Source: Congeria kusceri
Lineage: Eukaryota > Mollusca > Bivalvia > Myida > Dreissenidae
Assembly: GCA_027627225.1 (NCBI GenBank)
Contig: JAPFQT010000150.1
Location: 461,001 to 525,000, forward strand
DNA length: 64,000 bases
Direction: 5' to 3'
The notes beneath the pieces were generated by a model. It ran no database searches and was not told the origin of the DNA. It worked only from the letters and a program-made list of their open reading frames with translations. Position 1 is the stretch's first letter. Each line of letters opens with the position of its first letter. Shown piece after piece: positions 1 through 64,000 of the stretch. The translations under genes and the position numbers were made by a program.

Positions 1-431
1 CCAATTAATTTAGTATTTTGTAATTGTATTATCATATACAAATATAATTAATGAAATGGTCGAATGATAAAATATTGTATATGACCGATGTAATGGCTAA
101 GCACATGATTAACGCCTGTTGTACTAGATTAACTATCTCATGCCGCACAATGATTCTGATGGGGCGCATTTGCAAAAAAGGGTAACTTTGTACAGTTTAC
201 AATGTCTCCATTTGGTTTTTGCTGTCTTATATCCAATACCAGATGATTTGCACTGACAATCATTCCAATGCCTGGTGTGTATTTTCAACATATTGGTGTA
301 GTCAGTTAATGTCACACATTTCCACATACCCCTTTTAATACAGTACATCACATTCCATTTATTCGGCTACATTTTGCTAAGTTTTCCCAGCAAATTGTAA
401 GACTCTGTTCCTGTTTAGTGTTTATGTTGAC

Positions 432-640
432 ATGACCCTCCTTTTCCCCCTTTCATGCTTGTTTCTATCCTTTCCTTTCTTCATTTCCTTTCTTGCTTCC
501 TTCCTTTTGTTCCTTCGTATCTTTGTTTGCTCTTTTCCTTTTCTTGTATGCTTCCTTGCATGCTTCCTTCATTTATTCCGTCTTTCCTTCCTTTATTCCG
601 TTTTCGTTCTTTTTTCTCTTCTTTTCGTTCGCGTCTACGC
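432..640. repeat. pyrimidine-rich low-complexity tract
   Basis: Imperfect TTCC/TTCTTT microsatellite on the plus strand. It produces leucine/phenylalanine/serine-rich open frames that are not genes. Confidence 0.7.
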
Positions 641-800
641 TGACATCTTAGTTACAGCGACAACTACCGACGTATCATTTCATACTCGCACGGTTTGACA
701 TCGAGCTACTCAACTAAATAACCTATTTGTATTGGTTTCCGACGATTTCACGCACTTTTACAAAATTACCTTTTCTTAACTAGATCGTTTCCTATTACAG

Positions 801-873
801 GTGCAGTGTCTGTGACCGCGTCTTCAACGATGACTTCTACCTGGAGATGCATATGAAGTCGCATTCCGCATAG
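801..873 (+). CDS. terminal exon of a C2H2 zinc-finger protein (partial)
   Basis: A good 3' splice site (pyrimidine-rich tract then CCTATTACAG, ending at 800) is followed by an open frame that opens with the third base of a split codon. It encodes one C2H2 finger, C-x2-C-x12-H-x3-H (CSVCDRVF... HMKSH), then Ser-Ala and a TAG at 871-873. The residues between the second Cys and first His include the Phe and Leu expected in the finger core. This would be the 3' end of a nuclear DNA-binding protein whose other exons lie before the window or in its first 800 bases, where I could not recognise them. A single finger cannot name the family. Seen: splice site and finger. Inferred: that it is transcribed. 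Confidence 0.6.
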
Positions 874-1004
874 ACTGGGAGAACCACGAGTGAAATCTTC
901 GGTGAGATCGTGGACAGCAAAAACATCTGGAGTCATACAAATGAACATTTCCAAGTGATCGCTGGATATCCAACCTACAAACAGATCGGGGATAGAGCTA
1001 GTGA

Positions 1005-1215
1005 GATATTAAATGGGCAGTGTTGCGTCTAAGCAGGGGAATGAGATATTAAAGGGGCAGTGTGGCGTCTAAGCAGGGGGAATGAGATATTAAAGGGGCT
1101 ATGTTGCGTCTAAGCAGGGGGAATTAGATATTAAATTGGCAGTGCGGAGGTTTAACAGGGGATGTGGTGTTTAAACAGGCGGAACAAGGTATTAAAATGG
1201 CAGTGTGGCATCTAA
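1005..1215. repeat. minisatellite, about 42-bp unit
   Basis: About five imperfect copies of a unit beginning GAGATATTAAAGGGGCAGTG and ending TCTAAGCAGGGGGAAT; the later copies decay. Confidence 0.75.
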
Positions 1216-3760
1216 GATGGCAGATTATGCAAAATTTAAAAAAAAAAGACGTTATATATCTGTGAACTGAGCAAAATATTTTAATAGATAAAATGATTAC
1301 TTTGTATATTTTTGCAATCTATGTGAAGTATATATTTTAAAAAGCAAAAGAACTGATTCTATCTTTAGGTATCTTAAGGTTTATTCATATAAATGAAACA
1401 AACATATTTTTGTACTTTTTCATTGATTTGTTCGGTTACTAATATTGTAAACATTATGCAACTTATTAAGTACCAGGCGCAATTATTAAACTTCATTTTG
1501 ACCCTTTGTTTTATTAATTGTACAATCCTTGTCTATTCTAGGATAACTTCGTATAAGAAGCTTCTAGGTTTCATATCCTATATTGTCCATCAATTTAGTA
1601 CATTTCCTGATGTAGCAATTGCTGCTATTATTCTAATTTTTTTACCTGTATTATGAATAGTAGGAAACAAAGTTAATGTTAATAATATCAATAATTTTTA
1701 ACAATTAAAACACAATAACATTTAAAGAGTTAAAGTTCAAAGGATCCTGCCAGGGCTTCCATTAAGGGAAGTTTGGGAGTAATTTACTCCGAATTTTCGT
1801 CACAGGATTTCCATAATTGCAGACATGGAAGTTGCAGAACTTCAAAAATTTCAGCCATGGAAGTTCGATCATGTAATGAACAAGTTCGAAGAAAAAATAA
1901 GTAATTTATCTAAATGTTAACCTCTTTCACTGAATAAATTGGTATATAAACACTTTATGAAAAAGATCTGGCCTTAAAACACCTTGAATTGTAAACATTA
2001 CTAAATTTCATTTCTGAAATGCTCAGGACTTGTGTAGCGCAATACTGTCAAAACTTCCAAATATTATGAGCAAAACTTTCAAAATCAGAAGCCATGAAGT
2101 TCAAACTTCAGTTTTCAAAAGTTAATGAAAGCCATGTCCTGTCATTGACTGTAATGGATTAGTATTCAAGAACGAACGGTACTATAATCAATAATAACTT
2201 CAATAATTATGTAGTTTTACAGTTATTTGGTGCATTGTGTTTTAAGGCCTTTAACCAAAAATTGTTTCTTCACATTAGTTATCTGACTTACATATACAGC
2301 TGTACATTGTTAGTTGTTTTGTTGTGATGCAAGTTGCCTATATGTACCGGTATAAGTAACATTAATCCGTCTTTCATAGTGCTTTTGTCTTTTATGTTTA
2401 TTTATGACTAACATGTTCAGTATAAAAGATTTTTAATTTTTGCATTCAATCACATGTATTTACAGTTCGTAAAAATGCAAGTGCTTACAGTTATAAACAT
2501 GGACTAATCGATATATGTAAATTAATCGATTTATAAAGACAGACGATCGCAGCTTGTTCATAATCAGAAAATCACCATTCTCTCTATTTTCACTCAATGG
2601 TTTATTCCCTCGTTATCAACAAAATTTAAACCGACTAGTTTTCCATCATTATTACATCAACATTAATGTACACTATATCCAAACTACTTACTAATATGTA
2701 CAACACCTGATCATAAATTAATTAACTATTTTATGATTGTTAAACAGGCACTGCATGATTTTGTACGAACATCATAATATAATGTAAAAATATACATAGA
2801 TTCTAGTGCTGACAGTATATTTTAAAATTATATGATTCATGTTGAAAATAACCCATCTTCAGAAATGCGTATTGAGAGAGGAATTTAAAACTAAAATAAT
2901 ACATCGCTGCACAGCGAACTATTATGTACGTGTATATACAGAATCTAGACTAGTCTACTCGACTTTTAGCGCATGTGCAGTTTTTACTTTCTCATTCCAA
3001 ACCGAATGTTATTGAAGCCGTTGCAGTAGGAAATACTTAGGATTTATTTTGCATGCTTCGATAAGAAATGTAGTTTTGTCGAATTTGTGGGTAACGAAAG
3101 AGACCTGAAATATATCTATGAAAATCAGACAGTCCCTCTTTAAGTGAAATTATGAAATGTTTTCCATTGCAGCACGACTACTCTAAACATACGCATAATT
3201 AATCATGTTCATTTCATACACATGTTTTAATTATCATTTCAGTGAATTAATGTTTTTACCTTTCCGTATGTTTCATATGCATAATGTAACTTAATGTTCC
3301 ATAATTAAACATTGTCATGTAAACTCACGTGTATAGTTATTTTTACTGTAAAGTTACACTTTGCCATTTTATACCATTAACAATTTCACCTTATAAATGA
3401 GATAAACATGGTAGCAACTACAAAGTAGTTTATACATACGGATAATATGCCAGACTTTGCCCATTTCATGTAAAATCGCATGGTTTAATTATCATTACAG
3501 ACAAATTAAATTGTGTGAAACATTGATTGTCAGCGTTCTGTGAAATGTCAGTGTACATGATTGCCATAACACATTCCCTTCTACAGTCTGTCTGTATTCT
3601 GAAGACTAAAATCAGTGTACGACAAATCCGTACCCGGAGCTACCAATAATTTCCATTGGGCTACTAAAATGTCAAACCGCAAGCCCACATGGCTACTTAA
3701 GCTGTTTTAATTGTCTGCATTAATTATTGTTTAATATGTATAGAAGTATTATATATCAGG
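1216..3760. other. AT-rich non-coding stretch
   Basis: No supported exon, RNA gene or strong repeat. The open frame at 1393-1656 is AT-rich, has no domain signature and no flanking splice signals. Confidence 0.5.
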
Positions 3761-3875
3761 CGTGTTGTGGGAAAACCGGGATTACTGCATAGGCGTAAAG
3801 TGTCGTCCCGGAACAGCCTGTGCAGTCCCCACAGGCTGATCCGGGACAACAGTTTATGCTTTTCCCACAATACGC
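3761..3875. mobile_element. small palindromic (snap-back) element
   Basis: Outer arms CGTGTTGTGGGAAAA and TTTTCCCACAATACG are near-perfect inverted repeats. The inside is also palindromic, centred on CCTGTG...CACAGG, with GTCGTCCCGGA mirrored by TCCGGGACAAC. No coding capacity. This is the form of a non-autonomous foldback or MITE-like element. Confidence 0.6.
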
Positions 3876-4340
3876 ATCATATAAAATATAATGTAAAATA
3901 TATTTCTTAAATAATTAATAAAGATTATTCTAATCATCCTGAACACGTTGGAAAAGATTATTCATATTTCTGAAATAATTTTAGAACTATATTGTTTACT
4001 GTGTGATTCATGTAAAACGTATTGGGCTAGTAGGGCTACTGTTGAAACATTCTGGTAGCCCAGTGGGCTACCTGCAAATTTTAAAATTTGTTGGACACTG
4101 TAAATGTATGTTGTCATGATGTTTAATCAAATGCCATTGCCTCATGTTACATTACCATTTCATTAGATTACCTTCGCATTTTGTCATTTTGTGACTTTAA
4201 CCCTGCATGATGTTTTATTACCTTGCAATGTTTTACGTTTTGTTACATTACCATTTCTTTGCATGGTACATTACGATCGCATTGCCTGATATTAATTATG
4301 CATAAGTTAAAATACTATTTGATTTAGTAAAATTACCATA
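3876..4340. other. non-coding stretch, no gene seen
   Basis: AT-rich sequence. Its last part has decayed units of the adjoining satellite (ACATTACCAT variants), so the array probably once began further left. Confidence 0.45.
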
Positions 4341-6592
4341 GCATTATGTTTACTGGTAGTTCCATTGTATTTTGTAACATTACCATTGCTTTATGGCACA
4401 TTACCATTGTGATTTTTTGCACATTACCATTGTGCTTTATGGCAAATTACCATAGTTCGTTATGGCACATTACCATTGTGCATTATGGCACATTACCATT
4501 ATGCTTTAAGGCACATTACCATTGCTTTATGGCACATTACCATTGCTCTATGGCAAATTACCATTGTGCTTTATGGCACATTACCATTGTGCTTTATGGC
4601 ACACTACTATTGTGCTTTATGGCAAATTACCATTGTGCTTTATGGCAAATTACCATTGTGTATTATGGCACATTACCATTGTGCTTTACGGCCTATTACC
4701 ATTGTGCTTTATGGCACATTACCATTGTGCTTTATGGCACATTACCATTGCGCTTTATGGCACATTACCATTGTGCTTTATGGCACATTACCATTGTGCT
4801 TTATGGCACATTACCATTGTGCTTTATGGCACATTACCATTGTGAATTATGACACATTACCATTGTGCTTTATGGCAAATTACCATCGTGCTTTATGGCA
4901 AATTACCATTGATTTATGGCACATTACCATTGCTCTATGGCAAATTACCATTGTGCTTTATGGCACATTACCATTGTGCTTTATGGCACATTACTATTGT
5001 GCATTATGGCACATTACCATTGTGCTTTACGGCCTATTACCATTGTGCTTTATGGCACATCACCATTGTGTTTTATGGCACATTAATATTGTGCTTTATA
5101 GCACATTACCATTGCTTTATGGCACATTACCATTGCTTTATGGCACATTACCATTGTGCTGTATGGCACATTACCATTGTGCTTTATAGCACATTACCAT
5201 TGCTTTATGGCACATTTCCATTGTGCTTTATGGCACATTGCCATTGTGCTTTATGGCACATTAATATTGTGCTTTATGGCACATTACCATTGTGCTTTAT
5301 GGCACATTAATATTGTGCTTTATGGCACATTACCATTGTGCTTTAAGGCACACTACCATTGCTTTATCGCACATTAACATTGTGCTTTATGGCACATTAC
5401 CATTGTGCTTTATGGCACATTACCATTGTGCTTTAAGGCACATTACCATTGTGCTTTATGGCACATTACCATTGTGCATTATGGCACATTACCATTGTGC
5501 TTTATGGCACATTACCATTGTACATTATGGCACATTACCATTGTGCTTTATGGCACATTACCATTGTGCTTTTTTGCACATTACCATTGTGCTTTATGGC
5601 ACATTAATATTGTGCTTTATGGCACATTACCATTGCTTTATGGCACATTACCATTGCTTTATGGCACATTACCATTGTTCGTTATGGCACATTACCATTG
5701 TGCTTTATGGCACATTACCATTGCTTTATGGCACATTACCATTGCGCTTTATGGCACATTACCATTGTTCGTTATGGCACATTACCGTTGTGCTTTATGG
5801 CACATTACCATTGTGCTTTAAGGCACATTACCATTGTGCTTTATGGCAAATTACCATTGTGCTTTATGGCAAATTACCATTGCTTTATGGCACATTACCA
5901 TTGCTCTATGGCAAATTACCATTGTGCTTTATGGCACATTACCATTGTGATTTATGGCACATTACTATTGTGCATTATGGCACATTACGATTGTGCTTTA
6001 CGGCCTATTACCATTGTGCTTTATGGCACATCACCATTGTGCTTTATGGCACATTAATATTGTGCTTTATGGCACATTACCATTGCTTTATGGCACATTA
6101 CCATTGCTTTATGGCACATTAACATTGTGCTTTTTGGCACATTACCATTGTGCTTTATGGCACATTACCATTGCTTTATGGCACATTACCATTGTGCTTT
6201 ATGGCAAATTACCATTGTGCTTTATGGCACATTAATATTGTGCTTTATGGCACATTACCATTGTGCTTTATGGCACATTACCATTGCTTTATGGCACATT
6301 ACCATTGTGCTTTATGGCACATTACCATTGTGCTATATGACACATTACCATTGTGCTTTATGGCACATTACCATTGTGCTTTGTGGCACATTAATATTGT
6401 GCTTTATGGCACATTACCATTGTGCTTTATGGCACATTTCCATTGCTTTATGGCACATTACCATTGTGCTTTATGGCACATTACCATTGTGCTTTATGGC
6501 ACATTACCATTGCTTTATGGCACATTACCATTATATTTTGTAACATTACCATTGCTTTATGGCACATTACCATTGTATTTGGTTAAATAATT
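4341..6592. repeat. large satellite array, 23-bp unit with 20-bp variants
   Basis: About 100 head-to-tail copies of CTTTATGGCACATTACCATTGTG, mixed with shorter units lacking three bases and variants with AATTACCAT, ATTAATATTG or CGGCCTATTACC. The unit has no stop codon in any plus-strand frame, so long overlapping Leu/His/Cys-rich frames run through it. They are a by-product of unit composition, not genes. Confidence 0.95.
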
Positions 6593-7085
6593 ATATGCAT
6601 TACATTTTGTTAACTGTATTATTTTAAAATGCCATTGGCTTTTTTAAAATTACCATTGGCTTTTGATGGTAATCACCTTCTTGTAAATAAGTAAAATTGA
6701 CATTGTTCGACATACTGTCTGTATATAGGTGCATCTCTGTAGATAATAGTTGTTTTTGTGTGCCATATGAAATACATGTACGCTGTATACAAAGGTTACA
6801 TAGAAAATCCAGTGTTCAAGTTGTTTGGTGATCCGTTTTGTTTTGCCTTGTACGTTTTATTCTGAATCAAAATTTAGATTTGCTGCTTATATGTACATGT
6901 CAACCAAAAAAATCTTACTGACATCTAAACATTGTAGCAGTTAAAAGAACAATGTATAGACTATGAGCAGTCTGTAGCAATGTATGAATCAACAATCGAT
7001 TTAAAGAAATAATTAAATTATTTCCTTCAAGACAATCATTCGTTGTCCCCCCATTCTTGGTGATACTTCTTTGTACGTTCAACAT
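6593..7085. other. non-coding stretch, no gene seen
   Basis: AT-rich with one or two decayed relics of the preceding satellite near 6640-6680. Nothing else recognised. Confidence 0.4.
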
Positions 7086-7525
7086 GCTGAGCTCAGTTTT
7101 TTTGTTGATATGAATACAGATGCCACTGCTGGTGTCATAGTTTATGTCAATATTAATGTCATCGTAGATGTAATCGCAGATGTCATAGTGTATGTCATTG
7201 TTGATGTGACTGCTGATGTCATAATTTATGTCATTGTTGATGTCATAATTTATGTCAGTGTTGATGTCATTGCTGATGTCATATTTAATGTCATCGCCGA
7301 TGACACAGTGTATGTCAAAGTTGATGTCATCGCTGATGTCACAATTTATGCCAATGTTGATGTCATAGTTTATCTCAATGTTGATAAATCGCTGATGCCA
7401 TAATTTATGTCAATGTTGACATCATTGTTGATGTCATACTTTATGTCAATAAATGATGTCATCGCTCATATTTTATGTCAGTGTTGATGTTATTTTTTGA
7501 TGTCATCGCTGATACCATACTTTAC
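7086..7525. repeat. minisatellite, about 18-bp unit (36-bp pairs)
   Basis: Tandem GTTGATGTCAT / AGTTTATGTCAAT modules in alternation. The unit is a multiple of 3 and gives a Val/Asp/Ile-rich open frame with no domain features. I treat it as non-coding. Confidence 0.8.
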
Positions 7526-8110
7526 AATGTCCATGTTACTTCAATGTTGCCAGTATATTCTTATTCTGTTGCCAGTGTAGTGTGTACATTGTAGGACCGT
7601 TAGCCAAATGCTAGTTTAGTTTTAATGTACATGGTATAAATTTTGGCCTTCTGCTTTTACTGTTAAATTGTTTAGCGGAACGTACATATGCTAAAATCAA
7701 AAGTAATATATTTTAATTATTTCAGTTAGTTTTTAAAAAAATAAAACTTGGGGCTTTTGTCGCTCATGTTTTTTTCGTGATATTTCAAGCTAGTGTACCT
7801 ATTTAGGAAACTTAAATATAAATATAATGTTCATCCTTATTTATTTTTTTTGTTCGTTTTGAGTTATATGGGCACGTCTGTATATACAAACAAAAACTAG
7901 TCGATGTTGTGATTACAAATGATTTGGTTATACACTGAAAACTAATATAAAAAAAACAGCAACTATAAAACTGTTGTTTGTTATGTCGTGTACTTGTCTG
8001 TTATTTGGTTATGCAGTTATCTTGTTTTCTGAGTTTGCGCTAGCGGTACTAATAGAACTGAATCTCTTGCGCTTATTTCCTGTGTAGAATAAGTAATGTT
8101 TCAGTTTGAA
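7526..8110. other. non-coding stretch, no gene seen
   Basis: AT-rich sequence without recognisable exons or repeats. Confidence 0.4.
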
Positions 8111-9240
8111 ACCTTTGAAGTTAACCAACCGTGGTGTCTTAAGAACAGAACCAAAACTGTGGTGTCTTAAAAAGTCCACGAACCAGTATCATGACGTCTT
8201 AAATGTTAAATTACCAGTACTGTGGTGTCTTAATAGTTAACGAACCATACCATGGCGTCCTAAAAGTTAAATAACCAGTACCATGACGTCGTAAAAGTTA
8301 TTAAAAAAAACAGTACCATGACGTCGTAAAAGTTAAGTAACCAGTACCGTGACGTGGTAAAAGTTAAATTACCAGTACCATGACGTCGTTGAAGTTAAAT
8401 AACCAGTACTGTGGTGTACTCAAGCCAACGAACCAGTACCATGACGTCTTAATAGTAACAAAAAACAGTACTGTGGTGTACTCAAAGTTAAATAACCAGT
8501 ACTGTGGTGTACTCAAAGTTAAATAACCAGTACTGTGGTGTACTCAAAGCCAACGAACCAGTATCATGACGTCTTAAAAGTAAAAAAAAAACAGTACTGT
8601 GGTGTACTCAAAGTTAAATAACCAGTACTGTGGTGTACTCAAAGTTAAATAACCAGTACTGTGGTGTACTCAAAGCCAACGAACCACTACCATGACGTCT
8701 TAAAAGTAAAAAAAAACAACAGTACTGTGGTGTACTCAAAGTTAAATAACCAGTACTGTGGCGTCTTAAACGTTTACAAACCAGTATCATGACGTCTTAA
8801 CAGTTAAAGAACCAGTAATGGGTTATCTTAAAAGTTAAATAACTAGTACCATAACGACTTAAAAGTTAAAGAACCAGAACTGTGGCGTCTTAAACGGTAA
8901 AAAACACAGTACTGGGGCGTCTTAAAAGTAAAATAACAAGTACCATGGCGTCGTAGAAGTTAAAGAACCAGTACTGTGTAGTCTTGAAAGTTAAATAACC
9001 AGTACCATAACGACTTTAAAGTTAAACAACCAGTACTGTGCCGTCCTAAAGGTAAAAGAAGCAGTACAGTTGCGTCTTCAAGTTAAATAACCAGTACCAT
9101 GACGTCTTAGAAAGTTAAAGAACTAGTACTGTGGCGTCTTAAAAGTTAAATAACCAGTACGATGGTGTCTTAAAAGTTAAATAACCATGCAGTACCATGG
9201 CGTCCTAAAAATTATATAGCCAGTTTCATGGCGTTTTCAA
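8111..9240. repeat. minisatellite array, about 31-bp unit
   Basis: Roughly 35 copies of AGTTAAATAACCAGTAC followed by TGTGGTGTCTTAA or CATGACGTCTTAA. Two main variants alternate in blocks ('TGTGGTGTACTCAA' and 'CATGACGTCTTAA'), including a repeated higher-order block between about 8460 and 8720. Confidence 0.9.
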
Positions 9241-9542
9241 ACTTTTAAGAAACAGCACTGCAATCCACATTGTTGTATATATTGATCATATTGCACAGGC
9301 TTATGTCTATAAACATAATGAATAAACCATGCAGTAGTTTTATTTTCAAAGTATTCACTGTACAATTATATGTAATTAAGAATAGTAATATTTAGCTAAT
9401 TAATATTTTAGTCACCGGTGTGCGTGAATGCGGAACCTCGGGAACGCATTTAGTCTAAATAAAAACAAAACCAACATTGTTTGGCTTGAGGCTATTGTAA
9501 ACCGTATTTCGACATTTAATTATTGAAAATGTAATATAGATT

Positions 9543-9755
9543 TACGCCGCGTTTACATGATTCCGTATCCGTATAAAAATCGAACACATTGAAAATCGTT
9601 GGACCGGTTCCATGTCTCCCTATCCGTATCCGCATGTGCTTGTCCGTATAGTGCCTCCATATAGAATCGCTCGCTGAGCGATTTTATGCGGATACGGACA
9701 GCATACGGACGCCATGGAGCAAGACGAAAGGGCAATGTGCGTGCTGTGTAAACTA
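9543..9755. repeat. probable short interspersed element with inverted motifs
   Basis: Bounded by GTTTACA near 9549 and TGTAAAC near 9748, with internal TCCGTATCCG and CGGATACGGAC in inverted orientation. A related GGATACGG...GGATCCGTATAAGG segment recurs near 10017-10100. Coding capacity is absent; family unknown. Confidence 0.35.
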
Positions 9756-10212
9756 TTTTAAAATATAGATATTTACTTATATATTATAAATAGTACGCAA
9801 TTTGTTAAATGCTAACAAATTAAAAGGAATTTGCTGAATTTGAAAAATAAACATGCTGTAAAATGTAGAGACTTCGTTGGCATTGGTTAAATAATCATTA
9901 ATTGTAGAGAATTTGTTTTTATTTCACTGCAATATCTAGCACTAAAAATGAAAATGCTCGTCTAATATTGACATTTTGATAGTCTCAGAATCAAACAGGA
10001 AGACATTAATAAACACACGGATACGGCTGCATGGAAACGGTATTCCGATGTGAAATTTTGCGGATACGTATGCTGATTCGGATCCGTATAAGGATATGAA
10101 CACATGCATTTCGTTCGAAAAATTATTTATTCGTTGAATTTCCACGTTTGTTTAATATGCTATGAAATAAATTTTTCGAGGATTGTGTTACACTGAGTAT
10201 TATTTAGACAAC

Positions 10213-10330
10213 AATATACGGCAGAGCTGGGCCGGGCATCTATAATCGGCCCGCTGCCGATATAACGGCCAGAGGGCCGTTACACGGCTAGGGCCGATTA
10301 TAGACGCCCGGCCCAGCTCTACCGTATATT
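10213..10330. mobile_element. GC-rich palindromic element
   Basis: A 40-bp arm (10213-10252, AATATACGGCAGAGCTGGGC...) is repeated inverted at 10291-10330 with about two mismatches. The 38-bp spacer itself contains ACGGCC...GGCCGT. The GC content is far above the AT-rich flanks, and the single strand would form a near-complete hairpin. Confidence 0.7.
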
Positions 10331-12163
10331 ATCGTTTATAATACATATTATCCTGTCACACGAAAAGAATCATGTTACTTTCTTTATTACACAAAATGTT
10401 AACAAAAAACAAACTTTCCGTACTTTTATTCAACTAATTACGCAATACGTGACGCAATTCTAACGAATGACGTAATTTATAAACAGAAAAACAATGACGA
10501 AACAAACCAGTTTTAGCTGGACTCTCAGTTTTTTTGTGACAACGATTATGTCGTGTTTGGTTTTATTTTTTAGTAAAATACACTACATTTAGTTTAATAA
10601 ATCGTGCATGGACGAATTCTGAATGATGAATGTGTCAAATGGATAAATAATATATTTTGAGACTTTGAATCGGAATGAAATCTAACGTTCTGACCAGTAA
10701 TTGCACTTTCGTAAATCGTGTTTCTGGTCAGAATGGTTCATATGCAATTAATATCATGATTGTTAAAAATTAAGGCTTATGGATACAAGAAAACGGAATT
10801 GAAGTGCTGACATTATTGTTGGAAGCAATGGATTGAAATTGAGGTACAGTAAAAGTTTCCGATCTGTTCAAGTTTGTTCAGTGAATCTTTTTCTCAAACT
10901 CAAAGATGCATTGGCTATATAGATCCTCTATATATTTAATCAATTTAACTACAAATTCCGTTAATATTCTGTATTTGCATTTTCGGATTTAACCGTTTGA
11001 TTTTGACTAAATACGCCGTTCGTTGTCGGTGACGTCGCGATCGGATTCTCTTCGATTATCGAAAAATCGGCCGCGGCCAATTATATTATATCGGCTCAGC
11101 GGACCCGCGTAACGGTCCGTAATCGACGTCAAATTGCTACTATTTTTAGTAACAATATGTATTATTAGTCGTTAAAACTATTATTTAAAGGAATCAAACA
11201 AGTCTTTAGCTAAACAATTTTACCAGCTTTTTTAGCAATATTTACAGTTCAAACTTTCGAAAATGTAAACGAAGCAAACTTAAAACATGCCATTATTATA
11301 ATCTTCTGACCTGGCAAGTAGAAACGTCCTTAAAAAGTGCTCGATTTTTGTTATAGAATATTTGTACGAATCCAATGATAATCGGCAATCATCTCAATAT
11401 ATTGTCTTTCTAGAAACGAGACCCCGTATCCAGTTGCTTAATTATACAATTTTGTAACGACCGTTAACATTTGCAAAGTGTTCTATGTTTGTATGTATTT
11501 AAGTTTATTTGAAGGAATTATCTTTTTTTTCATCAATTTTATTACGACAGAAATGTTTCACATCAAAAGTTTGAAAACTAATATACATATGTATAATATT
11601 GGTACTGTTTATAAGACGTTATCGCGATTCGACATTCCCGTTACATTTAGTGCTTAGAGAGGTAGAAAAAAAGCAACAAATACTTATTGGGAATATGTGT
11701 TAATACTATTTCTACAATAAAAAGATAAAAAACATTCTTTATTCGATCACAGTTCATAAGACAGCTGATCTATAAGATTGAAAAAGTTCTATCACAGCGA
11801 GATAATTACCAATAATATTTACTGGGTTGCCTTACTGTGACAATCAACGTGTTCAACAATTTCAAATACATCCTCTTTCAATGTAACGATGGTTATTCGG
11901 GAATTTTGAGAAATTATTAATTATTTTTGTTCATAGTGGACCAAAACTGGTATAATTTTAAAAGTGTAAGCTCGAGAATAATAGAAACTAAAGTTCAAAA
12001 ATTAATAACGACCAGTCATATCACGCGTCGAAACGCGGTAACCATAGCAAAAAACATCCAACAAACCTTATTCGTTTACTCGCATGAGTACAAAATGCAA
12101 ATATATACAACTGTCTTAATATAACCGTGAGGTCATCTTATAAAGGTGATGCATTCACACAGT
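10331..12163. other. non-coding stretch, no gene seen
   Basis: Mostly AT-rich. A short CpG-rich island at about 11015-11130 stands out but has no recognisable exon. Confidence 0.4.
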
Positions 12164-14782
12164 TTAAAATCGCATCAGCAGTACCAACGCAGTGATCATA
12201 ACAAAGCCGCTCGAGGCTTTGCTAAAACCGGCGTTGTCCTGGGAGCCACTTCCTGTTCGGCCGCTCGATGCTCCACTGCCGCTACTTCCGCCTCCAGAAA
12301 TTCCACCGCCATAACTTCCGTTTGACTGGGAACCGCTTCCATTAGATCCACTGCCAGATGTACCGTTTCTATTAGATCCACTGCCAGATGTACCGTTGCC
12401 ATTAGATCCACTGCCAGATGTACCGCTACCATTAGATTCAGTGCCAGATGTACCGCTTCCACTAAATCCACTGCCAGATGTACCGCTACCATTAGATCCA
12501 CTGCTAGATGTCCCGCTGCCATTAGATCCACTGCTAGATGTACCGTTTCCATAAGATCCACTTCCAGATGTCCCGCTTCCATTAGATCCACTGCCAGATC
12601 TACCGCATCCATAAGATCCACTGCCTGATGTACCGCTTCCATTAGATCCACTGCCGCATGTCCCGCTTCCATTAAATCCACTGCCATTCGTTCCATTACC
12701 AGATATTCCGTTACCAATATTTCCACTTCCGGTAGTTAGACCCCCATTACTTCCACCTCCCGCGTTCAAGTTGCCGTTACTTCCACCTCCAGTGTTCGCT
12801 TGCGCCAAAGTTGTAGGAGCTTAAAATGAAAGATGATACAATTAAAGACGATGCACATTCTCGTTCGTGATATTTAAATAAATTTACTTTAGCGAATTGC
12901 GTTTTACTGATATTCTAATCTTTATATTACATAACTGCACGTCAGAATCTACAGTTGTTTGTATTTGTGGCATTTTAAGTTTTTTTATGGGAACATTATG
13001 AATATGACCCATGTCCAACATTGTGACCGTTAACAAAACATACGATTGGTCTACAGTGATACCCTCTTAATGAAGAAATGAACAAGGAAATTCGATAGTA
13101 GCCATACTTCACAGAAAGGTTTCCAGTAAATAATCAGTTAAACGACTCTACGATCCAGACGGTGATCCGGATCACCATAAAAATCTTTCCGTTTTGTTTA
13201 TTAGCATTTTGCAACCTTTAAAGAACGACGGCCGAAAGACGGACAGGCGGGCCGGTGGATGAGCTGGTTTCGGATGGACGGACAAGCGGACGGACGGGAG
13301 GACAGACAGAAAATAAGACAGTACGACAGACATACAGATACACATAGACAGATGAACGGACAGACAGACAGATAGAGACGGACGGTCAGACAGACAGACA
13401 GTCGGACGGACGGATGGACAGACGGTAACAAAAATATAACCTTTTTTTACAGTAACAGTAAAAATGGCCTACTTTTAAATCATTTATTTTGCGGTGTCTA
13501 AATTTTGTGCATTATTTAACAACAAATAAATCGCACGGTTTTATAATCGTAAATTTTCATTTTTATAAATATGTTTTAAGAATAATTATGCAAAACAAAT
13601 ATCTTCGCTGGTCTTACATTCGCGCAATTTTGGGACCTCAAAATATGCGAAATTTAGACCACCGCGAAGTAAAACGACTTTAAGTTACCCTCCTTGGTGG
13701 GAGTAGTATGATCAGCCTATCAGTTCTTACCCGTTGTTGTGGTTGTCCTCAGGTTGCAACCAAACTGGATGGAGAAGTCAGGACACGACACATTGTGCCC
13801 GGGCATGGGTCTGCAATGGAGGCCTCTGATTGGGTCACACGTGGCCATGAACGTGCGTATCGCGTCGTTCAGTTGACCTGAAACATGCTGTAGCTAGTGA
13901 TTGTAGTAGTGGTTGTAGTAGTGGTTGTAGTGGTAGTGGTAGTGAAGTTGTTGTTGTTGGTGGTGGTAGGGAGTGTGGAGGTAGTGGTGGGTTAGTTGTG
14001 GTTTTAGTTGATGATGAGTTGTACTGAACGAATGTAGTAGCTAGTGGTAGTGAGTATAGTGTTTGGGATGGAGGGGATGTCGATTGTAGTAGTGCTTGTA
14101 GCGGTGGTGGTGTTGGTGGTCATAGTAGTGAAAGTTCAAGTAGTAGTTGTGATAGTGGTGTGGGTTGGGTTGATAGTGGTGGTAGTAGTAGGGAGTTTGT
14201 GGTGTGGTTGTGGTAGTGGGGTGGTATTCAGATGGTGGTGATAGTGGTGGTAGTGGGTTTGGTTATGTTGGTGGTGATGTTGGTAGTGATAGTGGTAATT
14301 TGATAGTGTGATTGTTGTGATTGTGGTGGTAGTGATGGTTTTGAGGGTGGCGGAGGTGGTGGTAGGGCTGGTTGTGTAGGAAGCGGCTGTTTTGATGGTG
14401 TTGGTAGTAGTGGTGGTGTTGGAAGTTGCGGTAGTGGCAGTGGCGAAAGTGGTGGTGACAGTGATGGCGGTGAGGTGATGATGATGATATAACGACGATG
14501 ATATAGTCATTGCTGCTGATGGCAATTATGTTGGTGATGATTGATTTTGTTTGACAATGAGGATGATAATAATACTTATGATCATGCTGATGTATTAATA
14601 ATGAGTATGCTGCTTTTGATGCTGCTTATGATAAATGATGATGATGACGATGCTGACGTCACTTCCTACCGTAGAAGGGTTCCCCCTTCTCATCCTTGCA
14701 GTGCGCGGTCAGGTTGGAGCCGTCACTGGTATCACACACCGCGTCCAGGACGCCGCTCACCGGGAGAGGTTCCGTGTCCGTG
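12164..14782 (-). CDS. WxxW-like Cys-rich, Gly/Ser-repeat surface protein (three 3' exons; 5' end missing)
   Basis: Three minus-strand exons with good splice sites and matching phases: 14782-14670 (acceptor CTCCTCTCCCCAG, donor GTAGGAAG), 13877-13731 (acceptor TTTCAG, donor GTAAGAA) and 12819-12164 (acceptor TTTCATTTTAAG). Each junction splits a codon 1+2 and stays in frame. The first two exons carry six cysteines. Exon two ends in a C-D-x3-G-L-x-C ... C-x-D-F-x-I-x-F-x-C pattern, as in the C-terminal half of WxxW domains of mucins and CILP-type matrix proteins. A short Thr run follows, then about 180 residues of a 10-residue GSGTSGSGSN repeat. The end is hydrophobic (GFVMITALVLLMRF) after small residues, as in a GPI-anchor signal. 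A secreted or membrane-anchored adhesive, mucus or shell-related product is inferred. Upstream exons (signal peptide, Trp motif) were not found. Confidence 0.65.
12330..12700. repeat. coding minisatellite, 30-bp unit
   Basis: Tandem copies of ATTAGATCCACTGCCAGATG + TACCGCTTCC within the Gly/Ser exon. The length is a multiple of 3 and the frame is kept throughout, so copy number can vary without breaking the protein. Confidence 0.85.
13205..13430. repeat. GACA/GACG microsatellite
   Basis: Imperfect GACAGACGGACGG tract in an intron of the Gly/Ser-repeat gene. Its antisense open frame is not a gene. Confidence 0.8.
13885..14540. repeat. GTA/GTG trinucleotide-rich tract
   Basis: Imperfect GTAGTGGTG repeats filling most of an intron of the Gly/Ser-repeat gene. 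The Val-rich and Thr-rich frames on both strands are artefacts. Confidence 0.8.
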
Positions 14783-14884
14783 CTGGGGAGAGGAGCAAAC
14801 GTTGGACCATTTGTTCTAAACCTATTTATTGAAACTTGTGAGAGAGGAGTGGGGACAAGATACAGGAATCTGCTGGAACTCCCT

Positions 14885-15076
14885 GTATCTACTACTACTG
14901 CTACTAACACTTCTGTTTTTGCTTGTGGTGCTGGTGCTACTGCTGTTACTACTATTACTGCTACTAATGCAAAAACAACATCAAAAACAACAACAACTAC
15001 TACTAATACTATCACTACTACTACTACTACTGCTACTACTTTTACTATTACTACTACTATTACTACCACTACCACA

Positions 15077-15117
<41 letters not shown>

Positions 15118-15545
15118 CACTACTACTACTGCTACTACTACCACTACCACTACTACAACTACTACTACTACTACTACCACTATTACTATTGCTACTACTA
15201 CTACCACTACCACAACTACTACTACTACTGCTACTACTACTACCACTACCACAACTACTGCTGCTACTACTACTAACAACACTACCACTATTGTTACTAC
15301 TACCACTACTACTATTACTACTACTACTAGTACTAATACTACTACTACTACTACTACTGCTGATGCTGCTGCTGCTGCAACTACTACCACTACTACTATT
15401 ACTACTGCTGCTACCACTTCCACTACTACCACTACCACTACACTTATTACCACCACCATTACTACTAATACTACCACTACTACTTCTACTTGGACCACCA
15501 CCACTACTACCACTACCACCACTTCTACCACCACTACTGCTACAG
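14885..15545. repeat. very long TAC/ACC trinucleotide array
   Basis: About 660 bases of almost pure (ACT)n with ACC, GCT and ATT interruptions, upstream of the first recognised exon of the Gly/Ser-repeat gene. Open in all frames because of its composition. Confidence 0.9.
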
Positions 15546-16650
15546 TGTATTCCCTTTATACCGAACACTGACCGGACCGGACCAAATGTTCGGTTTTCGG
15601 AGAGTTCAGGTTTACTGACGGTTTGAGGCAAAATACAATTATGCATATAGATTATATTAATTTATTCGTTTCTTTCAGATTTATTTAAATATGGCGTTTT
15701 ATGACAGTACTTATTTAAAACGTAGCGCATTATTATAACATACAACACATTTTGAAATGAAACCATATCGTTAAGTTTGTCAAACTTACATGCATCCGAA
15801 ACGACATTTCTCCCGCGCAGCATTTTTCTCCCACTGTTCACTCTAAGTAGATTTTCGCAGAATAATGTCACTAACTGTAGACCTGCATACTGCATACTTT
15901 TCACTCAGAACCTTACGCTAGGGTTTCGGGATAGGTTCAGCATTACTGATCAATTTGATTGTGTTTTCGAGAGTTAATTCAACGTTTAGAAGGTGGCTCA
16001 GCCATTGTAACACTGTAATAACTTTGCAGAAAAATGACAGTTCATAAGTAACGTGGAGCATAAATACTCTATCATTTCTTTCAAGAAAGGCGGTTCTGCT
16101 CAACATTGCTTTGATTGCTTTGATAGGCTGTTAATTCGACCAACACCATTCAAATTATGTTTCAATTAAAGTAATCATTTACAATTATTACATCATTAAT
16201 AGTTATTACCTGAGTCATATAAATTGTTTGTAAAATGTTTAAAAAATTTTGCTAAACAAATGAAAACTGTCTAATTAACATACTGTTTGTTGTTCACAAT
16301 TTAAAGGCAATACCCATTTATTTCGCGACTAAACATCCTTATCTGGAGTCCTAATATGATGTCGAACTGTTGCTACTAATTATCGGATTAAGCGCGCAAT
16401 TACCCTGCAGCAAGACAATTGCGCGCTTAAGATAATCCATAACATCTGATTGTCACACATGTTCGGTTTACAGAGGTCAATTTGTAATCCGAAGCAAAGT
16501 GATGTACCGCTCCTGCTGTTTGATATTCGGAATACAGAGGTTCCGGTGTACCGAGGGTTTTCGAACATTAAACATATAGGCAAAACAACGGGACCGGAGC
16601 GTCTGTTCGGTTTTCAGAGAGTTCCGGTTTATAGATAATTCGGTTTTAAG
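15546..16650. other. non-coding region with a repeat flanking two trinucleotide arrays
   Basis: Sequences beside the arrays at 15546-15620 and 16450-16650 share TACAGTGTA and TTCGGTTTTC-GAGAGTTC-GGTTTA motifs in opposite orientation. A short hairpin at 16380-16437 pairs TTAAGCGCGCAATT with AATTGCGCGCTTAA. No exon seen. Confidence 0.5.
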
Positions 16651-16659
16651 AGAGTACAC

Positions 16660-16661
16660 TG

Positions 16662-16716
<55 letters not shown>

Positions 16717-16745
16717 ACTACTACTACTACTACTACTACTACTAT

Positions 16746-16778
<33 letters not shown>

Positions 16779-16850
16779 TACTACTACTACTACTTCTACT
16801 ACTACTACTACTACTAATAATAATAATAATAATGCTACTATAGACGTACA
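16660..16850. repeat. TAC/TGC trinucleotide microsatellite
   Basis: (CTA)n interrupted by a (CTG)n block at about 16690-16715 and ending in (AAT)n. The poly-Ser open frame on the minus strand is not a gene. Confidence 0.9.
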
Positions 16851-17267
16851 CTACTACTGAGAGGGATGGATCGAGCAAAGTGACAAACAAGAGAAAGATT
16901 TAATATGGGAATGATCAAAGAGCAATCCTCCAAACAAAAAAAATATGAAAAAAAAAACACAACAATGTAAGACATGTATATAAATGTTAATTGTATATGC
17001 CAAATGTCGGCAACGACACTCTAGCCAACAACCGATCATGTTTAACACAACGTGCAACATTTTAAATAGGGTGTCTTTTAAAAAATGGCATTGTATAACT
17101 ATGATAATCGTATGATAATTTTCAAAGACTTTAAAACTAATACTTAAAATCGAAAATTTATCTCGACTTGCTTTGTGAACACGGGGTGTGATATAAACTG
17201 GTACATTCGCTTTCCACTGTAACGGACAGTTCGTTGACACGCCCGTCGCGGGTGGCTTATGCACGAT

Positions 17268-17375
17268 GGCTGTCCGGCTAGCGCAGTGGTTGATACACTC
17301 GCTTCTCGCCTTGGCGTCGCGGGTTCGCTCCGGGTACTCCGGTTTCCGCCCACAGCACAAGACCACACCAAAATT
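17268..17375 (+). mobile_element. tRNA-derived SINE, head and core
   Basis: RNA polymerase III A box (TAGCGCAGTGG, about 17279) and B box (GGGTTCGCTCC, about 17321) have tRNA spacing. A CTCCGGTTTCC-GCCCACA segment follows, similar to the conserved core of many invertebrate SINEs. The tRNA acceptor stem and 3' end are absent, so this is not a functional tRNA gene. Confidence 0.7.
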
Positions 17376-17547
17376 AAAATATCTTTCAGTAAAAAGTAAA
17401 TAGCTGGAAATTGCAGCTATGATTCAAAATTCGCCCCAACTTTCGCGGGTCTCTAGTAAGTTAATTAGGTAGGAGTGCTGGGACACACTCCGGGTCCTCA
17501 CATTATGCAGCCTGAGGCGCGAAAGTACCACATAAACTTCGCAATAC

Positions 17548-17600
17548 ACACACACACACACACACGCACAGGCACACGCACCCACACACACACCACATAC
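17548..17600. repeat. CA dinucleotide microsatellite
   Basis: Alternating CA tract with GCA and CCA interruptions. Confidence 0.85.
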
Positions 17601-17624
17601 GGCTTACGCATGATTACTAGTATG

Positions 17625-17915
17625 CAATTGTCATATCTGGAATGTTCCAGTAGTATTATAAAATTGCAAAAAACTGGAATGGTCCACTAGTATTATGAAT
17701 TTGTCGACCATGGAATGGTCCATTAGTATTCGGAAATTGTAAAAATTAGAATGGTCTACTAGTATTAAAAAAATATTTCAAAACTGGAATGGTATATAAT
17801 AAAAGTATCATAACTGGAAAGGTTCCTTTATAAAATTTAAATTTTAAGCTGGAATATTATATAAAGATTGTGAAACGGTTACTGTCTCGTATACATTTCC
17901 AAAACTGGAATACTA
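17625..17915. repeat. degenerate minisatellite, about 40 bp
   Basis: Repeated AACTGGAATGGTCCACTAGTATTA units that decay to the right. Confidence 0.6.
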
Positions 17916-18841
17916 GTTGTACATCTTTGGTAATATTCACAGATAAATAGCTTGAAGGCCATTTAAATGTTAAATAGACAAGTGATAATGATAATTAATG
18001 CATTTTGTATGTTGTAGTGTTTTGTACAATTGTACTAGTCCTAGATCGAAGTCAATTAAATCAATAACTAACACAAGCGTACTGTTTCTAGGGCGTTTAT
18101 TCTACTACTTATAAGCATGTGGCTAGTGCCGGGTAATGGTCATCTACGCATGCACAATGAGATAGTCATACGAATACTACATATTCTATCATGTACGTCT
18201 TTATATAACAATTTGTTATTAAACACAACTTGTTCCATAAACATGTAAATAAATTAAATTTATTATGGTATTAGCGCGCACGTAAAGTTTTGCTTCTACA
18301 TCACATATTTTACCTTTAAAAGGACAGTTTTACAGTTTGGGGTTGGACACACATATCTCCTAAAATGGAATTTAAAAACTGGAAAGTGTAGAATGTATCG
18401 AAACTGAGTTGTTGTATCATCAAATTTCGTTGTCGCACAGCAATGACTTTCTATCTGTATTGCTTACTCTGTTAACGTCACGTAATATTTATTGCTGTTG
18501 CAGTTAATATTCCAGAACTGCAAAGCCATGTTCACGTATCTAAAACTGCAATAGAAAAGACTCGCAACATCTGAAACAACGAGACGTTGAAAACGAGCAA
18601 AAATCTCAAAATAAGAACTGCGCATGCGCCAACAGTCGATTTGGCTCGGCAAAACACTGTATAGACATGTGCATAATCGTTTGCGGCGTAGCAAAGTGTT
18701 ACTTTGTTTTTATTTCTTTTATTCACGCATTTCTGAACATAAGTTATTATCAATATTTATTATACTATTATTTTATCAATTTATTGACATCATTAGAATA
18801 AATAAAAGGGTTTACGATATAATTTTCGTACAAAATCTTGC
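17916..18841. other. non-coding stretch left of the integrase element
   Basis: AT-rich sequence. No exon, RNA gene or strong repeat recognised. Confidence 0.4.
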
Positions 18842-18847
18842 AGTCCC
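18842..18847. other. left target-site duplication AGTCCC
   Basis: AGTCCC directly precedes the left terminus TATGGAACGCC and recurs exactly at 34970-34975, directly after the right terminus. Confidence 0.9.
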
Positions 18848-18876
18848 TATGGAACGCCATCACTGCCTTAACATGA
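18848..18876 (+). repeat. left terminal inverted repeat
   Basis: TATGGAACGCCATCACTGCC and the next nine bases match the inverted right end with one mismatch (C to A at the 14th base). Confidence 0.9.
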
Positions 18877-18899
18877 CAATTATTTTTATGAGCTGTGGA

Positions 18900-19625
18900 T
18901 ATATCGTAAAAAGATGTACACATATATTATATGGTGTTCAATTTTCGTTATATGGTGCCCTTTTTCCATTATATTTTGCTCATGCGTCATTCTATTATGC
19001 TTGTTGTTGTCAATATTATGTCTAATTGCTATGTTCTGATGCTAGTTAATCGTTATAGGCTGCTCATTTTCTATTATATGATGCTTGTTTGACTTTATAC
19101 GAGGTGCTGCCTATTTGTAGATCATTATATGATGCTCATTTTTCACTATATGATGTCAGTTTGCATCTATACGAGGTGCTGTATGATAATCGTTATATGA
19201 TGCTCATTTCTCATTATATGATGCTAGTTTAACATTATACGCTGCTTATTTTTAATAACATGATGCTGATTTTCCATTATATGATGTCATTTTGCATCTT
19301 TATGAGGTGTTGTATTTTTATCGTTATATGATGCTCATTTTTCATTATATGATGCTAGTTTAAAATTATAAGATGCTTATATTTAATTACATGATGCTAA
19401 TTTTCCATTATATGATGTCATTTTGCATCTTTATGAGGTGTTGTATTTTTATCGTTATATGATGCTAATTTTCCATTATATGATGCTAGTTTGACATTAT
19501 ACGCAGTCATTTTTAATTACATGATGCTCATTTTCCATTATATGATGTCATTTTGCCTCTATGCGAGGTTCTGCTTGTCCATGGTGCTCATTTTGTATCA
19601 TATGATGTCAGTTTTCCTTTATAAA
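18900..19625. repeat. left subterminal tandem array
   Basis: Repeats of about 27 bp such as TTATATGATGCTCATTTTCC, alternating with ATGATGCTAGTTTGACATTA and TACGAGGTGCTG variants, building larger units. Its reverse complement forms the array at the other end of the element. Probable recombinase-binding or promoter region (inference). Confidence 0.85.
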
Positions 19626-19630
19626 CGGTT

Positions 19631-21079
19631 TTGTCATTTAATAATATGCAATTTTCATTAACATGCGATATATTATGCATGATGATATTGTATTGCTCCT
19701 GCATCGTTTGCACATGCCTTTGCAAAGAAAAAAAAAAGAATGGAATTCTCGAAAAATTGGGTTTAAATAGTGCTATTGAGACGTTCAAACATCAGAATAT
19801 TACGTCAGACATCGTAAGCAAAATATCAGCATATGAAATGGAAATGCTTGGTATTTCAAATAGATCTGTCATGATGCAGTTGAGAATTGAATGCAACAAA
19901 TATGGTGGCATTAAACCAAACAAAGACAGATCTAAAAGCGGCGCACCACAATTTGACATTCCTAAGAGCGTTCTGCAATATTTTCTAGAAAATGGTTTTA
20001 AAATAAGTGAGATTGCGAAGCTGGTGGCTGTATCTGAACGCACGATTTATCGAAGAATGGTAAGATATGGTCTTAGTCGACATGCATTTTCATTACTTAC
20101 TGATGACAACCTCGACGGGCATGTCAAAAAAGTAATAAACGAGTTCCCATTTTGTGGAGAGAACATGATAATGCAAATACTTCACCAAACAGACATTAAT
20201 GTCCAGCGGTATCGTTTAAGGGACAGCATTCATAGAGTCGACTCAAAAGGGGTTTCAGAGAGAAAACTTGGTCGTCTTCACAGGCGTGTGTACGAGGTAA
20301 TGGGTCCAAATCATCTGTGGCACATAGATACTAACCACAAGCTCGTTCGATGGAGATTTGTGATTATAGGGGGAATAGATGGCTTCAGCAGGATGGTCAC
20401 GTTTCTCTCGTGTGCAGACAACAATCGCGCAGGCACAGTGTTAAAAAGTTTCAAATCAGGTGTACACACGAATGGGATTCCAAAAAGGGTAAGATCTGAC
20501 AAAGGATTAGAAAACGTGGCTGTTGCAGACTTCATGTTGGCGAAACGAGGGACTGGCAGTATGATTACTGGACGCAGTACACATAACCAAAGAATTGAGA
20601 GACTGTGGCGGGATGTTTTTGAAGGAGTTTTGTGTTTCTTCTATAATTTGTTTTATTTTATGGAGGACAACGGGATACTGGACTGCTTAAACATGGTGCA
20701 TTTAATTGCTCTTCACTACATATACATGGATGAAATAAATAGAAGACTTAGTCTTTGGGCTCAAGCATGGTCGACACATAGAATTAGAACAGTGAATTCG
20801 TCTCCGCAAGCGCTTTGGTTATCGGGTCAGCTGCAGTCACCCATTGGCTTTGACTTACCTTCAGCAGATGTAAACGACGATAGTGCCGAAGAGTCCGGCG
20901 ATGAACAAACTGTTGGGAATGGAGAGAGACCAATATTTACACCTCTGGAAAAGATTATCAGTGACCATTGCATGGAGATGGTACAAAGACAGATCGCTTC
21001 CCCAAGACTTGATGTCAATCATGAGATTGATGATTACCTTACATGTGTTGATATCATTAACAGACATAATCAAAATTAA
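19631..21079 (+). CDS. SAM-HTH-DDE integrase/transposase of the 16-kb element
   Basis: 482-residue open frame. Order: hydrophobic/Cys-rich lead (1-31, perhaps not translated), SAM-type helical domain (about 38-88; IEKLGL-like start, FKHQNI, EMLGI), helix-turn-helix (about 107-148; [19 protein letters not shown]), a second small helical region (about 160-205), and an rve-type catalytic core. Acidic triad: D233 in LWHIDTN, D290 in [10 protein letters not shown]323 in [13 protein letters not shown]290-E323 spacing is close to DD(35)E. A C-terminal acidic tail follows ([10 protein letters not shown]). It should cut and join the element's ends. The start is uncertain: an acceptor-like TTTGCAAAG ends at 19727, so the real first coding exon may lie in the left array. 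Family relatives are the metazoan 'integrase core domain' proteins. All catalytic residues are present and no frameshift is seen. Confidence 0.88.
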
Positions 21080-22195
21080 TGTATCTCGATTTGAAATGAA
21101 ACACCAATTAAAGAGTATCACCTTTACTTTATTTTTTATAATTAGGGCTGCAACGATTCATTCGATGCCTCGGTCAATCGACTTAGACTCACCGATTCGA
21201 TTGTCGATATTTATTCAGTCATTTTCGATTCGATTATTTTACATGTTTACAGAAAAAATCATAAATCAATAAATAAAAAGTATACTTTTGCATCTTTGTC
21301 ATGTAAACGGATGCCCCATCATGTTTGCTGTTATACTGTATTAAATTTTCTATTGAATCTGTATAATCATTTTCCTTTGTTTCTTATTTAGTTAATCATG
21401 TATAAGGTACAGACGTTTACATTAACTGATACAATGACATCAATAATAATTAATATATATAATGTATATGTTCCTCTATTTCAAATATTGACTCGCTAAA
21501 ATTTAGCTTATATAAATGAATAGTTGAGCTAAAACTGAATAAAACTGGGGTCACCGCTTTGGGACGGTCCATGCAAAGCATTGGCGGTTTAAACCGGTTT
21601 TATTGAGCTCCGAACCTCACACTTGGCCCAGATTTATTCATGTCAAATTAATGACTCTAGGTCAAATGCTTTAAGTTCTACACAAGAGACAAACTTCTCA
21701 AAGACGACAGAAAAAAAGCTAATCTACTTTAAGCCCCCACTGGAAAATGATATATATATATATATATAATATCATTTAGAAGCTTCTTATAGATTTGTCC
21801 ACATACAGCTTAATTTAATTTAGTGATCTTTATATTTGTCAAGCATTTTAACAAGTCACGTTAGATATAAATTGTAATCTATAGATACAATGTAATCACA
21901 TTTAGCACACCACACCGTAACAAAAGCTCACCACGTGCACTTCGTCACGTGACTACTATTATGAAAACTGACAATACAAATAAGGGAAGTAAAGAGCATT
22001 TATTTAAAAATATGCATAAGGTATAGCAGAACATTTTGAATAGTTGAACTGAGAAGAAAAAACAATATTGAACAAACAGACAAACAATTGATGAAAGTCT
22101 ACACTATATGAAAATTACATATACACAAAATGCCCTTATAAAGGACGGCAGAAATGACTAGAAATGTGAACACACCTATTATGCCACCATTCTGA
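21080..22195. other. non-coding interior of the element with dispersed repeats
   Basis: Holds a CGATTCATTCGAT / TCGATTCGATTATTTT repeat (about 21145-21245), a GGGTCACCGCTTTGGGACGG repeat fragment (about 21546-21635) and a (TA)n tract near 21755. No further gene seen between the integrase stop and the HECT 3' end. Confidence 0.45.
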
Positions 22196-22199
22196 CGAA

Positions 22200-22660
22200 A
22201 AGTAAAATAATGCCACCATTCTGACAAAAATTAAAATAATCTATGTTTAATAAAAGATTAAACGAAGTTGAAAAACGCAAAGGGCAATAACTCGACAAAA
22301 AATAACTAGATACAAAAAGTGTGTGAATATGCCGTACATCACATGATATAAATCATTTTGTGAAAGTTTTGTGAAAATAACATAAGAAATGTAGGAGGAG
22401 TGCAGCCGATAAACTTTATAAGGTAAATTTAAACAAATGGCAATAACTCTTGCAAAAATGACCAAATACAAAAAGCATGATAATATGCGCTATATCACTT
22501 GATAATAATCATTTTGTGAAAGTTTGGTGCAAATTGCATAAGAAATGAAGGAGGTGACAGACAAGCTTTACAAGGTAAATTTAAACCAAGGGCAATAACT
22601 CTGATAAAAATGAAAATCCCATAAGAAATGTAGGAGTTAACTGGAAAAGTAAGTTGGACT
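22200..22660. repeat. tandem repeat, about 150-180 bp, about 2.5 copies
   Basis: Repeated segments containing GGCAATAACTC, ATCATTTTGTGAAAGTTT and CATAAGAAATGTAGGAG. Confidence 0.7.
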
Positions 22661-23559
22661 GACGTACGTTCTAACAGGAGAGTAATTAAGTGGCTACCTT
22701 ACGTAATACAGATACTTATGTATCTTAAAATAGCCACATAAAAAAAAGTTTTACCCACACAAAAGCAAAACTAACCCTAACTCTAATGATAATCAACTAA
22801 ACTGTCCAAAATAATAGCCACTTAAATACTCTCCTGTAAGTGCATAAAGAGACAGACAGTGTGCCACCATTCATGGGCATAAAAACTAAAAATATAAAAC
22901 TGGTATCTGTGAATAGTTAAACACATTCTGTAATTGTAAGATTAATAAAACATTTGACCGTATTTGCTAAAAACAATTACATGCCTTTTTATAAAACGCA
23001 ATAAAGAAGAATGCATCTTTTGACTCTAAAAAAAAAAAAAACTTTCAAGATAAAAAGAGCTGTCATAAATGTTACATATTCCCCCCAACGGCTGGCCCAA
23101 AAATTGACCTTTGACATCTAAGTGTGACATTGACCTTAATGATACAGACTTCGGTTTTGTTCACGTCACGGTGACAAAAACTTGTGCCATGTCATTCAAA
23201 AATCCATCAATGAGTGCCTAAGTTATAGAGCTGACATGGTCTCCGATAGACAGACTGACTGACAAATCACAGTTTGACTACTGTAAGGCCACGTTTGGGC
23301 CATAATAAAAGATAACGATATAACAATTAAACAATTGTAACCTCCTCAAACAGTTACAGAATTTTTTTAATTATAGCAATAGGTAAAACTGACTCAAATT
23401 GAGAAATGGCTTGAATTTTATAACATAGCAATATTATAAATCATTTAATTTTTCTATATACAGGAATAACAAGAGCTGTCAGAAGACGGCACGTTTGACT
23501 ATTTGAAATATATCAATTGGTACATATTTTTGACAGTGTACGGGATATATAACAGTTAA

Positions 23560-24640
23560 AAACAGATCTGAATTAAGGCAAATCGTTCATCAAATTATTC
23601 CAAGTTTTAAGTTTTTAAGTTCAAGACTTTAGAACAAAAACTTAATCAAAGTTTATGCATAAGTGGACATACCTATGTAAATTTTTAGTGGAAAGAAGAA
23701 TATAATTCTTTTCAAAATATAAAACAGAGTTATTTGGATTGTTGCTCCTGAAACTGGAGTTAATAACAACAGTATATTCTAAGTTTCGAGTAAATAACAT
23801 CTATTGTTTTGAAGTAACAACATTTTTGAAAATAAATTTGAACCAGAAAATCTTAGTGAAAAGGTGTATAGCTGTCACAATACAAAACAGATTTATGGGG
23901 AAAATTGCCCTTTATACATGTACTGAAGACAAACGTGTATATCAATGTTCAGGAAAATAACAAAACTTTTGAATTTAAACTTTTACCAGAAAATCTATTT
24001 AAAAGGGGGCATAACTCTTGTCACAATACAAAACAGAGTTGCGGACAATGTTGCCCCTGATACTGAAGTTCATAAAAAAGGTGGATGTCAAATTTCAAAA
24101 AAAATAACTTCTATAGTATTGAAGTAACAAACTTCAAAACTACATAACTCTGCCAAAATACAAAACATTGTTTAATGTGGGGAATGTTGCCACTGATACT
24201 GGATTTAATGACAAAAGTCAAAAGTGAATGCAAAGTTTTAAGTAAAAAACTTCTTAGTTTTGAAGTAACAAAACTTCTGAGTATAAACTTTAACCAGAAA
24301 ACTAAGTAAAACAGGAGGCATAACTCTGCCAAGATATAAAACCAGAGTTATGACAAATGTTTCCCCTGATACTGGAGTGGACGACAAACGTGAATGCCAA
24401 GTTTCAAGCAATAAATTCTAATGTTTTGAAATGACAATACTTTTGAATATAAACTTTAACTAGCAAATCTAAGTGAAATGAGGCATAACTCTGCCAAAAT
24501 ACAAAACAGAGTTATGGAAAGTGTTGCTGCTGATACTGAAGTTGATGATAAATCATGTAAATCAAGTTTCAAGTGAATAACTTGTGTAAGTTGCAAGACT
24601 TTTGAAGGCAAACTTTTAACAAAAGTTCAGACAGACACAT
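23560..24640. repeat. degenerate tandem repeat, 135-175 bp, about six copies
   Basis: Copies share ATAACTCTGCCAAAATACAA, CAGAGTTATGG-CAATGTTGC and CTGATACTGGAGTTGATGAC. Spacer-type invertebrate repeat lying downstream of the HECT gene. Confidence 0.75.
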
Positions 24641-24855
24641 TTATATTAAGTATTTTATATTCCCTCTCAATTTTCATCAACAAATTCAAATGTAAAGTAA
24701 TAAAACTAATTTTTTAGCAACATAAAAGTTTCTATAATCCAGTTTCCTAAACATTGGATTAACATATAACTATAAACAAGCTGTAAGTGAGTAAGTCTTT
24801 AAACATTTGAAATAGCACTTATTGTGCAGACATGCATTCGTTGGCTGGAGTACAG

Positions 24856-27800
24856 TTACACCATACCAAAAAATGTGTTTGAGAAAGCCAAGTCATAACA
24901 ATAAAACAAAGTCTGGTCTGGTGGTAAAGGCCTGTCCGTAGTTGGTCTTGGGAGATTCAAAGTGTTGGCACATGTGTTAGCTGTAGGAAGAAAGCTATTT
25001 GCCACCTCTGGAAACCTGATTTTTGGGTGCATTCTGAAGCCAAGCAAGGGTTCTTCTTCTGCGCCAGTGGCAAATTTGAGGATCTTGTTTAAGGTGACCG
25101 TCTCTCTCCTACCACCTGAGTAAAAAAAGATGGTCGATAAAGCATAGTCTGCATCATACAAATAATAAAGTGAGATGTGTCTGCAGAAAAATTAAACAAG
25201 ACAGCCCTAGGTGGCTCACCTGATTACAGAGCAAACTAAAGCACCACTGGCAGCTATCTTTTTTACTTCTAGAGTTTCATTTTTTTAATATAAATTACGT
25301 ATTGACCTTGTTTTTGACCCGATATGACCCACTTTCAACATACCCACATATCGTCCCATATATCAATTTCAGGGGTGTAGAAATCCTATGCCCAACTCGT
25401 CCAACATGGGTAATTTGAATGTGAAGACTTTAATGTAAAATTTTCCTGTAAACTTCTCTGCGGACAAGAACAATTTTGATGCTATCCACATACCAAGTTT
25501 CATCAACGTAGCTTAAGTATTTTTTGAGTTATCGCATGATCCAGATTCGGACGAACAGACGGACTGACACACAGACGGACGGACCGGGGGTAACCTATAG
25601 TCCGCTCCAGTTACACCGGTAGGGGACTAAAAATCTCAATCATGTCCTTTATAAACGTTGCTAGTATACATCAAGTGCTGCATTTAGGTGTTCATACAGT
25701 TTTAAGTTTATTTCCAAATACTTTAGGTAGAGATGTCCATGAGTAAACATGTATTTGAAATAGTACACAATGTACATATTAGACGTATATCAAGGTCACT
25801 GGTACAGTTTTGATCACTTAAGAGTTTTAAGACATAAAGTATGTACGATTATATTCTGTACAATAATAAACATTACCAAATTTCACAGTGAATTATTTAT
25901 GCAGCTAACATTAATTAATGGTCGAATAGGGCGTATTTAGAATTGAACAAAAAGCAAATCTGATTGTGATATGTCAAGATTTCCCTGTTTTTAAAAACAT
26001 TATTATTTCTTACAAGAAAAAGAATTATATTTAATTTTAATACTTAATGCATTAATAGGAATTTGCAAATTACAAATTTTTTTCCATAGCTTGAGAGCCA
26101 TTTTTTTACTTTACAATTGACCTTGGCTGGCGGACAAGAAAAATTTTACAATGTACTTGTCCTTGGAGAAGTGAATAATTTTTATATATCCAGACCTCTG
26201 TCAATAAATAAGGTAATGTTTCTGCAAGTCTACCAGGTAATGCAGATTGGGTCACAAGGGTAAACAAGCCTTTTTCTGATTTGTCCTAATTTTTGACCTG
26301 AGGCAACACATTAAAGGAGCATGATTCCTCAGAAGGAATAAATGAAAGTAAAGAATTATATTTTAAAGAAGGTATAGCAGTTTTTGTTCATTTTCTTTGT
26401 TTTGAAAATGTAATGTTTTATTTACCAGCTGCTTCCCGCATGTATCTTGTAAATGCTGCATAAACTTTGCTTTCACCGCCTCTACTATTAGACCCCATTT
26501 CGGAAAAGAACGGGCGCAGCAAGTGCGTCAGGAGTCTCACCGTCATGGTAGTACTTGTTGGTCTTAGTAAATACCTAAATGACGGGAGAGTGAGTCCAAC
26601 CTGTATCAGAAAATTAAAACATAACATTATACCTAAAACCATTGGTTATTTGGCAGTAATTACAACTGTCATGTTATAGGGTGTGGACAGTAAATATAGC
26701 AAGCAATGACTCCAGAAACTCTATCAGGAGAGAAATTCTTGTTATCATCCACAAATCGCATTACAAAACACCAACCATAAACATAGGTGATCAAATCATT
26801 GTGAAGCATTGTTTTGTGTTTTGGCCTGTTCTTTGAGCAAGAAGACAGTGTCAACCTATGGTAAGGAGCAAAAACTGAATATGATTTTTGTGTGATTCAC
26901 TGTTTAATACTTACTGTATATAGACCTAGCCAGTCTAAGCCAATCCGTAGATTCATAATGCACTCTGATCTTGTCTCTGCCAAGCTAAAGATCTGCTCTT
27001 CATAGTCATGAATGAAAAATGGAATCTTTCCATTCTGTAAGATGCTCATGCCTGAGGATAACAAAGTTTATAGCTAACCTTTTACTCAGATTTGAAATTA
27101 ATATTAATTTTGTAGATAACTTTACATTTCTGTATCACAAAAAGTAAAACATTCTGCAGGTATATTAAACTGAATATCAGATATGCTTATGAAAAGACAA
27201 ATAAATATTTTACACAATTTCAGATTATTTTAAACTATGAGGAACAACAATATTGTATCCATTTGAACAAGGCAGTCCAAGAGACAGCTATATCCCCAGC
27301 CGAGATTTTTTTAACCTTGAAGTGGTGACCTTGATTTTGAGCCAGCGTGACTGACTCGTGCCTTGTGCACATCGTCCCAATGACCTAAACATTGTGGCCA
27401 TGTTTGATGAAAATCCTTCAATGGGAAAAGGAGATATGGACCATGCACGATAAAAGGCTCAAACTTTTGACCTTAAAGTATGACCTTGGCCTTGAGCCGG
27501 CGTCACTGACTCGTGCCTTCTGCACATCGTCTCAATGACCTAAAAATTTTGCAAAGTGTCATGAAAATCCTTCAAAGGGTATAGGAGATATGGAGCGGAC
27601 ACGAAAATGGTGGCTCAAACCATTGACCATTTACCCCGTCCACGAACTTTACGGATGACCCTCGTACATTGTTGTATAAATTAATATTTAAAAAGTATCT
27701 TTTTGACAACATTGGTATTAGTTAACATAATGAACACCTACTGAATTTCGGCTTTTAGGTTCATCAGAAAAAATCGCTTGATTCAATAATGAGGAAATTT

Positions 27801-30800
27801 TTGTATACCATTAATATTTTTTCCCCAAAGTGATTGACACCTAAAGCCACTTACTGAAGAGCCTTCCAATTGTTATATAGTCCTCTAGCATATGTTCACG
27901 GAGTCCATTATCAAAGTACTTTTCCTTTATTGCTCCGAGTACAAGCTGGAAAAATTCTTTTCTCGGACCGCCAAGGTCATGGGCCATCTGAAAGAGGGTA
28001 ATACTTATAAGTTTGTATTAAATAAATTGAATCTTTTTTTTTCCTACCATGGGCATATTTTCGTCAATTTTTTGGGCCGAATTTTGCCCCCCCCCCACCC
28101 CCTATGAAAGAAGAAAAAAGAAATTTGAATTCTGCATAACATTACAAAATTGTGTCTACAAGTATTTTATGCTGTTAAACATTACCTGGGGTTATTTTCA
28201 ATTTTTAATAAGAATATCTAATTAAAGTGATTAGATATTCATTATTTTAAATAAATTAAAAAAATATTCCTAAATTCCCCCCGGTAAGGTATTTTGCGTA
28301 AACGTTCCCCTGGAAGGGCCCAGGCCTGATATCCGCAGGAGTGAGAATATGCCCTGCTGCAACATTTTACATCCAATTTCTTTACCAAATTAACAATGGC
28401 TGATAAGATGTTGATTTTTTACGAAATCAAACATTTAAGCCAAATCTGTAATTGAGTAGCTATAATAAATCATCTTCAAATTACCTCATCGTAAAACTGT
28501 ACCTCCAATACCAGTCTTGGGTTTTGAATAGCCTTGATTTCATCAAAGGAAGTTTCAAGGATGTTTAGCCTATCAACATTTATGAAATTGGTTTCCCCTG
28601 CATCCATGGTGTTTTCATTAGAGTCAATGTCAAGCTGTCTTCCAGTCACTATAACTGATTGCAGATATCTTAGCATTTCAACAGGATCTTCTATTTTATG
28701 ACTAACCATGTGTTCTATGGCCTTCTCAACCACAGTATGTACATTATCTGAATGTGGATCAAAAGCTGAATTGTTGCTGTCATTTGACTGTTCTACAGCA
28801 GTATCAACATAAGCAGATTGCGCATCAGATTCCATATTCAAAAGAAGTTGACTGTTGTGGTCATTAGCTTCGATCACTTGATTGACATGTTCACTTGAGA
28901 CAAAGACAAAACTGTCAGTTTCAAGGGTTATTGCAGTTGCTGCTTGGTCGGTTTCCAAATTTGTCTCGATCTGGATCTGCGACTCTTGACATTCCTCTTG
29001 GTAGTGAGATCTCAGATTTTGAACTTCAATCTTTTGACCACATTGTCTACATTTTTCTTTTAGGTCAGCATCAGACGTCTCTATTACAACCGGTTCGGTA
29101 GATAAATTTTGTTGGATTGGTCGAACATAAATTTTTGCCTGAGTACCGAGGAATTTTTTCAACTCTTTAATGGTCCATGGGCAGTCAATAACTTTCAAAC
29201 TCCGGCTATTTGCTTGACATCGAAGCAATTCAAATCCTCCGCAATTTTTCAGCTGGGGAAATCCTATGTATTCGTTGCTATCATTCTTTTCTTCCAAACA
29301 TATCTTTTCCATGATGTTGTCTTGACAACTGAACTGTATTTTGTTAGTACCCAGTCCTGCCTTCATCAGCCTTTCTTTAATATCAGCTGTTGGGACTTTA
29401 TTACTGTTTTTGGTACTTAAACACACTATTGTCACAGTCCATGGTCGATGAGGCTCTTTTGAGATTGGTCTTTGTCTTGAATTTCTCCCAGTACGAGAGA
29501 ATAGCAAATGTCGCTCCCGTCCAGCTCCAAAGTCTCCCACACGACTGGAAATAAATAAACAGTTGCAAACTATGAAACAAGTTACATTATTTAAAGTATC
29601 ATAGAAAAGTTGCAAACTACTGCCATAACTGAATACACAGGTGGTAATAACATGCTCATGGTTATATAAAAATACTTTTATATATACGTTTGGTCGTCTA
29701 TGTCAAAGATGCTTTAAAAGACAGCAATGAGTTGCTCATCTGAGTATAAATCAAACTAAAGCCCCACTTGCAGCCTTATTATTTACCTCGAGCATTAACA
29801 AGATTTTTCTTTTATTTGACCTGTTGACCGAGTTTATGTCCCAAAAAGACCCACTTTGAACTCAGTCATCTTAGCATGTCCTGAACAATTTTCATAACGA
29901 TTCGGGCAAATAATACAGCCTCTAGAGTGTTCACAGAGCTTTTTCATTTTATTTGATACAGTGATCTAGTTTTTGACCCACGATGACCCAGTTTCCACAC
30001 CGTATAAGATATCCAACAGATAATTGTTATGAGCAAGTTACATGATGATGATTGCACAAAAAAGTTGCTTCAAGAGTGAAAACAAGCTTTTTCTTAAAGT
30101 TGACCTGGTGATCAATTAAACACCTTACCAGTATATAAGGTAATGCAGGAACTACATCTTCACTGCATTCCTTATTTAAAATGAATAGTGTGTTTTTATC
30201 TTTAGCTTTATTTTAATTGATTAATTGTTAATTCTAAGTTTAAAATGTACAACATTACTGTTTTAATGCACTTAGTTGAATTACTTTGAATGTATATCAT
30301 TTTAATAATTATGTTGATTAAACTAAGTTATGAAATGAAAATTTTTTTATTTCAAATAAATGTAAAACAATATTCATTTCAAAAATGAGTGGCTCTAAAT
30401 AAGACTAAATGTTGTTCAAGTATTATTTGTTGTTGTGTATTAATGAATTTGAATGTTTGATTTATGTATGTGTGATTTTATGACTACACTCCTTACTTGC
30501 AATAAATGGTGTTTATTCATTTTGGCTTGCAGTACGGCTTCCTCCTCCTAAAGAACCCCTCACAAGACAATGTAGTCGTTAAAGAGAAATTACTACAAAA
30601 TCTTCCATCACATTAAATTCAAGAAATTGCTACAAAATCTTCCATCACATTAAATTCAAGAAATTACTACAAAATCTTCCATCACATTAAATTCAAGAAA
30701 TTACTACAAAATCTTCAATCACATTAAATTCAAGCAAAATAGACATTGGGACAAAATTCAGAGACAACAATCACACTGTGCCCACAATAATAACAACTAC

Positions 30801-33800
30801 AACAACAACAATCTCTGTCAAAATATAAATATAATTTTTTAAGTAATGGTGGCCTTGACCCCCACCCGTCAGATGCAATTCCAAGTGAGGTCTAAATATA
30901 AGGTACCCATGTGTGAAGTTTTATCACAAAAGCTGAATCAGCTCTCGGGACATTGAATGGAAAACTTGCCATATCTAGAAATGGTGACCTTGACCTGGAC
31001 CCAACCCATCCTAAAGGCAATCCCAAGCTAGGTCTCCATATAAGGTATTTATAAATTAAGTTTCATTGCAATACTTCAATTAGTTTGCAAGATATTGCTT
31101 GGGAAACAGTTTTTCTATGTTTGGTAAGGGAGACATTGACGCCACCTATCCCAGATGCAATCCCTAAGAAATGTCTTGATATAAGGTACATGTGTGTGAA
31201 GTTTCATGGCAGTAACTTAACGTGTTCTCGAGTTATTGAGCGAAAACTGTTTTGCTATTTATAGTAATGTTGACCTTGATTCCATCTACACCAGTTGCAA
31301 TTCAAAGCAAGGTCTCATTTCAGGAATATATAATTATGAAGTTTCATCACAAATAAAGCTTAAGTTTTTTCCAAGTTATTGAGTGGCAACCGTTTTGCTA
31401 TTAAAAGTAATGTTCACCTTGACCCCACCTACCCTAGATGCAATCAAAAGCGAGGTCTCTCTTAAAGTATCCATTATGAAGTTTTATCACAATAAGTCAA
31501 ATCATTCTCAAATTATTGAGTGAAAACCATTTTGCTATTTTCAGTTATGGTGACCTTGACCCTGCCTACCCCAAATACAATCACAAGTGAGGTATTGATA
31601 TAAAAAATGAATCTAAGCATGAAGTTTCATTAAGATAACGAAATGGGTTCTCAAGTTATTATCAACACCAAAATAAACAATTTTGAAAAATTTAAGCAAT
31701 TGTTTTTATACATTTTTGTCGTAATGACAAAAAATAGAAAAAATGAGGTTTCGTTTTGTTCTTGTTTTCTTCATTTTAGGCACAAAATTTCATACTTATT
31801 CAGTTGCAGCTGCAGAAGTTTGAATGATATTTAATGGAACACATTAAGCAATTTAGCACATTGTTTTAAACAGAAAACAAAGTAGCAGAATCACAATAAA
31901 ACTTTACTACAGACAGCTTAAGTTTCATCTTCAATAACAGTGACCCAGATGTATGTTTTTTAAAGGTTAAACATTATGTTCTAAATTTAAATAAAACATA
32001 ATTACACATAATAATAATACAACATGAGTACTTGCAAGTGTTAACATACCTAAACAGTAGATGTCCTTATTTCAATTAACCACATGCATACCAAGTAGAT
32101 GATAATTGTTGAAAATCAGCAGTGCCACATTAATGTTAATTAGCACAAGTTACTGTTAGCTTGTTTTAGCCATATTTATTTTATTCACTTGATATGAGTT
32201 GTAAGAGATTAGTAGTTTGATTCAAGAAGTAGAGACCAGGGCCCTGTTTTACTAAGCTACTTACGCAATTCTTAGACTTGCGCGCACAATTTAAATTCGT
32301 TATAGGATCTTCACTGTATTACTATTAGCTTACCGGTAAAAGAACTCATGTTTCTATTATAACATGACATTTTAAATTTCAAGAAATGATTAATTTACCT
32401 CAATCTGTTATTACAAAATTCCAAGAATTTAAAATATATACGTACAAATAAGAATTGCGTAAGTAGCTTAGTAAAACATTCTGCATTATTCTTTATAAAA
32501 CGTATTATTGTAATCTCCTGTAGAAATATTTTCAACTTGTTAATATTTGCTTCTCATATGAAACCTTATACAAAAGTACCTTTGCATAACTAGCTTGCAC
32601 ACACTTTCAGTGTTGCTAGCAGGCCTGTTATCAGCAGTTCTATTTAACACATTTGTCTCGCTCGAAACTCTCCTATTTGATTCCTATATTTCAGAAATAA
32701 ATATCTTGTCTTTCCTAAAAACCAATTTGTCTCCATAGGAAATTGATCTGCTATACAAATGGAGTGACCCTGTGTCTTTTTTTCTAATAAAGCCAGATTA
32801 AAAACATGTGGTTTAAATTACTGCATGGATGGTAATTTTACTTCTTATTAATAAATCTGCTGTAAAACAAATGGGGTGGAATAGATTTTAGCTAGTAGAA
32901 TTGTGTGATAAATAATATGTTTGGCTGTATTTGCTTTAATTGAAAATTGTGAACTCATCAATAATAAACTGATTAGTAACGCCAAAAAAAAATTATTAAT
33001 AATAATTATTATTATTAATTAAAATAATAGCATTAGAAGTAAAATTAATAATAATTAATTTATGTTGCATCATCATCATCATCATCATCATCTTCTTCTT
33101 CTTTTATCAGCATCATTATCACTACAACCACCACCACCACCACTGCCGATTTTCAATGATTTTCATCAACAATTTAAGGAGAAAGGAGATTATGACACAG
33201 ACATACAGGCACAGACAATTTTCCACACAGTCATCTTATGCAATAAAATGACTTACCATCACCAATATTTTTTACATTAGTAAAATCTCATAAAAATGGG
33301 TTGATTTAGCTTTATTTATTGTATTATTGCTGTAGCACTACAAACCTCTAAAAAATGTCTTGCTAACAAAAGGTAAGACTGTGTTAAATAGAATGAATAG
33401 CTTTATGTCATTAGCGAAAGCATTATGTGTCCAAATGTTTGAACAACATAAAAGGCGTCAAAATAGGACAGCGTCAATTTAGGTCACTTGAGGATATGTT
33501 AATCCCTCAGTCCCCACCTGCAAATATTAATATTTTAAAGTAGGGTTTAAAAATAGTCAGTCAGTAAAAAATTAACCCATGGAATTTGTTCAAATTTTAC
33601 ATAGTTTGCTGAACCAGAAGGGTGCATCAATAAATACTATACACTTACTGACCATGATCATAGGAACATATTTCTTACGCGTGTCCGCAGTATGGCGAAT
33701 ATTGAACATTGCAAAATCGTTGTTTTACCCTAGTATTGGGCGGTTGGTGGACTGAGTGAAACATGGAATTACGTGAATCAAGGCATTAACACTGAGTTGT

Positions 33801-34077
33801 TAAGTTTTTTTCCTAACCTGATGACAGTGGAGCCTTGGTCATTGCCAATGACACTGGTTTCGCTGGGACTTGGAGTGACGTCACGTTGTTGGATTTCCCG
33901 TACCTTCTCCCTCAGCCTTACCCTGTCACCGATTGTTGTCACGCCAAGTCGGCATAGTTCATTGTCTGACAGAGTCAGCAAATTTAAAAACTCTATTCGT
34001 TGGCTAACGAAGTTGTTTAACAGGCCATGTAGCCCTATTTCTTGCAAAACACTTTCGATTGTTTGGCGGCCCGCCAT
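24856..34077 (-). CDS. SAM-zinc finger-HECT E3 ubiquitin ligase-like protein (six exons, 674 aa)
   Basis: Coding exons: 34077-33818, 29544-28485, 27987-27855, 27051-26915, 26600-26426, 25115-24856. Every intron is GT-AG and all five junction phases agree, giving 675 codons including TAA. SAM domain, residues about 5-64 (VLQEIGLHGLLNNF, LGVTTIGDRVRL). Residues 118-230 resemble the conserved region before HECT in fish and mollusc 'G2/M phase-specific E3 ligase-like' proteins (FPQLKNCGGFELL, YVRPI). C252-x2-C-x11-H267-x4-C272 can bind zinc. HECT about 405-674: DLGGPRKEFF, GRLFSMSIL, FATGAEEEPLLGF, and FLPTANTCANTL with the thioester cysteine at C637. The HECT region, about 270 residues, is shorter than the usual 350, so E2 binding may differ. 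It lies wholly inside the transposon, convergent to the integrase; ubiquitin transfer is inferred from family. Confidence 0.9.
25195..25635. repeat. dispersed repeat in HECT intron 5
   Basis: Begins AACAAGACAGCCCTAGGTGG and runs through GACCCGATATGACCCACTTT to a GGACGGACTGACACACAGACGGAC tail. Same style as repeats near 29740 and 60700. Confidence 0.55.
27295..27650. repeat. two tandem copies of a unit of about 155 bp (HECT intron 3)
   Basis: GACCTTGATTTTGAGCCAGC and GACCTTGGCCTTGAGCCGGC begin matched copies that continue through ACTGACTCGTGCC and GACCTAAA. Confidence 0.7.
29740..30120. repeat. dispersed repeat in HECT intron 1
   Basis: Contains ACTAAAGCCCCACTTGCAGC and CCAAAAAGACCCACTTTGAA segments related to the repeat at 25195-25635. 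Confidence 0.45.
30586..30735. repeat. perfect-type tandem repeat, 37 bp, four copies
   Basis: Four near-identical copies of AAATTACTACAAAATCTTCC + ATCACATTAAATTCAAG in HECT intron 1. The low divergence implies recent expansion. Confidence 0.9.
30840..31640. repeat. tandem repeat, about 140 bp, about six copies
   Basis: Copies spaced 133-148 bases apart share GTGACCTTGACCCCACC, CCAGATGCAATC and GTGTGAAGTTTCATCAC. Located in HECT intron 1. Confidence 0.8.
31641..33060. other. HECT intron 1 sequence, no gene seen
   Basis: AT-rich; contains a short inverted pair, TAAGCTACTTACGCAATTCTT (about 32258) and AAGAATTGCGTAAGTAGCTT (about 32451), which may bound a small MITE. Confidence 0.4.
32256..32472. 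mobile_element. MITE-like element with terminal inverted repeats
   Basis: TGTTTTACTAAGCTACTTACGC at the left end is mirrored by GCGTAAGTAGCTTAGTAAAACA at the right end, about 217 bp overall. The interior is AT-rich and non-coding. Confidence 0.65.
33067..33110. repeat. CAT/CTT trinucleotide microsatellite
   Basis: (CAT)n followed by (CTT)n in HECT intron 1. Confidence 0.85.
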
Positions 34078-34139
34078 AACGATTTTTCAAATGGCAAGAT
34101 AGCAACTAAGGGAGTTGACTGCGTGTATTCTAAAAATAG

Positions 34140-34930
34140 CCGGTTCGCCCATCGTATAATGAAAAATGCACATCATAATATGGTGTTTTGACACCATGGT
34201 AAAAAATAGCATTTTATCAACGCAAATTACCATCGTGTATTGACGATTAAGCATCATATACTGTCAAACTATCAACATATAGTGGACAATTAGCATCATG
34301 TAATGATAAACATGCAACATATAATGTAAAACTAGCATCATATAGTGGAAAATGAGCATCATGTTATGATAAATAAGCATCATTTAATGTCAACCTAGCA
34401 TCTTATTATGGAAAATGAACATCACTTTATGGTTATAAGCAGCGCATAATGTCAAACTAGCATCATATAATAGAAAATGAGCATCACGTAGTATTAAACA
34501 AGCAGCGTATAATGTTAAACTAGCATCATACAATGTAAAACTAAAATCATATAATTGAAAAAGACATATTGTGATGATAAATAAGCAGCGACTAATGTCA
34601 AACTAGCATCATATTATGGACATTGAACAGTATGTTATGATAAATAAGCAGTCCATAATGTCAAACTACCATCATATAATGGAAAATGAGCATCATATAA
34701 CGGACAATGAGCATCATATAATGGACAATAAGCATCATATAATGGATAATGAGCATCATATAATAGAAAATTATCATCATGTTATTATAAATAAGCAGCG
34801 TATAATGTCAAAGTAACATCATATTATGGAAAATGAGCATCATGTTTTAATAAATAGCAGCGTATAATGTCAAATTAACATCGTCTAATGGAAAATAAAC
34901 ACCATATAATGAAAAATAAAGCAGCGTATA
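34140..34930. repeat. right subterminal tandem array
   Basis: ATCATATAATGGAAAATGAGC and GCAGCGTATAATGTCAAACT units, the reverse complement of the left array's units. It begins only about 60 bases upstream of the HECT start codon, so it could hold that gene's promoter. Confidence 0.88.
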
Positions 34931-34940
34931 AAAGTTTTTC

Positions 34941-34969
34941 TCATGTTAAGGCAGTTATGGCGTTCCATA
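34941..34969 (-). repeat. right terminal inverted repeat
   Basis: Ends ...ATGGCGTTCCATA; matches the left terminus inverted with one mismatch in 29 bases. Confidence 0.9.
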
Positions 34970-34975
34970 AGTCCC
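34970..34975. other. right target-site duplication AGTCCC
   Basis: Exact copy of 18842-18847, immediately outside the right terminus. Confidence 0.9.
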
Positions 34976-35219
34976 TCTTTAAGCCATGCATTTATATAAA
35001 ACCTCCTTTATGTGCTGATACTACCAATTCAGAAAGCAATTCATTCATTTTACGACTACAATATGCTGCGGCCATAAAGGTAACCGGTCACAAGTACACA
35101 CTTTTCGTTGATTCAATCGTCAGGGGAGACCACTTAGACGAGTTTGAAATTTGAAAACCATCACTGCCGCGGCTTATGAGTGTGTATGGTACCGGACGAC
35201 ACACCGAACGTTAACAATG

Positions 35220-36690
35220 TGTTGCTGAACAATGGAGCGGAAGCTTTAGTAAGGTACAGAGTGATCTCCACTGCTGAACAGTTGAGCGAAGCTATTGTAA
35301 GCTATACAGTGATCTCCACGGCTGAACAATGAAGCGAAGGTAAAGTAAGCTATAGAGCGATCTCCGCTGCCGAACAATGGGGCGAAGCTTTTGTAAGCAA
35401 TAGATTGATGTCCACTGCTGAACAATGGAGCGAAGCTATTGTAAGCTTTAGAGTAATCACTACTGCTGAACAATGGAGAGAAGCTTTAGTAAGCTATATA
35501 TTGATTTCCACTGCTAAACAATGGAGCGAAGCTATAGTAAGCTATAGAGCGATCTCCACTGCTGAACAATGGAGCGAGTTATAGTAAGCTATATAGTGAC
35601 CTTTGCCGCTGAAAAATGGAGCGAAGCTATAGTAAGCTAAAGAGTTTTTTTTCTCATTTATTATTACATCATATACAACCAATATTCTAGCACTTAATTA
35701 ATATTCAAACAAAAAGTATGCTGAAGAGTAATATCCGATGCTTAACAATGGACAAAGGCTATATTAAGCTATAGAGTGATCACCACTGCTGAACAATGGA
35801 CAACATATATTGTAAGCTATAGAATAATGTCTACTGCTGAACAATAGAGCGAAACTAGAGTAAGGTATAGAGTTTTATCCACTGCTGAGCAATAGAGCGA
35901 AGCTATAGTAAGCTTTAGAGCGATATCGCCTGTTAGAATGGATCTAAACTGCAGTAAGTTAAAGAGTGAGCTCCACTGCTGAACAATAGAGCGAAGCTAT
36001 TGAAGCTATACAATGAACTCCACTACTGAACAATGGAGCGAAGCTACAGTAAGCTATAGAGTGAACTCCGATGCTGAAAAATGGAACGAAATTATAGAAA
36101 GCTATAAAGTGATCTCCAATGCTGAACAATGGAGCCAAGCTATAGTAGACTATAGAGTGTTCTCCAATGCTTAACAATGGCACGGAGCTATATGAAGCTA
36201 TAGAATGATCTCCGCTGCTGAACAATGAAGTTATGCTATACTATGCTATAGAGAAATCTCTATTGCTGAACGATGGAGCGAAGCTACAGTAAGCTATAGA
36301 GTGATCTCCACTGATGAACGATGGAGCGAAGCTATTGTAATCTATTGAGTGATCTCCAATGCTGAACAATGGAGCTAAGGTATAGTAAGCTATAGAGTGA
36401 TCTCTAATGCTGAACTATTGAAAGGAGCTATATTGAGTTATAGAATGATCTCCGCTGCTGAACAATGAAGTAAAGCTATATTAAGCTATAGAGTAATTTG
36501 TACTGCTGAACGATGGAGCGAAGCTATAGTAAGCTATAGAGTGATCTCCAGTGCTGGACAATGGAGCGAAGCTATTGTAAGCTATAGAGTGATCTTCACT
36601 GCTGAACAATGAGGCGAAACTATAGTAAGCTATAGAGTGATCTCGACAGCTGGACAATGGAGCGAAGCTATAGCAAGTTATCGAGTGAAA
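35220..36690. repeat. satellite array, 48-bp unit
   Basis: About 28 copies of GCTATAGTAAGCTATAGAGT + GATCTCCACTGCTGAACAATGGAGCGAA, interrupted by an AT-rich insert at about 35640-35735. The unit is a multiple of 3, so Ser/Ala/Tyr-rich frames appear on the minus strand. They are not supported as coding. Confidence 0.93.
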
Positions 36691-36729
36691 CTTCTGTGAG
36701 GAATTTGGAACGTGAAAAGCGTCACTTAC

Positions 36730-36809
36730 AAGTTGTTGTGTCGCACTGGGGGAGTTCGTATTGTACCAGGTCCCGTCCCATTGCGTACTGCAGAGTACAC
36801 CGGGCAGTC
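36730..36809 (-). CDS. candidate internal exon, C-x3-W-x-G-x-W motif (partial gene)
   Basis: 80 bases between a good acceptor (CTTGACCCCAG) and a consensus donor (GTAAGT) on the minus strand. It encodes GLPGVLCSTQWDGTWYNTN and a further eight residues. The Cys-x3-Trp-x-Gly-x-Trp spacing resembles the start of Cys/Trp domains in invertebrate secreted and membrane proteins (families of the DUF704x kind). No partner exon was recognised on either side; the 48-bp satellite lies directly downstream. It could be an exon of a gene fragmented by repeats, or chance. Confidence 0.4.
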
Positions 36810-36842
36810 CTGGGGTCAAGAAATAATATGTAATAGAACAGG

Positions 36843-37032
36843 GTCCGTATTTATGAAGCTCCTAAGGAAAGTCTTAACATAAGATGCACACCAATAAATA
36901 TTCACATGAAATATTCTACGTTAGTCTCTATGTTTATATGATTTATATAAACAAAACCATGAAATAAAAAAGACGATATGTATATATAATTATCAACACT
37001 ATAGTAAACATATATGGGAAAGACATATATAC
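36843..37032. other. short non-coding stretch
   Basis: Nothing recognised beyond AT-rich sequence. Confidence 0.3.
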
Positions 37033-37122
37033 TAATCAAAATTTGAATCATCGCCTATTTTATAGCATTATATATATATATATATAATGCTATAAAATTG
37101 GCGATGATTCAAATTTTGATTA
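37033..37122. mobile_element. near-perfect palindrome with TA core
   Basis: 38-bp arms (TAATCAAAATTTGAATCATC...) in inverted orientation with one mismatch, separated by (TA)n. A snap-back MITE or cruciform-prone site, flanked by TA-rich DNA. Confidence 0.75.
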
Positions 37123-37624
37123 ATATATATATATATTTAAACATCTGTGCGTCCTGATTGTCATTATTATGTGTATTACTTATTATATCTTAACTTAAAT
37201 CATATACTCCAAACATTGTCTTAATACTTTTGAACTTCGTTTTCCCCTAGCAAAGTCAGACAATGTTTGCAAAGGTGACCCATATCAAAATTTGCCTCGT
37301 ATAGTTGACAAATGAACAGTGGCCGTATTCATAAACATCCCAAAGACAACCTATATTAAGATGCACTTACGTGCAACATTTCCAGCTTTAATGTTCTCTG
37401 TGAATTTCATTATTCGTTCACCACAAGGTAAATTAACAGCAGTCGTTTATCATTGACTACAATAGTTTCAGTTAATGTAACACGAATTTCAAACGAAATA
37501 TGTTGCTTTAAGAAATTAACTGTCAAGAGTGTTTAAGAAATAATCCAGAAAATGTATTAGTACGATTTGAACGTTATTTTAACAATAAATAAATAAACTC
37601 AGAAGTAATATATAGCAAATATAT

Positions 37625-37775
37625 AGGATCTGACACGAGTTGTCATTTCATACCATATTTTATTAAACGAGTTCAGGAATTTTGTTAGTAAGCGAGCCTT
37701 TGGCGAGCGTACTAACGAATGCCCTGGACGAATTTAATAAAATATGGTGTTAAATGACAACGAGTGTCCGATCTT
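37625..37775. mobile_element. foldback MITE-like element
   Basis: GATCTGACACGAGTTGTCAT ... CCATATTTTATTAAACGAGT is mirrored by TTTAATAAAATATGGTGTTA and ATGACAACGAGTGTCCGATC. The central loop has GTTAGTAAGCGAGCC / GCGAGCGTACTAAC. Non-coding. Confidence 0.7.
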
Positions 37776-39500
37776 TTTTATCATATGCTTTTCAAGGAAA
37801 CAAAACTTCTTATTTTACCAAAACATGTTGATTAATCCAAAAAGTCGTGTAATGAAGTGTCGTCATTTCATGTTGGCGACGTCATGTCATTAAAATAACG
37901 TCATCCGATTGGTCAGTCAAAGAATATGTAGCCAATTAAAACTCCTTAAATGTTATCTTAAACATGTGTACTTAATAATGTACGAAATATTCGTAACTGT
38001 TGTATTACACTGGAAACAAGGTATAGCATGTGATAAAATTGTATAAACAATCCTTTGTTAACTTATATCGAATAAATAAAACAAAATAATTAACCTTTTT
38101 ATACTAGGTAAAACACATTTTACCATATAATTCACTGCAGTATATGCACAAACAAACAATCAAATACCAATTTATGCATGATAACAAACGAGTGTTAAAA
38201 TGACTTTATGAACGAATTTTTGTTCCAAGCTCTGAAATCAACCGTTTTATTTCTGAAGACTTCATTAAAATATATTAAGGAGACCAAATCAATGTTAGTT
38301 TGTCTGAGCTGTAAAATAGGACGATCCACTGAATTCAAAAATTCTATTTTTGTCTCCAACCTCTTTAGTAACAGATTAAAACACACAACAATACCAATAA
38401 ATTAAAAAATGATAAATAATTTACCGCAAAGTAACCAAACGCAAACCGATATCCGAAACACTTTAGTTTGTTTTATTTTTGTCCGTACTAGAGCCCTTGT
38501 GTTAACAGAATGACGTTCATTTATTAAGATTATTAATTTTGTACTAAGCACTTACAAACGAAAGACTTTAATTAACTGTTCAATGAAATTCTGATCTCTT
38601 TATTAAATATGATTGAACACGTGACATTAATAAATAAATTAATCCGATTGACAAATAACGCGTGGTGGCCTTCTTTTTAAATGTAATCTACCAATTGCAA
38701 ACTTTGCGAATTTAATTGACTTACTCAAACGTTTCTCTAAACATCCTTTATTTATTGAATACATCAAGATTTATGTTTCATCTTTAATAACAGGGATTTA
38801 CCAGATGCAGATTCTTCGTTTTTAGTTAATACATAACACAACGATAAGGGGCCATTTTCCAGAAACATCTTAAGTAGTGTGCGATCCTTTACCTTAAAAT
38901 CAACATTGTATTTGTTTATTATTCGTTTATATAATCAAACTTGTATTATGCTAAGTGTTTATTAATTATCTCATATAGTAGTAACTCTTTTTTAATATAT
39001 AACTATAAAAATGACTCACTAACTTAGGTAGTTTGTTCAAAATAACTTTTAGAAATGTTTAACTTAAACAAACTTATTTTAAAATACACTTAATATGTTT
39101 CTGGAATACGGTCCAAGGAACGAAATAAATACAAAGCGATAAATATTCGGATTAGAACAATACTCATAACTCGGTATGAGTTCAATAAGATACACGAATA
39201 TAGGTTACGGTGTTTGTACATGATAACTGTTAGTTGAAAACTGTTCTTTTATATCCATAATGCATACGACATGAGATAAAATGATGTTGAATTAATGTGT
39301 TGGTTTAATATTGCCATAATATTGCAACTGTAGATGTCTTTCTCTTGTTCTGGATAATCCAAGATCAGCTAGCCTATATCACGATTGCCACACAGCTCCC
39401 CTTGAGTCATGTGACCTTCCAAGTCGAACTGACCATCGTCATGTAGCTGATGAAGACTGTGAGATACAGTCGAAATATACAAGTAAGTAAATAGCTTTTT
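37776..39500. other. AT-rich non-coding stretch
   Basis: No supported gene. One weak exon-like segment near 39335-39472 is discussed among the rejected items. Confidence 0.4.
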
Positions 39501-40220
39501 TATGTGTCGATGGATTTCAAGAATCATGTCATACTATTGTTTTTGTACCATATATATATATAAAACATCGAGTCGGCATATCCGAGAAACTAAAAAAAAA
39601 ATCAAAAACAAAAAACAACTCTGGCCTGGACGAGCTTCAACAGTCCTGAATTGTATCTGACCATCAAGCCTACATTGACGAAATAACACCAAGTGGGATA
39701 ACGTAACGGTTGAATGGCTAGACGGTCTGTTATACGCTACCCTTTGTACATGTTCCAAGCCCTCATCGCACAATACTCATGGCAGCGGTTACTGCTCCCT
39801 TAAGTGAAGAGCAATGTACGGATGTTACTGTGACTTCGTTAACACGTTGTTTACTTCTGCGTAAATCTACTATTTTAATTTAGACCATGTGATCTGACAA
39901 TGGTCACGTGGAACTTCGTACCGGCAGGGATATGCTGAGCAAGGCTCGGAACCAGTCAAATCTCTGCGCGGAGGTTTTCATTGCACACATAGAGAATACG
40001 AGGGAAGATCCAGAATTACTCGGAATTTAGTCACACATTCAATAATATTTATTATACGTCCATAAAAAATACTCCAAAACGATGAGGAATCCATCTACTA
40101 TACAGGATAAGAAAATATATTGGAATCAAACAATACATCACCGGTATATACGTCTACAAACAAACATTATAATGCGCGTACGGCGCGCAGTCTGCACAAC
40201 GTCATTACGTCATTTACTTC

Positions 40221-41054
40221 GACGTCTTAAACCCACTCAGGGTTTTTCAAAGTATTCCCCGCCGCACTCGATACACCGTCGGTGCCTATGTCCCACTGCG
40301 TGCATATGTTCTCATACCATGATGAGTCGTACTGTTGGACAATTTCAGTTGTTGATTCCCGTAATTGTGATAGCGACTCAAACCGGCGACCCTTCAACTG
40401 CCGTTTAATTGTAGGGACAATCGAGAAATGGAACGGGCCCAAATCTGGGGAATATGGCGGGGGTGTGACCGTCCCAAAGCCTATGACACGGATTTCCAAC
40501 TGAGTTCCCGCTGATGTAAAAATGCTCCATGAAGACACTGGGTCGCTTTTCCGCAAAGCATTGGACAGTTCACGTCGGAGAACCTAAATTGTTAAGTTAT
40601 TGTTATGTTACAAATTGCAGTGCATGCGTATTTTTAATTTGTTTATTTTAATTATTGACGCAATTTTAAATTAAATGTACCACAGAAAACAAATATTGAA
40701 GTTTACTAAATTTACTGTAATATTCTGCGTTTACAGTCGCTCCATTGGGTACCGTATGCATGAGGATCATACCCATGATGTCGGCAAACATTATGAACAT
40801 TGTCTTGCCACTGCTTTTGGACACCCGGGCATTTTTGGGAGATGGGGAACCATTGCGCTTCCAGACTGCATACTGCGCCTTCGTCTCGGTGTTATGGCAC
40901 CAAAGCCAGTCTCATCGGTGGTAATGATGCGCTGCAGGAATAAATAGCCCTCTCGCCCAGATCGCATGCTGAAGTCACGGGTATCCCGCACGCGACGTTC
41001 CTGTTCGTCCTGCTTTAGAAGGCTCGGTACCATTAAAATAATATAATGCTGCAT
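40221..41054 (-). pseudogene. decayed mariner-family transposase
   Basis: Two minus-strand fragments in transposase order. 41054-40791 reads EQERRVRDT, then RIITTDETGFGAITPRRRR and SMQSG, matching the mariner catalytic region around the second acidic block (TGDE-type). 40556-40227 reads TVTPPPYSPDLGPFHFSIVP, then KRQLKGRRFESLSQL, the hallmark YSPDLAP region that holds the third catalytic Asp, and a C-terminal segment. Between them about 230 bases of AT-rich DNA break the frame, and the N-terminal DNA-binding half is missing. A dead copy of a cut-and-paste transposon; terminal repeats were not identified. Confidence 0.8.
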
Positions 41055-41980
41055 ATGTTTACCAAAAGGAAATATAATTTTTTTTTGGAAACCTTAAATT
41101 TCATGTACATGTAACTTAAATGCTATTAGTTACATAGTTCTTCTTACTGACCCCGTACGGTGTGATACAGATTGGGCTATTGCATTGCTTATGTATTAAT
41201 TATTTTATGTTTGCTTTTAAAGAATGATTTTACTGACTGGATATTTACTGGTGCTGACATAGTTTGTAATACTACACGGTCTGCACATGACCCGGCTGAA
41301 CCGAAGAAAGCGAATATTCTGCACGAGATATGATAAAAATCAATTACTTCATATAGATCTAGTATTATTTGGACGTATTTAATTTGTGTTAATGCTGCAT
41401 AAATAAACATTTATTTGGCGAGGCTTAGAAAAACCGCGAGACTTGCACAGTACAATAGCCGGGTTGGAGCTTACAATAATGGAGTCAAAGGGATGTTACC
41501 GCTGCGAGGTGTATAGCGTTTCCTTTTCCAGAAATGATTACAACTTAAGTGCAATTCCAGTTTATGTAGTTAAAGCAACATTATAGAAAACAAAACACAC
41601 AAAAAACACTTTCAAAAAGCTCGTTTTCTGTTTAGTAAATACATACTCAGGCAAATGACAATCTAATTAAGTTTTAGCATTCGACATTTTCAAGATCGTG
41701 ACAATATTGACTATAACGTGTTAAATTTTTGGTAATAACGTACCACTACCAATTTTCGGGTTTATGTGAATATTAAAAAATTAACGTTTTTGTGATTTAT
41801 GAAGATTACAAATAATAAAATATACACGTTCTTGGTATCAAATTGTTTATTTTGTTGAATCTGATTCATTTGTACTGAAACTGTTGACTTTATAGTTTAT
41901 TCAGAGTAATATGACGTACGTCCAAACATTGACTGATGTAAAAGTTACTGACCTGATATAAAAAATATATATATCAGGTA
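41055..41980. other. non-coding stretch, no gene seen
   Basis: AT-rich sequence. May include the eroded 5' end of the mariner copy, which I could not delimit. Confidence 0.35.
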
Positions 41981-41984
41981 CCTC

Positions 41985-42060
41985 TGTATCAGGCCGATAT
42001 CAGCATAGTGGTATGATACATTTTTATCTCGGCGGTGGTTGGTTCGAACCCCAGCGAAGG
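41985..42060 (+). mobile_element. tRNA-like (SINE head) sequence
   Basis: A-box-like ATCAGCATAGTGGTATGATA and a B box GGTTCGAACCCC at tRNA spacing. The T stem pairs poorly and no acceptor stem closes, so a degraded SINE head is more likely than a tRNA gene. Confidence 0.4.
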
Positions 42061-42465
42061 TAAATATTTCAATTAATGTTTTTATTTCTTAATATAATGT
42101 TTGTTTTTGCTTTAGTTGCTGCAGTTAATACATTTAAAAATGACATTTTCCAAAAGTAGACTAGGGAAATCTGTGACCAAGTGCATTTAATAGTGTTGAT
42201 CGGCAAAAGTCATAATGGCCAAACCCCGTATCATAATTTAAAATCACAGGTCATATTGAAAATACGTCTTTGATAGTCAAAACACCACGACGTGGCGCAG
42301 CGTTTTATGTGCAGTGAAAAAGAGCACGGTTCTGTCATATCGCCAGGATTGCTGGTGTTTTCGATAGCGTTTTATAAAATTAATGTATTTAATTGATATA
42401 ATCGTCAATGATTAATAACCACTGGTTCAAAACTGCTTATTTGCTAGATCAACCTTGTCAGGGGA

Positions 42466-43845
42466 CTAATTCAGACCTCACAATTTGCTATATCCAGTGC
42501 GTACAATGTTAGTACTCTAAACTGATTAAATTAAACACGACTGTGTGTAACCCTATTGATATGATAAAGCCATAAGTAATGAAATACGTTTAATAATCTT
42601 ACAAAAACCAGTATGTGATACATGGAAACGTAGAACTCTTTTAATTATGCATAGCTTATACAAAATAGGATTTTGGAATAATACAAACTGCAAAACGACT
42701 CTTTTAAACGGTGAAATAATTTACGTTTAAATATTTCAACCTAAAATATGATTTCCTGTAAGATTACTTTTTATTAGCACCGTAATTATTTTCTATAATC
42801 GTAACAATTTGACCTTGTCCTCAAAACTTCTTTACCGTGACGTCCAGACGGCTTTGTGAAAGAGACCGGTTGGATTATAAACTAGTCTGTTGTTACTGAA
42901 ATAATACAGTTACATGTTATCTATTTAATACAACTTATACTTTCAATAATCGTATTTATGTTCATATCGTCTCATATTAGTAACACAAACTTTATATTGT
43001 TTTTGTGTTTTCATGTTGTTTTTACAGTGATTGGACATCTAGTCGCCTCGTCAACTCGTACCCTGGTCTGGCGGATTCGCGGCAGGCCGTCGGGTTCCAA
43101 GAAGGCATGCTTGAGGACTCCTGGCAGGCAGGAGGCTTCCAGGAAGGCGGGCGCACTCGGGTCAGGCGGGCGAGTCTCAGGCAGGCGGTTTCCAGGCAGG
43201 AAGAGGGGTTCGAGTAAGGCATGCATACGGGAGAGTTCCAGGCAGGCAGGCGGGCGGGCGGGCGTGCTCCATGCCGGCAGAAGAGCGAATTCAAGGCTGA
43301 CGGGCGAACTCCAGGCAGGCGGAATTGTCTCGAGTAGGCAGGCGTTTTCCGCACCTACGGGTTCCAGGCTTGCGGACGGCCAGTCACTCATCAATCATTC
43401 ATTCCTTTGTTATATGTAGAGAAAATGGTGCAGTGAGTCGTGGACTCAAATCCGTGACCTCTATCTTATAATAAATAAATTGTATACGCGCACGCAATAA
43501 TGTAGTACATGTAGTGTGTCTTGGTCTATTGCGAGGTTCGCAAGTCTGGTTCGTCATGACAATCATACATATTACTTACAAGAAATCAATACATTTGAAG
43601 GTTGTTTTGTTTAATTATAGCAAGCGAAGTGTATGATAACCTACACGTGATATTCATATTGCCAAAGTTAGTAAATAATGTCTTTAGTGTCCGCGTGGTT
43701 ATTTTTAACCCTTCCCATTAGTGGCGACATATTACAGGTTATCATAACATCTCTAAGACACGTGTATTTAAAATAAAATTTATTCAGAACTGGTTCTACC
43801 CTGAGTCCGGAGTTAAGTGTATGTGAAGTGTTCGTGTATTGAATG
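42466..43845 (+). repeat. left arm of the foldback element
   Basis: Inverted partner of 46497-47886, with only scattered differences. Includes a GC-rich GGCAGGCGGGCG tract (43050-43380) that creates a 153-codon frame mirrored in the other arm; I treat it as non-coding. Confidence 0.88.
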
Positions 43846-46496
43846 ATTCAGTACTGGTTCTACCCACAGATCGGAGGTATAATTATGGGGACGTTGTCAT
43901 TCACAACTTTCAGTACTGGTTCTACCCTCAGATCGGAGGTATAATTATGTGGACGTTGTCATTCACAACATTCAATACTGGTTCAACCCAACGATCGGAA
44001 GTATAATTATGTGGACGTTGTCATTCACAACGTTCTGTACTGGTTATATCCAAAGATCGTAGATATAATTATGTGGACGCTATCGTTGAATGTTGTGAAT
44101 GACATCGTCCACATAGTTATACCTCCGATCAATGGGTAGAACCAGTATTGAATGTTGTGAATGACATCGTCCACATAGTTATACCTCCGATCCGTGGGTA
44201 GAACCAGTATTGAATGTTGTGAATGACAGCGCCCACATAGTTATACCTCCGATCTATGGGTAGAACCAGTATTGAATGTTGTGAATGACAACGACCACAT
44301 AGTTATACCTCCGATCTATGTGTAGAACAAGTACTGAATGTTGTGAATGACATCGTCCACATAATTATACCTCCGATCTATGGGTAGAACCAGTATTGAA
44401 TGTTGTGAATGACATCGTCCACATAGTTATACCTCCGATCTATGGGTAGAACCAGTACTGAATGTTGTGAATGACAGCGTCCACATAATTATACCTCCGA
44501 TCTATGGGTAGAACCAGTATTGAATGTTGTGAATGACATCGTCCACATAGTTATACCTCCGATCTATGGGTAGAACCAGTATTGAATGTTGTGAATGACA
44601 ACGACCACATAGTCATACCTCCGATCTATGTGTAGAACAAGTACTGAATGTTGTGAATGACATCGTCCACATAGTTATACCTCCGATCTATGGGTAGAAC
44701 CAGTACTGAATGTTGTGAATGACATCGTCCACATAGATATACCTCCGATCTATGGGTAGAACCAGTATTGAATGTTGTGAATGACAGCGTCAACATAATT
44801 ATACCTCCGATCTATGGGTAGAACCAGTATTGAATGTTGTGAATGACAGCGTCCACATAAATATACCTCCGATCTATGGGTAGAACCAGTATTGAATGTT
44901 GTGAATGACAGCGTCCACATAATTATACCTCCGATCTATGGGTAGAACCAGTAATGAATGTTGTGAATGACATCGTCCACATAGTTATACCTCCGATCTA
45001 TGGGTAGAACCAGTATTGAATGTTGTGAATGACAACGACCACATAGTCATACCTCCGATCTATGTGTAGAACAAGTACTGAATGTTGTGAATGACATCGT
45101 CCACATAGTTATACCTCCGATCTATGGGTAGAACCAGTACTGAATGTTGTGAATGACATCGTCCACATAGATATACCTCCGATCTATGGGTAGAACCAGT
45201 ATTGAATGTTGTGAATGACAGCGTCAACATAATTATACCTCCGATCTATGGGTAGAACCAGTATTGAATGTTGTGAATGACAGCGTCCACATACATATAC
45301 CTCCGATCTATGGGTAGAACCAGTATTGAATGTTGTGAATGACAGCGTCCTCATAATTATACCTCCGATCTATGGGTAGAACCAGTATTGAATGTTGTGA
45401 ATGACAGCGTCCACATGGTTATACCTCCGATCTATGGGTAGAACCAGTACTGAATGTTGTGTTGACAACGTCCACATAAATATACCTCCGATCCGTGGGT
45501 AGAACCAGTACTGAATGTTGTGAATGACAACGTCCACCTAATTATACCTCCGATCTATGGGTAGAACAAGTACTGAATGTTGTGAATGACAACGTCCACA
45601 TAATTATACATCCGATCTGTCGATAGAACCGGTACTGAATGTTGTGAATGACAACGTCCACATAGTTATACATCCGATCTATGGATAGTACCAGTACTGA
45701 ATGTTGTGAATGACAAGGTCCACATAGTTATACATCCGATCTATGGGTATAACCAGTACTGAATGTTGTGAATGACAACGTCCACATAATTATACATCCG
45801 ATCTGTCGATAGAACCAGTACTGAATGTTGTGAATGACAACGTCCACATAATTATACCTCCGATCTGTGGGTAGAACCAGTACTGAATGTTGTGAATGAC
45901 AACGTCCACATAATTATACATCCGATTTATGGGTAGAACCAGTACTGAATGTTGTGAATGATAACGTCCACATAATTATACATCCGACCTATGGGTAGAA
46001 CCAGTACTAAATGTTGTAAATGACAACGTCCACATAGTTATACATCCGATCTATGGGTAGAACCAGTACTGAATGTGGTGAATTACAACGTCCACATAGA
46101 TATACATCCGATCTATGGGTAGAACCAGTGCTAAATGTCGTGAATAACAACGTCCACATAATTATACCTCCGATCTGTGGATACAACCAGTATTGAATGT
46201 TGTCAATGACAACGTCCACATAATAATACCTCCGATCTGTGGGTAGAACCCGTACTGAATGTTGTGAACGATAGCGTCCACATAATTATACCTACGATCT
46301 TTGGATATAACCAGTACAGAACGTTGTGAATGACAACGTCCACATAATTATACTTCCGATCGTTGGGTAGAACCAGTATTGAATGTTGTGAATGACAACG
46401 TCCACATAATTATACCTCCGATCTGTGGGTAGAACCAGTACTGAAAGTTGTGAATGACAACGTCCCAATAATTATACCTCCGATGGTAGAACCAGT
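43846..46496. repeat. 62-bp satellite array with orientation switch
   Basis: About 43 units of TACTGAATGTTGTGAATGAC + AACGTCCACATAATTATACCTCCGATCTGTGGGTAGAACCAG. Units left of about 44085 are inverted relative to the rest. Marker variants (ACGACCACATAGTCATACC at 44601 and 45035) recur at 434 bp, seven units, showing higher-order repeats. Confidence 0.92.
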
Positions 46497-47886
46497 ACTG
46501 AAACATTCAATACACGAACACTTCACCTACACTTAACTCCGGACTCAGGGTAGAACCAGTTCTGAATACATTTTATTTTAAATACACGTGTCTTAGAGAT
46601 GTTATGATAACCTGTAATATGTCGCCACTAATGGGAAGGGTTAATAATAATCACGCAGACACTAAAGACATTATTTACTAACTTTGTCAATCTGCATAAC
46701 ACGTGTAGGTTATCATACACTTCGCTTGCTAGAATTAAACAAAACAACCTTCAAATGTATTGATTTCTTGTAAGTAATATGTATGATTGTCATGACGAAC
46801 CAGACTTGCGAACCTCGCAATAGACCAAGACACACTACATGTACTACATTATTGCGTGCGCGTATACAATTTATTTATTATAAGATAGAGGTCACGGATT
46901 TGAGTCCACCACTCACTGCACCATTTTCTTTACATATAACAAAGGAATGAATGATTGATGAGTGACTGGCCGTCCTCAAGCCTGGAACCCGCAGGTGCGG
47001 AAAACGTCCGTCTACTCGAGACAATTCCGCCTTTCTGGAGTTCGCCCGTCAGCCTTGAATTCGCTCTTCTGCCGGCATGGAGCACGCCCGCCCGCCCGCC
47101 TGCCTGCCTGGAACTCTCCCGTATGCATGCCTTACTCGAACCCCTCTTCCTGCCTGGAAACCGCCTGCCTGAGACTCGCCCGCCTGACCCGAGTGCGCCC
47201 GCCTTCCTGGAAGCCTCCTGCCTGCCAGGAGTCCTCATGCATGCCTTCAAGGAACCCGACGGCCTGCCGCGAATCCGCCAGACCAGGGTACGAGTTGACG
47301 AGGCGACGAGATGTCCAATCACTGTAAAAACATGAAAACACAAAATCAAATTAAAGTTTGTTTTACTAATATGAGACGATATGAACATAAATACCATTAT
47401 TGAAAGTATAAGTTGTATTAAATAGATAACATGTAACTGTATTATTTCAGTAACAACAGACTAGTTTATAATCCAACCGGTCTCTTTCACAAAGCCGTCT
47501 GGACGTCACGGTAAAGAAGTTTTGAGGACAAGGTCAAATTGTTACGATTATAGAAAATAATTACGGTGCTAATAAAAAGTAATCTTACAGGAAATCATAT
47601 TTTAGGTTGAAATATTTAAACGTAAATTATTTCACCGTTTAAAAGAGTCGTTTTGCAGTTTGTATTATTCCATAATCCTATTTTGTATAAGTTATGCATA
47701 ATTAAAAGAGTTCTACGTTTCCATGTATCACATACTGGTTTTTGTAAGATTATCAAACGTATTTCATTACTGATGGCTTTATCATATCAATAGGGTTACA
47801 CACAGTCGTGTTTAATTTAATCAGTTTAGAGTACTAACATTGTACGCACTGGATATAGCTATAGCAAATTGTGAGGTCTGAATTAG
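46497..47886 (-). repeat. right arm of the foldback element
   Basis: Inverted partner of the left arm. Its end lies within two bases of the next element's terminus. Confidence 0.88.
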
Positions 47887-48193
47887 AGACTTTAGTGGGT
47901 TATCTTCCCTTGTCTAGCAGGTGCCCGTATAGGCGGCGCTGTTGTCGAATAGGTCCATTGTTATTTATTTTCCCTTCCATTGTTTACTTCCGCTAAGATT
48001 GACAGTTGATAAACAGAGTTTTAACACGATTTGATTATATTTCTTCGAAAAAGGTGTAAATATGGCTTCAAAGTTTGTTTGTAGTAATAAATACAATATG
48101 TTCTTTGTTTGCAAAGTCGTCTTTTCTTCATTCTTTTCTTAAAGATGAGGCAGTATATGATTATTAAACAAATGTATTACATAATTGTTTCAG

Positions 48194-49623
48194 ACTAGAG
48201 GCCTATGACAGAAACCAAAATTTCAACAACTGTGAGGACCTTATGCCAGAATTTAGGATGAGCCTTCCAGTAACCAGTGGCTACAAGGACATCAACAGTG
48301 ACATGAAGATGGCCCCCATTGACTGTCAGAAAGACACTGACTATCTGGAAGGCTTTCAAGTTGAGTTCGACCAAACTGTAACTGCACTGTACAATGACAA
48401 ATTTTTAATGTATCTTCGGTTGTTTTCATCAGACAGTCTTGACTTTGTAAAAAGTGCGTGTAGAGCAGAAATGAAGAAAAAGATAAATTATGTGGTAGAC
48501 ATTTCCTTTACAAAACATGGAATAGTGCACGAGGCGCAGTGCGAATGTGGAGCTGGCGAGGGTCCCTTTGGACATTGCAAGCATATAAGAACTGTATTGT
48601 ATGCATGCCTGAAATTTGTTCAAACAGGAGATGTGAAGGTAGAGTCGTCATGTACCGAGCAACTACAGGCATTCCATAGAGCCAAGAAACGTACCAGGTC
48701 CCCTCTGAAGGCCAGAGACCTAAACATGGTTGGGGCAGATATTTGTGATATTAAGGACTTTGATCCCCGACCTGTTAGTTTTCGAAATGCCCCTAATTAT
48801 CAGGATCATTTTTACAATACATGTATGAACTTTAAAGGAATTTCTAAAACGCCAATATTTCAGACCTTTGCACCAGCAAATATATATGCAGTCAACAATG
48901 ATCATGACTATTTTGAAGTGACACATGAAGAAAACTTTCTAAATCAGAGTAAAATAACTAAAATAACAACAGAAGAGTGCTGTGAACTGGAAGTTTTGAC
49001 AAGGGGACAAAACACAAATGATCGTTGGTTCGAGGAACGTGGAAAAAGAATCCAGTCATCCAACTACCACCGGATATGTACAGCAACAGAAAAGGCCAAT
49101 TTAGCAGCATTGGCTTCCACAATGGTATCTGGACATGTAACTAAGCAAATGCGCCATGGCTGTAAATATGAAAAACTGCAATTCACATATATGAAAGTGC
49201 GCGAAATGTTAATGTTCAGGCATGTGGCATCACTGTTTCTAAGACCCATCCATTTCTAGGGGCATCTTCTGATGGAATTGTCAGCAAGGATTTAATTGTA
49301 GAAGTAAAATGTCCTTTCAATGCAAAAAATAAAGAGATAAACTCAGTTACTGTGCCATATTTAAAAGAAATCAAGGAAAACTTGTTCTAAGCAAAAAACA
49401 TCCATATTACTTTCAGATACAGGGACAGTTGTTCTGCTCTGAACGAAAATATTGTGATTTAATTGTGTATACTCTCACTGACCTTGTGTACATCAGAGTA
49501 ACAAGAAATGAGGCGTTTATCTCTGATAAACGCTCTATGGAATGCCTGCACAAACTTGAATTATTTTTTGAGGCACATTTCAAACCAGCACTTTTGGAAA
49601 AGTTGTTTTATAAAAATGTGTAA
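48194..49623 (+). pseudogene. SWIM zinc finger-YqaJ nuclease protein, broken by two frameshifts
   Basis: The exon opens after an ATTGTTTCAG acceptor (48191-48193) with LEAYDRNQNF in frame before the first internal Met at 48243. A SWIM finger (CECGAGEGPFGHCKHI) lies about 100 residues in. The frame then stops at 49259, but a second frame carries GASSDGIV and VEVKCP, and a third YYFQIQGQL, ending at 49623. These are the Asp, Glu-x-Lys and Gln motifs of YqaJ/lambda-exonuclease-type PD-(D/E)XK nucleases. Breaks are near 49215 and 49375, each a single-base shift. In the family these motifs are contiguous in one protein of unknown cellular role. An upstream exon is needed for the start; a short ATG frame at 48062 may be a remnant. 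Confidence 0.82.
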
Positions 49624-50680
49624 AATAATGTTCTGCAAAAGAAATGAAACAAAAAGTTCATTTGAAAATAAATGCATTTTGTAATGTTGTATGAATTATC
49701 ATGATATGTATTTTTTGTTATTATATTTGTCATTATATATGTATTCAAATAAATTGTTTTATTGAAAATTGTGTTGTTTGAACAGAACTGCATAAATATC
49801 AAGTATGTTGTTTACAGTCAGCATTCATAAAGCACCTCAGGAAAAATTTAAGTACATTCCTTAAATATATTATCAGAATTCCTAAAGTCTTTTGCTTTTT
49901 ATATAGATGTCTTCTTGTATTAAATTAGTTTTTGCTGTAAATTATTTACTTTTGTTATACATGTAGTATTTTGGCAAAAAAATCAACAGAAATCATAATA
50001 ATTTCCATAGCAAATTGTATCTGAAATTGTCACTTAAATAAAACTTAAGATTTCGCTTAGGAGCTTTATGAATACCAGCCCGTACCAGAGTTTAATTTCA
50101 GCTGCAAAAGTAACAAATCACTATTTTAAAACTTTATTTATTAAGCAATCACATGTAATACATCAACTTCAACATAAAAAATGAATAATGAACAGTCATA
50201 TTGACAAACAAATGTCTAGTATTACTGTAATAACATGTACTTTCTAATACTGATAACCATAGACTAATACACATGATCATCAGACATTTTTTTATTCAGA
50301 ATGGTAAATGACAACATAAAAATGACATTTCTTACTACACTTAGCTACATGTACAACCGTGATTGTAGCAATTCTTTAAGCATATGTTGACACAATGCCA
50401 TTTCTGAAATTGCATAGCATGAAACATACAAAAATTATCTCTGATGACAACTTAGTATCTGTGGCAGTCAGAGGTTCAGTTAAAATTCTGTGTTTTTCCA
50501 AGACCAATGATTCTTTCTACATGCACATGTTTGCTAGAAATTTTCCTATCTTTAATAACAGTATCATTTGACATTCTGTTCTTTTTCTTAAAAAAGGTTG
50601 GTATATTAATATGCATGTCAAGCTGTCAAACGCTTCGCTTATTAACAATGGCGATAATCTAATGATAAAATCCGAACATA
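49624..50680. other. non-coding 3' part of the SWIM-YqaJ element
   Basis: AT-rich. Several AATAAA-type signals follow the gene (for example near 49748), suitable for polyadenylation. No second gene seen. Confidence 0.45.
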
Positions 50681-50744
50681 TCCGCATAGAGGGACCTACT
50701 CGACCAGAGCGCCACCTATATTGGGAAACAGGGGAGATAAATCG

Positions 50745-52158
50745 CTAAAGTCGCTCACTAACACTCAGACTCTTAATATTCAGACCGTGCAGAGCCTTCC
50801 ACAGACCAGGGCTGTCATAACGCACTATAATACTAAGCGTTTCCAGCTGTGTGAGCGTTGGTAGTGACTGCAATAATGACGAGTCATGTTCCAAGGAATT
50901 ACACTCAACATGCAGACTCTTAATATTCAGACCGTGCAGAGCCTCCGACAGACCAGGGATGTCATAAACCACTGTAATACTAAGCGTTTCCAGCTGTGTG
51001 AGCGATGAAAGCGACCTCGACAACGATACATATTCCAAATCCGAATAAAGCCTACTCAGACACAGACTCTTAATATTCAGACCGTGCAGAGCCTCCCACA
51101 GACCAGGGCTGTCATCATCCACTTCAATACTAAGCGTTTCCAGCTGTGTGAGCGTTGGTAGTGACTGCGATAACGACGAGTACTGACACAAGTAAACACA
51201 CTTAACTCTCAGACTCTTAATATTCAGACCGTGCAGAGCCTCCCACAGACCAGGGCTGTCATCATCCACTTCAATACTAAGCGTTTCCAGCTGTGTGAGC
51301 GTTGGTAGTGACTGCGATAACGACAAGACATGATTCAAGTAATCACACTTAACACTCAGACTCTTAATATTCAGACCATGCAGAGCCTCCCACAGACCAG
51401 GGCTGTCATCATCCACTGTAATACTAAGCGTTTCCAGCTGTGTGAGCGTTGTTAGTGACTGCGATAATGACGAGTAATGCTTCCAGTAATAACACTCAGC
51501 ACGCAGACTCTTAATATTCAGACCATGCAGAGCCTCCCACAGACCAGGGCTGTCATCATCCACTGCAATACTAAGCGTTTCCAGCTGTGTGAGCGTTGTT
51601 AGTGACTGCGATAATGACGAGTAATGCTTCAAGTAATTACAATCAGCACGCAGACTCTTAATATTCAGACCATGCAGAGCCTCCCACAGACCAGGGCTGT
51701 CAACAGTCACTTCAATGCTAAGCGTTTCCAGCTGTGTGAGCGTTGGTAGTGACTGCGATAATGACGAGTCATGATTCAAGAAGGAATCATACTCAGCACG
51801 CAGACTCTTAATATTCAGACCGTGCAGAGCCTCCCACAGACCAGGGCTGACTTGACAAATATTGAGCAAGTTACGTGTATTGTTACATTCCTTTTTAAGT
51901 ACTGCGCTTATATGTGTATTTGTTCTGCTGGCTACGCCCTCTTCACACGATGTTATTTCACAGGTCTCAATCATACACTCCACATCATGACCGAGTGTCA
52001 ATAGTGTGTTGAACAGGCTGCGTAGCCAGGTAGAGGAACATGTGACATCTTCCAACCTAATGTATTTTATGGAGGGCAGTACTGGAGGAGAGTCTGCACA
52101 CTGTGCTGGATCTGCACAGTTCAGTAGGAACGCGACCGGAATATCCGATGTGGCCGAA
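50745..52158 (-). CDS. leucine-rich-repeat protein, 3' exon truncated by a transposon
   Basis: The exon begins after a TTTTTCCAG acceptor (AG at 52160-52159) and stays open for about 470 codons. After a Cys-containing leader (NCADPAQCADSPP, then a helical stretch) come seven 49-residue repeats and part of an eighth, each with SPGLWEALHGLNIKSL and SLPTLTQLETLSIEV. LxxLxxLxI spacing marks LRR strands. The repeats are nearly identical in DNA (147-bp unit), so they arose by recent tandem duplication. The last repeat breaks after LNIKSLSVSE, and the TAG stop falls inside the inverted terminus (CTAAAGTC) of the neighbouring element. The protein is therefore probably cut short. LRR blocks of this kind occur at the C-terminus of NLR-like immune receptors, but no NACHT or other domain is visible here. 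The 5' exons were not found. Confidence 0.75.
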
Positions 52159-55095
52159 CTGGAAAAATCTGTAAATGTAAATGTTTCAATTTATATTGTT
52201 ATATTATCTTAACATTTTCAATTCATTACGGTTATGAAAATATTAAATACGGTAACATTTACATAAATATGTTGATATAAATTGAGCTGTGAACATGTTT
52301 GCACATATCTCACATGTCAAATCTGCATCATATTACTTGATGTTTCAAATCAGTTTGACAATGATTTGAATTATACATCACGATATATGGAGAATTACAT
52401 AAACTGTATGATCTTATGATATATATATACCAGTTGATGTTTAGAAAAATACAACTGTTATTTTATTCATGCTAAACCTGATACTAAGTATTACACAAAA
52501 CTACATAGTAACTAGTAATTCTTATTATCATTACTTTTTTTCAAAAAAAAAATTCAACAATAATTTCATGAAACAGTTTTACCGTTAATATTAAACAAGA
52601 AAAATGTCTAAATAAGATAAGTGTTCACTGTTTTTGAACTCTGATTTTTAATGAAATATGCTAGACCTATATTTAAAACAGATGCATTGGTAAGATGTTG
52701 GAAGGTAATAAATGGACAGTCACATTTCTGAGTACATCTATATTCCATATGCCTTTAATATTATTTTCGATATGTTTTTAATGAAAAAGTTAAGTTTCTC
52801 TCTAAAACAGTGAATTATCGCTAGGCTATATTTATAGTTAGCTCTTTAAAAAAAAAGTAAATATAAAGAGATCATAAAGCAATAAACTGATCTGACGGTC
52901 CCTAGTGTGTGATCAGTGACTGATACCTGACGTAATTAACTTATATTCTGATCAACGCCCGTACGTATGTTTTTGCAAAATACAGATGCGTGCTAATTAC
53001 ATTCTTTTACATTTTATTTGAGGCATTGTTACTGGGTAAAATATCAAAAACGTGTTTGATTCTAATCATATAACGCATGTATGCTACGCACATAATGTAA
53101 ATGTAAAATTCATTAAATTGTCTACGTCTACTTCGTTCTGCATAGTATATGCAAAGACAAACTTAATGTATATGTATAGTTTGAATAGACTCTATATGAA
53201 ACCTTTATTTACGGGTGTACGAAATAGCATTTATGTGCGAATTGTACTTATGGAATGTTGCCTATTAGATGCGATATTAACGGGCGTTTTCCTGAAGTGC
53301 ATATACCATTAAACGCTACATGCTTTTAATGGACTTTAAATGCGCTCGGCTATTGTCAAATGCTTTCCGGCTATAAATAGTGTTGCGTGCTTGAAGCTTA
53401 ACTACACAAACAAGATTGAGTTTCATTTACAAAGCCTTTCCTTGTAAACGAGAAAGTAATGTGTAAGTTTCAGGGTGGCCACTGGTATTGCGAAGCATAA
53501 TTCCATTATCATGTTGCTCTGATTTTCCTTGAACTGAAGTGATTTACCCCTACATGTTTTAACTACTGGTACAATTAGTGCAAAGTGGTGATATAATTGT
53601 ATATAAATATATGACAGCCATTATCCATTTTAGTCATTTTACTGTAGTTAAGTTCATATTCTAAACACAAATATGACAATGTTATTGTTGTACTGTCGAA
53701 TTATTTAATAAATTCAACATCTAACTATTTAACTTTGGATCTGGTATAACACTTTAGGTCTTATTCCTAAAAGTGTTCATGATTTTTGCAAAATTTCAAA
53801 TTCCCAGTGTTTTCCCTGCATGATATTTCCACACTTTTTTTCTAGTGTCGTCGGCCACTCCGAGTTATTTTAATGTTTAAAATGCTGTTTAGAGTAATGC
53901 AAATGAAATGAAATTCCTTAAATGTACGTTATCAATAAAACTAAATTGTGTCAGTGACATAAACGTTACAGGATGCATAGAACACCAGTTTAACAGCGTT
54001 TAACGGATGCATTAATAACATTAAATCAATTGGGAGTACTGCCCTACCTTTATTTTTCAATTTGATTAAGTCAATTCGCAAGCTCAAAATTTGGTAAGAT
54101 AGCTACGCCGAAATATTTTCGCTGATAGGATAACAACGTACTGTTTGAATTTCTTACTGATACATGGGCTATTTCCACTACGAATACACACATTCCACAC
54201 ACAATTACGATCATTAAAATATCATATATTAATAAATATAAAATAATATATCGTAGAGATCCAATTTAATGGGGAACGCATGCCAACATTTTGTTTTGAG
54301 ACGCGATTTTTGAGTTTTGTACTAAACTTTATATTTGCAAGGTTGCGTACATATCGATGAAAGAGCGTTCACTTGTTGGTATAAATGTAAGTAACTAATC
54401 ATACATTTATATTGCATAGTGAATTTAAGAGCGATTATTTGGGAAGCATTACAATGATCAAATATCGACGTTGTATTTTTTTCCACTGATGACGCCATAA
54501 AAATAGCAAAGTGCGCGCTTATGTAAATATTAGGAATGTGACCGAACACTTGAATTCAAAATGTCACAAACACAAACAGTTGAATTATGTTTGTCTATCA
54601 AAAACCTCACTTTAGGCGGCAACAAAATCATTTTTTTGAAACTAGAAATGTGTTCACAGACAAAAACAAATCAATAAAGTGTAGTGTCAGGAACCAGGCT
54701 TTATTATGACATGATCGGATATATAAATGCTATATCGTCATTTTTCACTATTCGATTATGGATAAGACTGTTCACGATAAGCATGTTCCTACCTCAGTCT
54801 CTCTATTCCTTTTCGGTCTTGATATATATTCTTTTTACCAATTATTTCTGTTTCGCCAAGTATTTACAGGTTCATGTACTGAATAGAAAATACAAGGTTA
54901 GCGTTGAATAAAGATAAGTTGTTTTTTTTAGCGAGAACTTAGATTTAGAAAACCTAAACCACGAGCCTTGGCGAATAAGACATAAAAAAATGACGTCACG
55001 AAAATCAACAATATGACGTTATTATATTGCGCGTGTTTGATTATTTCACAGGGTTTAAAAATGTTTCTTTATTTATTCGGATATGTTTTCCATTT
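52159..55095. other. AT-rich non-coding stretch
   Basis: Presumed intron or upstream DNA of the LRR gene. No exon with convincing splice sites or domain was found. Several short open frames (53052-53312, 54684-54911) are AT-rich and featureless. Confidence 0.45.
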
Positions 55096-55368
55096 TTAAC
55101 AGTATTTCAGTAATATCACGGCGGTCAGTTAACCTACTTACACTTTTCATGGCCAAGCTCAGCCGATCTAAGCGGTTTACCAGTACTAAATGCACATACT
55201 TATGCCACTAACTGACAACTGACCTACTTCAAACAGTGGTAGAGGGAGAATAGCGGTAGAAATAATTTCATGACCTATTCCCACACAAGTTATGTGGCCA
55301 AGCTGGGATTCAAACTCACGATCCCCGAATTAACTGTCCAGTCTCTACCAACTGAGCTAGCCGGGCTA
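55096..55368 (-). mobile_element. tRNA-derived SINE (minus strand)
   Basis: Read on the minus strand it starts TAGCCCGGCTAGCTCAGTTGG, a strong A box, with the B box GTTTGAATCCC about 50 bases on, as in Lys-type tRNAs. A non-tRNA body of about 200 bp follows and ends near GTTAACTGACC / CGCCGTGATATTACTG. No CCA-ready acceptor stem closes, so it is a SINE rather than a tRNA gene. Confidence 0.75.
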
Positions 55369-55585
55369 CGTTTATCCTGAGAGTTGTTATTTCATCAATG
55401 CCGGCGTGAGAATGGGATAAAAATAAATTATATCCTGCCAATTTTTTGTTTTAAAGTACTAAGCTGCAAATGGTCCAAGTAGACTATTTTGATAAAAATA
55501 CATAATTACATAATTGACATTTTAAATTAGATCTAGATCTAATAATCCACACACAAATTGAAAAAAAAACAAACATCAGGTAATA

Positions 55586-55762
55586 AAACAGTTATCACAT
55601 GGGTTTTGGGGGAACAGTAAAAACTGTTGGCCCTCGGTGTCGGGATGACAGTTTGAACTGTTTCCCTTGGCCTAGCGGTCTCAAACATAGTTCAAACAGT
55701 CATCCCTCCAACTTGGTCCAACAGTTTTGATAGTCCCCGAAACACCCATGTAATAACTGTAT
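55586..55762. mobile_element. foldback MITE-like element
   Basis: ACAGTTATCACATGGGTTTT at the left is mirrored by CACCCATGTAATAACTGT at the right, and AAACTGTTGG by CCAACAGTTT inside. Non-coding, GC-richer than its flanks. Confidence 0.65.
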
Positions 55763-57545
55763 ACTGCATGGCACTACGGTCGACTATCGAACTCTGCCTT
55801 GACGCCGAAAACCCGTTTGTGACGGTGTTGTGGATCTGATCGTAAGGTGTCTGTGACTTGTCAAGCTATTAGCTCCAAAGGAACTTTTCTCTGCGATATT
55901 CTCATTTTCCAAAGAATTGACTTTGTCCTTTTGGAAAAATACGAATCGGCACTCATTTTAGCACAATGCTGAGCATAATAGACGCTATATTGCAAAAGCG
56001 CTTAGTGTGCACAATACCAACTGATCCGAAACTATATGCATAAATTCACCCCTATTTATAGTCTAACATTATAACCATGACTTCACCTAACAGAAAACTA
56101 TACCATTCAATTATGTAATCTTACTTTTTAATTAAGTGAACAAAAGCAAATCTTCTTAACTACTAACTAATCATAAGAACTATAATTTTAAGTCATTAAT
56201 GTATGACAATGTTGTAACTTCACCAAACAAACACAACTACTAAATCCGACTTCCGGGCACTAGTGAAATTCGTACTTCAAGCTATAAATAGAGCAAGCAC
56301 ATTTTCTCCTGACATGTAGTAATTAAACTTTTGGCCAAAATTCCTGATTTATGGTTATTGTAGGCATAACTAACTCTTGCTATCATTCTGTGATCAATAA
56401 ACTGCCTTTTATTATTTTTAAATTATGCTTTGCACATTCATCAATAGGGAAGTAATTCACTAACTTCACAAGCTGGGTTCTTACACGCGAAAAACTATCT
56501 GGTGATGGTGATCATGTCTGAGGTTCTTGCACCCGACACCCCCCCACCCATAATGCTTATCACTTTAGCCAAGTTATTCGAAAATCCTTCCATTCTGGAC
56601 CAAATTATGCTCTGGTCAGGTTATATGGCGTAAAATCTTAACCGTTAAGTTTGACCTTGACTATGGAACAAGATAACTGGATGTTCCATGAGACCAACTG
56701 TCTCATTATGCTGAACATTTATGCCAAATTTAAAAATCCTCTAATACTGGATTAAGGAAAATAATCCGAACATGCGTACATGTGTACACACGTGTAAACG
56801 TACACAAGTATATACGTATATAAGAACGTATCCACGGTCAATGTAAACATTTATGCCCCCCACCATTGGTGAGTGGGTGAGTTTCGAGGTATGTACCTAG
56901 ATAAAAAGTTAACACTCATACACCACTTCAAATATTTGGTAGAAAGGTGCAAGAGGGACTTACATTTAATGAGGATGTTGAAAGACACAGCAATTTTGTT
57001 AATTATTTAAACATTTATTTATACCACTGAACAGATTTCACTGTACAATGCTCTAGTTATTATTTTTTTTAGCAATATTTCCAATTATTTATTTTCTTTC
57101 CGTGTTTTTTGCACATTATAATCCAATATACATAAGGAATTTGTGATATTTAACCTAATGACAGGGAGTTAACTCCTGCCTGACAAAATTCTTTATCCAT
57201 CTTTCAATCATCATCATCCCAGCATGGGAGACAACTCTTCACAAACCAACCTGTATTTTATGCAGTACACTGTGCTAAATAAAGTATTGCTCAGTAGAAC
57301 ATTCAGAGCGTTAAACTCAGCAAGTGTTTATATTGTGCATCAGAGCAACAGATAAGGATTCTGTCAGAATTATATATTTCCCCATCAAATTTTAAATAAT
57401 TGGGTACTAAACAAAATAATTCAGTACTTTAAATTATGTTACTCTATTAGAATAAAAAAAAATGACTATTAGACGACGATGATCTCCAAATTGTGTACAA
57501 CAACCATAACACGCAAATCTGTCAAGTTAAGCCAATTAATGGGAC
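55763..57545. other. non-coding stretch, no gene seen
   Basis: AT-rich; contains a fragment of GTTTGACCTTGAC-type repeat near 56650. Nothing else recognised. Confidence 0.4.
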
Positions 57546-57550
57546 ACTTA

Positions 57551-59108
57551 AACAAGACGGCCCTGAGGGCCTTAGGACGCTCACTTGATACATTGTAACC
57601 CAATTGGAATTTGCATTCCCGAGGCGAGGCTTATTTTTATCCCAGGGGCATAATATGAAAATCTTGAACATACCTCTAAGCCTTTCGGTTTCATGTAAAG
57701 ATTCTAAAGTAACTTTGCTATTGAAGTCTACATAAAGCATGTGACCCCTCAGGGTGCCACCAGATTTTACCTCAGGGGCATAATTTGAACAATATTTGGA
57801 GAGGACCACTATGCAATGTTACGTGCCAATATAGGAAAGCTGTGGGCCTTGCCATTTCAGAGGAGAAGAATTTTAAAGTCATTTTGCTACTTAAGTCTAT
57901 ATAAACCACGTCATCTCCAGGGCGTGACCAGATTTGATAACAGGGGCATGATTTGAACAATATTTGTAGAGGACCACTATACGGATGTTATATACCAAAC
58001 AAGAAACCTCTAGGCCTTGCGGTTTCAGAGGAGAAGAATTTTAAAGTCATTTTGCTATTTAAGTCTGCATAAACCATGTGACCCTCTGGGGTGTGGTCAT
58101 TTTTGACACATGGGGCATAATTTGAACACACTTTGTAGAAGACCAATTGAGGAAATTACATACGAAATATGAAACCTCTGGGCCTTGCCGTTTCAGAGCA
58201 GAAGATTTTTAAAGACAATTTGCTATTAAAGATGATATAAACCATGTGACCCCCGGGGCGTGACCAGTTTTGACCCCAGGGGCATAATTTGAACAATCTT
58301 TGTAGAGGACAAATTAAAGATGTTGCATACTAAATACGAAACCTCTGGGCCTTGCGGTTCCTGAGCAGAAGATTTCTAAAGTCATTTTGCTATATATTCT
58401 ATATAAACCATGTGACCCCCGGGGCGTAGCCCGTTTTGGCCCCAGGGAAATGATTACAACAAAATTGGTAAAGGACCACTAAAGGATGTTACATACCAAA
58501 TATGAAACCTCCGGGCCTTGCAGTGTCCGAGGAGAAGATTTGTAAAGTCATTTTGCTATATATTCTTTATAAACCCTGTAATCCTCCGGGGTGGCCAGTT
58601 GTGACTCAGGGGCATAATTTGAACAATCTTTGTACAGGATTACTATAGAATGTTACATACAAAATATGAAATATTTAGGCCTTGTGGTTTCAGAGAAGAC
58701 GATTGTTAAAGTCATTTTGCTATATATTCTATAAACCATGTGACCCCCGGCCGTGGCCCGTTTTGACCCCAGGGGCATAGTTTGAACAATCTTTGTAGAG
58801 GACCACTAAAGGATGTTACGTACCAAATATATAACCTCTGGGCCCTGCAGATTCAGAGCAGATTTTTTAACTTAACACTTTGTATAACTATTTTTAGCTC
58901 TAGTGACCTACATATGCTACGGACCGTAAAGATTTGAATAACTTTGAAAGAGGGTCACCCAATGATCATTGCTTTTAATTTTGGTGAAAATCTGCCAAAT
59001 GGTTTAGGAGAAATGTTGTTTAAATTAAAAGTTGACGACGCACGCACGACGGACAACGGGAGATCACAAATGCTCACCATAAGCACTTTGGGCTCAGGTG
59101 AGCTAAAA
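57551..59108. repeat. long interspersed repeat with units of about 167 bp, copy 1
   Basis: Opens AACAAGACGGCCCTGAGGGCC and ends CTCAGGTGAGCTAAAA after a CACGCACGACGGACAACGGG tract. Inside are about eight tandem units sharing GACCCCAGGGGCATAATTTG and GAAACCTCTGGGCCTTGCGG. The ends carry a short inverted motif (CTCA-GTGAGC). Confidence 0.85.
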
Positions 59109-60690
59109 ATACGAAAATCCGTCAAAAAGTCTCTTTAATAGAAAATCTCAAATAATTTCGCTTATTACAATGCACAAACTGTATCTTCGAATTGAGGATA
59201 TATCAAATTTGGGTTGCACTAGGATAATTCTGGGTCAAATGCAGAAACAACATCTTTAATAATGTTATGGACTCGACAATGGTAATCGACGATGACGATG
59301 ATTGCGAGGCAAAACAAATCGGGAACCCTTGTTTTTGTACAATTTCAATTCGTTGTGTCGGCCTTAGTGCAACGTTTTTCCCTAAATAATCACAGACATG
59401 ACCAAAACATTCCGAAATTAAATACAAACAAAGAAACCGAGAGTTATATAATGGTGTCACAAAACACTGAGTATACGGAGATGCACGATTAATCTCAATT
59501 GGACAGTTGGGGTTTACATTGAAAAGAACATCAAATCAAACTGTATCCTACTTTATAGGGTCTGTTCTTTCGTAACATAACAATTTCGTAACATTTCATT
59601 TTCGGCTGTTTCGTACACATATATCGGTCATTTCGTACCCATGTCAGTCAATCACTTTAACCATCGAGTTTGCCGTCTTTTTTGGCGTACTGAGTATTTT
59701 AATTGAGTTGTGTTACTCATCAGACACAAAATTAATTGCGTAAAAGAGGTTTCAAAATTGCGTATTTACGCAAATACGCGCCTTATCTGTAGCTCTTAGT
59801 GCATTACTGGTTCTGTCAATAATCAATAGCACTGTACTTTCAAGTGACAATTTACGTCTTTCTGCCTGTGATATTATAATTGTATTAATTAATTTAATTT
59901 GTATTAGCCTCGTTATTGGGCTTCGGACAGCAAAATTGGCCTACGGCCTGAGGCCAATACGGCTGACAAATGCCAAATAACAAGACCAATATGAATTGAA
60001 CTTATTTATGAAAATTGTATTAATTGACTTCATAATATTGTGCAGCATCCTTCAGTTTTAATAGTGCAAACATCAAAATTATCAAACTATATGGTATAAA
60101 TTGGTCATTCTTTACATAATATTTGCTTATGGTTACAATACACTAAATACATAAGTCATGTAGGGCTGTACTCTCTAAACAAATCAACAAGTTTTACTCG
60201 AAGACATGTTTTTAGGTTTAGACACTTGCTTGATATTCTTTTTGGAGGTGTTGGTAGGGTAAGCATTGGTATGAACACATACATTACTGATATGTTTTAA
60301 GATTGGAGACTACAGTATGACTCTTGCACTGAGGAGGGTTACATTCAACTAGAAAGTAGCCGCTAAAAAGATGGTGATAAAACAGTCCACTTCGCTAAGT
60401 GTCGAGTTCTTTCTTACATAATACTTGACATACCATTTTCATTGCTTAAATCAGTTCAGCTTAGAATGCTCTTTAAGAAAAGATACGGCTATAAGGGCCC
60501 CTATGTGCAAAATGTTGCATATATTTTTGGTTAGTTATCGCTTTTACATTAAATTACATAAGGATTCGAATTAGTATATTGTAACCTAAACACAATTCAT
60601 GGAGCAGCACATGTTACTCTGTGGTTTTATTGGCTGTAATAAGTTTAATTGAAAACATTTTACAGCGAAAACAGCCTTTTCACGTAAGAA
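59109..60690. other. non-coding spacer between the two long repeats
   Basis: Holds a run of TTTCGTAACAT / TTTCGTACAC units near 59560-59640 and otherwise AT-rich sequence. No gene seen. Confidence 0.4.
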
Positions 60691-60696
60691 AAAAGA

Positions 60697-63671
60697 AAAC
60701 AAGAGGGCCATGATGGCCCTAGGTCGCTCGCCTGAGTTTCAGGCATAATGGATAATTACAAAGTGTAAAAATAGCACTAAACGCCTTAACTAAGTATAAA
60801 TATCTGGGCAATGCAATTTCAGATATTTTATTAGTCTATATTAACAATGTGACCCACAGGGCGTGGCCACCTTGTACCCTAGGTCATAATTTGAACAATA
60901 TTTGTAGTGGACCACTTTTCAATGTTACATTGCCAATATCATTACACGGGGCCTTGCGGAATCCGAGGAGATTTCTTAAGACATTTTGCTTTAAATGTAT
61001 ATAAACCATGTGACCCCCAGGGGATGGCCAATTTCAACCCCAGGGACATCATTTGAACAATCTGTGTAGATGACCACTCCACAAGGGTTTACGCAAAATA
61101 TAAAACCTCTGGGCGTTACGGTTTCAACAAGATTTTTAAGGCCCACTTGCCATATAAGTCTATATAAATCATGTGACGCCCCGGGTCATGGCCACTTTTT
61201 ACCCCAGGGGCATAATTTGAATTTTTTTTGTAGAGGACCACAATACAATGTTACATATTCCATACGAAAAAACTGCAATTTCAGGAAATTTAAAGTCATT
61301 TGGCTATCTAAGTCTATATAAACAATGTGACCCCCAGGGAAGTGCCAGTTTTTACCAATGGGACATCATTTGAACAATCTTTGCAGAGGACCACTATAAA
61401 ATTTCACATACCACATATGAAACCTCTAGGCCTTGCAGTTTCAGAGGAGAAGATTTTTAAAGTCATCTTTCTATTTAAGTCAATATCAACCATGTGAGCC
61501 CTGGGGTGTGGCCAGTTTTGACCCCAGGGGCATCATTTGAGCAGTCTGTTTAGACGATCACTTTACAATATTAATTAACAAATATGAAACATTCGGGGCC
61601 TTGCAATTTCAGAGAATATTTTTAAAGCCATTTTGCTATTTAAGTCTATATAAATCCGGTGACCCCTAGGATGTGCCCAGTTTTGACCTCACGGGCATCA
61701 TTTGAGCAATCTTTATACAATGTTTCCAACCAAATATGAAACCTCTGGGCTTTGTGGTTTCAGAGGAGAAGTTTTTTAAAGTCATTTTACTATTTACATT
61801 TTTATTAACCATGTGATCCCTGGGGTGTGGACAGTTTTGACCCCAGTGGCATCATTTGAACAATCTTTGTGAAGGACTAGTATACAATGTTATATACCAA
61901 ATATGAAACCTCTGGGCCTTGCGGTTTCAGAGGAGAAGATCTTAAAGTTCATTTTGCTTTATAAGTCTATATAGACCATGTGACCCCTGGGGCGTGGCAA
62001 GTTTTGACCCTAGGGGTATCATTTGAACAATCTTAGTAGAGGACTACTACAGGATGTCACATATCAAATATGAAAGGCTTGTCCAATATCTGGTACTAAA
62101 AAGATGTTCTTCTTAGAAGAGGTCCTTGGGTGGAGGCTGCCAAAAAAGCATTAAGAGCTTTGTTGGAGAGACATGAACTGTGTGTCGTTTTTGTGTGTGC
62201 TGCACGCATTTAATTAAACTGTACAAATGACAGGTTTAAAGTAGATGACTAGACTTTAGGCTCTATGCTAGATGTTTCTCTACATGATGGTGAAACAGAC
62301 TGCAGTGTCAGAGCCACAGACTCGATTGCTGATTAATTTTGTCTTACAAAAAATGGTGCAGTTCCACCGAAGTTAGACTACTTATAAATCTAATGCTCTC
62401 ATTTCATATTTGGCATTTCATTATTAAATTAGAAATTTACACTTCGCCTGTAAACAAATCCAATGTAATAGATCATAAGAGAAAATATATTATATAAGAC
62501 GGTCTTATATACTAAGACTGATTGACTACCTTTCTTACACATTGCCTAAACATTACATCCAGCTGATTTACTTTCACAACAATATGATTGACCATGCTGG
62601 TGGGTAACATGTTTTATGCATTTCCATGGTCATCTCCAAAAATTCTCTAAAGGACCCTCACAACAATTTGTAACTTGCTAACTGGTTTTATAAGATCTAA
62701 AAATAGCACACTGTATACACCTGGCTGAAATGTTGTCTTCTGTGTCTTCTGTGCTCATTTTTCAGTGTTGGAGGCTTATTGAAATTATAGTGCTGCAGTA
62801 TAAACAATGTGACCCCGGGGATGTAGTCAGTTATGACCCCAGGAGAATAATTTGAACAATCTTTGTAGAGGACCACTACACAATGTTGCTTACCAAATAT
62901 AAAACCTTTGGGCCTTGCGGATGTAGAGGAGAATATTTAAAAGTCATTTTGCTATTAAAGTATATATAAACCATGTCATCCCCGGGGTGTGGCAATTTTG
63001 ACCCCAGGGGCATCATTTCAACACTCTTTATGGAGGACCACTATGCTATGCTACATACCAAATATAATGTTATATACCAAATATGAAACTTCTGGGCCTT
63101 GCGCTTTCAGAGCATAAGATTTTTAGAGTCATTTTGCTATTAAAGTCTATATAAACCATCTGACCTCTGGGGTTTGGCCAGTTTTTACCCCAGCGGCATC
63201 ATTCAAATAGTCTTTGCAGAGGACCGCTATACAATGTTAAATGCCAAATATGAAACCTCTACGCCTTGTTTTTTCAGAGGAGAAGATTTTTATAAACCAT
63301 GTGACCCCTGGGGCGTGGCCTCTTTTGACCCCAAGGGAATCATTTGAACAATCTATCTAGAGGACCACTAGAGGATGTCACACATCAAATATGAAAGACA
63401 CGAGCCTTGCGGTTTCATACGAGAAGATCTTTAAAGTTTTCACTTTTTAAATCTAAGTTTAGCTCTGGTGACCTACATATGCAGCGGACCGGAAATATTT
63501 GAACAACTTAGAAAAAAGTCAACCCAAGGATCATTTCTGTGAAGTTTGGTGAAAATCTGCCAAGCGGTTAGGAGGAAATGTTTTTTGAATGAAAAGTTTA
63601 CGACGCACGCACACACGCACGCAAACACTCACGACGGACAACGGGCGATCACAAAAGCTCACCATGAGCTC
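60697..63671. repeat. long interspersed repeat with units of about 167 bp, copy 2
   Basis: Same head (AACAAGAGGGCCATGATGGC) and tail (CGACGGACAACGGGCGATCA then CTCACCATGAGC) as copy 1, with more units. The unit rhythm is broken at about 62085-62800 by unrelated sequence, probably an insertion. Confidence 0.85.
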
Positions 63672-64000
63672 ACTAAGTACGTAAACCAGTCTTGTGAATT
63701 TTGCAGCACACTAAATCATGCTAAAACCAAAAATGAACACGTTTTATAAAATATTTATCTTTATTGCATTAAAGTATGTAAACATATGCTAGGATTTGGA
63801 CTGATTTCTATGAATTAAGTACACAATATGACACAGGCATCCCATATTATAAAAACACTGAAAATGCAAGCCAGATTTCTTATCAAGCATCATTCTCAAA
63901 TGCGTGTTCAAGCATTTCTACTTTGTGGATAGGTCTGAAATTTTGCATGCGCATTAAAAATATGCTAATAATGATGTCGATTTTTCTTTTCGCGATATCA
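63672..64000. other. non-coding end of window
   Basis: AT-rich; nothing recognised. Confidence 0.35.

Follow-up and report, generated by a model that had tools for sequence, protein, structure and literature searches.

The locus examined here raises the question of whether a transposase gene and a gene for a predicted HECT-type ubiquitin ligase, enclosed by one pair of inverted termini, form a single mobile element and, if so, what the ligase does there. We analyzed a 64-kb stretch of DNA (hereafter the window), which is rich in repeats and probably comes from a bivalve.

A Complete Transposon With Mirrored Subterminal Arrays

The transposon extends from 18848 to 34969 (16,122 bp) and both of its ends are intact. 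Its 29-bp terminal inverted repeats (left, 18848..18876, plus strand, beginning TATGG; right, 34941..34969, minus strand) read TATGGAACGCCAT[C/A]ACTGCCTTAACATGA, with 28/29 identity between the left end and the reversed right end. Comparison of the ends places a perfect copy of AGTCCC, the target-site duplication, directly outside each terminus (18842..18847 and 34970..34975). The window contains one perfect 13-base inverted pair that has a non-palindromic 6-bp direct repeat on its two sides; 40 Markov-sampled windows together also contain one, in a test less demanding than the observed 28/29 match. Between the element and its flanks within the window, blastn found no match at 1e-3.

Inside each end, a single 21-bp unit (consensus CATTATATGATGCTAATTTTC), two helical turns in length, is arrayed in mirrored orientations. 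A unit scan at up to five mismatches placed 21 units in the left array (approximately 18926..19598, plus strand) and 21 in the right (approximately 34250..34931, minus strand). At three mismatches or fewer, nine plus-strand units occur at the left end, ten minus-strand units at the right end, and none elsewhere in the 64 kb. The mirror-image arraying of one unit inside both ends independently supports their belonging together. The termini and the duplication described in the original prediction were seen again. Each gene begins just inside one array, the transposase at the left and the HECT gene at the right, so the arrays likely double as promoters under feedback from the transposase.

The Transposase and Its Classification

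The transposase gene (19733..21079, plus strand) encodes a SAM domain, a helix-turn-helix and a DDE core. Its frame runs without a stop from 19625 to 21079, confirming that the integrase gene is open. The start at 19733 is provisional: this copy has a lysine at the position of the starting methionine of its closest relatives, so the start is not settled and an upstream in-frame ATG or exon would be needed. Pfam identified the integrase core domain rva_4 (PF24764, E 4e-74) at 20288..20836 on the plus strand, and the DDE residues are D199, D256, and E289 (numbered from 19733). The sole NCBIfam matches at 0.01 were the IS481 (1.8e-12) and IS3 (2.7e-8) transposase models, both scoring far under their respective equivalog cut-offs. 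The HHCC finger pattern is absent from this transposase and from all of the relatives listed (134/134). In fold comparison, the top match was IstA of bacterial IS21.

Because of its TA..TA ends, 6-bp duplication, lack of an HHCC finger, and IS481/IS3-like core, the element appears on sequence grounds to fit a named superfamily, IS3EU/GingerRoot, and the suggestion that it represents a distinct class of transposon has to be withdrawn. IS3EU elements are described with TA..TA termini and usually 6-bp duplications in the available part of one account (PMC10045372), and the termini here (TATGG..CCATA) agree with the TAYGG..CCRTA given for rust-fungus IS3EU in the accessible portion of another (PMC12730594). 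Pfam found no polB, packaging ATPase, or capsid gene in the two genes and in 10 of the other longer ORFs, in line with the original view of one complete integrase-type transposon that is not a Polinton.

A Predicted HECT Ubiquitin Ligase

The second gene lies on the strand opposite to the transposase and is convergent with it. It was predicted to be an open six-exon SAM-HECT gene, and this holds: six exons, separated by five introns that are all GT..AG, encode 674 aa with no internal stop. All exons are on the minus strand. Exon 1 (33818..34077) contains the start codon at 34077 and the SAM domain; exon 2 (28485..29544) encodes a middle domain, a C2HC-like finger, a linker, and the start of the HECT domain; exons 3 (27855..27987), 4 (26915..27051), and 5 (26426..26600) follow; and exon 6 (24856..25115) contains the C-lobe, the predicted catalytic Cys637, and the stop. 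The HECT domain scored 32 bits in Pfam against a cut-off of 23.9, and SAM_1 was also matched. Cys637 lies near the C-terminus, within TANTCANTLNLP. The structure model of a HECT relative (P0123) has a predicted fold like that of NEDD4-type HECT domains, and the middle domain and finger are conserved across the HECT family. Domain, cysteine, and modeled fold point to a HECT-type E3 ligase.

SAM Domains on Both Proteins

The transposase SAM domain (residues 2-56; 19736..19900, plus strand) was placed by family profile and model, the latter predicting five helices (2-8, 12-20, 25-28, 33-38, and 44-56). The window's single transposase sequence falls below the Pfam cut-off for SAM (15.9 vs 23 bits), and searching it against the PDB gave no SAM match; with the SAM-only family profile, the best PDB SAM is tankyrase-1 (1.7e-6, 31.0 bits). 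Alignment of the transposase and HECT families with hhalign joins exactly the two N-termini (E 2.7e-9). At E<1e-3, the transposase-SAM profile matches 34/104 HECT proteins and the HECT-SAM profile matches 116/134 transposases, with 0 matches in reversed and shuffled controls. By family profile the two SAM domains are akin; the HECT SAM encoded in this element, taken alone, reaches only 13.6 bits (E 0.4) with the transposase-SAM profile.

With SAM-only profiles, closeness beyond any PDB SAM holds from the transposase side only, where the best HECT SAM (48.1 bits) exceeds tankyrase-1, whereas from the HECT side the BICC1 SAM (44.5 bits) exceeds the best transposase (41.8 bits). The domain is present in 125 of the 134 listed transposases, the other nine being N-terminally short, and is missing from 12 of the 34 HECT relatives of at least 600 aa. 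Among the best PDB relatives of both domains are tankyrase, BICC1, ANKS3/6, and SHANK, whose SAM domains form polymers; SAM is also a common domain type. In a SAM tree (59 columns; 128 of 180 domains after removal of near-copies and short rows, plus four outgroups), the transposase SAMs form one group (100/99) that is united with 13 HECT SAMs (96/78). The direction of origin is not readable from this tree because the outgroups join on long branches within the HECT rows. A different shared N-terminal domain in SAM-less relatives was considered and rejected, as one sponge transposase showed no similarity to 17 HECT relatives. The listings from our literature search contained no paper on a SAM-bearing transposase paired with a SAM-bearing ligase.

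Relatives and Co-occurrence

Named members of both protein families are found in bivalves and cnidarians. The named HECT relatives come from many bivalve and cnidarian species, and one cluster named for Magallana gigas contains 106 sequences. The element is a plausible source of the HECT expansions in these two groups; the original prediction had extended this to fish, and the 103 HECT matches include no protein named from a fish.

Listed transposase and HECT relatives both occur on four contigs of equal size (30226, 468268, 1048430, and 1466850 bp). Sharing was inferred from equal size over the range 10 kb to 5 Mb, with 0.004 equal-size contigs expected by coincidence. A 2,293-bp match was taken for coincidence because a contig of that size has no room for the two proteins, and matches at 43,197,688 and 62,650,966 are chromosome-sized and uninformative on neighborhood. 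The protein lists give no neighbor information for or against pairing. The claim that a ubiquitin ligase is core content of the element gains some support from the four shared contigs and is still unproven, as the 30,226-bp contig, on which the listed proteins P0048, P0072, and P0222 lie, is alone small enough to argue neighborhood and the other three (0.47-1.5 Mb) are too long. Profile searches of viral contigs yielded no further copy with either the transposase or the HECT alignment. Among genome contigs, the transposase alignment recovered one sponge-like contig inside a bacterial MAG (L001, 3.4 kb), in which the SAM domain is absent and TA..TA ends with a duplication were not found.

A Proposed Mechanism and Its Alternatives

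The reading that we favor, by somewhat better than an even chance, is that of an IS3EU-type element whose ligase is predicted to dock via its SAM domain on a transposase that would bind the arrays. The helix-turn-helix of the transposase would recognize the 21-bp unit, whose two-turn spacing would align transposase monomers on one face of the DNA. SAM-SAM contacts would link these into a filament pairing both ends, and the DDE core would cut and rejoin with a 6-bp stagger, with transposase feedback likely acting on the arrays as promoters. The HECT protein may join the filament through its own SAM and ubiquitinate the transposase, by which the joined complex would be dismantled and the transposase level held low, a form of turnover control. 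More broadly, one branch of IS3EU, found in bivalves and cnidarians, could encode a two-protein machine, with a SAM-tipped transposase filament on 21-bp arrays phased by two helical turns at both ends and a dedicated SAM-joining HECT ligase ubiquitinating that filament, such that the transposon would be switched by its own ligase and would have seeded the large SAM-HECT families of these animals. We put this wider proposal forward tentatively, as possible rather than probable.

The ligase of the same IS3EU element might instead destroy host silencing or repair factors, with its SAM serving merely for proximity or for another partner. In the available text on rust fungi, IS3EU elements carry a TET/JBP dioxygenase, which is interpreted there as probably serving to evade silencing by the host; they also carry an alpha-kinase oriented opposite to the transposase, like the HECT gene here (PMC12730594). 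The conserved middle domain and finger could bind host targets, and the HECT SAM is equally near that of BICC1 and that of the transposase. Alone, however, an attack on host factors gives no account of the same kind of SAM on the transposase, and we consider it unlikely, if worth keeping in view. Because the element is known here from one genomic copy, the ligase could also be a passenger of this copy or lineage, a captured host-type SAM-HECT gene with no role in transposition and a SAM type shared by coincidence. This would accord with the commonness of SAM domains, the weak similarity of this element's direct SAM pair, the one short shared contig, and protein lists that give no neighbors either way. 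It fits poorly with HECT SAMs that outscore every PDB SAM from the transposase side, with named members of both families in bivalves and cnidarians, and with a HECT start just inside the right array that mirrors the transposase; we judge it improbable.

Very improbable indeed is a chance arrangement, in which an unrelated inverted repeat and a 6-bp repeat surround two independent genes. In this repeat-rich window, a looser 11-base test does yield 52 inverted pairs whose flanks match over 6 bp (among the matches listed, 40 of 52, 34 fall between 42.5 and 47.8 kb within a single long inverted repeat and five are AT repeats), but chance would have to produce 28/29 ends, TA..TA with a 6-bp duplication like IS3EU, and mirrored arrays at these ends only.

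Significance and Comparison With Known Systems

In fungi, IS3EU elements encode an enzyme that demethylates DNA as well as a kinase, as far as the accessible part of the report goes (PMC12730594); an animal counterpart that encodes a ubiquitin ligase, and has the same kind of SAM on its transposase, would show a new route of self-control for a mobile-element complex. It would also offer a testable origin for much of the SAM-HECT gene content of bivalves and cnidarians, in whose genomes counts of the "HECT E3 ligases" family may include transposons. No paper joining IS3EU and HECT was found in the literature search, which would miss elements under other names or in Repbase only.

The ends, the duplication, and the genes found in the scanned frames led us to reject both Polinton/Maverick and Ginger1/Ginger2. 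Polintons carry polB, packaging ATPase, and capsid genes and long inverted repeats; they resemble the element in being large, with an integrase-type DDE enzyme and a 6-bp duplication, and differ from its short (29 bp) inverted repeats. Bacterial IS21 (IstA) and phage Mu have several transposase sites at each end, to which the multiple candidate sites per end here are comparable, and in phage Mu a separate host factor dismantles the transposase complex. In contrast, the predicted disassembly factor here would be element-encoded and act by ubiquitin. Ginger1/Ginger2 (TDD) are likewise cut-and-paste elements with an rve-type enzyme, but are given 4-5 bp duplications, and Ginger1 an HHCC finger, in the available part of PMC10045372; here the duplication is 6 bp, against 4 bp for Ginger1, and HHCC is absent.

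The closest likeness is to IS3EU/GingerRoot, which in the accessible portions of both accounts share the TA..TA ends, the 6-bp duplication, and an IS3/IS481-related DDE enzyme without HHCC (PMC10045372, PMC12730594), some families also having extra genes (PMC12730594). Those portions make no mention of SAM domains on both proteins or of mirrored 21-bp arrays. Inverted repeats exceed 30 bp in the rust-fungus elements as described there and measure 29 bp here, and where those elements place an alpha-kinase opposite to the transposase, this one has a predicted HECT ubiquitin ligase (PMC12730594).

Element limits and gene content

The element proper spans positions 18848-34969 (16,122 bp) and is bounded by 29-bp inverted ends that are identical at 28 of 29 positions, with AGTCCC duplicated on both flanks. 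A perfect 13-base inverted pair combined with a non-palindromic 6-bp flank repeat occurs once in the window and once in total across 40 Markov-sampled control windows. On the plus strand, the frame at 19625-21079 specifies a transposase of the integrase type, with an rva_4 domain (PF24764, E 4e-74), a helix-turn-helix and conserved residues D199, D256 and E289. On the minus strand, six exons separated by five GT-AG introns encode a 674-aa protein with no internal stop, in which Pfam detects an N-terminal SAM_1 and a C-terminal HECT domain, each over its cut-off; Cys637 lies within TANTCANTLNLP. The original prediction of these ends, the AGTCCC duplication and the two genes is borne out, and the element's identity is nearly certain. 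Ten of the element's remaining ORFs gave no Pfam match at 0.1. The HECT introns hold imperfect tandem repeats at 27309-27594 (155 bp) and 31225-31593 (137 bp), both with TGACCTTGACC-like stretches.

A search at E 1e-3 returned 2845 transposase relatives. Among the best 120 of these, the closest with a species name is from Dreissena polymorpha (71% identity), and three others reach 79-82%. The window copy has Lys at the position of the starting Met in close relatives, and thus its start is provisional. The named HECT relatives (103 relatives in all) are chiefly from bivalves, followed by cnidarians and the hemichordate Ptychodera flava, with no fish among them. The predicted structure of one HECT relative (P0123) has an N-terminal domain of five helices in addition to a middle domain, a finger and a HECT domain, and the model resembles solved HECT domains in structure comparison. 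A second group of HECT relatives, including P0169, P0175, P0180, P0185, P0197, P0203 and P0218, lacks SAM and has a different N-terminus.

Subterminal repeat arrays

A stretch of about 700 bp directly inside each end is made up of repeats, for which 21 is the top autocorrelation lag at both ends; two helical turns correspond to 21 bp. The consensus CATTATATGATGCTAATTTTC was derived separately from both ends, in mirror orientation, and units derived end by end number 21 per end at ≤5 mismatches. Scanning the whole window at ≤3 mismatches gave 9 units on the left (plus strand), 10 on the right (minus strand) and none elsewhere; the corresponding counts were 17, 14 and 3 at ≤4 mismatches, and 22, 22 and 20 at ≤5. 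The genes are convergent, and the start of each adjoins its own array. The arrays are putative transposase sites.

SAM domains in both proteins

Transposase residues 1-56 are predicted to form five helices. The window transposase alone scores 15.9 bits, below the Pfam SAM cut-off of 23, and a PDB search with this single sequence found no SAM domain. A SAM-only profile of the transposase family matched tankyrase-1 in the PDB at 1.7e-6 (2e-4 with the whole-protein profile); the PDB matches of this profile at E 1 number 33, of which two are Na,K-ATPase beta and the remainder are proteins with SAM or SAM-like domains. For one transposase relative, P0014, the precomputed annotation includes SAM_2. 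When the transposase and HECT family profiles were compared, exactly the two N-termini aligned (probability 96, E 2.7e-9). The transposase-SAM profile recovered 34/104 HECT proteins at E<1e-3 (best 48.1 bits) and the HECT-SAM profile 116 of the 134 transposases among the matches listed (best 41.8 bits), while reversed and shuffled proteins gave none in either direction. Seen from the transposase, the best HECT SAM scores above the best PDB SAM (31.0 bits); seen from HECT, the BICC1 SAM (44.5 bits) outscores the best transposase with the same profile. The element's own HECT SAM reaches 13.6 bits (E 0.4) against the transposase-SAM profile, the high scores stemming from other members.

The SAM domain is present in 125 of the 134 transposases listed, the other nine being N-terminally short. 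On the other side, SAM is missing from 12 of 34 HECT relatives of at least 600 aa, some with another N-terminus, and a sponge transposase is without it. A tree of the short SAM domains was weak, and its direction was not readable.

Linkage and proposed mechanism

As a proxy for linkage, we compared the sizes of contigs (10 kb-5 Mb) bearing listed relatives, 44 with transposase and 42 with HECT. Four sizes are common to both sets (30226, 468268, 1048430 and 1466850), against 0.004 expected by coincidence. The 30,226-bp contig encodes an N-terminal fragment of a HECT protein alongside two transposases, and is the one of the four that argues for neighbourhood of the two genes.

We propose that a transposase filament would be built on the phased arrays through SAM contacts, and that the DDE core would move the element with a 6-bp stagger. 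The HECT protein might enter this complex by its own SAM domain and ubiquitinate the transposase, which would limit transposase level and take the joined complex apart. We put the chances that the ligase is recruited jointly with the transposase at about even. Our guess is that the transposase would be the main ligase target, preferred over host targets because SAM on both proteins points to a complex.

Other features of the window

A long inverted repeat at 42517-47829, which contains many nested inverted pairs, mirrored ORFs and, near the centre, repeats at intervals of about 62 bp, is possibly another mobile element. Three further loci had no Pfam match at 0.01: a 481-aa minus-strand frame (50745-52190) with regular leucine-rich-looking repeats (SPGLWEALHGLNIKSL...), NLR-like by eye; a 363-aa plus-strand frame (48168-49259) with a CxC..HCKH motif reminiscent of SWIM fingers; and two minus-strand frames (40227-41093) resembling by eye a broken Tc1/mariner-type transposase.

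Relationship to IS3EU transposons

In NCBIfam at 0.01, the transposase matches the IS481 (1.8e-12) and IS3 (2.7e-8) models only, both under the models' cut-offs for naming. The HHCC pattern upstream of the core is absent from the window transposase and from all 134 transposase relatives listed. A contig found by profile search (L001, LWTN01000118.1), recorded as part of the MAG of a sponge's Cycloclasticus symbiont, encodes a eukaryote-type transposase of this family at 1-3382; it is probably host DNA that contaminates the bacterial record.

Passages of PMC10045372 describe complete IS3EU families as always having TA..TA ends and usually 6-bp duplications, and group them with GingerRoot. The end letters, the 6-bp duplication, the lack of HHCC and the IS481/IS3 matches fit these published descriptions of IS3EU, so that the element belongs to a known superfamily, in place of the distinct class originally proposed, and the HECT cargo is the variant. 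Within the library searched, no paper mentions IS3EU together with HECT, and further searches, passages of PMC6431247 and PMC13403563 included, brought up no such HECT-bearing element. A parallel is rust-fungus IS3EU, for which passages of PMC12730594 report inverted repeats >30 bp and TAYGG..CCRTA ends, a pattern that the element's TATGG..CCATA fits. There, a TET/JBP gene has the transposase on one side and, on the other, an alpha-kinase gene of opposite orientation, whereas in the Congeria kusceri element the gene in opposite orientation encodes the HECT ligase.
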